Virus record (IMG/VR): IMGVR_UViG_3300025000_000229
Location: 1 to 39,641 of that record
Reading direction: 5' to 3' (one strand)
DNA length: 39,641 nucleotides
Source: a virus
Made by a program: the position numbers and the translations under genes. The notes under the pieces are model-generated. The model saw only the letters and a program-made list of their open reading frames with translations, did not search any database and was not told the DNA's origin. Shown here one piece after another: positions 1 through 39,641 of this stretch; positions within the stretch are counted from its first letter, which is position 1; every line of letters starts with the position of its first letter.

Positions 1-2
1 AG

Positions 3-761
3 TTCATCAGTGAGGGAACAACTTTAGGCTGGCAGGCGGTGAAACATCCTATTCCAGACTGTGACAATGCAACCACCAGCAAACTTCTTTATGACGTAAC
101 GACTAACACCTATACCTGTGGCACTGACCAGACCGGCAGCGGCATAGCGGTCAATGATACCTCTGTCACCATTTCAGACACCGGCACCGGGTCAAGTATC
201 ACGACAACCGTGGACAATGTGCCGGCAGCGATCTTCTCCGCAAGCACATATGGAATTGGCACTATAACACCACAGAAGGGTGTTGATATTTACGGGGGGG
301 TAGATACGCGAGAGTTCATGGTGAGAAGGGAGAAGACTCTTGCCTCCGGCGGTGGGCTGGTCTACCTGTTCCACAACAACGCTAAGTCTGGGCCTGATTT
401 TGTGTTGCCGAGCGCAGCAGATCGCTTGGGAGGTCTTGTCTTTGGTTCATTTTCCGGTACGGAATCAGCAGCAACAGCTAGAAACGGTGGTGCAATATTG
501 GCATATGCAGAAGATGAATATGTTGGTGGAACCGATCACAGTACTAACATCCGATTTGAAACCACCCCTGTTGATTCAGCGACCAGAGCCGAAAGGCTGC
601 GAATACAAGCAGATGGAAAGCTGAGAATGTCAAATCAATCAGCCCCCGCTACCACCACAACAGCTTGCACCGCTGGCACGTTTACCTTTGTCAATGACTA
701 TCTATACCTTTGCACTGCTACCGACACATGGAAACGCGTGCAGATAACCGGGACTTGGTAA
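3..761 (+). CDS. Tail fibre-like surface protein, 5' end cut by window edge
   Basis: The frame is open back to the first bases, so the true start lies outside and only the C-terminal part (about 252 residues) is seen. It is rich in Thr, Gly and Ser, with a beta-type repeat style (TSVTISDTGTGSSI) and an NIRFETTPVDSATRAERLRI stretch, a style common just before the C-terminus of phage fibres and baseplate-attached proteins. The end (TTACTAGTFTFVNDYLYLC) resembles C-terminal caps of environmental phage fibres. It precedes the lysis cassette. Role in host binding is inferred from composition and position only; no enzymatic motif is visible. Confidence 0.65.
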   Translation, partial: FISEGTTLGWQAVKHPIPDCDNATTSKLLYDVTTNTYTCGTDQTGSGIAVNDTSVTISDTGTGSSITTTVDNVPAAIFSASTYGIGTITPQKGVDIYGGVDTREFMVRREKTLASGGGLVYLFHNNAKSGPDFVLPSAADRLGGLVFGSFSGTESAATARNGGAILAYAEDEYVGGTDHSTNIRFETTPVDSATRAERLRIQADGKLRMSNQSAPATTTTACTAGTFTFVNDYLYLCTATDTWKRVQITGTW

Positions 762-771
762 CAGTAACACC

Positions 772-800
772 CCACCATCACCGTGGAGGACGCATGGTGG
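772..800 (+). promoter_or_regulatory. Hairpin over the start codon of a 14-codon ORF
   Basis: CCACCAT (772-778) pairs perfectly with ATGGTGG (794-800), a 7-bp stem with a 15-base loop. The loop holds the GGAGG ribosome site while the 3' arm holds the ATG at 794. In RNA this could hide the start codon. No T-run follows, so it is not a terminator. The functional reading is inference. Confidence 0.35.
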
Positions 801-838
801 CGGATAACGACACTTCAAACACTGTGAGGACACCATGA
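794..838 (+). CDS. 14-residue leader-like micro-ORF
   Basis: A 14-codon frame (MVADNDTSNTVRTP) has a GGAGG site 5 bases upstream. Its TGA overlaps the ATG of the next micro-gene as ATGA, the same coupling used throughout this genome. Its start lies in a 7-bp stem. It is too short for any family assignment; it may exist only to couple translation of the downstream Lys/Pro peptide. Confidence 0.3.
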   Translation: MVADNDTSNTVRTP

Positions 839-900
839 AAAAGACTAAGCCAAAACCGAAGCCAGCGCCGAAACCGAAGCCCAAAACCTACTACGCCTAA
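835..900 (+). CDS. 21-residue Lys/Pro-repeat peptide
   Basis: The start is preceded by GTGAGGA at good spacing. The product is almost entirely Lys-Pro repeats (KKTKPKPKPAPKPKPK) ending TYYA. Such a chain is strongly basic and extended, likely binding nucleic acid or a membrane/cell-wall polyanion. It sits between the fibre gene and the lysis genes and overlaps the preceding micro-ORF by ATGA. Length alone cannot prove expression; the ribosome site and the biased composition support it. Confidence 0.5.
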   Translation: MKKTKPKPKPAPKPKPKTYYA

Positions 901-911
901 AGGAGCCGCTG

Positions 912-1148
912 ATGCCGCCGACTAAAGATCATCTCTGCCAGGAACATTCAGGCATCCTTATGTGGATGAAAATCAACGTTGCCATTGGGACAGTAGCCGT
1001 AGCGATGCTGGGTTACTCGTCGTTCGTTCAGGTGCCGAACCTTCGATACGACTTGGCGAAGGAAATGATGCAGATGGAAACCGACCTGAAGAATGAAGTC
1101 CAAGCAATCAAGGACCGGGTATCTATTCTTGAAACTAAACTGAGGTGA
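912..1148 (+). CDS. One-span membrane protein with coiled coil (i-spanin- or holin-like)
   Basis: The 78-residue product follows AAAGGAG. Residues 17-40 (WMKINVAIGTVAVAMLGY) form one membrane span; residues 45-78 form a charged coiled coil (KEMMQMETDLKNEVQAIKDR). Span followed by coiled coil is the order of inner-membrane spanins (Rz-type), although 78 residues is short; XhlA-type holin partners have the reverse order. It opens the lysis cassette, upstream of the endolysin and lipoproteins. Role as spanin or holin accessory is inference from topology and neighbours. Confidence 0.8.
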   Translation: MPPTKDHLCQEHSGILMWMKINVAIGTVAVAMLGYSSFVQVPNLRYDLAKEMMQMETDLKNEVQAIKDRVSILETKLR

Positions 1149-1152
1149 CATT

Positions 1153-1233
1153 ATGTGCCTGAATCCCTGTGAACATCAGCGTCGATACGGTTGCTGTCTA
1201 AGAGATTGCCCCAACTGGATACCGCCAAAATGA
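1153..1233 (+). CDS. 26-residue Cys/His-rich microprotein (putative zinc knuckle), copy 1
   Basis: The frame begins after GAGGTGACATT, a good ribosome site. It has five Cys plus one His: MC..., CEHQ, then GCC and C-P-N-W near the end. The pattern C-x-H-[HQ] followed by a CC/HC pair and another Cys is shared with micro-genes at 1390 and 1876. A small Zn-binding fold is inferred. Its TGA overlaps the ATG of the next gene. Confidence 0.6.
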   Translation: MCLNPCEHQRRYGCCLRDCPNWIPPK

Positions 1234-1418
1234 AAGCCGTCCCGCTCGCTATAGCAGAAGCCGTCAACCTCTGCCACATGGCGCGGGATTGGGCGTATGG
1301 GCCGGGGGAGCATCAGATTGTTGATCGGTGCGAACTGTTGCTACAGATGGCGATTGACGAGTTGTTGGAGATGAAACGTGACCCTAAAAATGTTCCACTG
1401 CGAACATCACAACTATGA
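1230..1418 (+). CDS. Small helical protein of the lysis cassette
   Basis: The ATG at 1230 overlaps the TGA of the Cys-rich micro-gene (ATGA), so translation is probably coupled; no strong independent ribosome site is seen. A TTG further upstream in frame is less likely. The 62-residue product is predicted helical and amphipathic (VDRCELLLQMAIDELLEMKR), without signal peptide or clear membrane span. No family is recognised. Position between a membrane protein and the endolysin suggests a lysis accessory or regulator. Confidence 0.65.
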   Translation: MKAVPLAIAEAVNLCHMARDWAYGPGEHQIVDRCELLLQMAIDELLEMKRDPKNVPLRTSQL

Positions 1419-1455
1419 CAGATGGGTGCATTGCGACTGGAAGGAGTGCAAATAG
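1390..1455 (+). CDS. 21-residue Cys/His-rich microprotein, copy 2
   Basis: A 21-codon frame just before the endolysin encodes CEHH near the start and HC...KEC at the end, with three Cys and four His in 21 residues. The order matches the micro-genes at 1153 and 1876. The ribosome site is weak (GGAG lies about 18 bases away) and it overlaps the end of the previous gene, so expression probably needs coupling. Zn binding is inferred from residue spacing only. Confidence 0.4.
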   Translation: MFHCEHHNYDRWVHCDWKECK

Positions 1456-1456
1456 T

Positions 1457-1879
1457 ATGAGCAGGATAGACAGTCTCGAACCGGAGTTTGCGGAGAAGGT
1501 CAAGGCGCTGATAAAAGCAACGGAGATGGCGACGCAGCTTAAATGGGTCATCACTTCTGGCAGGCGCACGATGGCGGAACAACTCAAGCTGTATAAGCAA
1601 GGAAGGACGGCACCGGGGAAAGTTGTGACCAATGCTCGTCCCGGTTCATCGGCTCACAATTTTGGACTTGCCGCCGACCTTGCCCCGATGCGGAGAGATG
1701 GCCGTATCTGGTGGGAAGCGCCTAAGTCGGTATGGCAGAAGATGGCCGATATTGCGCGGGAGATGGGAATGGTGTCGGGCTTTTATTTCAAAACTATTTA
1801 CGATGCGCCTCATGTCGAAGATGCCGGATGGAAAACGGTACAAGCGAAATGGAAAGCTGGGGAGATTCACGTAGCATGA
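1457..1879 (+). CDS. Endolysin, peptidase M15 (L-alanyl-D-glutamate / D-Ala-D-Ala peptidase type)
   Basis: This 140-residue Zn peptidase probably cleaves peptide bonds in peptidoglycan stems to lyse the host. The M15 metal-binding signature is complete: H67 and D74 in SSAHNFGLAADL, and H119 in DAPHVED. The ATG at 1457 is chosen over one 14 codons upstream because GGAAGGAG lies about 10 bases before it. There is no signal peptide, so release would need a holin or an equivalent; nearby membrane proteins are candidates. Its TGA overlaps the next micro-gene. The length is typical of single-domain M15 endolysins. Confidence 0.92.
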   Translation: MSRIDSLEPEFAEKVKALIKATEMATQLKWVITSGRRTMAEQLKLYKQGRTAPGKVVTNARPGSSAHNFGLAADLAPMRRDGRIWWEAPKSVWQKMADIAREMGMVSGFYFKTIYDAPHVEDAGWKTVQAKWKAGEIHVA

Positions 1880-1959
1880 GCTACTGCCCACACCACAGAC
1901 GCAACAAAGCGCATGGCATGGAGCCGTGCTGCAAGTATTGCCAATGGAGGGATGAATGA
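1876..1959 (+). CDS. 27-residue Cys/His-rich microprotein, copy 3
   Basis: The ATG overlaps the endolysin stop (ATGA), with GGGGAGAT about 9 bases upstream. The product has CPHH near the N-terminus, then PCCKYCQW near the end: four Cys and at least three His, fitting one Zn site. It resembles the micro-genes at 1153 and 1390 in order and spacing (C-x-H-[HQ]...CC/HC...C-x-W). Its TGA overlaps the next start. Function is unknown. Confidence 0.6.
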   Translation: MSYCPHHRRNKAHGMEPCCKYCQWRDE

Positions 1960-2576
1960 TGAAGATAGCGTTCCGCAAGAAGTGCCACACCATTTACAGC
2001 CGGATTATCTGTTTCTGGACTTTTGGCAAGTACTCTCATTCGGAAATCGTCTTCTCCGATGGCAGAAGTTTTTCTGCTGACGAGTCTGATGGTGGGACGC
2101 GCTGGAAAGACGGGATAATGACCGATGACGAGTGGGACTTCATCGACATTCCTTGCAACAAGACTCAGGAGAAGGAAATCCGTAAGTTCTGTGAAGGAGA
2201 AGACGGACTGAAGTACGACATGGTAGGCATCGGCTTTTCCTTCCTTCCCATTCCTATTGGCTGGCAGTCGGCAGAAAAGTGGTTTTGCTCAGAGATATGC
2301 GCGGCGGCGTTGCAACAGATTGGCTATTTGGTGGGCTACACTCCTTCGAGGATCAGCCCGAATAAACTGTACTCCCTGCTCAAGAATGAACGGCGACTTC
2401 GTATTAAGTCGTTGCCGTTATCGCTTCTGCTTATTGCCCTCACTGGCTGCGCTTCCGTCGCCTGTCCAAAAACCGTCCAGGTTGAGGCAGGAACCGGCGT
2501 GAGACATGAGGTGGGGGAAAGCCCTATTAAAACCAACACGGCCATTGTACGGGCCACATGGGAGTTGAGGAAATGA
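1956..2576 (+). CDS. Permuted NlpC/P60 (YiiX-like) hydrolase with an internal lipobox segment
   Basis: GGAGG lies 7 bases before the ATG. Residues 1-150 look like a permuted papain-fold cell-wall hydrolase/amidase: H28 in FGKYSHSEIVFSDG and C111 in KWFCSEICAAAL fit the permuted His-then-Cys order. Residues 148-165 read RIKSLPLSLLLIALTGC, a complete lipoprotein signal with lipobox Cys165, and residues 166-206 resemble a short o-spanin. A lipobox is normally at the N-terminus, so this could be a fusion of two lysis genes or an internal start (TTG at 2412). The hydrolase part is a confident fold guess; bond specificity is unknown. Confidence 0.75.
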   Translation: MMKIAFRKKCHTIYSRIICFWTFGKYSHSEIVFSDGRSFSADESDGGTRWKDGIMTDDEWDFIDIPCNKTQEKEIRKFCEGEDGLKYDMVGIGFSFLPIPIGWQSAEKWFCSEICAAALQQIGYLVGYTPSRISPNKLYSLLKNERRLRIKSLPLSLLLIALTGCASVACPKTVQVEAGTGVRHEVGESPIKTNTAIVRATWELRK

Positions 2577-2926
2577 AATACGTAATCGTTGCACTACTTC
2601 TCTTGGTAACTTCTGGTGCATATGCCGAATGGGAAGGTTTCAAGTTTGTCAACGAAGATAGGCATACCTGTGAGTATGAAAACGTGACGCGCCTTGTAAA
2701 CGAAGGCGATGCCGCCTGCACTCACGATTGGGTTTATGAGCCGGAAAGCATTGGCCCTAGTGTAGTGTATGCCGTCTATTGCACCTGTGGTTGCCCCGGC
2801 GAAGGGCGCAACAAGATATGCAGAAAATGTCTCAGGAAGGTCAATGAGAACACTGTGGGAAGAATGGTAGCGCCAGAAGAATCCGAATACAGCAAACTGA
2901 ATCGACTGATAGAAGGTGTGAAATGA
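2573..2926 (+). CDS. Secreted Cys-rich protein
   Basis: The ATG at 2573 follows GTTGAGGAA and overlaps the previous stop; an upstream in-frame ATG (2558) would spoil the signal peptide. Residues 1-20 (MKYVIVALLLLVTSGAYA) form a signal peptide ending in an AYA cleavage site. The mature 100 residues carry eight Cys, including CTCGCPGEGRNKICRKC, a knuckle-like cluster. A periplasmic metal-binding or disulfide-bonded lysis accessory is possible. No family is recognised. The next lipoprotein gene overlaps its stop. Confidence 0.75.
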   Translation: MKYVIVALLLLVTSGAYAEWEGFKFVNEDRHTCEYENVTRLVNEGDAACTHDWVYEPESIGPSVVYAVYCTCGCPGEGRNKICRKCLRKVNENTVGRMVAPEESEYSKLNRLIEGVK

Positions 2927-3081
2927 GATGGCTACTGATAGCGACACTCCTTGCCGGATGCGCCTACAATTCACAGACCGTCAATGCTTATGGAAGTCTC
3001 GTCTATTGTCACGGCACGGTTGATAAGCCTGTTGACGTGAGCACTGAACTCAAGGGCAACAAAGTAACTCCTATACCGTAA
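2923..3081 (+). CDS. Small lipoprotein, o-spanin (Rz1)-like
   Basis: The 52-residue product starts by ATGA overlap with the upstream gene. Residues 1-13 (MRWLLIATLLAGC) are a compact lipoprotein signal with an LAGC lipobox; the mature part is 40 residues. Short outer-membrane lipoproteins in a lysis cassette are typical o-spanins, pairing with an inner-membrane coiled-coil protein such as the one at 912. The mature chain is not Pro-rich as in lambda Rz1, so the spanin role is a context inference. Confidence 0.75.
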   Translation: MRWLLIATLLAGCAYNSQTVNAYGSLVYCHGTVDKPVDVSTELKGNKVTPIP

Positions 3082-3091
3082 AGGACAGACC

Positions 3092-4039
3092 ATGAACGAA
3101 TCATTCAGGTACGACAAGGGATTGGGAGATGCCGCGATTTACATGAGGCTCCTGAACAGTTCAGGCGAGTTCTACGACTTCCTGGCTACATCGTTTGTCT
3201 CGGTGGAAACCGCCAACTGTCAACTCCTGATGACGGAGTTCCCCGACAGTTCAACGGAACAGTCCTGGTACTATACAACCTTTGATTCTCCTGCCGGGGG
3301 GCCGTTTGCTATTGAGATTGTCTTAGTCTCGACCAGTGAAGTCATCGGTTACGATACGGTCTTCTCTTCGACTGAAGCAAGCGAGGCGGGGGAAACGTCT
3401 ATCGGGGATCTTCTGGACATCGTTATCGGAAGGTTTGCGAAAATCAACAAGCCGCCGATGATCGACTTCCTGACTGCGGCGAACATGACGATGGACATTA
3501 TCTACCGCAGGCTGATGACAAAGAAATCCGAACTCATCCTGGGGTCTTTCTCTCAGGCGGTCTTAGCGAATGCGTCAACCGTGACGCTGCCAACCGATTT
3601 CCAGGGGTTTTTTGAGCGTCCCTATATCTCAGGGTCAACCTGGCATCTCGACCCGTTACCGGGCGAATATCGCGCTTCCTTAACGACTGCCGGCAGACCT
3701 CAGTTTTACGAATTGAGGGGAACGACGATGACCCTCTTCCCGACGACGAGTGCTGCTTTGACTATCGTCGGACAGTATTACAAAAAGCCGGTCAAGTTTA
3801 CCGCGTTGACCAACGTCATTCCTTACAATGGCCTGATTGATAACGTCTTGCAGGAAGGCATCATTGCAGTCGGCATGACCGGGATGGGCGCGTTACTCGA
3901 CGCTCAATTCCAGGCAATCATGAGCAAGATGATTGACGAGATCCTTGCCTTCAGATCTCCGCGAACCGTCAGATTCCACTACACCTATGAGAACAGCCAA
4001 CGTATGCGGGGCGCACACCCTGACTACTTCAACGTATGA
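3092..4039 (+). CDS. Head-tail adaptor-like structural protein
   Basis: AAAGGA precedes the ATG. The N-terminal 100 residues look like a beta-sandwich accessory domain. From residue 125 (AANMTMDIIYRRLMTKK) the sequence turns helical, then shows LPTDFQGFFERPYISG and FYELRGTTMTLFPT, a pattern I associate with podovirus adaptor (connector) proteins that sit under the portal. It is followed by another connector-like gene and the tail tube gene. Assignment is from remembered pattern and gene order, not a search. The N-terminal domain is an apparent extra. Confidence 0.6.
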   Translation: MNESFRYDKGLGDAAIYMRLLNSSGEFYDFLATSFVSVETANCQLLMTEFPDSSTEQSWYYTTFDSPAGGPFAIEIVLVSTSEVIGYDTVFSSTEASEAGETSIGDLLDIVIGRFAKINKPPMIDFLTAANMTMDIIYRRLMTKKSELILGSFSQAVLANASTVTLPTDFQGFFERPYISGSTWHLDPLPGEYRASLTTAGRPQFYELRGTTMTLFPTTSAALTIVGQYYKKPVKFTALTNVIPYNGLIDNVLQEGIIAVGMTGMGALLDAQFQAIMSKMIDEILAFRSPRTVRFHYTYENSQRMRGAHPDYFNV

Positions 4040-4047
4040 GGTAACTA

Positions 4048-4695
4048 ATGGCGACGATTACCGCAGAATCAGTGATGAACAAGGCAAGGAAGATCCTTAA
4101 TGATGCGGGGTCTGTGAGGTGGGATAACGCTGATTTGTTGGGCTGGTTAAATTCCGGACAGAAGGAAATCGTCCTGTATAAGCCGAATGCGAATACCGAG
4201 ACTGCCGTCATAACTATGGTCGAGGGGAGCGTCCAGACTGTCACTGGTCTTCAGTTCATCAGGATCATCAGCAACGTCGCGTCAAATGGGACGACAGCCA
4301 CAAGTGTTCCGAGTCCGGTTGAACAGTCGGTGCTGGATGGACTTTACCCGAACTGGATGGCCGCGACTCCGAACGCGACCCCCAAGTATTACTGCTTCGA
4401 CCGGAAACTGCTGAAGACGTTTTTTGTCTATCCGCCGCAACCTGCTTCTCCCGGTAAGGTGAGAATCCTTCAGTCGGCGGCTCCTGCGGTGATTCTTATC
4501 GACAACATCTCTTCGGGAATGATTCTCGATGACATCTACGAGACGCCTCTTATTGATTACATCGTCTATCGGGCCTTCTCCGAAGATACCGAAGTTCTCG
4601 ATGCTGCCAAGAGTGATGCGTTTTTCCAGAAGTTTGTCGCAGCAATGGGCGGTAAGGCTCAAGCCGAAACCATTGGAGAGATGAATGCGAATTAG
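4048..4695 (+). CDS. Connector / tail tubular A-like protein (DUF6682-like)
   Basis: GAGGTAACTA precedes the ATG. The 215-residue product begins with a helical SVMNKARKILNDAGSVRWDN segment and continues WLNSGQKEIVLYKPNA, hallmarks of a family of podovirus connector/stopper proteins (DUF6682-like). Length fits the family. It probably forms the ring between portal and tail tube in the virion. It overlaps the next gene by 11 bases, and that start's GGAGAG site is inside it. Confidence 0.65.
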   Translation: MATITAESVMNKARKILNDAGSVRWDNADLLGWLNSGQKEIVLYKPNANTETAVITMVEGSVQTVTGLQFIRIISNVASNGTTATSVPSPVEQSVLDGLYPNWMAATPNATPKYYCFDRKLLKTFFVYPPQPASPGKVRILQSAAPAVILIDNISSGMILDDIYETPLIDYIVYRAFSEDTEVLDAAKSDAFFQKFVAAMGGKAQAETIGEMNAN

Positions 4696-6271
4696 GCTGA
4701 AGCCTTTTGGCGGGATCATCCCGAAAGCCGACCCTCACTATCTACCCGACTCAGCGGCAGTGACGGCGCAAAACTGTAAGTTCACGTCTGGTTCTCTGGA
4801 AGCGTGGAAGAACCCCTTGACGGTGAACACTCCCTTGAAAGTCGGGACGAAGACCAGCATCTATCTCTACGAAGATCAATACTGGCTGCATTGGGTTGAT
4901 CTTGATGTAAACGTCGCTAAAAGTCCGATGGCGACCGACGCTTTTAAAAGAATCTACTGGACCGGCGACGGCGCTCCGAAGATGTCGGTTCTGGAAGCGA
5001 TAACCACCGGAGGAACGGCGTACCCGAACAACTCCTACTTGTTGGGTGTCCCGGCTCCGGCGATGGCCCCGACCGTCTCGGTAGTGGGGAGTATTACCGA
5101 TCCCGACCCGACGCTTGTGGAGTCTCGGGCTTACGTTTATCGGTACGTCTCGGCGTATGGCGAAGCTGGCCCTCCGTCTTCTGCTTCCGTAACCGTTGAC
5201 GTTGCTCCCGGTCAGAGCGTTGACATCACCAACATGAGCGTGGCCCCTGTCGGCAACTACAACATAGCGACGAAGGAAATCTTCCGGTCGAATACGGGAA
5301 GTTCCGATACAGCCTATCAGTTGGCCGGTTCAGTAGCGGTGGCGACAACGACCTTTTCAGACACGGTAGACTCAGCCGACCTGGGCGAAGTCTTGGACAG
5401 TCTCTTGTGGGACGTTCCACCGACTGACTTGAAAGGCTTGATTGCCCTGCCGAATGGCTGTCTTGCCGGTTACTCAGGGAACGAACTCTGCTATTCGGTC
5501 CCGTATCAGCCTCATGCGTGGCCTCTTAATCAGAGATGGCCGGTAGCGGATACCATCATGGGTATTGGGTCGTATGGCATGACGGTTCTTGTCACGACAG
5601 ACGGTGCTCCCTGCATCGCAACTGGTCAAGACCCGACCGACGTGACTATTGAGAGACTTGAAAATGGTTACGCCTGTACGCTGAAACTCGGTGTCGTGGA
5701 CATGGGCTATGCCGTTGCCTATCCTTCGACCGGAGGCTTGATGTCTGCCGGGGTCAATGGGGTGGAACTGATTACCAGGGACATTCTTTCCAAAGACGAT
5801 TGGCAAGCGTTGGGTCTGACGAAAGCCTACTTCTACGGAGGGCTTTACATCGGTTTCGGAACGACGACTTTCATCTTTAATCCCGCGACGAAAGACCTGG
5901 CGACTCTTTCGGGAATCACGGCGACGGCAGGCTTTCATGATCCCGCGACCGGCGAACTCTATCTTATGGTGGGGAGTAACATAGTCAAGTGGGATGCCGG
6001 GGTCGGGTATCTGACCTATACGTGGAAGTCGAAGCCGTTTGTCTCCGAGAAACCGATCAACATGAGTTGCGCGAGAGTCTATGCCGACACCTACCCTGTG
6101 ACGTTGAAACTCTATGTAGACGCGACGTTGAAGCATACACAGACTGTCTTGAATAATCTGGTCTTTAGACTGCCTTTAGGCTTTCGTGGTACGGAGATTG
6201 CCGCGCAAGTCGAAGGAACTGTCAACGTCTATGCCGTGGACATTGCCGAAAGCGTTGGGGAAATGAAATGA
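4685..6271 (+). CDS. Tail tubular B-like / large tail protein
   Basis: The 528-residue product starts MRIRLKPFGGIIPKADPHYL, followed by VTAQNCKFTSGSLEAW, an opening that recurs in podovirus tail tube/nozzle proteins. The body is beta-rich with an FN3-like stretch near residues 140-190 (YRYVSAYGEAGPPSSASVTV) and propeller-like repeats after it. It follows the connector gene and precedes the fibre gene with ATGA overlap. It probably forms the lower tail tube. The fold call is inference; structural role is strongly supported by gene order. Confidence 0.7.
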   Translation: MRIRLKPFGGIIPKADPHYLPDSAAVTAQNCKFTSGSLEAWKNPLTVNTPLKVGTKTSIYLYEDQYWLHWVDLDVNVAKSPMATDAFKRIYWTGDGAPKMSVLEAITTGGTAYPNNSYLLGVPAPAMAPTVSVVGSITDPDPTLVESRAYVYRYVSAYGEAGPPSSASVTVDVAPGQSVDITNMSVAPVGNYNIATKEIFRSNTGSSDTAYQLAGSVAVATTTFSDTVDSADLGEVLDSLLWDVPPTDLKGLIALPNGCLAGYSGNELCYSVPYQPHAWPLNQRWPVADTIMGIGSYGMTVLVTTDGAPCIATGQDPTDVTIERLENGYACTLKLGVVDMGYAVAYPSTGGLMSAGVNGVELITRDILSKDDWQALGLTKAYFYGGLYIGFGTTTFIFNPATKDLATLSGITATAGFHDPATGELYLMVGSNIVKWDAGVGYLTYTWKSKPFVSEKPINMSCARVYADTYPVTLKLYVDATLKHTQTVLNNLVFRLPLGFRGTEIAAQVEGTVNVYAVDIAESVGEMK

Positions 6272-8406
6272 GCCTACCCGACCTCCCTACCATACCGTCG
6301 AGTCAGGAGCCGAATACCAGACGGGCGCTTGACATGCTCCGCGTCCTCTTCAATTCGCTAAAGAAGAAGGGGGGCTTGGTAGCGGTCAATGACTTGGTGA
6401 ATGCGGGACTGGTGGACTCTTCACTTCAGGCGACTGGTTCCGAGTATGACGGCGCGATCCCCCCCGCTATCGTCGGTTTGACGGCGACAGGAGCGTTCCG
6501 AACCATCATCCTGGAGTGGGATGCGGTGAACTTCAGAAACTACGCCTACGTCGAGATTTGGCGCTCTACGACTAATGACTTGGGAACTGCGGTAAAGATC
6601 GGCACGACGACAGCAACGCTTTACTCCGACCTTCCGCCGAATGCGTCAATGGCCGTGAACTATTACTATTGGGTGCGGGTCATTAGCCGGTCGAACATAA
6701 TTGGACCCTTCAACGCGACTTCAGGGACTTCCGCAACGACTGCCAATGACCCTGCGTATGTCATCGAAATCCTCGAAAACCAGTTGACCGAAAACGAACT
6801 GTACGGAGATTTGCAAAGCAGAATCAACCTCATTGACACGACAGGGACCGGTCTTATTGACCGGATGATTTCCGTCGAGGCAGGGGTGGAGACTGCCCTT
6901 GCCAACGGAATCACGACCGCGCCTTTTGATGTGAATGAAACCTACATCGTGGGTGCGCTCGTTTCCTATGACAATTCAATCTACAAATGTATTCTCGAAA
7001 TCAACACGCCTCCCGCGCCTGTCCCGACGAACGAAACGTATTGGGTTCTGATTGGGAATTACGCGACTCTTGCTGACATGGTTTCGGCACAAGCGGCGAG
7101 TCTTACGTCTCTGGATAGCGAAGTAGATGGCATCGGCAGTACGGTTGCCGCTCATTCAGGGTACATCACGGCGCTTGAAACAACTGTCAACGACCCCGCT
7201 ACCGGAGTAACTGCGACATCGGGTGCCTTGACGACTCTCACTTCAAGAGTGACCAATACCGAGAACACCAACACGTCGCAGGGTTCAGCTATCACGGCGC
7301 TTGAGTCCACGGTGAACAACGGGACTACTGGAGTGACCGCGACTGCTTCTGCATTGTCTACGCTGACAACAAGAGTGACTAATGTAGAGGGGGTGAATAC
7401 TTCTCAGGCATCAAGCATCTCTTCTCTTACATCATCCGTAAGCTCAAACGCGGCAGCTATCATCAGTGAGGCGAGCACTAGAGCAAGTGCAGACAGTGCC
7501 TTGTCGTCGTCTGTTTCGACGCTTCAAAGCACGGTTAGCGGTCACACTACTTCCATTCAGACCAACGCTACTTCAATCGACGGCATCCAAGGCAAGTACA
7601 CCGTCAAGATCGACAACAATGGGTATGTGACCGGCTACGGGCTGATTTCGACGCTGAACAACGGAACGCCCACTTCCGAGTTTGCCGTTGTTGCGGATAA
7701 GTTCACAATCGCCCCGGTGGCGACGAATGGCGATGCAGATGATGGTTCGCCCTTCTTTCATTTGACAACTACCACGACTGTTGACGGGGTGAGTCTGTCT
7801 GCTGGCACGTACATGAAGACCGCGTTTATTGGTGATTTGACTGTAAAGAATGCGAAGATTGCCAACGAAGCGGTAGACACTTCTAAAATTACTAACCTTG
7901 CTGTTACTACCGCAAAAATGGCCGACCTTGCGGTGACGACTGCAAAGATGGTTGACGCTGCTATAACTACAGCCAAAATAGGCGATGCTCAAGTAAATAC
8001 ACTAAAAATAGGAGCGAACGCTGTTACCGTACCTATCGGCGTAGCATACGGTCCTGAATCTAAGGTTGCCAACTGGACTTTTTTGAATGCTACGGTCTGG
8101 ACTACGCTAACATCAGCAACTATTTCTTCTGAAGGCCAGCCGGTACAAATACTTGTATCAGTTGTTACTGACAAATCGCAATATACACACTTTCGGATTG
8201 TGAAGGATTCCGATGCGTCAGTGCTTTACGATAGTCTGTCAATAACGGGAGTTGTGTCTACGACTACGGTGGTAAGGTTGGATGTTTCGCCAGCGTCGAG
8301 TGAGACGTATACCGTCCAGTATTTGTCAAGTTATTCAGTGTTGGGAGGCGGGTCGCAAACTCTATCCCTCAGAGTCTATATTGGTCTATTAGGAGTGAAG
8401 CGATGA
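6268..8406 (+). CDS. J-like receptor-binding / central fibre protein with FN3 and carbohydrate-binding module
   Basis: Domains in order: N-terminal helical anchor (1-60); FN3 domain (about 68-160, LTATGAFRTIILEWDAV ... YYYWVRVISR); a CBM5/12-like carbohydrate-binding module (about 219-264, YIVGALVSYDNSIYKCI ... YWVLIG); two tandem repeats of about 42 residues with TGVTAT and SRVTN/TRVTN cores (about 300-390); a helical stalk; a lambda-J C-terminal type domain (EFAVVADKFTIAP, residues 470-485); then AVTTAKM-type ten-residue repeats and a beta-rich tip. It is likely the host-recognition tail tip. The FN3 plus J-type domain is unusual for a short-tailed phage. Confidence 0.8.
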   Translation: MSLPDLPTIPSSQEPNTRRALDMLRVLFNSLKKKGGLVAVNDLVNAGLVDSSLQATGSEYDGAIPPAIVGLTATGAFRTIILEWDAVNFRNYAYVEIWRSTTNDLGTAVKIGTTTATLYSDLPPNASMAVNYYYWVRVISRSNIIGPFNATSGTSATTANDPAYVIEILENQLTENELYGDLQSRINLIDTTGTGLIDRMISVEAGVETALANGITTAPFDVNETYIVGALVSYDNSIYKCILEINTPPAPVPTNETYWVLIGNYATLADMVSAQAASLTSLDSEVDGIGSTVAAHSGYITALETTVNDPATGVTATSGALTTLTSRVTNTENTNTSQGSAITALESTVNNGTTGVTATASALSTLTTRVTNVEGVNTSQASSISSLTSSVSSNAAAIISEASTRASADSALSSSVSTLQSTVSGHTTSIQTNATSIDGIQGKYTVKIDNNGYVTGYGLISTLNNGTPTSEFAVVADKFTIAPVATNGDADDGSPFFHLTTTTTVDGVSLSAGTYMKTAFIGDLTVKNAKIANEAVDTSKITNLAVTTAKMADLAVTTAKMVDAAITTAKIGDAQVNTLKIGANAVTVPIGVAYGPESKVANWTFLNATVWTTLTSATISSEGQPVQILVSVVTDKSQYTHFRIVKDSDASVLYDSLSITGVVSTTTVVRLDVSPASSETYTVQYLSSYSVLGGGSQTLSLRVYIGLLGVKR

Positions 8407-8912
8407 AAGCCGCAATCTATAAAATATCGACAGGGGAAATACTGCGGTTTGTCATCTGTCCACCAGACCATGTTTCGGTGCAATGTCGAGAAGGCGAAGA
8501 GTTCTTCCTGAATTGCCCAAAGGATGCCACGCATATAATAAACAACACACCAGCCACAATAGAGCCGGTCATTCCAATCGAAACAATTAAGTCTGAGCGT
8601 TTGACGCGCCTCAAAAACGCACGTGATGCCGAAGAAAGCGGCGGCTTTACTTTCATGGGTAAAGACTTCGACTCCGATCCTCTCTCTATCCAGCGCATCA
8701 CCGTAACTGCAATGGCCGCACAAGGGTCCGAACTGTCGATTGACTGGACGTGTAAAGATGGGACGACTGCAACGCTCAACTCTGCACAACTCAAAGGGAT
8801 GCTTGTTACTATGGTGCAACGCGGAGATACAATACATAAGAAGTGGCGGCAACGGAAACAAGCCGTCCTGTCGGCAAGCACAAAAGAAGAAGTCGAGGCG
8901 ATTACATGGTGA
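8403..8912 (+). CDS. DUF4376 tail-fibre-associated protein
   Basis: AGGAGTGAAGCG precedes an ATG overlapping the fibre stop. The second half matches the DUF4376 pattern: RLKNARDAEESGGFTFMGK, DSDPLSIQRITVTAM and DGTTATLNSAQLKGM. This family usually lies right after tail fibre genes and is thought to be a fibre accessory or assembly domain. The N-terminal 60 residues contain a Cys-containing beta region. Position downstream of the J-like fibre fits the family habit. Exact function is unknown. Confidence 0.8.
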   Translation: MKAAIYKISTGEILRFVICPPDHVSVQCREGEEFFLNCPKDATHIINNTPATIEPVIPIETIKSERLTRLKNARDAEESGGFTFMGKDFDSDPLSIQRITVTAMAAQGSELSIDWTCKDGTTATLNSAQLKGMLVTMVQRGDTIHKKWRQRKQAVLSASTKEEVEAITW

Positions 8913-9292
8913 TGTTTGACCTCTACATGGAAGTTTTCAGTTTCCTCAAGTCACACGAAGGGGTATACGTGGTGACGAACAAGACCTGTTTTGAATTGAT
9001 CGATTCCTTAATCAACAACAGGTTCTTTCTTGAGCGAGACGAGAATGGCAATATCGTGACCTTCTGCAACTACTGGAAGATAGATGACGTGGAAACCGCG
9101 AGGAATGGTGGCCGACCTGAGAACGTAGAAAATGGTTCAGTCCTGTTCATAGTCGATTGTGCCAGTACGATAGGTCTGCGACTGAAAGACTTTAAAAGGT
9201 ACTGCAAGGGGATGAAAGGGGCGGCGTGGTTCCATAAGACTATAGAGCCGTCCAACTTCAGGTTTTACCAGTTAAAAGGAGCCGCGCTATGA
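8906..9292 (+). CDS. Small acyltransferase-like (GNAT/HlyC-type fold candidate) virion-module protein
   Basis: The ATG at 8906 overlaps the DUF4376 stop region and has GAGG about 8 bases upstream; an earlier in-frame ATG would add 21 basic residues inside the previous gene. The 128 residues show alternating strands and helices: FLERDENGNIVTFCNYWKID, a strand SVLFIVDC, then YCKGMKGAAWFHK and FRFYQLKG. Podophages often carry a small acetyltransferase-like gene next to ejection proteins and this resembles it. No catalytic residue can be named with confidence. Confidence 0.5.
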   Translation: MVMFDLYMEVFSFLKSHEGVYVVTNKTCFELIDSLINNRFFLERDENGNIVTFCNYWKIDDVETARNGGRPENVENGSVLFIVDCASTIGLRLKDFKRYCKGMKGAAWFHKTIEPSNFRFYQLKGAAL

Positions 9293-9933
9293 TGACGCAC
9301 AATGTTTTCCTTGCCTTCACTTGTTATGAAAGAATGATGGAGCGGTGCATCTGTTTCAAGGGCGGTTCCAAAGAGATTCCCGAAACTGCGGCACAGGTCG
9401 AAGCGGCGAAAGTCGCCATTGACCAGTACAACGTCTATATGGAATCGTACCGGCCTTTCGAGAGAAAGTTCATTGCTGACGTGATGAAGCCGACCGCAGT
9501 CAAAGAAGGTAAGGCGGCGGGTCAGGTCAACGCCGACATAGCGCAGAAGGCCGCGATTCCGGCAGGGATGGACCCGAACCGACTGATAAAGAATCCGACC
9601 ATCGCTTCCAACATGGCCGAAGTCTCCGGCAGGGCAAGAAACGAAGCTGTCCAGAACGTGCAAGACCAGAGAGTTCAGGGGATGCAGGCTATATCAGACA
9701 TTGGTATGGGGAAAGCGACTGACGCGAAGTTGGGCTTTGAAGGACTAGCAACTGAATCTTTGAGAAAAGCCGTTGGCGAAAAGGCCGCTGACATCCAGGT
9801 GAGCAACGCGATTACTAGCGGTGTCATGGGAGTAGCGGGAGCGGGAGCGGCGGGTTATTCCAACTGGAAGAAGCAACCTGAAAACATCGAGGGGAACACG
9901 TACTTCCCGAACGTAGGTTATCAAAAGGGGTAA
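9289..9933 (+). CDS. Ejection (internal virion) protein-like
   Basis: AAAAGGAG lies 7 bases before tandem ATGs that overlap the previous stop. Residues 23-50 (GGSKEIPETAAQVEAAKVAI) followed by YNVYMESYRPFERKFI recall a recurring podovirus virion protein family found before the large ejection proteins. The middle is helical and Ala-rich; residues 175-192 (AITSGVMGVAGAGAAGY) form a glycine-zipper hydrophobic segment that could insert in a membrane. It starts a run of five similar genes. Function is inferred. Confidence 0.6.
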   Translation: MMTHNVFLAFTCYERMMERCICFKGGSKEIPETAAQVEAAKVAIDQYNVYMESYRPFERKFIADVMKPTAVKEGKAAGQVNADIAQKAAIPAGMDPNRLIKNPTIASNMAEVSGRARNEAVQNVQDQRVQGMQAISDIGMGKATDAKLGFEGLATESLRKAVGEKAADIQVSNAITSGVMGVAGAGAAGYSNWKKQPENIEGNTYFPNVGYQKG

Positions 9934-9936
9934 AAC

Positions 9937-10470
9937 ATGGCGCAACCTGTTTATATGTATCCTGGCGCTGCCGATTATTCTGCTACCGATTTCTACAACG
10001 GGAATCCTCAGTATGCGAAACCGGGAGAGTTTGGAGCCTTGCCCGTCGGTGGGTCAGGGTACAACCCTTTGACTTACGGTGGCAAAGCAGCAGACATGGC
10101 CGCGCAAGTTACCAGGGCGACCTATGAAGATTGGAAGAGTACCTACCTCCCTGTCGCGCTGCAAATGATGAACGAAGAAACCGCCTACAACAACCCCGCG
10201 CTTGTCTCGAAAGGCGTTACTCAGGCTGTGACCAACGTCAACAAGTCCTTCGACAACGCGGCGGCACAACAGCAGCGCATGGCTTCTCGCTACGGAGTAG
10301 GGATTTCCTCCGAACAGCAGGCGGTGAACGACAGGGTGAACAGTGTCAATCGGTCTACCTCAGTCGTGGACGCAGCGAACAGAATCAGACAGAGACTTGC
10401 CGACAGAGACAGGGCAATCGCGTTAGGTGGTGTGCCGAATCTTTCGGGTAAGAACATGGGAGGCCAATAA
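9937..10470 (+). CDS. Ejection (internal virion) protein-like, Ala/Gln-rich
   Basis: AAAGGGGTAAAAC precedes the ATG. The N-terminus is Tyr/Gly-rich and loose (YMYPGAADYSATDFYNGN); residues 60-170 are helical and Ala/Gln/Arg-rich (FDNAAAQQQRMASRYGV, ANRIRQRLADRDRAI). No catalytic motif is seen. It belongs to the operon of putative ejection proteins and its stop overlaps the next ATG (TAATG). A disordered head plus helical body suits a protein that must unfold for ejection, which is inference. Confidence 0.55.
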   Translation: MAQPVYMYPGAADYSATDFYNGNPQYAKPGEFGALPVGGSGYNPLTYGGKAADMAAQVTRATYEDWKSTYLPVALQMMNEETAYNNPALVSKGVTQAVTNVNKSFDNAAAQQQRMASRYGVGISSEQQAVNDRVNSVNRSTSVVDAANRIRQRLADRDRAIALGGVPNLSGKNMGGQ

Positions 10471-10751
10471 TGGGCGGGATACTTGGCACGGGTCAACAGA
10501 TGCAGGGGCAGGCGATTTCGGGCTTGAGACGGGCATCTGAAGTCGAGTCACAACGGGACGCGGCGAATGAACAGATTGAGGCAGGTGAAAAAGCACAAAA
10601 AGTAAATACTACGGCATCTGGTGCAGGCACTGGTGCAGCAATAGGCGCTGGTATCGGTATTGCTCAAGGTGCTGCATATGGTGGGGTAGCTGGTCCTGTC
10701 GGTATGCTTGTCGGCGCGATTGCTGGTTACTTACTCAGCGAGGTATTCTAA
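10470..10751 (+). CDS. Small glycine-zipper membrane-active virion protein
   Basis: GGGAGGCCAATA precedes the ATG. Residues 1-45 form a charged helix (VESQRDAANEQIEAGEKAQ); residues 50-90 are a glycine-zipper region (GAGTGAAIGAGIGIAQGAAY, VAGPVGMLVGAIAGYLL) long enough for two membrane passes. Glycine-zipper proteins in podovirus ejection blocks can form membrane channels for genome delivery; that role is inferred. A holin is less likely so far from the lysis genes. The next ATG follows the stop with no gap. Confidence 0.6.
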   Translation: MGGILGTGQQMQGQAISGLRRASEVESQRDAANEQIEAGEKAQKVNTTASGAGTGAAIGAGIGIAQGAAYGGVAGPVGMLVGAIAGYLLSEVF

Positions 10752-12248
10752 ATGTTCGAGCGAGTCAACCCTGTAACCGAAGGCACCAACGCCTATAAAG
10801 CAGTCAACGACATCTTCCGTGGCGACCGGGAAGAACAGAGGGCGATTGCCGAAACTGAATACAACCGCAACCGTCAGGCGAGACTTGACGAGATGAGCGC
10901 GGAGAGTCACAAGGCGGCGTTGGAATCGAATGCTCTTGCTCAGGAAACGTCAAGACTCCAGTTGGACAAGTCAAGGAAAGCCGACGAGATTGCAAAAGCC
11001 AAAGAGCTTGAGTTTACCATTCGCAAGAATCCTCAAGGCTGGTTTAAAGATCTAGGCTTATCAGATCAAGAAGAAGTCATTGCGGCAACCAAAGGCAACC
11101 CTAAGTTTGCGTTTCTGCACACGCCTGAAATGAGACGGTCGCAGCTTGCAAAGATCAGGCAGATTTATGCTGCTATGCCGAATCCTGAAAAACCGCAGTT
11201 TGACATGCCTAGTCTTTTAGATGGTCTGAACCACGTCTTTGCGTCTCAGTTGGATAAAGGGACTGATGATAGGGGCGAACCGGCGAAAAAAGAGATTGTC
11301 AGTTTCACGATGGACCCTAACGACAAGTCGTTTATCCCTGAACTCAAGGTCACAAGGAAAGATGGCAGTTCATATATTGTCCCAATGACCATTGATCCAA
11401 AGACCGGCAACAGAAGTTCCGCCCCTGACAGCATTGTGAAGAAGATCACCATCCCGCAGATAGCTGACTATTTGGGAACGGCGGAAGGGTTGATTAACTT
11501 GTTTGAAGCAAAACGAGTCGGTCTTGGTGATGATGAACCGCTGAAACAAGCCATTGCAGATGACAAGACAGCCAAATCGTTTAAAGCCGTAAAGGAAGCC
11601 GCACAAGCGTTGCCGGAAGGCCCGTTGCGTGATGCGCTGATAGCGATTGCTCCCGGCGTGGCTTCAGGAGAAATCCCCGGCGCGATTGCCGATACGATGC
11701 TTAAAGCGGCGACGAAAACAGAAGAAAAACTTGATTTCAAAGAAGCTGGACATGGGCAAATTATCTGGTTATCAGGCCCAAACAAAGGGAAGAAGGAACG
11801 TGTCCCGGTCAAGCCAGACAAAGAAGGCTCCGGTGCCGGTTCCAAGATGGGTGAAGCCGAAGGGAAACTTTACACACAAATGCTCAAGGCGTGGCAGGAC
11901 ATGAAGAAGATTACCAGTCTGCCGGCTGGTTCCAAGACAACCGTTGAAGAGTACGACCCGATCATGCAGACGACGAGAACGAAAGAGGTCACGGTGCAAA
12001 AAGAGACAGTCGATGCTGCAAGGGCTATCTATTACGGGCTTGAGAGACGCGGCATGGAGACGTATGGATGGAAGCCGGATGCGACGAGCCTCAATGCGAA
12101 ACAACCGCAGAAGAAAGCACCGGAAGCAAGAAAGGCAAGTGCAGGAGACGTTGCCGCTGCGATAAAGGGAGCGACGACAAGACAACAGGCTATCTCTCGA
12201 CTCAAGGCAAAGGGTTTCACTCACGACGAAATGGGAAGGGAAATCTAA
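10752..12248 (+). CDS. Large helical ejection (internal virion) protein
   Basis: A GAGG site within the preceding gene serves this 498-residue frame. The N-terminal 100 residues are charged coiled coil (REEQRAIAETEYNRNRQARL). A beta-containing middle (SFTMDPNDKSFIPELKVTRK) is followed by helical segments and a basic C-terminus (TTRQQAISRLKAKGFTHDEM). There is no recognised enzymatic motif. Size, coiled coil and place immediately before the giant protein fit the middle member of a T7 gp14-gp15-gp16-like ejection trio, by analogy only. Confidence 0.6.
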   Translation: MFERVNPVTEGTNAYKAVNDIFRGDREEQRAIAETEYNRNRQARLDEMSAESHKAALESNALAQETSRLQLDKSRKADEIAKAKELEFTIRKNPQGWFKDLGLSDQEEVIAATKGNPKFAFLHTPEMRRSQLAKIRQIYAAMPNPEKPQFDMPSLLDGLNHVFASQLDKGTDDRGEPAKKEIVSFTMDPNDKSFIPELKVTRKDGSSYIVPMTIDPKTGNRSSAPDSIVKKITIPQIADYLGTAEGLINLFEAKRVGLGDDEPLKQAIADDKTAKSFKAVKEAAQALPEGPLRDALIAIAPGVASGEIPGAIADTMLKAATKTEEKLDFKEAGHGQIIWLSGPNKGKKERVPVKPDKEGSGAGSKMGEAEGKLYTQMLKAWQDMKKITSLPAGSKTTVEEYDPIMQTTRTKEVTVQKETVDAARAIYYGLERRGMETYGWKPDATSLNAKQPQKKAPEARKASAGDVAAAIKGATTRQQAISRLKAKGFTHDEMGREI

Positions 12249-15200
12249 ATGGGACTGCTCGACTCGTTACCGGATGAAAAGGGCGGGATGCTGGACTCGT
12301 TGCCTGATGAACCTGTCGCCAAGGTCGAAAAGCCAAAGCGTTCTCTTATCGGTGAGTTTGGTGCCGGCATCGCTCAAGGGGCGCTGCAACTCCCTCAGAT
12401 GGTGGGTGGAGTTACCAAGTTGGCCGGCGATGCGATAGGCAGTGAGGCGGTCAGTGCCGTGGGCAAAGACGCCATAAATTACTGGGGAGAGAAACTGAAG
12501 CCGTATGGTGCGGAAGTCCCTTCATTCACCGACATTGAAGACGCGGGAGACGCTGCTAAATACGTGGCTCATGGTGTTGGTGCTCTCGTCCCGACCGTCG
12601 CTGCGTCCGTTGTCTCTGGTGGCATCGGTGCCGGCCTTGCGAAAGAAGGCGTCAAAAGGGCGATTGCTAAGGAAATCGTCAAGCGCGAACTCAAGCACGA
12701 AGCTGTTGACCTCATGGCAAAAGGTGCTGTCAAGGAAACGGTAAAGAAAGCCGTTACAAGGGGGGCAATAGCCGGGGCCGGCGCTGCGAGTTACGGCATG
12801 GAAGCAGGGAGTATCTATACCGATCAAGCCGAGCAGGGCATCAAGAAACCGTTGAGGGCGGCGTTGACGGCGGTTCCTGCGGCGGCACTCGATGTCATTC
12901 CTGAGTTAAGGATCCTGTCGAAGATCCCTGCGTTCAAGGTCTTGCAGGAGACCCCCTTCTTCAAGACTGCCGAAGGACGCAACGCCCTTGTCAGAGGTGG
13001 TAAAGAAGCTCTCAAGCAAGGCGGGGCGGAAGGCGTCACCGAATTTGCTCAGACGCTTATTGAGCGGTACGGCGCGGATAAAGAAGTGTTCTCGAAAGAA
13101 GGGTGGTTGGAAGCTTTCAACGCTGGCATCCTTGGGGGGATTGGTGGTGGCATGATGGGTGGTGTTGCTGGTTCAGTACAGAAGCCGGCGACTGACACGA
13201 ATCTGCTCAAGGACGAAGAGACGAGCGATATTGCAAAAGAACTTCTGAGAGTCAGGAATCAGCCGGTTGTGCCAAGCGTACAGACCGTAACAGAGCCGCC
13301 AGCAATGACGGTTCCAGCCTACGAAGGTCCGGTAATGGATGCCGAAGCACCGACTCCCGAAGACCTGGAACTTCAGTCGATGCAGAGAGAGAACGAAAAC
13401 TACCGTCAGCAGCAGTTGATGGACAAGCAAGACATCCCTACTGTCGAAGAGAAACCTGTTCCGCAAGTCCCTTCCTCATTCAAGACGGCAGACGGCAAAG
13501 TGACGGTGAAGACGAAGGCCGTTGGTGAAGGCGTCTTCCAGGTCGAGACAACGAACATTGACGAGTACGGTCACAAGAAGACGTTTGTTCAAGAGATGAG
13601 CGCGGAAGACGCCGTTAAGCACATCGACAACGTAACTCCCCCGGTGACGAGGGATCAATATCTTCAGGTCAAAGGAGTCAATGATGAAGAAATGTCCGAA
13701 GTGCAAACATCAAATGCTGAAGGCGACCAAAGTCTGTCCGAAGTGCAAAACGAAGGTTCCGTAAATGATAGTCCAGAAACCGGAGGGATGGTACGTCCAG
13801 TCGGAGAAGGGGCGCAACCTGGGGGGGGCGTATCAGACAGCGCAGCAAGCGCACTCCCGACAGGCGAAGGTGGAGGAATGCTGCCTCAGGGATCGACCGT
13901 CGAAACCGCGCCATCCGAAGAAAGTAAAGCAAGTGCTGAAGCGTCCAAAACGGCTCCCAAAGTAGTCATCAAGTCTCTCTCCGACCTTCCCCCTGGACAA
14001 CATGAGATCAAGGGCGCAGGGACGTTCCTCGTTGACGACAAGGGAAGAGTGAAGATTCTTCGTGGGACGAAACTTGAAGCAGTCGATCCAATGAGACGGA
14101 AGCTGGCAATTGACAAATACAATGGGATAGTCTTAGCTGAGAAGCAGAAGGCGAATCGTGAAGCGTTGAAAGTCGGTAAGACGAAGCAGAAGCAGTTGGC
14201 CGAAGAAGCGCGGGGCATTGCTGAAGACGATGCTCCCTACCTCCGTGCCGCCTTACAGAACGTCAAGGATGCTGACTTTGGCAAGATCAGTGTCGATGGA
14301 AACGAGACTGAAGCTACCTGGTCAACCTTTGGCGCGTTGATTCCGTACATCAGGGGTACGGGTATCAGTAAAGCTGACGCAGTGAAGATCATGTCGGAAG
14401 CGGTTGAGACGGGTAAACTGCCTCCTGAGAAGAACAAAGCAGAGAGAGGCTTGGTAGAGTCTGCCTTGAAGCATGAAAAGGAACGCATCGAGGAAGCGGA
14501 GAATCGTGTTGAGACTACTGACGAGCGGCTTGTCCAGCAAGAGATAGCAGAAGAAAGAGACACAGTAGAGGGTGGGGATACGAGTTTTGAATTTGGGGAA
14601 GAACCTGAATCTTCACTGCCTTTGATGGAAGGCGATCAATCCAAACTCTTCCCCACTCCCCCGACCTTTGGCAAGAAACCGCAAGGGACAGGAACCGTCT
14701 CTGAAACGCCGATGCTCACGGAAATGAAGGAGCGGGAAGCGGAGTCGAAACAAACTTCAATGACCCTTGACATGCTCGGGATGCAGCAGATTTACGAATC
14801 GTTGACCGATGGCGTTATGAAGGAACACGCGACAACCGCTTTGGAGAAAGTCCGTAACACTCTCGACAATCCCGGTGGCCTTGGGACATTGGGCAATTGG
14901 AAGCAATACTTGGCGAAGCGTTACAAGACTCTCGGGACGTTATCAAGCATCAAGGACTTCACGCATCAGATAACGAAGACCTTTGGTAAAGCCTCCGAGA
15001 ATGACCGTAAAGCTATTTTCGAGTTCCTGACCGATAAACAGGGTGATGCGTCAACCATCTCTCCCACTCTCAGGGAAGAATCGATCAAGATGAAGCAGAT
15101 GATCGAGGACATCGGGGATAAACTCGTCGCCTACGGGCTTATCCCTCAAGACGTGATGGACGCAAACCGGGGCGCGTACCTCCCTACCGTCTACCTCAAA

Positions 15201-17627
15201 CACATCCTGGGCAAAGAGGGCTTTCAGGCGATGGGTTCAGGGAAGAAACTCGACCTGACCTACACGAAGAAGAAGTACCTCCGAAAGTCTCTCAAGGAAC
15301 AAGGTCTGACTGAAGAAGAAATCGACCTGTTTATGAGAACGCAGATGGGGGAGATCAAAGATCCTGCCTATCTCTTGGCGAGGGCGTTTTCCATTCCTTC
15401 GAGGGACATGGCAATCATCGACTGGCTGGCGGAAATCGCTACGCATAGCGAATGGGTGTTGCCGAAGTCTCTCATCGAGTGGACTCATTCTGAAAACCCA
15501 GTCAGGAGATCAGGAAGAGTCGAGTACAAGAAGAACGCTGACGGTTCTTTTGACCTGAAGATTCACAAGACGAAGATGGTCGAGACGAAACACACTGTTA
15601 CGTCTTCTGCTCTTGGGAAACTTATCGGCAGCGACAAGATTGCCGACTACATCAAGGCCGGTAAGGGAAAACAGCAGACTCGCAAGGATGACGTAAAGGG
15701 GAAGGTCGTTTACAAACCGACTCCCTGGAAGAAGGTCGGGCATATTCAGTACAAGCTCAATCCTGACGGGACGTTTACCCTGAAGATCAAGGAAAAGGTC
15801 ACGTCTGTTGACGAGTTGAGCGGTGTCAAAGACCTCAAGAGTCTGGTAGGGGAGAAGAAGGCCGATCAGATTCTTAACGACGAAGGGAAGGCGTTGGGGG
15901 GGAGGAAGGTCACTCCGTTCTGGCTGGCTGCGGAAGCGAAGAGAATCAGGGAGATGATCCCGCATCTTCCCGAAGCAGATAGAGCCGAAGCGAAGGAAGT
16001 TGCAGACAGGATGCAGCGGCTTTCCGACGAAGCAGACGTGAGCGGCAAACTCCCTGACGATTACCGACAGATGCCCGACTCTGCGAAGTACGGCGCTCTT
16101 AGAGGCTTGGTAGTTCGGAAGGAGATTTACAGCGACCTGGTAGGCAATATCAACATCTCCATCGGTGAAAAGTCTCTGCCTGAAGAATGGCTCGGGACGG
16201 GCGGGAAGATCACGAAACTGACCGGCATGTGGAAATGGGCGAAGGTGGCTGCCAATCCTCCGGCACAGGTGAGGAACTTTATCTCCAACCTCGTCCTGCT
16301 CAATCTGTCGGGAATCCCGGTGTATCGTGTGCCGATCAGGATGGCGCAAGCCGTTAAGGAAATCAGGTCAAACGGGAAGCACTGGCAAGTCGCTAAGAAG
16401 TACGGTGTCAAGGAAGCGACCTTCTCGAATACGGAGTTGGCACGAATTGAAACAGCCCTCATGGAGATGGCGAACAGAGACTACGGGTTTACGCGAGGCA
16501 TGAAGAAACTTGCTTCTTCTCTGGCGGCTCTTGATATGAAAGGGGCTAAAGAGGGTGCAAGCGCGGCGTTTAATCCGGTGAAACTTGCCGGGGCGAAGGT
16601 AGTCAATGCAACCGGTGATGTTTATCAGTTTATGGAGGCGATGGGTAAAACGGCAAAGATCATTGACGAGATGGAGAACGGTAAATCTGGTGAAGAGGCG
16701 GCAATGGAAGCGCATAAATGGCTCTTCGACTACTCACTCGTAGCTCCCGGTGTCAAGTATCTCCGCAATGCGCCGATAGGCATCCCCTTTATTACGTTCA
16801 TGTCGAAAGTTTTACCTCGTCTTGTCGAGGTTGCCGTTACAAAGCCCTGGCGCTTCACCCCATATGTAGCTATAGCTTACGGGATGCAAGCGGCTGTAGC
16901 GGGAATGCTGGACGTTGACGACGATGATCTTGACAAGCTGAGAGAAGCGTTGCCGGAATGGATCAGGGAGAAACAGCATGTCTATTTCCTCCCCTATAAA
17001 GACGACGCCGGCAGATGGCAGGTTGTAGACTTGGGCTACTTCTTTCCGTGGACACAATGGACTACGTTTGCCGAAGATGTTGGAGAAGGCGACTTGTGGA
17101 AAGCGATGCGGGGGTCTGGAATCCTGGGCGGTCCTCTTCCTGATTTGATCGTCGCGCTCAAGACCAACGTCGATCCTTTCACGCAACGGCCTATCATCGA
17201 TAAGTACGCTGACCCTGCCGAAAAGGCTGCTCAGATGTTCGGCTACCTCTATCAGATGGCAATGCCTCCCTGGTTGACGCAACGAGGAACGGCGGGAAAA
17301 CTGTATTCTGCTCTGTCTGAAAACGTGGACAAGTTCGGACTGCCGAAAGCGACTGTCAAACAGGCGGGTCTTTCAATGGCTGGCATCAATCTTTCCGGAT
17401 TTGACCCTGCCTTGACGAGAGGACAGAACCTCAAGAGGATGGACTTCGAAATCAGCGAAGTGCAGAGACAGGCAAAGAGTGAATTGCAGAACAAGAATCT
17501 TTCCGACTCTGAACGCGAAGAGATCCGCGAGAAGTTCAAGAAACGCATCCAGAAAATGAACCTCAAGAAAATAAAGTATGCTGCCAACTCGATGCCGAAG
17601 AACGAGTCATTACTACAAAGGAGATGA
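12249..17627 (+). CDS. Giant ejection / polyvalent-type virion protein (1792 residues)
   Basis: The N-terminus repeats LDSLPDE twice, then has hydrophobic glycine-zipper segments (about 35-65, 105-140, 175-190, 295-315). Residues about 360-600 are acidic and low complexity, probably a disordered linker; two small genes are nested here in another frame. A helical globular domain follows (from about 830). Near 1086-1225 is a tandem imperfect duplication with GRVEYKKNADGSFDLKI and GHIQYKLNPDGTFTLKI. From about 1328 (WAKVAANPPAQVRNFISNLV) to 1560 it resembles a large-polyvalent-protein-associated (LPD38-like) region. It probably enters the host with the genome. No lysozyme motif is recognised. 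The frame is uninterrupted. Confidence 0.75.
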   Translation: MGLLDSLPDEKGGMLDSLPDEPVAKVEKPKRSLIGEFGAGIAQGALQLPQMVGGVTKLAGDAIGSEAVSAVGKDAINYWGEKLKPYGAEVPSFTDIEDAGDAAKYVAHGVGALVPTVAASVVSGGIGAGLAKEGVKRAIAKEIVKRELKHEAVDLMAKGAVKETVKKAVTRGAIAGAGAASYGMEAGSIYTDQAEQGIKKPLRAALTAVPAAALDVIPELRILSKIPAFKVLQETPFFKTAEGRNALVRGGKEALKQGGAEGVTEFAQTLIERYGADKEVFSKEGWLEAFNAGILGGIGGGMMGGVAGSVQKPATDTNLLKDEETSDIAKELLRVRNQPVVPSVQTVTEPPAMTVPAYEGPVMDAEAPTPEDLELQSMQRENENYRQQQLMDKQDIPTVEEKPVPQVPSSFKTADGKVTVKTKAVGEGVFQVETTNIDEYGHKKTFVQEMSAEDAVKHIDNVTPPVTRDQYLQVKGVNDEEMSEVQTSNAEGDQSLSEVQNEGSVNDSPETGGMVRPVGEGAQPGGGVSDSAASALPTGEGGGMLPQGSTVETAPSEESKASAEASKTAPKVVIKSLSDLPPGQHEIKGAGTFLVDDKGRVKILRGTKLEAVDPMRRKLAIDKYNGIVLAEKQKANREALKVGKTKQKQLAEEARGIAEDDAPYLRAALQNVKDADFGKISVDGNETEATWSTFGALIPYIRGTGISKADAVKIMSEAVETGKLPPEKNKAERGLVESALKHEKERIEEAENRVETTDERLVQQEIAEERDTVEGGDTSFEFGEEPESSLPLMEGDQSKLFPTPPTFGKKPQGTGTVSETPMLTEMKEREAESKQTSMTLDMLGMQQIYESLTDGVMKEHATTALEKVRNTLDNPGGLGTLGNWKQYLAKRYKTLGTLSSIKDFTHQITKTFGKASENDRKAIFEFLTDKQGDASTISPTLREESIKMKQMIEDIGDKLVAYGLIPQDVMDANRGAYLPTVYLKHILGKEGFQAMGSGKKLDLTYTKKKYLRKSLKEQGLTEEEIDLFMRTQMGEIKDPAYLLARAFSIPSRDMAIIDWLAEIATHSEWVLPKSLIEWTHSENPVRRSGRVEYKKNADGSFDLKIHKTKMVETKHTVTSSALGKLIGSDKIADYIKAGKGKQQTRKDDVKGKVVYKPTPWKKVGHIQYKLNPDGTFTLKIKEKVTSVDELSGVKDLKSLVGEKKADQILNDEGKALGGRKVTPFWLAAEAKRIREMIPHLPEADRAEAKEVADRMQRLSDEADVSGKLPDDYRQMPDSAKYGALRGLVVRKEIYSDLVGNINISIGEKSLPEEWLGTGGKITKLTGMWKWAKVAANPPAQVRNFISNLVLLNLSGIPVYRVPIRMAQAVKEIRSNGKHWQVAKKYGVKEATFSNTELARIETALMEMANRDYGFTRGMKKLASSLAALDMKGAKEGASAAFNPVKLAGAKVVNATGDVYQFMEAMGKTAKIIDEMENGKSGEEAAMEAHKWLFDYSLVAPGVKYLRNAPIGIPFITFMSKVLPRLVEVAVTKPWRFTPYVAIAYGMQAAVAGMLDVDDDDLDKLREALPEWIREKQHVYFLPYKDDAGRWQVVDLGYFFPWTQWTTFAEDVGEGDLWKAMRGSGILGGPLPDLIVALKTNVDPFTQRPIIDKYADPAEKAAQMFGYLYQMAMPPWLTQRGTAGKLYSALSENVDKFGLPKATVKQAGLSMAGINLSGFDPALTRGQNLKRMDFEISEVQRQAKSELQNKNLSDSEREEIREKFKKRIQKMNLKKIKYAANSMPKNESLLQRR
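13681..13764 (+). CDS. 27-residue double-CPKC zinc ribbon nested inside the giant gene
   Basis: In the +1 frame relative to the giant gene, AAAGGAG (13671-13677) precedes tandem ATGs by 3 and 6 bases. The product has KKCPKCKHQ and VCPKCKTKVP: two CPKC knuckles 14 residues apart, the classic four-Cys zinc ribbon of small phage proteins. The chance of a strong ribosome site, a start and a perfect double CxxC in an unused frame is low. The stop TAA directly abuts the next nested ATG. The main frame over this stretch is a Ser/Glu-rich linker. Confidence 0.7.
   Translation: MMKKCPKCKHQMLKATKVCPKCKTKVP
13765..13965 (+). CDS. Small basic phage protein (SEKG-x-NLGG-Y type), nested inside the giant gene
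   Basis: The ATG follows the nested zinc ribbon stop with no gap (TAAATG). The 66 residues begin MIVQKPEGWYVQSEKGRNLG and continue GAYQTAQQAHSRQAKVE, very like the widespread short phage proteins of the form Y-x-V-x-S-x-K-G-K-x-L-G-x-Y-x-[ST]-x-x-x-A-x-x-R-L-x-x-V-E. The last 25 residues are strongly basic (PKKVKQVLKRPKRLPK). Resemblance to a known family in a non-main frame is the best evidence that this is a real overlapping gene or a recently captured one. Function is unknown. Confidence 0.65.
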   Translation: MIVQKPEGWYVQSEKGRNLGGAYQTAQQAHSRQAKVEECCLRDRPSKPRHPKKVKQVLKRPKRLPK

Positions 17628-17630
17628 GCC

Positions 17631-18026
17631 ATGAAAATGTTTCTTGTTGCACTGATTCTGTTGATTGCCGCACCACTTCACGCAACGTCACTGTCGAAGA
17701 TCAGCTTTTCACCGTATTCGTCGCAAAGTTCCGTGACCTGTAACGTCTTTGGTTATGATAAGCTGGTCTTCACCGATGCCAACGGGACGCATCCGATGCA
17801 GGGGGCAACGCTTGACCCTGACTTTACTCGGACGCTGATTCTCGGGACGAAGACGATGCGGAATTATTCTACGACGCTTGGAGGAAAGAAGGTCAGAGGT
17901 GCTACGTTTACCTGTACGGTGACGGGAACGAATACGATGGTCAAGGTGAAGGTCGGAACGAATGGTTCAGTGGCGATTCCGTTGACGCTGGACTCGTACA
18001 ACTTCATCTTGAAAGAGTCTCTATAG
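17631..18026 (+). CDS. Secreted beta-rich protein at the end of the late operon
   Basis: AAAGGAGATGAGCC precedes the ATG. Residues 1-18 (MKMFLVALILLIAAPLHA) form a signal peptide with an LHA cleavage site. The mature 113 residues are Thr/Gly/Val-rich and look like one beta-sandwich (VTCNVFGYDKLVFTDANG ... TCTVTGTNTMVKVKVG), with two Cys that may form a disulfide. It is the last gene before a terminator. A periplasmic role such as exclusion or cell-wall modification is possible but not shown. Confidence 0.75.
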   Translation: MKMFLVALILLIAAPLHATSLSKISFSPYSSQSSVTCNVFGYDKLVFTDANGTHPMQGATLDPDFTRTLILGTKTMRNYSTTLGGKKVRGATFTCTVTGTNTMVKVKVGTNGSVAIPLTLDSYNFILKESL

Positions 18027-18056
18027 TTACTGGCGTTCCCTCCTTCGCCGGGATTG

Positions 18057-18086
18057 GCCGCTCTGAAAAGGGCGGCTCTTTTTATT
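18057..18086 (+). terminator. Rho-independent terminator of the late operon
   Basis: GCCGCTC (18057-18063) pairs with GGGCGGC (18070-18076), one G-T wobble, loop TGAAAA, followed by TCTTTTTATT. It lies 31 bases after the last late gene stop. Confidence 0.85.
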
Positions 18087-18118
18087 AAAAAAGCCCTCGA
18101 TTTCTCAAGGGCTTTTCT
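18087..18118. terminator. Bidirectional terminator between convergent operons
   Basis: AAAAGCCCT (18089-18097) pairs perfectly with AGGGCTTTT (18108-18116), a 9-bp stem with a 10-base loop. A-tract and T-tract flank it on both sides, so it can stop transcripts from either strand: the late plus operon and the early minus operon. Confidence 0.85.
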
Positions 18119-18137
18119 GTTAATGGCCGATAGCGGC

Positions 18138-18182
18138 TTAGTCTCTCAAAACAACATGCAGGTATTCAGTCGGGTCGCGCAT
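18138..18182 (-). CDS. 14-residue micro-ORF with an extended Shine-Dalgarno
   Basis: The last possible gene of the early minus operon encodes MRDPTEYLHVVLRD. On the minus strand it is preceded by AAAGGAGGTGAT, complementary to the whole 16S rRNA tail, 9 bases before the ATG. Such a strong site ahead of a 14-codon frame suggests real translation or a ribosome-binding decoy. No family can be assigned at this length. Confidence 0.4.
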   Translation of the reverse strand: MRDPTEYLHVVLRD

Positions 18183-18203
18183 TGGTCATCACCTCCTTTC
18201 GGT

Positions 18204-18458
18204 TTACTCAGCCAGCGTGAAATCCACGTAGAACTTCTGCCCCGGTCTGAACTTCCCGCAAAGATCGGGGTTGTTCACGGTCAATGTCAGCGAACCAGAC
18301 GGCGTGTAACGAGCAAACGTGTTGTCCTCGCTTTCGCCATTCGGCCCAAAGGGTACGTTCCCGCAAACCGGATATGCCGCCAGTTCTTCACTTGTGGTAT
18401 CGCCATTTACGCCTACGATACGCTTTACTTGTCCTATTTGCATCTTCGCTCTCATCAT
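18204..18458 (-). CDS. Conserved small phage beta-barrel protein
   Basis: AAAAGGAGA precedes the ATG pair. The 84 residues follow a pattern seen widely in phage early regions: KMQIGQVKRIVG ... SEDNTFARYTPSGSLTLTV, then NPDLCGKFRPGQKFYVDFT. The closing GKF-PG-KFYVDF strand pair suggests a small OB- or barrel-like fold. Function is not known for the family as I recall it. It sits downstream of the Hc1-like gene in the early operon. Confidence 0.75.
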   Translation of the reverse strand: MMRAKMQIGQVKRIVGVNGDTTSEELAAYPVCGNVPFGPNGESEDNTFARYTPSGSLTLTVNNPDLCGKFRPGQKFYVDFTLAE

Positions 18459-18474
18459 GCTGGTCGTTCTCCTT

Positions 18475-18648
18475 TTACTTGGATTTCAGCGCCGTCACTT
18501 CATTCCGCGCTTCCTGGGCAAGCGTCTTGACTTTCATCAGGGCGAGTCTCAGCCTGGTCCCTGCCGCGTTATTCTTCTTGTCGTAAAACTTTACAGCGTC
18601 ATCATCTGCGGCGGCGATTGCTTCCTTGAGTTCCTGAAACTTGTTCAT
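18475..18648 (-). CDS. Histone H1-like Hc1 protein
   Basis: The ATG follows AAGGAGGAAGCAC. The 57 residues match the Hc1 family: MNKFQELKEAIAAADDDAVK, then FYDKKNNAAGTRLRLALMKV and KTLAQEARNEVTALKSK. In bacteria and Chlamydia such proteins bind and condense DNA; this one has the helical N-terminal half but not the long basic tail of chlamydial Hc1. A phage copy may organise phage DNA or affect host nucleoid structure; that is inference. Confidence 0.8.
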   Translation of the reverse strand: MNKFQELKEAIAAADDDAVKFYDKKNNAAGTRLRLALMKVKTLAQEARNEVTALKSK

Positions 18649-18674
18649 GTGCTTCCTCCTTGGTTGGTGTGCTG

Positions 18675-18950
18675 TTATTTTTTAGTCTGACTCTTTTGCA
18701 TCCCTTTCGCAAAGGCGCTCCATTGGTCAAGCGTCATCAGGATTGCCTCTTCTCTGGTGAAACCGTGCTGTTCAATGTAGCGCTTGACGCACATGGCTTT
18801 GAGATCCACGTTAGATTGACAGAATCTTTCCATGAAACCGTAGATTTCAGGACCGTAACTTTGTACGGCTTTGATGGTTTGTGAGACTGCCGGCTTAAAT
18901 TCCTCGGCTGACTGTGCGATTTCAAGCAATGCTTCGATGTACTCTTTCAT
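18675..18950 (-). CDS. Early protein of unknown function, helical
   Basis: AAAAGGAGGAAG sits directly before the ATG, and the stop of the upstream gene abuts it (TAGATG). The 91 residues are predicted all-helical: EYIEALLEIAQSAEEFKPAV, SYGPEIYGFMERFCQSN and HGFTREEAILMTLDQWSAFA. The last stretch resembles helical adaptor-like ends of small phage proteins. No family recognised. It is probably co-translated with the 50-residue gene upstream. Confidence 0.75.
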   Translation of the reverse strand: MKEYIEALLEIAQSAEEFKPAVSQTIKAVQSYGPEIYGFMERFCQSNVDLKAMCVKRYIEQHGFTREEAILMTLDQWSAFAKGMQKSQTKK

Positions 18951-19103
18951 CTACTTCCTCCTTTTGGTTGCCTTCTCAAGAGACGCAAGACGTATTGCGT
19001 CGATGACTTCTCTTTGTGGCACGATCAGGTTGGATACTAATTGTGCAACTTGGTCTGAATCTATACCGTATTTGAGCACACACGCGTACACTTTACGGAA
19101 CAA
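18951..19103 (-). CDS. Small early protein, probable TTG start
   Basis: A minus frame of about 50 codons ends one base before the next gene (TAG directly followed by ATG). The product is protein-like: FRKVYACVLKYGIDSDQVAQ, then LVSNLIVPQREVIDAIRLA and a basic tail LEKATKRRK. No ATG exists; TTG at 19103 is the longest choice, with GTG as a shorter alternative, and no clear ribosome site is seen. Real but start-uncertain. Confidence 0.5.
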   Translation of the reverse strand: MFRKVYACVLKYGIDSDQVAQLVSNLIVPQREVIDAIRLASLEKATKRRK

Positions 19104-19131
19104 CAGTTAAAACAATCACTTTTTGTAATGC

Positions 19132-19593
19132 TCATGCCAAGCACGGCCCCTTGATTTCGGATACCGTAATTGTGACCCCTGGGCAATCCGCGTAAATCTT
19201 CTTCACTTCCGGCATCAAGGCTACTTGCGAATCGTCTTTCCAGATGACACCGGTCAATGCGTCCTTGACACAGCGCACGAGTTTATCAAGGTCCGGTTTT
19301 ACGATATGCCATACCGGAGCATCAGGGCGTAACTGTTCACTGTTCTTACCGGCGCGGTAATGCCCTTTGATACGCGGCATGTGGAAGGTGAGCGACAGTT
19401 TAACTGGTCCAAACATCATCGGCATGTTCTGCATCTGAGCGATGGTTCCTATCATCGATGCCCACGGTTTCTGCTTATCACCGTTGGTCTGCGTGACGAT
19501 TGCCCTATGCTTTCCCGATGCCTTGCTTTTGATGACGAAGGCTTTTGCGCTGCCCTTAGCAACCGGGACACCTGGGACGAAGAAAGTAATCAT
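19132..19593 (-). CDS. rusA: RusA-type Holliday junction resolvase
   Basis: RusA cuts four-way DNA junctions made during recombination and replication. The 153-residue length is near the family norm and the signature is clear: FVPGVPVAKGSAKAF at the start, HIVKPDLDKLVRCVKDAL with acidic metal-binding residues D101, D103 and D111, then WKDDSQV (D120/D121). GGAGGAACA precedes the ATG, which overlaps the upstream stop. It works with the RecE-like nuclease and the annealing-protein candidate upstream to debranch phage DNA before packaging. Confidence 0.92.
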   Translation of the reverse strand: MITFFVPGVPVAKGSAKAFVIKSKASGKHRAIVTQTNGDKQKPWASMIGTIAQMQNMPMMFGPVKLSLTFHMPRIKGHYRAGKNSEQLRPDAPVWHIVKPDLDKLVRCVKDALTGVIWKDDSQVALMPEVKKIYADCPGVTITVSEIKGPCLA

Positions 19594-20219
19594 TGTTCCT
19601 CCACTTCAGGCGGGTCAGGCCACTCGCTATCATCTTCTTTGGGAGAAAAGAGATCCCTGACGTTACTGACCGACTGTTCAGCGGCAAAGTTGAAATCAGT
19701 CTGCAACTCTTCAGCGGTCAAGGTCACGGTTTCGACTTCCTCGTAAGTGTCGCAACGGATGATGCGTTTAACACCGTGAGGCACGTCAAACTCAGCGTAG
19801 CACTGCACGTCGCGTTCTTCGCAGCCGGCTTGGACGATTTCGGCAATCTCGACGTAGCTTTTTTCAGTATCATCGATCAGGCGCTTCGAGGCTTTGTCAT
19901 AGGCTTTCTTGTCGAGCTTTGCCTTTGTCCAAATGCTGATGAGGCGGGACATCTCTTCGCCGTTCTCCGACAACTCTTCCTGCGACAGCTTGACAGGGAG
20001 TTTACGGGTGAACGGTTTGGACGTGTTGCCTATTGAGACGGCTTCCGTCGTTTCAGGGATGGAGTTGGAATGATCGGCAAGACCATTGACTTCGTTTGTT
20101 TCGTCTCCTGCGGTAAAGCCGGTAATGGGACTGAAGCATTCAAATTCTCTCCCCTCGCCGCCTTCCTGCGTGCAATCGGACCCCGCTTCTTTGCACGTTT
20201 CCAGTCTTTCACATTGCAT
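19590..20219 (-). CDS. Conserved early phage protein, Cys-containing, unknown function
   Basis: AAAGGAGGTAGCAA precedes the ATG. Residues 1-70 are Cys/Glu/Thr-rich and poorly structured; residues 75-125 (KLSQEELSENGEEMSRLISI) form helices; residues 130-180 (GCEERDVQCYAEFDVPHGVK) are a beta domain with FD-P-GVK-IIR and a TLTAEELQ end. I recognise this as a common phage early protein type that often sits near recombination genes, but its function is not known to me. It overlaps rusA by ATGA and the preceding gene by 11 bases. Confidence 0.7.
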   Translation of the reverse strand: MQCERLETCKEAGSDCTQEGGEGREFECFSPITGFTAGDETNEVNGLADHSNSIPETTEAVSIGNTSKPFTRKLPVKLSQEELSENGEEMSRLISIWTKAKLDKKAYDKASKRLIDDTEKSYVEIAEIVQAGCEERDVQCYAEFDVPHGVKRIIRCDTYEEVETVTLTAEELQTDFNFAAEQSVSNVRDLFSPKEDDSEWPDPPEVEEQ

Positions 20220-20589
20220 TTGCTACCTCCTTTGATTGTGCTGCGAATAACACTGCTTTTCGTAAATGGTCAGGGCATTGAGCAAGTTTGTAATAATGGC
20301 AACTCACGGTGCAGGGTCTTGCTTTGCAGTAAAGTGGCTGCATCAACGGTATCCATCTTGAACAAGCCGGCGAACTCATGCGAATGTCAGTGCCGTAACT
20401 GTTCGTCCAATCTTTTCCGCGTAATTGACATTTCCAATGAACCTTACCTGACCGCATTTCGTTGGAGTGCTTGTGTTTACACGTCTTGCAACACTCTAAC
20501 TTAGGTCCACTGCCGGGACGTGCCGCGTAACCATTCGCCTTGTACTTCACTTTTCTGGTTGGCGCGTTGCCAAAAAGATCGGTGTCCAT
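20209..20589 (-). CDS. Cys-rich conserved phage protein with C-terminal extension
   Basis: The first 80 residues match a frequent phage family: MDTDLFGN, GYAARPGSGP, CCKTCKHK, WKCQLRGKDWTN, GTDIRMSSPACSRW. The Cys set suggests Zn binding. The family normally ends near the ACSRW motif, at 80-90 residues; here 45 more follow (PLYCKARPCTVSCHYYKLAQ) with four extra Cys, and the end runs into the next gene. The ribosome site is weak (TGAGTAACC), and the start lies 3 bases after the upstream stop. Confidence 0.75.
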   Translation of the reverse strand: MDTDLFGNAPTRKVKYKANGYAARPGSGPKLECCKTCKHKHSNEMRSGKVHWKCQLRGKDWTNSYGTDIRMSSPACSRWIPLMQPLYCKARPCTVSCHYYKLAQCPDHLRKAVLFAAQSKEVANAM

Positions 20590-20592
20590 AGG

Positions 20593-21510
20593 TTACTCAA
20601 AAAGACCGCTGGCTTCCTTCTCGGAATCAGTGCCGAACTCAGCTACTTCAGCCTTGCGGATCTCGGCTTCTTCTTCGGGAGAGATGGTGGTTTCGCCGGT
20701 AGGTTTATCCGTAAACCTGTTTTTGATCGCATCTGTGGTTGCGGCATCAGCAGGGTTCTTCACTCCTTCAAACCAGTCCCAAGGGGCGCTCATACCGTCT
20801 TTGAGACTGTTATAAATCTTCCGCATGTTGACGATTTGAGCCGGCGTAATAGCTTCAAGCCGACGCTGGATTTTCTTCTCAATCATTTCCTGCGTGACGT
20901 TGTACGCTGAAAACGCTTCGACAAGTTTCTTGAGTGCGGCAGGGGATGTGTCGGCTTTGGCCTTCAATGTTTCCTCGGTCTGATTGACAATAGCCTCGAC
21001 TATATCTCCGGGGATGACTCCAAGGATACATGCGCGAAGTCTTCTTGCACCTTGATTCGCGACGAGCTCATATATGTCCCTTGTGTCGGTGAGTTTCACG
21101 TTGCCAGTTTTCTTGGAGCGAACGTGCGGGACTTGGAAAACTTTGACTTGCCGCACGTTGGTTTCAACGTCCCAGCAAAATGTTTCGATAGTGCTTTCGT
21201 TATTCTGTTGCGAAAGCTCCCTTACGCCGAATTGCAGATTGCCCCAATTCTGAGCGATAGCTTCAGCGGCTCGGATAGAAGGGCCGGTAATTTCGGTTCC
21301 TCCCCGGCTATACGAATAAAGCGCCTGCTCTGCAAGCCCTTGACGCTGGAACGCTACCAGCATTCTGTCAAGGGCAACCTTCTCGTCTCGCGGAAACTGT
21401 CGTGCGAGGATCATTGCAGCCTGCACTTCAGCAATTGCTCTTTGGCTTTCCGCGACTGCTAACGCGCCTCCCTGTGGTTGTGCTACCATTTCGTTCTTAA
21501 CGTCACTCAT
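20593..21510 (-). CDS. Candidate single-strand annealing recombinase (RecT/Red-beta-like role)
   Basis: AAGGAGAAATACCC precedes the ATG. The core shows ILARQFPRDEKVALDRMLVA, YSYSRGGTEITGPSIRAAE, WGNLQFGVRELSQ, TDTRDIYELVANQGARRLRA and CILGVIPGDIVEAI, a set I associate with phage proteins annotated near recombination genes. A RecE-like exonuclease and RusA flank it, the usual partners of an annealing protein. An acidic Glu-rich tail (ETTISPEEEAEIRKAEVAEF) could bind partners. The recombinase role rests on context and remembered pattern. Confidence 0.65.
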   Translation of the reverse strand: MSDVKNEMVAQPQGGALAVAESQRAIAEVQAAMILARQFPRDEKVALDRMLVAFQRQGLAEQALYSYSRGGTEITGPSIRAAEAIAQNWGNLQFGVRELSQQNNESTIETFCWDVETNVRQVKVFQVPHVRSKKTGNVKLTDTRDIYELVANQGARRLRACILGVIPGDIVEAIVNQTEETLKAKADTSPAALKKLVEAFSAYNVTQEMIEKKIQRRLEAITPAQIVNMRKIYNSLKDGMSAPWDWFEGVKNPADAATTDAIKNRFTDKPTGETTISPEEEAEIRKAEVAEFGTDSEKEASGLFE

Positions 21511-21555
21511 GGGTATTTCTCCTTATGGTAATGCTCAGATTAATGCTTAGAATGC

Positions 21556-22680
21556 TCAGATGTTGGCTTCAGCGACAAGCTCTATCTGAGCAAGGCGCTC
21601 CTGCGCGGAAAATGCTTCATCTTTGGCAAGGGCAAGGATCTTCTTGAAAGCAGTCGCAGCATCCTTGCATCGGGCTTCTGCCAGTTTCTTTGCCTTCTCT
21701 GCTGCTTTCTTTTCGGCCTCGGCTTTCTTCCTGGCGACTTCAGCTTCAGTCGCTTTCTCTTCTGCTATCCTGCGTTCTTCAGCTTCTTTTTCCCGTTGGA
21801 TACGGTCAGCTTCTTCTTTTTCAGCGCGGAGACGGGCTTCCTCTGCTTCGCGTTCCGCTCTCAACTTTGCTTCTTCTATTTCCCGGTGTTCGCGTTCCTG
21901 GCGCTCTGCTTCAAGTCGTCTCGCTTCCTGCTCCTGCCGTTCTTTCTCAAAGACTGCGCGTTCCTCGGCCATCTGTTTTTCATGTGCTTCCTTCTCAAGC
22001 CTGAACGCCTCCTGCTCGGCGGCGAGTTTAGCGGCGGCTTCCTCTTCCTGTGCCTTCCTGACTCTTTCCTGCTCGGCTTTCTCTGCTTCAAACTTCTCGC
22101 GCTCAATTCGGAGGCGTTCGGTTTCGTCTTCCTCGGCTTTCTTGCGGTCGTATATTTCCTGAAGTTTGGCGAGTGCATCAGCCTTTGCGGTTTCGGCAAG
22201 ACCTTTATATTCACCGTAGGAGTCGTCAACGATGATGCCGTTCAGGTTGGTTATCCCTTGAGCAATGGTGGCGGAAGGATACAGTGCCGCTTCTGCTGGT
22301 GCTCCCTGAATCTTGGCAATCTTCCCCTGGATATTGGCGATACGCTGGCGTTCAGCTTCAAGTTTCGCCTGCTTCTCTTCTTCTTTGCGCTTCTCTTCTA
22401 CCTTGATCTGGTCATCGATAGGCGTTTCAAGGGCGACAAGTTCTGCCGTGATGCGTTTCGCTTCCGCGTCTATCAACTGGCAATGAGCCAAGGCGGGGGC
22501 TTTGATCTCTTTCCGTTTTGCCTCAAGCGTCGTCCGGAGAGTCACAAGTTCCCTGCGGTCTTTCTTTGCCTGGTCCATGCCCTGAGTGGTGGTCACGTCA
22601 TAGGTCACGTTGCTGAGTCTTGTTTTCAACTCGGCCAATGCTGCTTCGGTTGCGCTGTACTCCTGAATTGCTGTCGTCAT
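21556..22680 (-). CDS. Long coiled-coil early protein (DUF1351-like N-terminus)
   Basis: GGAGGAAG precedes the ATG at 22680; a GTG one codon upstream is less likely. The 374 residues begin with a helical domain (LAELKTRLSNVTYDVTTTQG ... APALAHCQLIDAEAKRITAE) resembling proteins encoded beside phage annealing and exonuclease genes. Residues 185-340 are a nearly unbroken Glu/Arg/Lys coiled coil (EERAVFEKERQEQEARRLEA), followed by a short helical cap. It may scaffold recombination proteins; that is inferred from its position. Confidence 0.7.
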   Translation of the reverse strand: MTTAIQEYSATEAALAELKTRLSNVTYDVTTTQGMDQAKKDRRELVTLRTTLEAKRKEIKAPALAHCQLIDAEAKRITAELVALETPIDDQIKVEEKRKEEEKQAKLEAERQRIANIQGKIAKIQGAPAEAALYPSATIAQGITNLNGIIVDDSYGEYKGLAETAKADALAKLQEIYDRKKAEEDETERLRIEREKFEAEKAEQERVRKAQEEEAAAKLAAEQEAFRLEKEAHEKQMAEERAVFEKERQEQEARRLEAERQEREHREIEEAKLRAEREAEEARLRAEKEEADRIQREKEAEERRIAEEKATEAEVARKKAEAEKKAAEKAKKLAEARCKDAATAFKKILALAKDEAFSAQERLAQIELVAEANI

Positions 22681-22805
22681 CACTTCCTCCTGTCTCGTAA
22701 TGTAATGTCCTTCTTGTCCAACTTATCGCTGCACTCATCGCAGGCTATGAACCAGTTGCAGCCGCAGTCTCGATAACCTAATAGTCTCTTGAGGAAGGCT
22801 AGCAT
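22680..22805 (-). CDS. 41-residue zinc-knuckle microprotein
   Basis: GGAGAGAAAGAC precedes the ATG. The chain has a basic N-terminus (MLAFLKRLLGYRD) and then CGCNWFIACDECSD, giving CxC and CxxC nine residues apart, a small Zn site. The tail is basic (KKDITLRDRRK). The TGA shares one base with the next ATG, and the start overlaps the upstream stop, so it is embedded in the early operon. No family known. Confidence 0.65.
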   Translation of the reverse strand: MLAFLKRLLGYRDCGCNWFIACDECSDKLDKKDITLRDRRK

Positions 22806-22993
22806 GTCTTTCTCTCCGCAAGGAACATCCTACTATCACGAATCGTCCCGTTGATCCTGTTCACGCTCCACGTCCTGATAGTGTCTGAGGTAACAAGCCT
22901 GTCGTGGCAGAAGAAGTAAGCGTTCGCGTAGATGTAGGCGATACAGTCTATTAACTTCTCAATCTGCTGGCCCTTGCGGTACGTTCTCGACAT
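22799..22993 (-). CDS. Small early protein of unknown function
   Basis: AAGGAGGGCTAACA gives a very good ribosome site. The 64 residues start basic (MSRTYRKGQQIEKLIDCIAY), continue aromatic-rich (IYANAYFFCHDRLVTSDT) and end with SRMFLAERKTC. A helix-turn-helix like layout is conceivable (TSDTIRTWSVNRINGTIRDS) but not convincing. No family recognised. Overlaps the 41-residue gene downstream. Confidence 0.65.
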   Translation of the reverse strand: MSRTYRKGQQIEKLIDCIAYIYANAYFFCHDRLVTSDTIRTWSVNRINGTIRDSRMFLAERKTC

Positions 22994-23291
22994 TGTTAGC
23001 CCTCCTTATGGCTCCCCATAGCAGTCGTAAAGCATTCCAGGCGATTTGTGCTGCGTGGTAAACTCCACCGTCCTTCTCGTTAATAGCTAAAGGTCCGTGT
23101 TCTTCGATTTCTTCCAGGTGGCGCTTGATGGCTGAGACGAAGCGGCGGTTCTCGTTGTCAAAATCTTTCTTCCAGTTCTCGTAACCGTAGGTGTCTTCAC
23201 CGAACTTGAACACTGGCACAAGAGGCTTAACAAATGAAAGCGGCATCACGGAATAATCAAGTTTCCCTTGGTCGAATTTCAAACCGCTCAT
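22959..23291 (-). CDS. dATP/dGTP diphosphohydrolase N-terminal-like protein
   Basis: The ATG at 23291 is preferred because GGAGGAACGAAGGGG lies just upstream; the longer form (23309) has none. The pattern GLKFDQGKLDYSVMPL, VFKFGEDTYGYENW, AIKRHLEEIEEHGP and GGVYHAAQIAWNALRLL fits the PF18909 family (dATP/dGTP diphosphohydrolase, N-terminal), an all-helical MazG-like nucleotide pyrophosphatase relative. The usual GE..D acid cluster reads HGPLAINEKDGG, so metal residues may differ. Likely edits the dNTP pool; substrate unproven. Confidence 0.7.
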   Translation of the reverse strand: MSGLKFDQGKLDYSVMPLSFVKPLVPVFKFGEDTYGYENWKKDFDNENRRFVSAIKRHLEEIEEHGPLAINEKDGGVYHAAQIAWNALRLLWGAIRRANNVENVPQGPAD

Positions 23292-23512
23292 CCCCTTCGT
23301 TCCTCCCATATCTTTTCCTCGATCAGTTCAAGCGCCTTGTCACTGAGCATTTCGTAAATATCAGCGCCATTGACGAAAACTTGTTCAATCAGGGCGAACT
23401 CTTCCTCGTCAGGTTCGATCTTGAGGCCGTCTTCACTGCGACCTTTTGAGGCAGGGGTGTAGTCATAGTGGACTTCCATTTCGATGCCGTGAAGGGTGAT
23501 GAGGGCTTCCAT
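23288..23512 (-). CDS. Small acidic early protein
   Basis: AGGAGG lies 6 bases before the ATG at 23512; a longer frame to 23545 has no comparable site. The 74 residues begin with a beta hairpin (MEALITLHGIEMEVHYDYTP) and end with acidic helices (FVNGADIYEMLSDKALELIE). Resembles small nucleic-acid-mimic or beta-alpha proteins of phage early regions, but no family is assigned. Its TGA overlaps the next ATG. Confidence 0.65.
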   Translation of the reverse strand: MEALITLHGIEMEVHYDYTPASKGRSEDGLKIEPDEEEFALIEQVFVNGADIYEMLSDKALELIEEKIWEERRG

Positions 23513-23532
23513 TGTGCCTCCTAGTTTTATAG

Positions 23533-24477
23533 TTATGCCAACCAAGATGGTACTTCAAATTCATGGTAAAAATCACAGTCGTTTTTGATGATTAACGTAC
23601 CGTCGCAGGTCTTTTCATAAACTTCAAACAGTGAAGGCAGATGCGGCACCAATTCCAAATTAGGGTAATGGCCTAACTCTCTGCACTCAGCTTCGATAGT
23701 TAAGGCGCGGCAGAAATCAATCTGACCGCGTTCAACAGCATACTGGCTAAATCGGCCTACCAACGGGGTGAACGGAGGCTTGGTACTCACGGCGACTAAT
23801 CTGGATTCCTCTATTTCAAGCCCCACTGAGGCTGCTGCGATGGAATACGCGCCGATCTGTAACCTATATCCAAACTTCTCAATCGACCTTTGAAACGCGA
23901 ACAGCGACGAATCAGCCGTGCTCTTGAGGTCGTTGATATACGGCTCGTCCAGGTTGTCTAATCGACTTTTAATGCGGATTCCAGTTTCCCGGTCGGTGTA
24001 GATGATCGTCACTTCGTTCATTCCAGATTGAAACATCTTGCGCTTGACGACGCAGGGATGCGTATCGATTGCCTGACACGCGCCTTCGATGATTACCTTG
24101 TCGTCTGCGGAGAGGATCGTCTTGCCCTGGTTCTGAGACTCAAAGAGGTCCCAAAAATGAATCGCGTTAACTGTCTCGATAGACGGACGTGCTGCGTTGC
24201 GCTGCGTGACAGTCGGCTTCTTCGGTGCATCGGCAGGGACAAAAGCGAAACGGGCATTGAGAGCATCGCGGCCTTCGAGCTTGAGGGCGTGGATAGCTGA
24301 GCCGAGGGAGAGACTAGGTTTCTCTTCAATCGGCACTTGCGCTGACGCTGGATTGACGATCAGTTGACGGGCGTAACTGGCCGAAAACCAAGGCAGTTTA
24401 TGATAAACATCCTCGGGTACGTTCTGGTAAATTCCATCCGGCAGGGCAAGTGCTTCTTCGAGTGTGAGCGATTTCAT
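23533..24477 (-). CDS. RecE-like PDDEXK exonuclease (exonuclease VIII, DUF3799 type)
   Basis: The 314 residues match the C-terminal nuclease of RecE: IYQNVPEDVYHKLPWFSASY, then SLSLGSAIHALKLEG, NEVTIIYTDRETGIRIKSRL with the acidic DNLDE, and INDLKSTADSS (D-L-K catalytic core). YRLQIGAYSIAAASVG follows as a conserved helix. It resects 5' ends to feed a single-strand annealing partner, probably the protein at 20593. It starts by ATGA overlap with the XRE gene, with AAGGTATCGCA before it. Confidence 0.88.
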   Translation of the reverse strand: MKSLTLEEALALPDGIYQNVPEDVYHKLPWFSASYARQLIVNPASAQVPIEEKPSLSLGSAIHALKLEGRDALNARFAFVPADAPKKPTVTQRNAARPSIETVNAIHFWDLFESQNQGKTILSADDKVIIEGACQAIDTHPCVVKRKMFQSGMNEVTIIYTDRETGIRIKSRLDNLDEPYINDLKSTADSSLFAFQRSIEKFGYRLQIGAYSIAAASVGLEIEESRLVAVSTKPPFTPLVGRFSQYAVERGQIDFCRALTIEAECRELGHYPNLELVPHLPSLFEVYEKTCDGTLIIKNDCDFYHEFEVPSWLA

Positions 24478-24692
24478 TGCGATACCTTTTTGGATTCTTC
24501 ATGGACAAAAAACGCAAAAGATACGCCGAAGATTTCCATCAGCTTTGTTATGGTTTTTAGCGACGGCTCAATTTCTTCTTTCTCCCAATTGCGAATTGTC
24601 TGACGGCTAACGTCCATTGCTGCGGCCAAATCGTCACTGGACATATTTCGTCCAGCCCTTATCATCTCAAGTCTTTCGCCTGAAAATTTCAT
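24474..24692 (-). CDS. XRE-family DNA-binding regulator
   Basis: GGAGGTATCAAA precedes the ATG. The 72 residues contain a helix-turn-helix (RNMSSDDLAAAMDVSRQTIR, then NWEKEEIEPSLKTITKLMEI) and a hydrophobic end (FGVSFAFFVHEES) as in Cro/CI-like and plasmid XRE repressors. First gene of the early minus operon and next to divergent promoters, so it likely controls the switch region at 24721-24960, including itself. No cleavable CI C-terminal domain is present. Confidence 0.88.
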   Translation of the reverse strand: MKFSGERLEMIRAGRNMSSDDLAAAMDVSRQTIRNWEKEEIEPSLKTITKLMEIFGVSFAFFVHEESKKVSQ

Positions 24693-24720
24693 TTTGATAC
24701 CTCCGTTCGTGTGTGATTGT

Positions 24721-24750
24721 TTTGTAGCATGGTTTAAATTACCACGTCAA
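24721..24750 (-). promoter_or_regulatory. Promoter of the early minus operon
   Basis: On the minus strand, TTGACG (24745-24750) is 18 bases from TACAAA (24721-24726); transcription would start just before the XRE gene. Spacing is one base above optimal and the -10 is imperfect. Confidence 0.55.
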
Positions 24751-24757
24751 GTATTTT

Positions 24758-24771
24758 TTACAAGTCGGTAA
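24758..24771. promoter_or_regulatory. Candidate XRE operator dyad
   Basis: TTAC-AAGTCG-GTAA is a perfect 4+4 dyad lying between the divergent promoters, just upstream of the minus -35 and the plus -35. Position suits repressor control of both; the short arms leave chance occurrence possible. Confidence 0.4.
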
Positions 24772-24780
24772 ATATTTTTC

Positions 24781-24809
24781 TTGCAATCTTCTTTTTTCGG
24801 GATTATGGT
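24781..24809 (+). promoter_or_regulatory. Divergent plus promoter for the leader-peptide transcript
   Basis: TTGCAA (24781-24786), 17-base spacer, TATGGT (24804-24809). Each hexamer matches 4 of 6 consensus bases. It would transcribe the 15-codon leader and the terminator at 24890. Confidence 0.5.
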
Positions 24810-24853
24810 GGCGTCATGTTCAACCAACAGGAAACATCAATGGGAGGTGTCAC

Positions 24854-24901
24854 ATGCAACCAGCGGGGGGAAAGCCTCCGCAACAGGGGAAGGGCGGATA
24901 A
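24854..24901 (+). CDS. 15-residue Gly/Pro/Gln leader peptide
   Basis: GGGAGGTGTCAC gives a strong ribosome site. The frame encodes MQPAGGKPPQQGKGG and stops at a TAA inside the loop of a terminator hairpin whose left arm codes for the last Gly-Lys-Gly-Gly. Ribosomes translating to the stop would cover the left arm and prevent the hairpin, the geometry of a transcription attenuator. The peptide is too short for homology claims; function is inference from layout. Confidence 0.45.
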   Translation: MQPAGGKPPQQGKGG

Positions 24902-24918
24902 CACCTACCGCCCTTTTT
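24890..24918 (+). terminator. Terminator/attenuator overlapping the leader peptide end
   Basis: AAGGGCGG (24890-24897) pairs perfectly with CCGCCCTT (24908-24915), loop ATAACACCTA, followed by a T-tract. The 8-bp GC-rich stem is a strong intrinsic terminator and contains the end of the leader ORF. Confidence 0.85.
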
Positions 24919-24932
24919 CTCCAAAATCTTAC

Positions 24933-24960
24933 TTGACATTAATTATGGCTGTGGTAGGTT
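24933..24960 (+). promoter_or_regulatory. Plus promoter before the structured RNA and replication operon
   Basis: A perfect TTGACA (24933-24938) is followed after 16 bases by TAGGTT (24955-24960), a weak -10. A weak -10 with perfect -35 suggests activation. It lies between two terminators. Confidence 0.55.
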
Positions 24961-24966
24961 GCGGCA

Positions 24967-25086
24967 AAATTGAATATGACTACGCTATGCCGAGCGTGAT
25001 AGTCGAGAATGGCTTTCAGACCCTTGCGGGTTTGAGCCTGGGAATCCCCATTGAGTGCGGCATCACTCTTTGGGGATTTCTTTTTA
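24967..25086 (+). ncRNA. Three-hairpin structured RNA ending in an intrinsic terminator
   Basis: Hairpin 1 (24978-25004): GACTA/TAGTC plus CGCT/AGCG with a TGA bulge. Hairpin 2 (25011-25038): GGCT/AGCC with a TT bulge and CAGACCC/GGGTTTG, loop TTGC. Hairpin 3 (25043-25078): AATCCCCA/TGGGGATT, a TT/TT internal loop, then GAGTG/CACTC with loop CGGCAT, followed by TCTTTTT. The segment has no good ORF and starts just after a promoter. It is either a phage small RNA of about 120 bases or an attenuating leader of the replication operon, which begins 25 bases after the T-tract. No known RNA family recognised. Confidence 0.6.
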
Positions 25087-25110
25087 GCCGATGAGCGAAA
25101 CGAGGGCCAC

Positions 25111-25797
25111 ATGAGTAAACCTTTTTTTTACCGTCTTGATGCTGGCGAATTTTTAGCTGCGGTTGTTACGATCCCTGAAGAAAAAAGAGCAGATTGGGTT
25201 TTACGTCTCGCATTAGATCTTGTCGCCTGTACTCACAACACCGAATTTTCTGAAAAGCTGATAGACGAGGCTAGAAACTTCAAGGAAAAGAAGGCGTTAG
25301 CCGGTAAAATGGGCATGGAAAGTCGTTATAACAAACCACAAACAGAGCTTAACAGTGTTACAACAGAGCCTAACACTGTTATAACACGCGAGAGCAATGA
25401 TATAACCAGTAGCAGTAGCAGTAACAATAGCAGTAACAATAAAGAAGAAGCTAAAACCTTTTCTGCATCGCTTGATGCAGGGCAAGAAAATGAAGACTTT
25501 TATCTGACCGCAAAGAAACGGAAACTGACCGGGGAAAGGTTGACAACCTTCAATCAGTTTATGGATACCTTCGGAGATAAAAGGGGCCGCGCTCAAGCTG
25601 CCGATGTCTGGATTGATCTGAAAATAACCCGCAAGGTTTTCGATGACATTATCCGAGGCGCGACGAGGTACGCGAAACAACGGGCCACGATACAAGCGCA
25701 AGGGCATACACCAAAGATGGCTCAGGGATGGTTAAGCGGCAGACGATGGGAGGATGAACAGCCGGAAGCGCAACGCAAATTGGAGGTGTGCTTGTGA
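25111..25797 (+). CDS. O-like replication initiator / replisome organiser
   Basis: GAGGG lies 7 bases before the ATG; an in-frame TTG upstream overlaps a terminator and is rejected. Residues 1-75 (SKPFFYRLDAGEFLAAVVTI) form a helical N-domain. Residues 80-125 are Ser/Asn/Thr low complexity coded by repeats that may be the origin. Residues 145-225 (LTGERLTTFNQFMDTFGDKR ... PKMAQGWLSGRRWED) match the C-terminal domain common in phage replication proteins, ending in a helicase-partner-like basic tail. It is followed at once by primase-helicase, as lambda O/P or DnaD-type modules are. Confidence 0.7.
   Translation: MSKPFFYRLDAGEFLAAVVTIPEEKRADWVLRLALDLVACTHNTEFSEKLIDEARNFKEKKALAGKMGMESRYNKPQTELNSVTTEPNTVITRESNDITSSSSSNNSSNNKEEAKTFSASLDAGQENEDFYLTAKKRKLTGERLTTFNQFMDTFGDKRGRAQAADVWIDLKITRKVFDDIIRGATRYAKQRATIQAQGHTPKMAQGWLSGRRWEDEQPEAQRKLEVCL
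25341..25382 (+). repeat. Tandem 21-bp repeats with a 10-bp inverted repeat (candidate origin iterons)
   Basis: Two head-to-tail 21-base units agree at 18 positions. Across them AACAGTGTTA (25351-25360) and TAACACTGTT (25371-25380) form a perfect 10-bp dyad with a 10-base loop. The palindrome GTTATAAC lies at 25325 and 25378. Being inside the initiator gene, this recalls origins inside phage O genes. Confidence 0.5.
25408..25440 (+). repeat. AGT/AGC/AAT codon microrepeat
   Basis: Alternating AGT, AGC, AAC and AAT codons encode a run of Ser and Asn in the linker of the replication initiator. It could slip during replication and lengthen or shorten the linker in frame. Confidence 0.7.
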
Positions 25798-27551
25798 AAA
25801 GCTGGTCAGACTTTGGAATTGAGGTACGTCCAGGCGCATCAGGGAACTATGCTACCACTTGTCCTCAGTGTTCGCCGCATCGCAAAAACCATAAGGCAAA
25901 GTGTCTTTCGGTAAACATCGAAGAAGAAATTTGGAACTGCCACCATTGCTCATGGTCGGGTACTCTCAAGCAAGGTACTGACCGGAAATCGAATCCGTGG
26001 GAATGGACGCCGAAAGTCTATAAAAAGCCTTCGTACACGGTAAAGCCTCCGAAAAATGAAATGCTGGACTGGTTCCAGAAAAGAGGCATCCCCCCTGAAG
26101 TGGTTATCAGAAACAAGATCATTGTCGCAAAGGTCTGGATGCCGCAGGTCGAGGCTGAAGTTGATGTGATGCAGTTCCCCTTTATCCGCAACGGCGAAGT
26201 TATCAACATCAAAAGCCGGGACGGGAAAAAAAACTTTCGGCAAGAGAGTGGGGCTGAACGCATCTTTTACGGAATGGACGACGTGACCAGCGGCGTTGCC
26301 ATTGTGGTCGAAGGTGAAATAGACAAGCTTTCCTGTGAGACTGCCGGCTTTCCTCACACTGTATCTGTGCCTGACGGTGCGCCTTCTCCGAAAGCTAAGG
26401 ACTATACCAGCAAGTTTGAGTTCCTTGAAAACTGCGAAGAGTGGATCAACCGTGTCGAGAAATTCATCTTGGCTGTTGACAGTGACGAGCCGGGGAAAAA
26501 ACTTGAAGAGGAATTGGCGCGGCGGCTTGGTAGGGAAAGATGTTACCGGGTACAGTGGCCTTCAGACTGCAAGGATGCCAACGAAGTCTTGGTAAAGCAT
26601 GGACAGGCTGTCTTGGCGCAGTGTATCGAGATGGCGCGGCCTTATCCGGTTTCAGGGGTCTTTGGTGTGGTTGATTTTGCAGACAGGATCGATCAGCTTT
26701 ACAATAACGGTGCTCCGAGTGGGGCTAAGGTAGGTTGGCCCTGTATGGATTCGTTGTATTCGGTGAGGCCGGGGCTGTGGACTGTCATTACCGGGATACC
26801 GGGGCATGGCAAGTCGGAATTTATGGATGCGATTCTGGTTAATCTGGCGTTCAACTACGGGTGGACGTTTGCGATTTGCAGCCCTGAGAATCAACCGCTT
26901 GAGCAGCATTTTGCGAAGATTGCCGAAAAGTACATTGGTAAACCTTTCGGCAAGGGACCAACCGAACGCATGACTCCTGAAGAAAAGGACGATGCGAAGC
27001 GGTGGATTGGGGAAAGGTTTACTTTCATTTTGCCGGATAGTGACGAACTGACGGTGAACGGAGTCTTGGCGAAAGCAAAAACGACGATACTCAGACTTGG
27101 GATTAAAGGGTTGGTGATTGATCCTTGGAATGAACTCGACCATCAACGACCGATGGGACTTTCAGAAACGGAGTACATTTCAAAATGCCTTACTGTCATC
27201 AGAAGATTTGCCAGGGAGCACAACATCCATGTGTGGTTGATTGCTCATCCTGCGAAGCTGGCTAAAGACAAGGATGGGAAATATCCTGTACCAACGCCTT
27301 ACGACATTTCCGGTTCAGCAAACTGGCGGAATAAAGCCGACAATGCGCTTACCGTTCACCGTGAAGTGCGGGAAGGGGTAAAAGAAGTTCATATCCACGT
27401 TCAAAAAATACGCTTCAAGAACGACGGTAAACCTGGGCTGGCTGTGCTGCATTACGATTACGCGACCGGCAGATACAAAGACCCAGAGGACGAGACGCAG
27501 AACAAGCATTACAGCGAAGAGTCGGACCAATTAACCTATCCGTTTGAGTAA
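25794..27551 (+). CDS. T7 gp4-like primase-helicase
   Basis: GTG at 25794 is chosen because TGGAGG lies 7 bases upstream; it overlaps the initiator stop. Zinc-binding primase module: C23/C26 (CPQC) and C49/C52 (CHHC). TOPRIM: VVEGEIDKLS (about 171) and AVDSDEPGKK. Helicase: Walker A ITGIPGHGKSEF (about 332-343), Walker B LVIDPWNELD (about 440), HVWLIAHPAK, then SGSANWRNKADNALTVHR. Combined primer synthesis and 5'-3' unwinding at the phage fork is expected. The 585-residue length is near T7 gp4 (566). No DNA polymerase is in the window. Confidence 0.93.
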   Translation: MKSWSDFGIEVRPGASGNYATTCPQCSPHRKNHKAKCLSVNIEEEIWNCHHCSWSGTLKQGTDRKSNPWEWTPKVYKKPSYTVKPPKNEMLDWFQKRGIPPEVVIRNKIIVAKVWMPQVEAEVDVMQFPFIRNGEVINIKSRDGKKNFRQESGAERIFYGMDDVTSGVAIVVEGEIDKLSCETAGFPHTVSVPDGAPSPKAKDYTSKFEFLENCEEWINRVEKFILAVDSDEPGKKLEEELARRLGRERCYRVQWPSDCKDANEVLVKHGQAVLAQCIEMARPYPVSGVFGVVDFADRIDQLYNNGAPSGAKVGWPCMDSLYSVRPGLWTVITGIPGHGKSEFMDAILVNLAFNYGWTFAICSPENQPLEQHFAKIAEKYIGKPFGKGPTERMTPEEKDDAKRWIGERFTFILPDSDELTVNGVLAKAKTTILRLGIKGLVIDPWNELDHQRPMGLSETEYISKCLTVIRRFAREHNIHVWLIAHPAKLAKDKDGKYPVPTPYDISGSANWRNKADNALTVHREVREGVKEVHIHVQKIRFKNDGKPGLAVLHYDYATGRYKDPEDETQNKHYSEESDQLTYPFE

Positions 27552-27563
27552 AGGAGAAAGATC

Positions 27564-27752
27564 ATGTGGGCATTAAGCTACTGTAGGAGTCAAAAAGCGT
27601 TTCATATCGGCAGGTTACAAAATGAAGCATCCATGAATATGTCACAAGTGCTTAGAGGCGTAACGCCCCACTACTCCATCATTTTTGTCAGCGCCGACAA
27701 AGAAGAAGTCCACGCAAAGGCCGACGAGTTACGAGACACACTATGCCGCTAA
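27564..27752 (+). CDS. Small protein of unknown function
   Basis: AAAGGAGAAAGATC precedes the ATG. The 62 residues begin MWALSYCRSQKAFHIGRLQN and end with a beta strand and charged helix (YSIIFVSADKEEVHAKADEL). The strand-then-helix end suggests a small alpha/beta fold. No family is recognised. It lies in the replication operon and overlaps the next start. Confidence 0.65.
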   Translation: MWALSYCRSQKAFHIGRLQNEASMNMSQVLRGVTPHYSIIFVSADKEEVHAKADELRDTLCR

Positions 27753-27871
27753 TCGAAGAACTCGAACGCATCAGAGACGAAATTACCGACTTGGAATTTA
27801 CCGCTGAACGCTCATTGCAGGTTGACAGGTTGAATCTCGTCATTGATTGGCTCAAGGAGAGGGAGCAATGA
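27743..27871 (+). CDS. 42-residue coiled-coil protein
   Basis: The frame overlaps its neighbours at both ends (10 bases, then ATGA). It encodes MPLIEELERIRDEITDLEFT and RSLQVDRLNLVIDWLKEREQ, a regular Leu/Ile heptad pattern across nearly the whole length. A dimeric coiled coil is likely. The ribosome site is weak, so coupling to the upstream gene is probable. Confidence 0.55.
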   Translation: MPLIEELERIRDEITDLEFTAERSLQVDRLNLVIDWLKEREQ

Positions 27872-28080
27872 CCACGTTAAGCCTACTCAATGACACGATT
27901 CTCGTCTGCAATCCCGCTGAAGTGCGCCAAGTCTGGACCGATCAGCCGAACGAGCAGAAGTATCGCGTCTGGACTGAGCAGGAAGTGAGACTTGCGACCT
28001 TGCTTGACGAAAAGGATCTCCTGGAAATCGTCAAGCGGAAGAAATCGCCAAAAGGGTTCGTGTTTAAGGGTCAGATATAG
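27868..28080 (+). CDS. Small protein of unknown function
   Basis: AAGGAGAGGGAGCA precedes the ATG, which overlaps the previous stop. The 70 residues (MTTLSLLNDTILVCNPAEVR, VWTEQEVRLATLLDEKDLLE) are mixed strand and helix; the basic end (IVKRKKSPKGFVFKGQI) could bind nucleic acid. No family recognised. Confidence 0.65.
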   Translation: MTTLSLLNDTILVCNPAEVRQVWTDQPNEQKYRVWTEQEVRLATLLDEKDLLEIVKRKKSPKGFVFKGQI

Positions 28081-28203
28081 GCAAGGGACGAACGAGGCTG
28101 AGGCAGGAATTGATTTTGAGACAGGGTGAATGGTTGTGGTAGGGTAGGCAAATGCAAACGTGTTATGGCGCAAATTTGGAAGAAACTGAAAAGGGAGGGA
28201 GTG

Positions 28204-28356
28204 ATGGAGAAAGTGACCTGCGACTTTTGCATTGGCGGACTTTGCACCCGCCCTCATGTCCACGTTGATATTCGACATTGCCGATGGGCGGCGAGGATAC
28301 GGCAGAATGGGCAACGGGGGGGATCGGTGGTGGAGTGCTGGCAAAAGAGGAAGTGA
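28204..28356 (+). CDS. 50-residue Cys/His-rich protein
   Basis: GGGAGGGAGTG lies directly before the ATG. Residues 6-30 have CDFCIGGLCTRPHVHVDIRH and then C, a CxxC plus further Cys and His that can hold Zn. The C-terminal half is basic (WAARIRQNGQRGG). An upstream in-frame ATG (28165) would add 13 basic residues but lacks a ribosome site. Between 28081 and 28203 no other gene is seen. Confidence 0.6.
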   Translation: MEKVTCDFCIGGLCTRPHVHVDIRHCRWAARIRQNGQRGGSVVECWQKRK

Positions 28357-28371
28357 TAACGGCTTGAGCGT

Positions 28372-28422
28372 CAGCGGCTTGACCGCTGGACAGCGTTGGT
28401 TATAACTCGAACCTCCGCTGTC
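28372..28422 (+). promoter_or_regulatory. Two-hairpin structured leader upstream of rtcB
   Basis: Hairpin A: CAGCGG (28372-28377) with CCGCTG (28383-28388), loop CTTGA. Hairpin B: GACAGCG (28389-28395) with CGCTGTC (28416-28422), TT/TC internal loop, inner GGTT/AACC stem and an 8-base loop ATAACTCG. The first arm of A can instead pair with CCGCTG at 28415-28420, so two exclusive folds are possible, as in switches. It ends 27 bases before the rtcB start. No known riboswitch recognised. Confidence 0.5.
28397..28408 (+). repeat. Left 12-bp inverted repeat flanking rtcB
   Basis: TGGTTATAACTC is the exact reverse complement of the sequence at 29545-29556 and contains the 8-bp palindrome GTTATAAC. 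It forms the loop side of hairpin B. Confidence 0.55.
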
Positions 28423-28448
28423 GAAACTACATACAAAGGAAGGGTGCC

Positions 28449-29543
28449 ATGAAAGACACACACATTTTTGCGGAAGTCCTCGAACCAGAAGCACTGGAAC
28501 AGTTTGAAAGTGCAATGTCTCAATCGTTCGCCGTCAAAGGCGCTCTGATGCCTGACGCTCACGCTGGGTACTCGCTTCCTATCGGGGCTGTTGTTGCGAC
28601 CGATGGTGTGATTCTACCTGCATGGGTGGGCTATGACATCGGCTGCGGTATGTGCGCCGTGCCTACCTCGTTTCGACGGGCAGACGTGACTGAGAACGCC
28701 GAAAAGATTTTCAATAGCATCTATCGGAGCGTTCCGGTGGGCTTTCGCCACAACCAGAAAGATTCAGTGTGGGATTACTCCGCTCTGCCGCACTCTGCGG
28801 CTCTTGACGTGATTTTTGGTAAGAACGGCCTGAAGCAGCTTGCTTCATTAGGTGGCGGAAACCACTTCATTGAAATCGGCCACGATGAAGAGGATGAAAT
28901 CTGGATCATCATTCACTCTGGCTCGCGGGGGATCGGCCACGCCGTAGCAACCCATTACATGAAACTGGCATCCGGGGACGGCAAGGCTCGTGAGGGGCAT
29001 TTCGGTTTTGTCGTCGGTTCGGCAGAAGGCCGCAACTACATTGACGATCTTGCTTTCTGCCTTGCTTTTGCCCTGGAGAACCGCCATCAGATCATCCAGC
29101 GGGTAGTGCGGGAAATGGCGCATTACTGCGAAGGCTCTGCCGATTGGGGCCGGTTGATAAATCGGAACCATAACCACGCCGAACTGAAAGACGGGCTGTG
29201 GATTCACCGTAAAGGGGCCACCCACGCCGAGGCTGGAATGATGGGAGTCATCCCCGGTAACATGCGGGACGGCTCTTTCATCGTGGAAGGAAAGGGCAAC
29301 CCTGCCGCGCTCTGGTCGAGTTCGCACGGGGCGGGCCGGGTGTTGGGCCGCAAAGCGGCACAGCGTAGCCTGTCCGTGGAGCAGTTTACCGATACCATGC
29401 GGGGGATAGTTGCCAAAGTGGACGCTGAGACGCTGGATGAATCGCCTTTCGCGTACAAGGACATTTTCCAGGTAATGCGGCAACAGGCCGACATGGTGGA
29501 AATCAAGCATCATATCCGCCCCCTTATCAACATCAAGGGCTAG
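28449..29543 (+). CDS. rtcB: RNA ligase RtcB (3'-phosphate to 5'-hydroxyl)
   Basis: RtcB joins 2',3'-cyclic-phosphate or 3'-phosphate RNA ends to 5'-OH ends using GTP and Mn. All signature blocks are present: MPDAHAGYSLPIGAVVA, VGYDIGCGM (C66), SLGGGNHFIEI, HSGSRGIGH, NRNHNHAE, HRKGATHAEAG, GVIPGNMRDGSFIVEGKG and WSSSHGAGRVLGRK with the guanylylated H293, and the end IRPLINIKG. AAAGGAAGGG precedes the ATG. At 364 residues it is a compact form (E. coli about 408). It stands among replication genes without rtcA or archease nearby. Probable role: reseal tRNAs cut by host defence nucleases (inference). Confidence 0.95.
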   Translation: MKDTHIFAEVLEPEALEQFESAMSQSFAVKGALMPDAHAGYSLPIGAVVATDGVILPAWVGYDIGCGMCAVPTSFRRADVTENAEKIFNSIYRSVPVGFRHNQKDSVWDYSALPHSAALDVIFGKNGLKQLASLGGGNHFIEIGHDEEDEIWIIIHSGSRGIGHAVATHYMKLASGDGKAREGHFGFVVGSAEGRNYIDDLAFCLAFALENRHQIIQRVVREMAHYCEGSADWGRLINRNHNHAELKDGLWIHRKGATHAEAGMMGVIPGNMRDGSFIVEGKGNPAALWSSSHGAGRVLGRKAAQRSLSVEQFTDTMRGIVAKVDAETLDESPFAYKDIFQVMRQQADMVEIKHHIRPLINIKG

Positions 29544-29544
29544 A

Positions 29545-29556
29545 GAGTTATAACCA
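29545..29556 (+). repeat. Right 12-bp inverted repeat flanking rtcB
   Basis: GAGTTATAACCA begins one base after the rtcB stop codon and is the exact reverse complement of 28397-28408. In mRNA the two could pair, closing the rtcB reading frame in a loop; in DNA they may be insertion scars or protein sites. Confidence 0.55.
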
Positions 29557-29642
29557 GGCATTATACAAACTTTGCAAGAAAGGCAGAATGCTTGAACTGG
29601 CATAAGTACCGATCCAACAAAAGGAAAAGGGTTAAAAATAAA

Positions 29643-29936
29643 ATGGGTGCGTTAAACATCTACAAGCGTTGCGACAATCCTCCCTGCCACTCCCTAGCCC
29701 CATACCCTGACCCGTATTGCTGCACACGGTGCAAGAAGAATCATCAGAGTCGGTTGTATCACCTGAGGCATTTCGGACCTACCAGGCACGAAAAGGTTGT
29801 CAGGAAGCAGCGCAAAAAGGTGATGACGGATGCTGAACAAGAGCAGATCAACTTGACAGCGACACGGGCGATGGCGAAGAGGATGAAGCAACCGCTTGAC
29901 AAGCTGGCAGCGCGGAGAATGGGCGCGTTGTGGTAA
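29643..29936 (+). CDS. Small zinc-binding basic protein
   Basis: ATG at 29643 has purine-rich AAAAGGAAAAGGG upstream; an in-frame TTG at 29592 is an alternative. The 97 residues start MGALNIYKRCDNPPCHSLAP, then YCCTRCKKNHQSRLYHLRHF: a CxxxxC and CCxxC pair with His, a probable zinc ribbon. The rest is strongly basic and helical (EKVVRKQRKKVMTDAEQEQI). It may bind nucleic acid. No family named. Confidence 0.65.
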   Translation: MGALNIYKRCDNPPCHSLAPYPDPYCCTRCKKNHQSRLYHLRHFGPTRHEKVVRKQRKKVMTDAEQEQINLTATRAMAKRMKQPLDKLAARRMGALW

Positions 29937-29965
29937 AAAACGTGACCGGCTAATTGGGGGGAGAT

Positions 29966-30154
29966 ATGAGTCAGCAGGACTTGATTGAACTGTGCAACAC
30001 TGCGATAACTGAAGGGCGTCGTCTTGAATTACGCCTCAAACGAGATCCGCCGGCTGATATGCCGAAAGGATTTTTGATCGAAGAGGACAAGGGGAAGGGG
30101 AGGCTGTACGAATTTAACCCCTGGAAAGTTAAAGAATGGGCGATGGGGAAGTAA
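29966..30154 (+). CDS. Small protein of unknown function
   Basis: GGGGGGAG lies directly before the ATG. The 62 residues start with an amphipathic helix (MSQQDLIELCNTAITEGRRL), then PPADMPKGFLIEEDKGKGRL and YEFNPWKVKEWAMGK, a small beta-alpha layout often seen in phage accessory proteins of the replication operon. No function assigned. Confidence 0.65.
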   Translation: MSQQDLIELCNTAITEGRRLELRLKRDPPADMPKGFLIEEDKGKGRLYEFNPWKVKEWAMGK

Positions 30155-30179
30155 CAACAACTAAGGGAGGAAACAGTAA

Positions 30180-30494
30180 ATGATGGACAATTATGTACAA
30201 ACTGGTACGACGATTGGCAGTGGCAACGCGGCAGCACTAAAAGCGTCGCCGACAGTAGCAGAAGAGGTCATGAAGTACGCCGCAGCACTGGCAGAACGCG
30301 CCGAAATGGTATCTGATAGGGTGGGGTCTAAACTGTTGATGGTAACAACGCCTCCGTGTGATGTTGCTGGATGCCGTGGGGAAGAACCGCAGCGAGAATA
30401 CCCGCCGCTGTTTGCTGAACTCCGGTCCCGGTTCTATGCCATCGAAAGGGCGCTGGACAACATTCAGTACACGCTTGACCGGACGCAACTGTGA
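30180..30494 (+). CDS. Helical protein closing the plus replication operon
   Basis: AAGGGAGGAAACAGTAA precedes two tandem ATGs. The 104 residues are mainly helical: VAEEVMKYAAALAERAEMVS, and LRSRFYAIERALDNIQYTLD at the end, with a middle TPPCDVAGCRGEEP holding two Cys. No membrane span or family is recognised. A strong terminator follows within 10 bases, so it is the last gene of the operon. Confidence 0.65.
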   Translation: MMDNYVQTGTTIGSGNAAALKASPTVAEEVMKYAAALAERAEMVSDRVGSKLLMVTTPPCDVAGCRGEEPQREYPPLFAELRSRFYAIERALDNIQYTLDRTQL

Positions 30495-30498
30495 AATG

Positions 30499-30540
30499 AA
30501 AAAAGAGGCCGGGGAATTATCCTCGACCTCTTTTCTTTAT
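30499..30540. terminator. Bidirectional terminator between convergent operons
   Basis: AAAAGAGG (30501-30508) pairs with CCTCTTTT (30527-30534); inside, CGGGGA pairs with TCCTCG (one wobble), loop ATTA. A- and T-tracts flank both sides, so it can end the plus replication operon and the minus operon. Confidence 0.85.
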
Positions 30541-30701
30541 TTGTCATGGCAAGCTGTAATGCAACTCTCGGGTTCTCCATTTTTGCTGATAACTATCCCC
30601 TCATGTCTCGTCGTTTCTTCTGGCGGTCTTACTAGCAGTGCGGCAAATATCGCCAGTGCTATCAAACTTCCGATCAGCGTCCTCTTCTCGCGTCTCCTCA
30701 T
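30537..30701 (-). CDS. Small membrane-anchored protein with a CxxxCH motif
   Basis: AAGGAGGGTAAGGT precedes the ATG. The 54 residues have a basic start (MRRREKRT), a membrane span (LIGSLIALAIFAALLV) and an exported tail that ends ESCITACHDK. CITACH is CxxxCH, a rare variant of the CxxCH haem c site; one Cys pair more simply suggests a disulfide or metal site. It overlaps the upstream gene by 101 bases in another frame, unusual here, but the ribosome site and composition support it. Its stop sits in the terminator. Confidence 0.6.
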   Translation of the reverse strand: MRRREKRTLIGSLIALAIFAALLVRPPEETTRHEGIVISKNGEPESCITACHDK

Positions 30702-30798
30702 ACCTTACCCTCCTTGTGATGTAATACACAGTCTCAGCTAAAATATAGGCCATTCCTATCAGTAGTAGATGAGACTGAATCCAATTGATGATCTTCAA
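30601..30798 (-). CDS. Small one-span membrane protein, TTG start
   Basis: TTG at 30798 follows GGGGGGAG and overlaps the upstream stop as TTGA. Residues 3-26 (IINWIQSHLLLIGMAYILAE) make one membrane span; the rest is charged (RRVRYEETREEDADRKFDST). The second half of this gene overlaps the CxxxCH gene in another frame, so the pair could be two parts of one small export or lysis set. No family known. Confidence 0.5.
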   Translation of the reverse strand: MKIINWIQSHLLLIGMAYILAETVYYITRRVRYEETREEDADRKFDSTGDICRTASKTARRNDET

Positions 30799-31145
30799 AA
30801 CTCCCCCCTCAACCTCGCGGCACATATCGCGGCGGTGATGTCCTCTTTCGTGTGACCGGCAGCTATTAACGCTTTCTGTTGCCAGTTCTTAGTCCCTTTA
30901 ATGCCGGTGTATACTGTTCGTTGTCGTTTGAGGTAGCGTGTTCCGTCAAGTTCCATTAAATAGACACGCCTCATGGCGACATTGTTTGAATCTTTGACTA
31001 CAATCACATGGTAAACGTGGCCGGCGAATCGTAAAAGTGGCACCGTTTGATGCGCCCACAGTGAAGGGATTGTTGTAATACACTTTGGGTTGATTTGACC
31101 GAGTTCTAGGCAAACGCAATCCCTTAGCATAATCGGTTTCTTCAT
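30795..31145 (-). CDS. Conserved-looking protein with HTH-like end, unknown function
   Basis: GAGGAAGAGAA lies just before the ATG at 31145, which overlaps the upstream stop; a longer in-frame start (31208) lacks support. Residues 1-70 are beta-rich (WAHQTVPLLRFAGHVYHVIV, VYLMELDGTRYLKRQ). Residues 85-116 (WQQKALIAAGHTKEDITAAI) form helices. No family recognised. It is expressed with the zinc-ribbon gene upstream. Confidence 0.6.
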   Translation of the reverse strand: MKKPIMLRDCVCLELGQINPKCITTIPSLWAHQTVPLLRFAGHVYHVIVVKDSNNVAMRRVYLMELDGTRYLKRQRTVYTGIKGTKNWQQKALIAAGHTKEDITAAICAARLRGEF

Positions 31146-31273
31146 TTCTCTTCCTCGTTCAAACTCTCGATGATGACCTGCTCTGCTTCTTCGAGGGTAT
31201 ACCCACACGACCTACAGTGATTTGGGAAGCCATGTGTTTTGCACAACGGGCAAAAATGACCTTTATTTTTCAT
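31142..31273 (-). CDS. 43-residue zinc-ribbon microprotein
   Basis: AAGGA lies 7 bases before the ATG, which overlaps the HNH gene stop (ATGA). The product has CPLC (8-11) and CRSC (20-23) separated by KTHGFPNH, a textbook small zinc ribbon, then an acidic helix (TLEEAEQVIIESLNEEE). It may be an adaptor binding another protein or nucleic acid. Its TGA overlaps the next start. Confidence 0.7.
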   Translation of the reverse strand: MKNKGHFCPLCKTHGFPNHCRSCGYTLEEAEQVIIESLNEEEK

Positions 31274-31908
31274 GGCTGGTCCTTATGTGCCGGTTTATAA
31301 CATTTCGGGTGGTATGCGTTGTCGTTATCATGAATAATCTTGTCGCGTATTCGGTTACCGCAAAGAGAACAGCTAAAATCTTTTCGCTCCCCTTCTTTTA
31401 CTCGTTTACCTCTTATTGGGGCGGTAGGTTGGTATTTGTGGAGTTCAGTCAAATGTTTCCAGTTTTTACTGTTCAAGATGTAGCCAACGTGTCTTTTTGA
31501 AATACCATATTTTTCTGCAATCTCACGCTGGAACATTGATAAACCAATTGCCCTGATTTCAAGTATTTGTGCATCGGTCAATTTAGCACGGCTGTGTGTT
31601 TCCCCTTTGCCGTGGTTGCCCCTGCCCTTTGCTTCTTTGTCAAGAAGGTTGTCATAATTGGAACCTAAAAACAGATGATCAGGGCGAACACAAGAAGGAT
31701 TGTCGCATTTATGTAAAACGCAAGTCCCGTGATAGCCTTCGCCTTCAGGTATCGGGCCGTATGTTAGTTGCCATACAACGCGGTGCGCTGATTGGGTTTT
31801 GCCCTCAAAGTCGAATCTCCCATACCCTTTATTATTCTTAGCTGCCAACCACTCCCAACAATCATTTGTCCTTGGTCCTTTCTTTACTTTTTCCCAAAAC
31901 AACTTCAT
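31270..31908 (-). CDS. HNH homing endonuclease with C-terminal HTH and zinc ribbon (HNH1)
   Basis: This 212-residue protein has a Trp-rich N-terminus (FWEKVKKGPRTNDCWEWLA), an HNH_3 core (AHRVVWQLTYG ... CVLHKCDNPSCVRPDHLFLG), then a helix-turn-helix DNA reader (AKLTDAQILEIRAIGLSMFQ ... KYGISKRHVGYIL). The last 40 residues add CSLCGNRIRDKI with YHPKC, a Zn site not found in HNH2. Its start overlaps the RHH gene (ATGA). It likely makes a site-specific cut to spread its own gene. Confidence 0.88.
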   Translation of the reverse strand: MKLFWEKVKKGPRTNDCWEWLAAKNNKGYGRFDFEGKTQSAHRVVWQLTYGPIPEGEGYHGTCVLHKCDNPSCVRPDHLFLGSNYDNLLDKEAKGRGNHGKGETHSRAKLTDAQILEIRAIGLSMFQREIAEKYGISKRHVGYILNSKNWKHLTELHKYQPTAPIRGKRVKEGERKDFSCSLCGNRIRDKIIHDNDNAYHPKCYKPAHKDQP

Positions 31909-32048
31909 TTTTTGGCCTCACTTCCCCGGTTGTCAAAGTACATGCTGACGGCGCGGCGGATCAGATCGGATACAGCAAGGCCGGTTTCTTTCTTCTCTTC
32001 TTTTAGCTTATCTACCATTTGTTTCGGCAAATTGATTGTTACAACCAT
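31905..32048 (-). CDS. Ribbon-helix-helix (CopG-type) regulator, RHH1
   Basis: AAAGGGGTGCACT precedes the ATG. The 47 residues fit the RHH fold exactly: strand VVTINLPKQ, helix MVDKLKEEKKETG and helix LAVSDLIRRAVSMYFDN. Such dimers bind short dyads. It is coupled by ATGA to the HNH gene downstream and sits below a promoter region with a 13-bp inverted repeat, so autoregulation of the RHH-HNH pair is likely (inference). Confidence 0.85.
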   Translation of the reverse strand: MVVTINLPKQMVDKLKEEKKETGLAVSDLIRRAVSMYFDNRGSEAKK

Positions 32049-32054
32049 AGTGCA

Positions 32055-32108
32055 CCCCTTTAATGATTTAATAAACTATACGTGCAATTTACATTATCAT
32101 TAAAGGGG
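32055..32108 (-). promoter_or_regulatory. Promoter with 13-bp inverted repeat (candidate RHH1 operator)
   Basis: CCCCTTTAATGAT (32055-32067) is the exact reverse complement of ATCATTAAAGGGG (32096-32108). Between the arms lies a good minus -10, TATAGT (32075-32080); the outer arm covers the -35 position. TTGACC (32110-32115) is an alternative -35. A protein binding both arms would shut the promoter. Confidence 0.65.
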
Positions 32109-32120
32109 CGGTCAAGATAT

Positions 32121-33341
32121 TTATGCACTAGCGCGGATGCGTACCACCTCTCCAAACGGGGGAGGGTTGGCTTGATAGCCTCCAAGGTTAACCCATAGCA
32201 CCGGGATTCCTGGGTCAGTTCCGAATGAACTACAACACATATCAGTCAAAACGATGATGCATGCCGGGGGCTCTTCGAGGGTGGCGACGTGTTCAAAGAT
32301 TGGGGCAAAGTCGGTGCCTCCTCCTCCTTTAGCGGTCAATTTAAGCGGCCGCATATCGGGTGTTATAATTTCGGTCTGAGTAATCCGCGTGTCGAAACAA
32401 GAGTCAATAACGGTCATATTGTATTGCCCCATCATATCATCGAGTTCGCTTGCAAATTGGTTTTGGAATTGATCAGTGTACGTGCTCCCCGATGTATCAC
32501 GGTAGGTGGCTGCCGCTCCTATTTCCTGGTTGTAGAGTGAGGGGAGGATAAGACCCCTTGAAAAATAACGCGGGTTCGGGCGCTTCCAGGTGTAGTCATT
32601 TCGGGCGGTGCGGTCAATGAACTGTCTAAGCGCTTCTCGCCAATCGACTACAGGCTCTAATAGTTCGTCAACGTACCTTGCAAGGCTTCCCGGCAATTTG
32701 CCTGCCATTTTCGCGGCTTGTGCTGCCTGCTGCGTCGCTATTTTCCAGTCCTGCGCGTTCTGCGCCTTGTCTGATTCGCTTGCTGGCTGGCCGTCTTTCC
32801 CTGGCAAGTCTCGTACCTCTCCACATTTACCGGGATCGCCTAAATTTGGCTCCTGCGGTCCTTTGCCTTGCTTCCCTGGTCCGTTGCCTGCTCCGTTTCC
32901 TTTTCCCGGTCCTGGGCCTTGCGGCGGCTCTGGTAACAGGTTGTAAATTGCTTCGGCTTCCAGGTTTGCAAAGGCGGGTGACAATAGCGTGTCTTTCGGG
33001 AGTTGCATGCCTGCGGCTTCGATCAAGGGATTAATTGCATAATCGGCGGCAATGTTCCAGTGTTGCGGGTCGCGTTCTCCCCTGCGGCATTGGTGAGCAT
33101 TGGCAAGGTGCATTACTTCATGGCACAAAACGCCTTTCAGCTGGTCAATCGGTAGTGAGTCCACAAAGGCGGGGCAATAGCCGATTGATACTCCATCTGT
33201 CCACATGGTGCGCTGCTCGGGGTTCGGGATGTAAAGCATGTCATCCTCTATCAACTTGGTTTTCAGGGCGAGTGAACCGAAAAACGGTTGGTCAAGGATC
33301 AGGGCACTCCTTGCTTTTCTCATTTTCTGTTCTGCTGTCAT
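32121..33341 (-). CDS. Metallopeptidase with VWA-like domain (DUF2201 type)
   Basis: AAGGAGGCAAACCA precedes the ATG, which overlaps the HNH2 stop. The N-domain is a Zn metallopeptidase: CHEVMHLANAH gives HExxH with H74, E75 and H78. Residues 138-175 are a Gly/Pro linker (PPQGPGPGKGNGAG). The C-domain is VWA-like with a full MIDAS set: DTSGS near 290, GGGGTDFAPIF and VLTDMC. This architecture (peptidase plus VWA, COG3864) usually pairs with a MoxR AAA+ ATPase, here at 35972. Likely substrate-unfolding and processing pair; target unknown. Confidence 0.88.
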   Translation of the reverse strand: MTAEQKMRKARSALILDQPFFGSLALKTKLIEDDMLYIPNPEQRTMWTDGVSIGYCPAFVDSLPIDQLKGVLCHEVMHLANAHQCRRGERDPQHWNIAADYAINPLIEAAGMQLPKDTLLSPAFANLEAEAIYNLLPEPPQGPGPGKGNGAGNGPGKQGKGPQEPNLGDPGKCGEVRDLPGKDGQPASESDKAQNAQDWKIATQQAAQAAKMAGKLPGSLARYVDELLEPVVDWREALRQFIDRTARNDYTWKRPNPRYFSRGLILPSLYNQEIGAAATYRDTSGSTYTDQFQNQFASELDDMMGQYNMTVIDSCFDTRITQTEIITPDMRPLKLTAKGGGGTDFAPIFEHVATLEEPPACIIVLTDMCCSSFGTDPGIPVLWVNLGGYQANPPPFGEVVRIRASA

Positions 33342-33832
33342 TGGTTTGCCTCCTTATCTGGAACATGATTCCAGCGTTTGTATTGCCGGATACGTGCAAT
33401 AGTGTGGCGGCTAACTCCATAATCTAGCGCAGTATCGGTATGGCTTCTTTTGTCTGCTCTGATTGCAATAATTTGAGTGTTATCTAAGCGCGAAAAAGGG
33501 TTATTTTGCCCCTTTAGATTAGGTGCTCTCCCTTTAGTGTTGCGGTCTTGCATGTTGGCTAAATGATTTCCTAAAAATAAATGATCTGGATTCACACAAA
33601 AAGGATTGTCACATTTGTGGCAAACACAAATACCGTGATACCCTTCACCTTTTGGTATTGGGCCTCGGTACAATTCCCAAGCAATACGATGAGCAAGAAA
33701 TATCTTTTTATTCATGCGCATTTGTCCGTATCCAGTTCTTTCAAATATTGCGCCTTCCCATAACCAGCAACCTGACATGGGTTCAGGTACATATTTATCG
33801 TCAAACCTTTTTTGTAATGATTCACCTTTCAT
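33338..33832 (-). CDS. HNH homing endonuclease (HNH2)
   Basis: This 164-residue protein has the same layout as HNH1 without the zinc-ribbon tail: KYVPEPMSGCWLWEGAIFER, then AHRIAWELYRGPIPKGEG and CVCHKCDNPFCVNPDHLFLG (HNH core), an NUMOD-like stretch (KGQNNPFSRLDNTQIIAIRA) and an HTH (TDTALDYGVSRHTIARIRQY). The start overlaps the RHH2 gene (ATGA) and the stop overlaps the metallopeptidase start, so it is stitched into the operon with no gap. HNH1 and HNH2 cores are clearly related. Confidence 0.9.
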   Translation of the reverse strand: MKGESLQKRFDDKYVPEPMSGCWLWEGAIFERTGYGQMRMNKKIFLAHRIAWELYRGPIPKGEGYHGICVCHKCDNPFCVNPDHLFLGNHLANMQDRNTKGRAPNLKGQNNPFSRLDNTQIIAIRADKRSHTDTALDYGVSRHTIARIRQYKRWNHVPDKEANQ

Positions 33833-33966
33833 TGCTTGCGCTCCTTTTCTTTAAAGTAAAGGTCAAGGGCGCGGCGTACGATCTCGGACATGGTTAAACC
33901 TGTTGCCTTGCGTTCCTCTTCGATCTTGGTTAGTAGCGGCTTTGGGATTCCTACGTGTGTTGACAT
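33829..33966 (-). CDS. Ribbon-helix-helix (CopG-type) regulator, RHH2
   Basis: AAGGAGAATACACC precedes the ATG. The 45 residues read strand STHVGIPKP, helix LLTKIEEERKATG and helix LTMSEIVRRALDLYFKE, a clean RHH fold and a relative of RHH1 (shared ATGL...SE/SDI/L-RRA). It has its own promoter with a dyad in the spacer and is coupled to HNH2 by ATGA. Likely an autorepressor of the homing cassette. Confidence 0.85.
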   Translation of the reverse strand: MSTHVGIPKPLLTKIEEERKATGLTMSEIVRRALDLYFKEKERKQ

Positions 33967-34005
33967 GGTGTATTCTCCTTAAATGGTATGTACTGCAATG
34001 CACCA

Positions 34006-34034
34006 TAAATAGGACAGAATATGTCCCGTGTCAA
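34006..34034 (-). promoter_or_regulatory. Promoter of the RHH2-HNH2 cassette with spacer dyad
   Basis: On the minus strand a perfect TTGACA (34029-34034) is 17 bases from TATTTA (34006-34011). The spacer holds GGACA-TATTC-TGTCC, a 5-bp dyad fit for an RHH dimer. Transcription would start about 35 bases before RHH2. Confidence 0.7.
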
Positions 34035-34038
34035 GAAG

Positions 34039-34083
34039 TTATCCACATACCGGGATTGCTCCCGGTTTCGCCGTCGCTACGGC
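34039..34083. other. DnaA-box match and two short hairpins after the DUF3150-like gene
   Basis: TTATCCACA (34039-34047) is a perfect DnaA box. Next come CCGGGA/TCCCGG (34050-34065, loop TTGC) and GCCGT/ACGGC (34070-34083, loop CGCT). Neither stem has a T-run, so on the minus strand they may slow RNase or polymerase rather than terminate. Confidence 0.4.
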
Positions 34084-34095
34084 TCGTCAGTGTGG

Positions 34096-34953
34096 CTAGG
34101 CTGCATTCATCCAGCCTGCCATCTTATTCATGATCTCGGCACAATCGTTTGCAACGGTTTGCCGGGTCTTCTTGTCAGTTCTCAATGTGTCGGGTTCGTA
34201 TGCGGTCAATCTGGCCGATACTTCTTTAGTCAAGCGGTCTAGTTCGGCGTCTCCTGCGATATTGAGGCGGGGTAACAGGTCCACCAATTCAACGATATTT
34301 CCAACAAGAGAATCCCTGAAAATAGCATCGGGAGTGCTTAACCGTTCTGCCATTGCTGAAACTGCGGTATGCAGGCGGCTCCATACGTCTCTCATGGCTG
34401 CGTCTTGTGCCTGCTGGCTTCTGGCGTCAAGTTCGGCCTTTATCCTGCTCACTTCGGCGTCTCCAAGGTCTACGCGGAAATCTGACGCATCTGGAAGCGG
34501 GTCAACCTGCGTTTCAAAGGAATACTTGCTTACAATATTCTCTGCTGAAGGGTAATCAGATTGTACGAATAAGGAATTGAGGCGTATTTTAGCATCCTCG
34601 ACTAATGCGGGGTACTCGCTTAAAAACTCGGTGACTGCTGCCTGAAATGCGGCTTTATGCTTTCGCATCCCTTCGGAATACGCAAAAAAGTTCGCGGCTG
34701 GCAAAATGCGTGCTCCGTCGTCGTTCCAAGGGAGGGTTTGCGCATAGTGAAAAGTTCGGGCGTCTCCTGCTGCGCTCTGTACCTTCTTTAAGGCATTGGT
34801 GGCGATAAGGGCTTTATTGTAGCGTCCTGCGTCGTTTGAAGTCTGATATTCCTCTTTTACTTTTGCGGTGGCGGTTTTGTCTATGCGTCTTGCACTCCAC
34901 ACTGATATCGAGAGTCGGGCAAGCATGGCTTTTTTGCTGATTACGTGTGTCAT
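34096..34953 (-). CDS. DUF3150-like phage protein of the MoxR/VWA module
   Basis: AAAGGAGACAACACA precedes the ATG at 34953, preferred over a longer frame. The 285 residues begin ISKKAMLARLSISVWSARRI, DKTATAKVKEEYQTSNDAGR and continue helical (ALIATNALKKVQSAAGDART, FFAYSEGMRKHKAAFQAAVT). I associate this opening with a phage family (DUF3150-like) found beside MoxR ATPase and VWA genes. It may be the adaptor or substrate of that pair. Coiled-coil ends support a binding role; no catalytic motif is seen. Confidence 0.7.
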   Translation of the reverse strand: MTHVISKKAMLARLSISVWSARRIDKTATAKVKEEYQTSNDAGRYNKALIATNALKKVQSAAGDARTFHYAQTLPWNDDGARILPAANFFAYSEGMRKHKAAFQAAVTEFLSEYPALVEDAKIRLNSLFVQSDYPSAENIVSKYSFETQVDPLPDASDFRVDLGDAEVSRIKAELDARSQQAQDAAMRDVWSRLHTAVSAMAERLSTPDAIFRDSLVGNIVELVDLLPRLNIAGDAELDRLTKEVSARLTAYEPDTLRTDKKTRQTVANDCAEIMNKMAGWMNAA

Positions 34954-35165
34954 TGTGTTGTCTCCTTTCGTCTCCGGTCTTGTTGCCGGGGTTTGAATAC
35001 GTTGCATTTGATTTCGCAAAACTGACAGGGGCGCTTATCTACTGCAAAATACAGGTCTATCAAAAAATCGGCTCCCCTTGGTGTTTCGAGCATCCTACAG
35101 CCCTTTGTTACGAGGTCGCAAAGGTCGGGCGCTGCCTTTCGCCTCCTTTCCCTAAGTCGTACCAT
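34950..35165 (-). CDS. Small basic Cys-containing protein
   Basis: GGGGG lies about 10 bases before the ATG. The 71 residues begin basic (MVRLRERRRKAAPDLCDLVT), have a hydrophobic middle (FLIDLYFAVDK) and then CQFCEIKC, a CxxCxxxC knuckle, and end basic (FKPRQQDRRRKETTQ). The TGA overlaps the DUF3150-like start, so it is probably translated with it. No family named. Confidence 0.65.
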   Translation of the reverse strand: MVRLRERRRKAAPDLCDLVTKGCRMLETPRGADFLIDLYFAVDKRPCQFCEIKCNVFKPRQQDRRRKETTQ

Positions 35166-35221
35166 GTCATGAATCCCCCTTTCGATAATGTCCAGTTGGT
35201 GGCTGTGACTGCTTATCTGAA

Positions 35222-35240
35222 CCGTTAAGAGGCTTAACGG
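35222..35240. repeat. Perfect 8-bp inverted repeat, 3-base loop
   Basis: CCGTTAAG-AGG-CTTAACGG lies between HNH3 and the 71-residue gene. No T-run on either strand, so a terminator is unlikely. TTGACC lies at 35251-35256 on the minus strand upstream of it, so it may be an operator inside a minus promoter or the HNH3 target region. Confidence 0.5.
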
Positions 35241-35257
35241 CTCAATAAACGGTCAAG

Positions 35258-35905
35258 CTAGATTCTTTTCTTGTTAAAATTTGCTGACTCTTGTGGCGTC
35301 ATAATCGGCGTTGTGAATGCCTGCTCAACTGTCCATCCGCATTTATCGAGGCGAGCCATTAACGCGAAATAGGAAAGGCTTAAAAACTCGCTCCATTGTT
35401 TCAAGTTCTTAGTTTCTCCCCTGAAAGTGATAAGCCGGTTATTTCTCATGTTGTTCATCTGTGTTTTTTGATTGGCCCATATGCAATTACTAGGCTCGTA
35501 ATTACCGGCGGTGTCTTTGCGTTCTAGGGTCATTCCTTCTGGTCTGTCTCCCATGTCGGCAAGGAAATTTTCAAAAGATTCCCAACGCTCACAAACTGTA
35601 ATTCCTCTCTCCCCATACCATTTGTATTGTCGGGCGTTTGGGTCTTTGCAGCGTCTACGCATTGCTAGCCAAGTGCGGTAAGCAGGGGTTTTTGATAAAC
35701 CGTGTGTGCGGTGAATTTGGGCGGTAGTTTCACGCATCAGGCAACCACATGATTTAGTCCCGGTGCGTAAATTGCCGCCTGATACAATAGCAATATTTCC
35801 ACAATTACACTGGCATTCCCAACGGATCACACCTTTGTCAATTCGGGCGATTCTTGAAACAGTTAAGCGTCCGAACACTCTTCCAGTTAAATCAATTCTT
35901 CGCAT
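35258..35905 (-). CDS. HNH/AP2-type homing endonuclease (HNH3)
   Basis: GAGGTGAAGAA precedes the ATG. The N-terminal part is a zinc-containing DNA reader (GRVFGRLTVSRIARIDKG, WECQCNCGN, SCGCL). The middle has the typical phage pattern YRTWLAMRRRCKDPNARQYK, YGERGITVCERWESFENFLA, TLERKDTAGNYEPSNCIWAN; the C-terminal KQWSEFLSLSYFALMARLDK is an AP2/NUMOD-like DNA contact region. Unlike HNH1 and HNH2 it has no partner RHH gene. It lies between the MoxR gene and the module's other members. Confidence 0.85.
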   Translation of the reverse strand: MRRIDLTGRVFGRLTVSRIARIDKGVIRWECQCNCGNIAIVSGGNLRTGTKSCGCLMRETTAQIHRTHGLSKTPAYRTWLAMRRRCKDPNARQYKWYGERGITVCERWESFENFLADMGDRPEGMTLERKDTAGNYEPSNCIWANQKTQMNNMRNNRLITFRGETKNLKQWSEFLSLSYFALMARLDKCGWTVEQAFTTPIMTPQESANFNKKRI

Positions 35906-35916
35906 TTCTTCACCTC

Positions 35917-35954
35917 GGGCATGTATTTGGAAACTCGCTTACGTTAACATGCCC
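35917..35954. repeat. 8-bp inverted repeat between MoxR and HNH3 genes
   Basis: GGGCATGT (35917-35924) and ACATGCCC (35947-35954) are perfect reverse complements 22 bases apart in the 66-base gap. No T-run follows. It may be a processing hairpin that separates MoxR and HNH3 expression. Confidence 0.4.
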
Positions 35955-35971
35955 ACGCATAAAGGCACAAG

Positions 35972-37003
35972 TTAAATTAAAAGCGAACTGTGGACGCTGG
36001 CCCATCGGACGAATCCGCGTGAACTGGTAACGGTCGGGGCAAGTTTCACAGCGTCACGCATCAAAAGGACCGAAAATTCAGCGGGTAAACGGTCGCAATA
36101 CTCCGCAAGTCGATCAATTGTGTTATCGCTGGCCTTCCTCGCAAGACTGCCGCAAAGGGCGTACAGGGTCGCGGGGTCGGTCGGTACTTCTCCTGCCTGG
36201 GGATTCATCAAGATCGCGTCAGGGTTCGGAAGGTTGCGACAGATACGCAAAAAACCTAAAAATTCGGCTGCAAAGGCTTCACCGGCTGCACCTGCAATTA
36301 CGGGGTATTCCAGCTCTTGGGCGATTCCGAGGTTTAAGATCCTGCCTACGTTGGCAACAGTGCGGGGGCAAGGGCTGTTAAACAGGTCGGGGGATGGCTT
36401 GAAGTCGTGCAAAAGGTTCGGGCGGAAACGTACAAAAGAAATCAACTCGGTCGGCATGTTGTTGGACAATGCCCAGTTGCACCAGCTGTCAAGGTCGGGT
36501 TGGAGTTCTACGATAGTTGTAAAGCGGGATTTAAACGGCTCAAGCATTCCAGTCACGCCGGCGCGGTCCTGCCTCCTGTTGGTTGCTGCAATGAACGTAA
36601 CAAAAGGGCTAATCGGTGTCCCGTCGCCGGTCTGACGAGCTAACACAAGATTCATAAAACTAAGCTGGACGGCTGGCGCTGCGCCTCCTACATCGTCAAG
36701 GAAACAGACAAGCGGTTTTTGGGCTGAAATCAACTGTTTGAGGAATCCAAAAGGGATAAAATCAGCAAGTTGCTGGTTAGCTTCGGTATCAAACCAAGTT
36801 GCGCCTAACCCTTTCGGGTCGGTAGGGTCTGACGTGGCACAATACACAGGCAAAAGGGTTGCCTCTGCTTGTGCGGTCGCGTGGTTGACAACATCCGTTT
36901 TGCCGGTCCCTGGCGCTCCCTGGATCAATACCGGCTCTCTGGCGGGTATCATCGTTGCTAGAAGCGTCTCAAGCTGTTTCGGGTTTAATGCGATCTCTGA
37001 CAT
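35972..37003 (-). CDS. MoxR-family AAA+ ATPase
   Basis: GGAGGATTAA precedes the ATG. Walker A is GAPGTGKTD (29-37); Walker B is LVCFLDDVGGA (about 112-122); sensor 1 and arginine-finger regions are FIAATNRRQDRAGVTGMLEP and FKSRFTTIVEL. The C-terminal lid (from about 215) is helical. At 343 residues it is typical for MoxR. MoxR ATPases act with VWA proteins to mature or remodel complexes; the VWA/metallopeptidase at 32121 is the clear partner, on the same strand and in the same operon. Confidence 0.9.
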   Translation of the reverse strand: MSEIALNPKQLETLLATMIPAREPVLIQGAPGTGKTDVVNHATAQAEATLLPVYCATSDPTDPKGLGATWFDTEANQQLADFIPFGFLKQLISAQKPLVCFLDDVGGAAPAVQLSFMNLVLARQTGDGTPISPFVTFIAATNRRQDRAGVTGMLEPFKSRFTTIVELQPDLDSWCNWALSNNMPTELISFVRFRPNLLHDFKPSPDLFNSPCPRTVANVGRILNLGIAQELEYPVIAGAAGEAFAAEFLGFLRICRNLPNPDAILMNPQAGEVPTDPATLYALCGSLARKASDNTIDRLAEYCDRLPAEFSVLLMRDAVKLAPTVTSSRGFVRWASVHSSLLI

Positions 37004-37006
37004 AGT

Positions 37007-37216
37007 TTAATCCTCCTTTTCTTCTTCATAATGAATGGTCGCCATAGCAAGGCAATTATTCAGGTTAACGGCGTTGGCTTGGGACCAGTGCAATAAATCG
37101 GTTAGAAGGTCGATAATGTCTGTATCTTCCACGTCGAAATCCGCTGTTGTGTAGTCGCGTTCGCTAACGTAGGTTTTTATTGTCTCGTCTATTCTTGCTA
37201 TACGTTTAGCAATCAT
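37007..37216 (-). CDS. Small acidic protein upstream of moxR
   Basis: GGAGGCAACTAAACC precedes the ATG. The 69 residues run MIAKRIARIDETIKTYVSER, DYTTADFDVEDTDIIDLLTD, LLHWSQANAVNLNNCLAMAT, IHYEEEKED: helical, acidic, no Cys knuckle. It ends 3 bases before the MoxR start, so it is in the same operon. Family unknown; a small regulator or co-factor of the ATPase is possible. Confidence 0.7.
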   Translation of the reverse strand: MIAKRIARIDETIKTYVSERDYTTADFDVEDTDIIDLLTDLLHWSQANAVNLNNCLAMATIHYEEEKED

Positions 37217-37219
37217 GGT

Positions 37220-37573
37220 TTAGTTGCCTCCTTTGGCTTTATTGATTGCATGGCGAGCTTTTTCTTCTGCGCCTTTCAGCGCGATAGATGTGGAAAACGA
37301 GCTATCATCTTTTAATCGGTGCAATGCGTGTGCAAGTGCCTGTTGTGCGTCTTCAAGCGCTTCCAAGAGTTCCGGCGCTGCTGCTATCAAGAGTGCATTC
37401 CCGATGGTTTCATAGTCTGCGGGGCTGGCCGTCTGACAGTTTAAAACATTGCCTTCATTTGACATGCATACGACTTTTGCAATAACCTTATTATCAGGCG
37501 TGGCGATAAATGGGCCTTGGGTAACTGCTATCCATGGGGCTGGTGTGTGTGTCGGTTTTGTCAATGCGTTCAT
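37220..37573 (-). CDS. Phage protein of the HTPAPW...AAAPELLEAL type
   Basis: AAGGGAGGTAACACGA precedes the ATG. Residues 9-15 read HTPAPW and the middle has ANALLIAAAPELLEALEDAQ (NALLIAAAPELLEAL), a very widespread marker of small phage proteins with a beta sheet plus a helical tail. Length (117) fits. The function of the family is unknown to me. It lies 3 bases after the next gene start region in the small-gene block. Confidence 0.8.
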   Translation of the reverse strand: MNALTKPTHTPAPWIAVTQGPFIATPDNKVIAKVVCMSNEGNVLNCQTASPADYETIGNALLIAAAPELLEALEDAQQALAHALHRLKDDSSFSTSIALKGAEEKARHAINKAKGGN

Positions 37574-37578
37574 TCGTG

Positions 37579-37650
37579 TTACCTCCCTTTAATCATGTGG
37601 TATGCGCTCCAAACAAGCACAATAATTCCGCCGATGGTTACGAGTTCCAT
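37579..37650 (-). CDS. 23-residue single-span membrane microprotein
   Basis: GGAGG lies 4 bases before the ATG, which overlaps the upstream TAA (TAATG). The chain is MELVTIGGIIVLVWSAYHMI followed by KGR: one membrane span with a basic end, typical of bacterial membrane micro-proteins that modulate a larger partner or act as antiholin-like toxins. Function unknown. Confidence 0.55.
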   Translation of the reverse strand: MELVTIGGIIVLVWSAYHMIKGR

Positions 37651-37799
37651 TAATCCTCCAAAATGACGGTTTCAACCTTTACAGGCTGTTTTGTGTAAAT
37701 GACAATAGCAAGGCCGTTTCCGTCCTGGGTCGCGGTCAAGAGCGCATCACCTAGTTTTACTGTGGTAATCAAGGGCTGTGTCATTGTGGTTGCTTCCAT
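37650..37799 (-). CDS. 49-residue beta-rich protein
   Basis: GGAGGTTTAGACA precedes the ATG. The product (MEATTMTQPLITTVKLGDAL ... LAIVIYTKQPVKVETVILED) has alternating beta segments with a clear strand AIVIYTKQ. No Cys, no membrane span. Its TAA overlaps the next micro-gene. No family known. Confidence 0.6.
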   Translation of the reverse strand: MEATTMTQPLITTVKLGDALLTATQDGNGLAIVIYTKQPVKVETVILED

Positions 37800-37802
37800 T
37801 GT

Positions 37803-37994
37803 CTAAACCTCCAAGCCTAATTTGATTGCAATGTGTTTACAGGTATAACAGGGTTCAATGCTGCCGATCTGGTCGCGGTAAATCTTTTGATGCTTTGCAG
37901 TCTCTTTGAATGCTGCCAGCGTGCGACAATCAGCGACTTCTTCCAGATGCTTCTTTTCTGCTGCGGTCAAGCTCTTGAACGTGGCGCGTTTCAT
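37803..37994 (-). CDS. Small Cys-containing helical protein
   Basis: AAAGGAGACAG lies before the ATG at 37994, preferred to an earlier in-frame start. The 63 residues start MKRATFKSLTAAEKKHLEEV and end IEPCYTCKHIAIKLGLEV, with a CxxC near the end and one Cys earlier (ADCRTLAAFKETAKHQ). A helical protein with a small metal site is likely. TAATG overlap with the upstream gene. Confidence 0.65.
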   Translation of the reverse strand: MKRATFKSLTAAEKKHLEEVADCRTLAAFKETAKHQKIYRDQIGSIEPCYTCKHIAIKLGLEV

Positions 37995-38206
37995 TACTTC
38001 TGTCTCCTTTCCCAATAGGGCGTAAATGCAAAAGGAATATCATACATAGCTTTGCCAGTTATGGCCGATCTAAACCGGGTCACATTGCATTTGAATTCAT
38101 AGCGGCTGATAATGGCCGTTGTTACTTCGTTGACTGGCACATACAAATCAGAGTAATGGCTCGAAACTTCAATCCCGGCGTCAATCATCTCTTTGTAAAT
38201 ATCCAT
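37994..38206 (-). CDS. First gene of the small-gene block, unknown function
   Basis: GGAGGAACCC precedes the ATG at 38206; a longer frame to 38260 crosses the palindrome GGTATATACC and is rejected. The 70 residues (MDIYKEMIDAGIEVSSHYSD, LYVPVNEVTTAIISRYEFKC, FRSAITGKAMYDIPFAFTPY) form a mixed alpha/beta fold. It opens the minus operon that runs to MoxR. No family known. Confidence 0.65.
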   Translation of the reverse strand: MDIYKEMIDAGIEVSSHYSDLYVPVNEVTTAIISRYEFKCNVTRFRSAITGKAMYDIPFAFTPYWERRQK

Positions 38207-38455
38207 GGGTTCCTCCGTGGTTGGTATATACCTTAAATGTAAGCATGTATCATGCCACAATTACTCAAGGCGTATAACGCAATATATTCAATGGGTTATA
38301 AAATGGAAAAAATGGGAAAGTAAAGGATTCCGACACAAGTGGGAAACTGTCCACAACTTGTCAACACGTTATCACCAGAAAAACTGGCGTAACATATGGA
38401 TATTTAAGGGAGTCGGGAAATATTACAGAAAAGCTGTGGATAAGTGGCTATTGTG
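38207..38455. other. AT-rich control or possible origin region
   Basis: About 250 bases without a convincing gene. It holds a 10-bp palindrome GGTATATACC (38223-38232), a dyad GCATG-TAT-CATGC (38243-38255), ACAAGT/ACTTGT arms (38335-38340, 38356-38361), a 7/9 DnaA-box match (38347-38355) and a perfect one as TGTGGATAA (38435-38443), within AT-rich sequence. A second origin or a promoter/operator set for the small-gene block is possible. A plus open frame here has poor protein-like content. Confidence 0.4.
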
Positions 38456-38941
38456 TCAGTCTTTTTTACACTTTCGGGCATAGTCGGCAATGATCTTATC
38501 AAGAAATGCTTGGTCAAGAGGTGGGAGGGTTCCAGGGCGGATGTAGTTCTGTAGCATATCGCGGATTGCTGCACCTGGAGTCTTGCCTAATAATCCTGCG
38601 ATCAGGCGCAATTCCCATGCGAGAGATGGCGGAAGATGGAGACAGAAGGACATATCATTCTTTTCCTTGCGGCTCCGTGGCTGTGCCAGTGGCCAGTAGA
38701 TCTCATGGGTATAAAGATATTTCCGTTCAAGCTCTCGCCTTGCCAGAATAAAGCGGGGCTGTGGGTCAATGTCCTTTAGGTCGTTGCCGTCCTGGTCGAT
38801 CCAAGTGAAACCGATAGAGGATTCCAGTAGCTTAACCTCTTGCGCCTCCTGTGTCTGGCGGTTGATCAAGGTAGCGATATATTCAATCCCTTGTCGTGTT
38901 GGGATGCGTTTCCCCTTAGAGTTATTCTCTATCATCTCCAT
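38456..38941 (-). CDS. Putative regulator with ribbon-helix-helix-like C-terminal part
   Basis: AAAGGATAGAGACAT precedes the ATG. Residues 1-95 are mixed and charged with no clear domain. Residues 96-145 read MSFCLHLPPSLAWELRLIAG then LLGKTPGAAIRDMLQNYIRP: a strand then two helices in RHH order, so it may bind DNA. It sits between two regulatory regions, consistent with controlling the small-gene operon. Confidence in the RHH reading is moderate. Confidence 0.65.
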   Translation of the reverse strand: MEMIENNSKGKRIPTRQGIEYIATLINRQTQEAQEVKLLESSIGFTWIDQDGNDLKDIDPQPRFILARRELERKYLYTHEIYWPLAQPRSRKEKNDMSFCLHLPPSLAWELRLIAGLLGKTPGAAIRDMLQNYIRPGTLPPLDQAFLDKIIADYARKCKKD

Positions 38942-39641
38942 ATGTCTCTATCCTTTAGCTTAGGTTGCCCCTTGGGGGCTGTGTCGTCAAAAGTCGCGTT
39001 TCCCCTGCTGCTGTTCTTCCATACCATACTATAGATACATCCAATCTTTAGCCTCCGGGGTTTCCCTTGGGGGTTCCCCGGTTAAAGGCTAAATAAAGGC
39101 ATACTATCCTATGTCCTGCCTACTCCAAAGGCCGTACAGGGCAAATTTGGAAGTCGAGCGCATCCCCAAAACAGCCAAAACAGCCGAAAACGGGTTAAAT
39201 GGGACAGTATCAGATACTGAAGGGAAGAAACAACCGGAAAACAGGAGGCTGCGAAACAGCGGAGAAGCGAGAATACAAAGAGGGGCGGCTCATCGTTTTG
39301 GGGTATTATGTTAAGTTCATGCGCGCGCGGCGGCTCTGGTGGCCGATCTAGCTATATTCCAGGGGTGGAAATAGGGTGTGCCGGGAGGGGGAAAGGGCGT
39401 GGCAAGGTGGCAGGGATAGGGGCCAAAACACCATAACCGTTGTTTATCGGCACGTTGCGCCATTAACCTAGAAAGGTAGTTAATCAGTACAGCCCATTAT
39501 GCCCCATTCCAGGCCGATCAGCGCCCTTCAGCCCTGGCCTCCTGCCGGGGGTACCCGGCCACCCCCGTTTACCTCCGTTCCTACATTTATATGTCATGCT
39601 TATACTCAAGCCTGCCCCATTTTCTATGTTCCAAATGACCT
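38942..39641. other. Gene-poor right end with palindromes
   Basis: No reading frame here has both a ribosome site and protein-like sequence. Seen: an imperfect hairpin at 39047-39093 (outer TTTAGCC/GGCTAAA, inner CCGGGG/CCCCGG); a minus -10-like TATAGT near 39030 without a matching -35; ACAGCC twice near 39172-39184; GGGTACCC inside a GC-rich stretch near 39550; and GC-rich sequence at 39490-39580. It may be a late promoter/replication region, or the flank of genes outside the window. Confidence 0.5.
39047..39093. repeat. Two-part inverted repeat upstream of the putative regulator
   Basis: TTTAGCC (39047-39053) pairs with GGCTAAA (39087-39093) and CCGGGG (39055-39060) with CCCCGG (39076-39081). 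No T-run directly follows on the minus strand, so it is more likely an operator or RNA structure than a terminator. Confidence 0.55.

What the first reader, a model, noticed from the sequence alone, without database searches (positions are those of the whole stretch)
13671..13965. Two small genes nested in another frame inside the giant ejection-protein gene
AAAGGAG is followed by a double-CPKC zinc ribbon frame, then with no gap by a 66-residue frame resembling a widespread small phage family (SEKG-x-NLGG-Y). Both are in the +1 frame of the 1792-residue gene. The host frame here is a Ser/Glu/Gly-rich linker, which tolerates overprinting. Either overlapping genes evolved in place, or a small gene pair was swallowed when two ORFs fused, turning it into a linker. 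Gene nesting of this kind in a virion gene, with family resemblance in the nested frame, is unusual.
Basis: partly seen in the sequence, partly recalled or inferred. Interest (0 to 1): 0.82.

Follow-up and report, generated by a model that had tools for sequence, protein, structure and literature searches.

The report
Small genes nested inside giant phage gene
Two tiny phage genes are hidden, in a shifted reading frame, inside one very large phage gene; sequence conservation shows that at least the second is a genuine protein-coding gene, and the same family of tiny gene is hidden in the same way inside other, mostly unrelated giant phage genes, which seems not to have been reported.

Summary
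Two ORFs lie in the +1 frame of a 1792-aa phage gene: A (13684-13764, 26 aa, CPKC...CPKC) and B (13765-13965, 66 aa). Two independent relatives (87-88% nt) keep both. In B the usual rates are reversed: host-frame synonymous change is almost absent (0.02-0.05, versus 0.36-0.60 elsewhere in the gene), while the nested frame has pN 0.00-0.03 against pS 0.16-0.20. No other window of the gene looks like this. B belongs to a widespread ~41-residue phage mini-domain (SEKGKNLGGPY; bba fold; DUF2188-like) with dozens of standalone and in-frame fused copies, so B is older than the overlap and the giant gene overprinted it.

Scanning the family showed recurrence: the same mini-gene is nested in the same phase, mostly behind a ribosome-binding site, in at least six further giant hosts, mostly unrelated outside the overlap. 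Several are polyvalent (ejected) proteins with ART, Strawberry-notch, LPD38 or DarB-like parts. The window host's C-terminal core occurs in about 35 contigs; only the window family has the nested genes, in the variable middle.

Nesting of small phage genes is known (Rz1); recurrent nesting of one family in polyvalent-protein linkers appears unreported in the papers held. Translation is inferred, not measured.

The parts
12249..17627 (+). Host gene: 1792-aa giant virion/ejection-type protein
   Evidence: ORF; N-terminal part matches phrog_6958 virion structural protein, E 1.4e-9; rest of gene under strong purifying selection, win-L104 pS 0.364 pN 0.030; C-terminal core shared with about 35 contigs
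13671..13677 (+). AAAGGAG Shine-Dalgarno for nested ORF A
   Evidence: AAGGAG 6 nt before ATG 13684; only 1.3% of out-of-frame starts in this host have a match as long
13684..13764 (+). Nested ORF A: 26-aa double-CxxC zinc-ribbon-like peptide (in-frame ATG also at 13681)
   Evidence: kept in L103 and L104 with all four Cys; win-L103 nested pS 0.33 pN 0.057 against host frame pS 0.068 pN 0.105
13752..13764 (+). GAAGG plus stop TAA immediately before ATG of B: weak Shine-Dalgarno and stop/start coupling A to B
   Evidence: AAGG, spacing 8; L104 has instead AAGGAG at spacing 7, supplied by a 114-bp insert between A and B
13765..13965 (+). Nested ORF B: 66 aa, SEKG/DUF2188-like mini-domain plus basic tail
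   Evidence: selection test; family alignment; AlphaFold2
13765..13884 (+). Conserved ~40-residue core of B (b-b-turn-a), motif SEKGRNLGGAY at residues 13-23
   Evidence: 12 invariant columns in 29 sequences; pLDDT 85-92 for residues 1-40
13885..13962 (+). Lys/Arg/Pro-rich tail of B, seen only in the window family
   Evidence: alignment; pLDDT about 61-67
13680..13961 (+). Overprinted host linker (host residues 478-571), Ser/Glu/Gly-rich; the GEGAQPGG stretch is the shadow of SEKGRNLGG
   Evidence: host-frame pN exceeds pS here; similar shadows appear in other hosts
12249..13238 (+). Host N-terminal Gly/Ala-rich segment (residues about 1-330)
   Evidence: phrog_6958 match at residues 27-317
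14691..17561 (+). Host conserved C-terminal core (residues about 815-1771)
   Evidence: short relatives of 1030-1106 aa carry this core and no nested gene

Best explanation
A pre-existing phage small gene, B (a DUF2188-like, ~41-residue bba mini-protein), together with a tiny zinc-ribbon gene, A, has been captured inside the variable middle of a giant virion/ejection-protein gene, which now reads through the pair in another phase as a disordered linker. Both small proteins are most likely made by internal initiation on the giant gene's mRNA: A from AAAGGAG, B by stop/start coupling (TAAATG) plus a weak SD of its own. They are therefore produced together with the protein that surrounds them. 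Selection acts on the small protein's sequence, while the host frame only has to stay open. The phase is fixed because most starts are ATGA, which puts a stop in the other frame, and because the SEKGKNLGGPY codons read as G/E/P/R-rich sequence in the permitted frame. Shown: coding conservation of B, its family, its recurrence in other giant hosts, and the start signals. Inferred: translation, co-expression, and the direction of capture. Guess: B acts in or next to the virion or ejected complex, as its standalone and fused relatives beside head, portal and ART parts suggest.
For: (1) Reversed selection in B. Host pS/pN against nested pS/pN: win-L103 .049/.065 against .155/.033; win-L104 .030/.085 against .201/.033; L104-L103 .020/.048 against .180/.000. 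An independent pair, L032-L033, gives .126/.113 against .345/.059. 0 of 1404-3467 sliding windows reach the observed host pS or nested-frame differences. (2) L104 carries a 114-bp in-frame insert exactly between A and B; it leaves both intact and supplies AAGGAG for B. (3) Family: 108 distinct core sequences, 57 in small ORFs without a giant host and 38 in larger proteins. Several standalone viral copies lie near TerL, portal, head-tail adaptor or phrog_399 genes; in L040 a zinc-ribbon ORF and a SEKG ORF lie side by side just upstream of phrog_399. (4) Nested in the same phase in L032/L033, L055-L058, L053, L044, L076, L143/L202, L160, L166 and L185, with hosts mostly unrelated once the overlap is masked. 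(5) SD match length at ten nested starts sums to 55, against a mean of 11.9 for random out-of-frame starts, 0 of 20,000 draws. (6) Polyvalent-type domains in several hosts.
Against: No expression data. ORF A is only 26 codons; its conservation is clear in one pair but weaker in comparisons with L104. B's own SD in the window is weak (AAGG). A single origin of nesting is not rejected by the short-domain tree (p-AU 0.135). The window host itself has no Pfam effector domain, so 'polyvalent' rests on relatives and on other hosts. The role of the mini-protein is not shown.
Confidence: 0.8

Rival explanations
1. The nested ORFs are not expressed; they are a relic of an inserted gene whose DNA is kept only because the host linker is needed.
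For: The linker is kept in all three host relatives; no expression data exist.
Against: Reversed pN/pS: the host amino-acid sequence drifts (6-11 of 66 differences) while B keeps its own (0-4 of 66); host synonymous sites are nearly frozen. RBSs are present at nested starts across hosts.
Confidence: 0.06
2. A and/or B are reached by programmed frameshifting from the host frame, giving a shortened host protein that ends in the small domain.
For: The domain also occurs fused in frame inside polyvalent proteins, for example directly after ART-PolyVal in L088.
Against: A stop codon separates A from B and further stops lie upstream of A in that frame. Each family member has its own start and usually an RBS. 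No obvious slippery site was seen by eye.
Confidence: 0.07
3. Sub-variant of the best explanation: B entered giant genes as an intact small gene inserted repeatedly into tolerant linkers (a cassette), rather than by an upstream ORF extending through a neighbouring gene.
For: Sister hosts L137-L139 share the N-terminal domain of L032/L055 but lack the nested gene. Relatives of the window host include single short genes without the middle region.
Against: No insertion boundaries, target duplications or empty sites could be aligned. L044, a 336-aa host whose tail runs over the mini-gene, looks more like ORF extension.
Confidence: 0.4
4. Assembly or sequencing error created a false continuous host frame.
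For: All contigs are metagenomic.
Against: Three separate contigs of the window family, and many other contigs, keep both frames; the L104 insert is a multiple of three; the host flanks are under purifying selection.
Confidence: 0.01

Closest known systems
Lambda Rz/Rz1 and phiX174 B/E/K nested phage genes (from general knowledge)
   Same: A small gene lies wholly inside a larger gene in another frame, with its own start, and both products are used.
   Different: Those small genes are usually thought to be born inside the host gene. Here the small gene family is wider and apparently older, the giant gene frame is the newcomer, and the same family recurs in mostly unrelated hosts.
Polyvalent proteins (Iyer et al. 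2017, PMC5512222)
   Same: Several hosts of the nested gene carry ART-PolyVal, LPD38, Strawberry-notch/methylase or DarB-like parts in large phage proteins.
   Different: That paper's main text does not mention overlap or DUF2188. The window host itself has no recognised effector domain.
DUF2188 (PF09954)
   Same: The in-frame copy in L088 scores 24.7 bits against a cut-off of 22.
   Different: Window B itself has no Pfam hit, and the nested family is shorter.
PHROGs 3684, 13335 and 2859 (function unknown)
   Same: 25, 18 and 12 of 29 family members match at E up to 0.1.
   Different: Window B itself does not match.
Zinc-ribbon families (Pfam DZR, Zn_ribbon_3)
   Same: Two CxxC pairs, spaced as in a zinc ribbon.
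   Different: Below both curated cut-offs; the peptide is only 26 aa.

Membership tests
SEKG[KR]NLGG[PA]Y phage mini-domain (defined here) | ~40-residue core with S13 E14 K15 G16 N18 L19 G21 Y23 A29 R32 V36 E37 | tested here: met
   All 12 columns invariant in 29 sequences including window B
DUF2188 (PF09954) | Score above the Pfam gathering cut-off | tested here: inconclusive
   Window B: no hit. L088 in-frame relative: 24.7 bits against 22
Double zinc ribbon (PF12773) | Score above the gathering cut-off, two zinc knuckles | tested here: not met
   21.9 bits against a cut-off of 27.3, although both CxxC pairs are present
Nested overlapping gene pair | Nested frame under purifying selection, host frame continuous and coding on both sides | tested here: met
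   ORF A
Nested overlapping gene pair | Both products are translated | not testable with these tools
   Only indirect: RBS enrichment at nested starts
Polyvalent protein (window host) | Several disparate effector domains in one large ejected protein | tested here: inconclusive
   No Pfam domain in the window host. L005/L221, which shares the C-terminal core, has LPD23. LPD38 profile comparison with the window core negative
Polyvalent protein (other nested hosts) | Polyvalent-type domains in the host of the nested gene | tested here: met
   L055 and L185 ART-PolyVal, L076 and L202 LPD38, L053 InPase and GGDEF, L032 Strawberry-notch

The most novel reading that the evidence does not exclude
The linkers of giant ejected phage proteins are a recurrent home for captured small genes. 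One DUF2188-like mini-gene has been swallowed several times independently, always in the same phase, so that an older small gene dictates the linker sequence of a giant protein and is co-translated with it as a partner in the virion or ejected complex. The GxGxxPGG...GG[VI][LF]Q-like stretch shared by unrelated giant proteins would then be a shadow of the hidden gene, not a protein motif.
Probability: 0.5. Interest if true: 0.82.

Novelty: new variant of a known kind. Interest (0 to 1): 0.74.

Why it matters
Gene callers usually discard fully nested ORFs, so this class of phage gene goes unseen; here one family can be followed across standalone, fused and nested forms. That makes an old question testable: how an overlap forms, and which frame is the newcomer. 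It also warns that a shared motif in giant proteins can be the shadow of another gene, and it points to a small protein tied to phage ejection proteins.

Tried and rejected
blastn of the host gene, and tblastn of the L055 and L032 hosts, against named phages: no match. tblastn of the linker shadow in named phages: none, so no isolated phage with the nested form was found. Profile comparison of the N-terminal host domains (window against L032/L055): no relation. LPD38 in the window core: not supported. PDB sequence search with the family profile: none. PDB fold search: nothing significant; top entries 3bid and 6q2z at E about 2. Nesting claims for L113, L123, L146, L152 and L184 were set aside as possibly fortuitous: short hosts or hosts with no recognised homologue. 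Openness of the phase alone as an explanation was rejected: only 7 of 31 standalone copies are open in that frame. The origin of the 114-bp insert in L104 was not found.

Full report
Observation. The window is a 39.6-kb virus record. ORF 12249-17627 encodes 1792 aa; its N-terminal part matches phrog_6958, a virion structural protein, and it lies downstream of an internal virion protein gene and tail-type genes. In its +1 frame, AAAGGAG (13671-13677) is followed by ORF A, a 26-aa CPKC...CPKC peptide (13684-13764), and directly (TAAATG) by ORF B, 66 aa (13765-13965).

Relatives. Two contigs from other metagenomes, L002/L104 (IMGVR_UViG_3300025000_000384) and L003/L103 (IMGVR_UViG_3300025030_000017), are 87-88% identical here and keep the host frame, A and B. 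L104 carries a 114-bp, frame-preserving insert exactly between A and B. It leaves A's stop and B's start intact and brings AAGGAG in front of B.

Selection. Changes were counted in both frames. In B the host frame shows pS 0.049/0.030/0.020 and pN 0.065/0.085/0.048 for the three pairs, while the nested frame shows pS 0.155/0.201/0.180 and pN 0.033/0.033/0.000. The rest of the gene has host pS 0.60/0.36/0.55. None of 1404-1558 sliding windows has so low a host pS or so few +1-frame differences. The nested frame is therefore the constrained one and the host frame is a passive reading. ORF A shows the same in win-L103 (nested pS 0.33, pN 0.06; host 0.07, 0.11) and more weakly with L104.

Family. 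B's core is shared with a large phage family. Pattern and profile scans of viral and genomic contigs gave 108 distinct cores: 57 in small ORFs without a giant host, 38 inside larger proteins, 13 nested. Twelve columns are invariant in a 29-sequence alignment. AlphaFold2 gives a b-b-a fold with pLDDT 85-92 for residues 1-40 and a low-confidence basic tail. Fold matches among viral models include many 45-68-aa phage proteins and parts of XkdF and prohead-protease models, none below E 0.001. An in-frame copy in L088, placed just after an ART-PolyVal domain, passes the DUF2188 cut-off; other members match only weakly. Several standalone viral copies lie near terminase, portal, head-tail adaptor or phrog_399 genes. 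In L040 a zinc-ribbon ORF and the mini-gene are adjacent standalone genes. In Roufvirus-type and Vibrio phages the domain is the N-terminus of a head-region protein.

Recurrence. The mini-gene is nested, always in the same phase, inside L032 (at least 3818 aa), L033/L034, L055-L058 (2955 aa), L053 (1462 aa), L076 (3112 aa), L143/L202, L160 (2513 aa), L166, L185, and a smaller 336-aa ORF in L044. With the overlap masked, most of these hosts have no detectable similarity; L032, L033 and L055 share an N-terminal domain and some others share short C-terminal segments. Hosts carry polyvalent-type domains: AAA_34/Helicase_C_4, ART-PolyVal, InPase, LPD38, DarB-like. The pair L032-L033, independent of the window, repeats the selection signature: host .126/.113, nested .345/.059, with no window of 3467 as low in host pS. 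Nested starts have Shine-Dalgarno matches far above out-of-frame starts of the same genes: sum 55 against 11.9, 0 of 20,000 draws. The phase preference follows from the sequence: most starts are ATGA, which puts TGA in the other phase, and among standalone copies 7 of 31 are open in the permitted phase against 1 of 31 in the other.

Host anatomy and origin. The C-terminal core of the window host (residues about 815-1771) occurs in about 35 contigs, many with proteins of only 1030-1106 aa, others with very long N-terminal additions. Only the window family has the nested genes. The pair therefore sits in the variable middle of the gene. Since B's family is far wider than this host and the linkers of other hosts resemble it only as the alternate reading of the mini-gene, B is taken to be older than the overlap. 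Capture by insertion and capture by ORF extension are both possible. A tree of the short cores needs at least 10 changes between nested and other states, but one nested clade is not rejected (p-AU 0.135), so the number of independent captures is uncertain; the unrelated hosts argue for several.

Mechanism proposed. The mRNA of the giant gene is translated in the main frame into the ejection protein and, by internal initiation, into A and then B by coupling. Shown: coding conservation, start signals, recurrence. Inferred: translation and co-expression. Guessed: that B works in or near the virion or ejected complex.

Literature. The polyvalent-protein paper (PMC5512222) mentions neither overlaps nor DUF2188 in its main text. 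Searches for nested or overlapping small genes in phages found reviews of overprinting but nothing on this family. The paper library is limited, so this is not proof of absence.

Noticed in passing
L104 (contig IMGVR_UViG_3300025000_000384) 2373-2492: A 114-bp in-frame insert exactly between nested ORFs A and B; source not found among held sequences.
   Followed up: partly
L104 host residues 823-997 against window host residue 785: About 174 aa of extra host sequence in L104 that is absent from the window host, suggesting that the central region gains and loses modules.
   Followed up: no
L088 5954-13777: The same mini-domain is fused in frame directly behind an ART-PolyVal domain in a 2608-aa protein; L091 has a PARP-like match before its copy.
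   Followed up: partly
L137, L138, L139: Large phage proteins sharing the N-terminal domain of the L032/L055 hosts but without the nested mini-gene; L137 has LPD1 and methyltransferase matches, L139 zeta-toxin and ART-PolyVal matches.
   Followed up: partly
NC_028750.1 (Klebsiella phage Matisse), L140 988-1611: A relative of the mini-domain lies at the C-terminus of a short protein annotated as RNA ligase in T4-like phages.
   Followed up: no
window 6268-8406: Tail-tip/fibre protein with a CBM_5_12 (carbohydrate-binding) match below the Pfam cut-off.
   Followed up: no
window 1956-2576: Protein of the phrog_1128 enoyl-CoA hydratase-like family upstream of the structural genes; may be a ClpP/crotonase-type head protease.
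   Followed up: no
OR359403.1 (Aeromonas phage 1233) 54724-54852: An unannotated standalone copy of the mini-gene in an isolated phage; a practical source for biochemistry.
   Followed up: partly

Follow-up and report, generated by a model that had tools for sequence, protein, structure and literature searches.

RavA/ViaA is a MoxR-VWA chaperone pair, a MoxR ring with its VWA partner, that has known cellular clients and no known peptidase domain. NorQ and NorD are a second such pair of a MoxR ring and a VWA partner, again with known cellular clients and no known peptidase domain, and cryo-EM of NorQD has led to a model in which the VWA protein acts in the ring (PMC13036017). In phages, a MoxR protein paired with a peptidase-vWA protein was described for group 2.2 jumbo phages, where a role in virion assembly was proposed and the tail of the archaeal virus ATV serves as a precedent (Iyer et al. 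2021, PMC7824862); the passage on this pair mentions neither a third gene nor copies on plasmids. A pair is also encoded by genes 24 and 25 of the classical E. coli phage N4, middle genes whose homologues belong to the core of the N4-like phages (PMC4193335) and which are still without an assigned function. The phage pair is thus already published, and the view of the earlier note, that its job in phages is not established, stands for function but not for the pair itself, for which virion assembly had been proposed (PMC7824862). In the literature searched, no paper mentioned a DUF3150 partner of phage MoxR/VWA proteins, and the parts of the CRISPRi-ART literature covered yielded nothing on N4.

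The window, a viral contig from IMG/VR that is 39,641 b long, carries genes for a MoxR-type AAA+ ATPase, a DUF3150-like protein and a metallopeptidase-VWA protein, all of them real and lying on the minus strand where the earlier note had placed them (Table 1). Its description of the three as one operon needs a qualification, as HNH genes intervene between MoxR and DUF3150 and between DUF3150 and VWA, and another follows VWA. As in the jumbo-phage pair, MoxR adjoins a VWA protein whose N-terminal domain is a metallopeptidase; unlike that pair, it has a conserved third neighbour, the DUF3150-like gene, and the genome is not that of a jumbo phage. N4 gp24 and gp25 are likewise a MoxR-like ATPase and a DUF2201-type VWA protein with HExxH and DxSxS, but no DUF3150 gene lies between them and the gap is 168 b. 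In MinM2 and the Planktothrix phage the triad occurs in identical order, annotated as MoxR, DUF3150 and VWA-like, with proteins 26-32% identical to those of the window and a MoxR-VWA interval holding only short hypothetical ORFs and no HNH gene.

Table 1. Features of the MoxR/DUF3150-like/peptidase-VWA locus in the window
Feature	Coordinates	Strand	Basis or remark
MoxR-class AAA+ ATPase, 343 aa	35972..37003	-	Pfam AAA_5 and PHROG 1297
MoxR Walker A, residues 29-36	36896-36919	-	
Clade-foreign core of MoxR, from P-loop to sensor 1 (residues 34-150)	36554..36904	-	
Free-standing HNH endonuclease at moxR 3' end	35258..35905	-	PHROG 374, E 1.8e-71
Small ORF, 71 aa, in MoxR/DUF3150 interval	34950..35165	-	DNA alignable to close relatives
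DUF3150-like third component, 285 aa	34096..34953	-	Homologues and AlphaFold2
45-aa ORF, ribbon-helix-helix-like by eye	33829..33966	-	4-bp overlap with next HNH gene
Free-standing HNH_3 endonuclease	33338..33832	-	PF13392, E 9.7e-12
DUF2201_N metallopeptidase (residues 3-269) and VWA domain (273-406) fusion	32121..33341	-	Pfam, motifs, structure
HExxH of peptidase-VWA protein	33108-33122	-	
VWA domain, two allele types among near relatives	32124..32525	-	
47-aa ORF, ribbon-helix-helix-like by eye	31905..32048	-	4-bp overlap with next HNH gene
Free-standing HNH_3 endonuclease, downstream of VWA	31270..31908	-	PF13392, E 1e-12

The ATPase matches Pfam AAA_5 over the cut-off (E 1.5e-7) and PHROG family 1297, 'ATPase' (E 3.5e-60); an intact Walker A, its MoxR-class AAA+ assignment and the adjoining VWA protein make the two a candidate MoxR-vWA chaperone pair. 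The bpMoxR model reached 17.4 bits on the operon (cut-off 27), and a Pfam scan of the operon genes found no VMAP, FtsH or beta-propeller third component of MoxR-vWA ternary conflict systems. The partner protein matches the metallopeptidase family PF13203 (E 2.4e-58) and the VWA-like family PF09967 (E 4.1e-24), both over the cut-off, and with its HExxH and MIDAS motifs is by sequence a DUF2201 metallopeptidase-VWA protein, with a probable protein-cutting part. The residues that the earlier note had singled out are all present: K35 in the MoxR Walker A and, in the partner, H74, E75, H78, DxSxS at 282-286, T343 and D367. In an AlphaFold2 model of this protein, residues ~272-406 resemble VWA domains of known structure (Z up to 12.4); no structure match extends beyond the VWA part, and the best PDB sequence match at the HExxH region was MJ1213 (E 0.03).

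The match of the third component to DUF3150 (PF11348) is weak (E 0.0026, 17.5-17.9 bits, below the curated cut-off of 24.9); of 25 homologues, 10 score at E <= 0.01 against this model (best 1.9e-7), an hhalign comparison with the pCAR1 member gave a probability of 57% (E 1.1e-4), and the nearest viral fold match carries the name DUF3150; for these reasons we call it DUF3150-like. Its start codon is most probably the ATG at 34953, which follows a GGAG site, and not the TTG at 35019. The AlphaFold2 model (pLDDT 93, pTM 0.87) shows a compact, alpha-rich protein whose N-terminal part is beta. Against the PDB it gave no match at E <= 0.001; among its VIA rows, helical bundles reached Z 9.8, a range that the tool calls common. 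A search with the Pfam DUF3150 model was uninformative, matching 0 of 6 phage records and 0 of 14 controls. The candidate homologue gp569 of Bacillus phage G was rejected (19% identical, coiled-coil-like), and the small ORF upstream belongs to no family found in a Pfam search.

The earlier note named two observations that would undo the proposed module: that its genes never co-occur in other phages, or that the peptidase motif is lost in homologues. Neither applies. All three genes stand together in 38 of 42 DUF3150-anchored viral loci, in 51 of the best 80 of 447 VWA-anchored viral loci, and in 20 of 25 loci from bacterial genomes. MoxR is present at 76 of the same best 80 VWA-anchored loci, and the remaining four start at the gene. 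These frequencies describe the neighbourhood of the record's own branch, the seeds being triad-bearing loci, and some of the loci are near copies of one another or share a contig. Once duplicates and short sequences were dropped (16 of 118 VWA rows and 18 of 118 MoxR rows skipped), 98 of the 102 distinct viral proteins had an intact HExxH and all 102 had the five tested MIDAS residues, while K35 was kept in 99 of 100 distinct viral MoxR homologues. Proteins that lack HExxH but keep DxSxS number 4 among the 102 viral ones, at least 5 among 14 from bacterial contigs and 1 among 4 from plasmids, suggesting that cutting is not universally needed. In a separate count, phrog_511 was present in one of seven records.

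The module is not confined to phages. Triads in identical order lie on Burkholderiaceae plasmids, with MoxR up to ~46% identical to that of the window; they differ from it in their neighbours, namely PRTRC, T4SS/TraD, toprim, methyltransferase or ParB genes, and in the absence of HExxH from one of four VWA proteins. Further copies lie on bacterial contigs resembling mobile elements. Among 72,556 plasmid records, 44 matched for DUF3150, 71 for VWA and 57 for MoxR. Viruses, bacterial contigs and plasmids are mixed in the DUF3150 tree, which requires 12 label changes where the minimum possible is 2; its starred branches force at least four changes for 'virus'.

The plasmid and contig copies count against the processing of a virion protein, which the earlier note had offered, as the general job of the triad. 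The same holds for the wider proposal, made for jumbo phages, of a chaperone for virion assembly or processing (PMC7824862). Its foundations are that published proposal with the ATV tail precedent and the annotation of the PA5oct MoxR gene as 'ESI-MS/MS', like the structural proteins of that phage. However, plasmids make no virion, the N4 homologues are middle transcripts (PMC4193335), and the phage copies lie near replication genes: in 12 of 16 records, no more than 10 kb separated the VWA gene from DnaB_C or DNA_pol_A (5.3 expected, P 0.0006), and the same was true of a terminase in 2 of 6 (1.5 expected). Distances in this comparison are linear and come from 29 hand-picked longer records, 13 of them without an over-cut-off replication marker and 23 without a terminase match. 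Such nearness describes a neighbourhood and is no proof of function; together with the plasmid copies it makes a virion-only role unlikely, and we consider the assembly chaperone quite improbable. Probably the triad helps mobile DNA inside the cell and does not build virus particles. The plasmid copies and the DUF3150 partner shift the question from whether a virion protein is processed to whether phage and plasmid DNA share a need on entry.

We tentatively favour, with a probability of roughly 0.4, a three-subunit MoxR-class AAA+ remodelling machine of mobile DNA that acts on DNA-handling complexes before virion building. Its carriers would be lytic phages, conjugative plasmids and integrative elements, and its targets may be DNA-processing complexes or host defence. 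MoxR would form a ring, of the kind known for NorQ/NorD (PMC13036017); the VWA domain would dock on it and transmit ATP-driven motion to a target gripped by the MIDAS metal site and the DUF3150-like subunit, which the fused zinc-peptidase domain, where its motif is kept as in the majority of copies, may then cut. The gene set, motifs, VWA fold, conservation, spread and position are computed; we infer the mechanics and the class of target from them. Triad adjacency, conserved MIDAS, HExxH and Walker A, the plasmid copies, the mixed tree, proximity to replication genes, the middle-gene status in N4, the NorQD ring model and the IncC cluster described below favour this reading. It is weakened by the PA5oct annotation, by the 4 of 16 records in which the VWA gene lies at least 14.7 kb from a replication marker, by the 2 of 6 near a terminase, and by pCAR1 and the IncC plasmids, where the VWA protein lacks the peptidase domain and DUF3150 is only distantly related.

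In pCAR1 (ORF101-103, PMC2642839) and in IncC/SXT relatives, an AAA ATPase, a DUF3150 protein and a VWA protein stand together as in the window, and in an IncC plasmid a single cluster holds AAA, ssb, bet, exo, DUF3150 and VWA genes. The VWA protein there is a different one, with CobT or NorD-like features, and MoxR has a CbbQ/NorQ C-terminus. These features are what a chaperone for metal or cofactor insertion into a phage or plasmid metalloenzyme, like CobS/CobT or NorQ/NorD, would display; yet no metalloenzyme gene was a common neighbour among the triads inspected, and the VWA protein of the record's branch is a peptidase fusion instead, so that we hold this explanation to be very unlikely.

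Near relatives of the window differ from it in two blocks. The MoxR core is 42-59% identical to that of close relatives, its flanks 94-97%, with L021 as the nearest known source (61% and 84%); the present record is the sole assembled contig to show this exchange. The VWA domain falls into types 47-52% identical to each other, against 87-99% in the peptidase domain, and the DUF3150-like protein is 92-98% identical per third. An independent contig, L009, confirms the VWA type of the record. That both the MoxR core and the VWA domain are swapped among near relatives looks like a change of specificity. This would suit a machine that pulls out, unfolds and cleaves the host defence complexes attacking incoming DNA, in line with the disarming of a defence put forward in the earlier note; phages and plasmids are both targets of defence, and the triad lies near DNA-handling and early or middle genes. 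We regard such counter-defence as doubtful: its PADLOC matches are ten weak AAA-domain matches to MoxR only (best E 0.0014), on which a defence-system origin of the three proteins was also rejected; the place of these genes in the core of N4-like phages points to a general requirement and less to an arms race; and in L009 the record's VWA type occurs together with the other MoxR type, as far as this contig covers MoxR (from about residue 104), leaving linked exchange unsupported.

A bolder extension of the favoured machine, which we think unlikely, is a single interchangeable AAA+ device, common to lytic phages and self-transmissible plasmids, that protects or processes their incoming DNA. Its MoxR/VWA motor would be fixed, its third subunit exchangeable (DUF3150-like, Nmad5-like or none), and its target retuned by recombination as motor core and VWA grip are swapped between close relatives. 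DUF3150 and the Nmad5-like third gene are not one family (hhalign probability 0.8%). Nor is Nmad5 an anti-Tmn protein, a reading that was rejected: anti-Tmn is a different gene, and nmad5 is the site of escape mutations.

The three homing-type HNH genes have HNH domains and no counterpart in close relatives, as expected of free-standing homing endonucleases. Their presence, and a MoxR core exchange known from a single assembled contig, would suit an operon that is mainly a landing pad for such enzymes, its mosaic alleles being by-products of homing or metagenome assembly. This is the least credible of the explanations: of the other 110 loci examined, L078 alone has a recognisable relative of these HNH genes near the triad, yet the triad is conserved across them, and the VWA type recurs in L009. 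The idea that relatives of these genes have invaded the operon repeatedly was rejected on the same count, and a widespread cassette of a ribbon-helix-helix-like ORF and HNH gene on 0 of 80 HNH loci with such a match (weak two-sequence model). The HNH gene at the moxR 3' end is absent from L009, L010 and L012, and the last moxR codons are recoded at its insertion. The stop of the HNH gene preceding VWA overlaps the VWA start (ATGA), and its product is 44% identical to that of the HNH gene downstream of VWA.

The middle of the window holds exonuclease, replication-initiation and primase/helicase genes as well as rtcB, whose RtcB-like RNA ligase product is encoded at 28449-29543 of the same virus. 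The coordinates and active-site residues that an earlier note had assigned to the triad, namely a MoxR-class AAA+ ATPase, a DUF3150-like protein and a DUF2201 metallopeptidase-VWA fusion, were both found to be correct upon re-reading of the window.

Genes of the window (IMG/VR virus record, 39,641 b)
Feature	Position	Strand	Place
Internal virion protein	4685-6271		left part of window
Tail fibre	6268-8406		left part of window
Structural protein	12249-17627		left part of window
HNH gene	31270-31908		3' of VWA
DUF2201 metallopeptidase-VWA fusion	32121-33341	minus	right part of window
HNH gene	33338-33832		3' of DUF3150
DUF3150-like	34096-34953	minus	right part of window
HNH gene	35258-35905		3' of MoxR
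MoxR	35972-37003	minus	right part of window

The DUF3150-like protein scores 17.5 bits against Pfam DUF3150, below the cut-off of 24.9; the same Pfam model is matched by 10 of its 25 homologues (best E 1.9e-7), its structure model is confident (pLDDT 93, pTM 0.87), and the nearest viral fold match to that model carries the name DUF3150. Matches to solved structures (Z up to 12.4) support the modelled VWA fold, and the peptidase part has a putative zincin fold. The VWA protein matches PHROG 1314 (1.4e-94), whose label "HNH endonuclease" is wrong, and the same wrong name stands on RefSeq N4 gp25 (L166, 4165-5307) and many relatives. Position 1956-2576 matches a PHROG named "enoyl-CoA hydratase/carnithine racemase-like".

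A DUF3150 alignment run against viral contigs yielded 42 loci, 38 of which contain the complete triad; three of the others are cut by the locus end and one (L055) has DUF3150 alone. A VWA alignment found 447 relatives, and among the best 80 of these, MoxR is present in 76 (the other four begin at or just before the MoxR gene), DUF3150 in 53 and the complete triad in 51. The co-occurrence in other phages on which the earlier note had staked its proposal is thus borne out in both sets. The genes always share one strand, and 44 of the 51 complete triads have the order MoxR-DUF3150-VWA. Because the seeds come from the window's own branch, these counts are not a census of phages. In an annotated collection of 50,697 phage records, the window VWA protein has 516 matches, MoxR 364 and DUF3150 a mere 4, the last figure being explained by rapid divergence and by N4-like phages without the gene.

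The active-site motifs are largely retained. Of the 102 distinct viral VWA proteins, 98 retain H74, 99 E75 and 100 H78, so the peptidase motif, whose loss from homologues the earlier note had named as a refutation, persists in most of them; D282, S284, S286, T343 and D367 are retained by all 102, and K35 of MoxR is kept in 99/100. HExxH is missing from the viral loci L028, L031, L047 and L048, and from one of four plasmid VWA proteins; among 14 distinct proteins from bacterial contigs, all with DxSxS, no more than 9 have it intact. At the level of sequence, the grip at the metal site is therefore universal, and the predicted cutting site is usual but not universal. The triads of L028 and L031, with HExxH lost and DxSxS retained, have the order DUF3150-MoxR-VWA.

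The triad is also found outside viruses. Bacterial genomes scanned with DUF3150 gave 25 loci, 20 with the complete triad, and at the inspected loci the neighbours are RepB primase, RadC, toprim primase, resolvase, transposase and ParB-like genes, which suggests that these loci are mobile elements. Among 72,556 plasmid records, the window DUF3150 matches 44, VWA 71 and MoxR 57; 29 of the 30 DUF3150 plasmids listed are also among the 40 VWA plasmids listed, with the two genes 70-119 b apart. All four plasmid regions read have the order MoxR, DUF3150, VWA, two adjoining PRTRC and T4SS/TraD genes and two other plasmid genes; in a Simplicispira plasmid other genes intervene between MoxR and DUF3150. 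A tree built from 69 viral, 14 bacterial-contig and 4 plasmid DUF3150 sequences needs 12 label changes where 2 is the minimum possible, with at least 4 for "virus" already required by the starred branches; the module has therefore moved from one type of element to another several times.

More distant triads extend this range. That of pCAR1 comprises an AAA ATPase, DUF3150 (E 8.3e-92) and a NorD-like VWA protein. For its DUF3150 there are 1118 matching plasmid records; 969 are predicted to be conjugative, and just 17 cover 80% of the protein. The IncC plasmid p13ZX36-200 (L250, 146-8138) carries AAA ATPase, ssb, bet, exo, DUF3150 and VWA genes in a single cluster, with the triad enclosing a lambda Red-like recombination set. 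According to a 2009 paper, pCAR1 has MoxR and VWA genes that belong to a gene group shared with R478, Rts1, SXT and R391 (PMC2642839). A MoxR and metallopeptidase-vWA pair was described by Iyer et al. (2021) in group 2.2 jumbo phages, where virion assembly was proposed (PMC7824862), and both genes are among the N4-like core genes (PMC4193335). DUF3150 is unmentioned in the literature searched, including in combination with MoxR, VWA or phage; since the pair is already described, what is new is the triad common to phages and plasmids.

A further 22 phage loci have MoxR and VWA genes with no DUF3150 match, and the gap between the two nearly always encodes one protein of ~210-275 aa; it is absent from that place in N4, phiFa, SABI and CRP-7. 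The gap protein matches Pfam Nmad5 (E <= 0.01) in 13 of 16 aligned members (best 5.3e-10), and this family proved unrelated to DUF3150 in comparison (probability 0.8%). It takes the place of the third gene, with DUF3150 absent, in L090, L096, L100, L101, L104, L106, L108, L111-L115, L118, L120, L123, L125-L127, L130, L135 and L136. Nmad5 is a predicted DNA-modification protein whose mutations give Dhillonvirus escape from the Tmn defence (PMC11846954).

By analogy with NorQD, a cellular MoxR-VWA chaperone pair, the MoxR ring would hold the VWA domain and move it through ATP use; a target held jointly by the MIDAS site and the third subunit would be pulled apart and, in most copies, also cut. 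The occurrence on plasmids argues against a client in the virion, and the neighbouring genes favour DNA-handling complexes, the main rival being a client in host defence. In a set of 29 records chosen by us, 16 have an over-cut-off match to DnaB_C or DNA_pol_A, and 12 of these have the VWA gene no more than 10 kb away from it, compared with 5.3 under random placing (P 0.0006); for terminase the figure is 2 of 6 records, compared with 1.5 expected. Genes 24 and 25 of N4 belong to the middle transcripts (PMC4193335). When genes of the traN-traF region of SXT (bet, exo, s067, s068, s070) are deleted, transfer falls by at most 10-fold, and deletion of s063 lowers it ~100-fold (PMC2791158), none of these names being equated here with triad genes.

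The triad genes of the window are neighbours on one strand, as the earlier note had it, but its single operon is not intact: three HNH genes, absent from the contigs of near relatives, interrupt it. One is inserted at the moxR stop (window 35258-36009), and its stop codon falls at the site of the original moxR stop in relatives. The 3' end of moxR is recoded at the insertion, the final codons differing in letters with the same SSLLI end. Homing endonucleases protect their own site, and the recoding is as expected of one shielding its target. The other two, HNH_3 genes, are 44% identical, and each is preceded, with a 4-bp overlap (31270-32048, 33338-33966), by a short ORF that looks ribbon-helix-helix-like by eye; these ORFs are 39% identical, and a weak two-sequence model found their arrangement at none of 80 other HNH loci. 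Apart from the window, only L078 of the 111 loci examined holds anything recognisably related to these HNH genes near the triad, so they are local guests. Phage PA5oct (L167, 5437-6933) likewise has a putative homing endonuclease between its MoxR and VWA genes. The small ORF at 34950-35165, between MoxR and DUF3150, encodes a cysteine cluster, and its DNA aligns with near relatives; no family was found for it.

Both ends of the window MoxR are 94-97% identical to near relatives and residues 34-150 only 42-59%. This core block looks imported, because residues 106-150 within it usually rank with the most conserved parts of MoxR; the nearest source known for the block is L021, and the chimera is known from one assembled contig. 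The VWA domain is 47-49% identical to near relatives and the peptidase domain 87-99%. In NorQD the interface is formed by the corresponding MoxR region on one side and the VWA domain on the other (PMC13036017). A linked exchange of the two was considered but gains no support: L009, an independent contig that confirms the window VWA type, combines it with the other MoxR type where readable.
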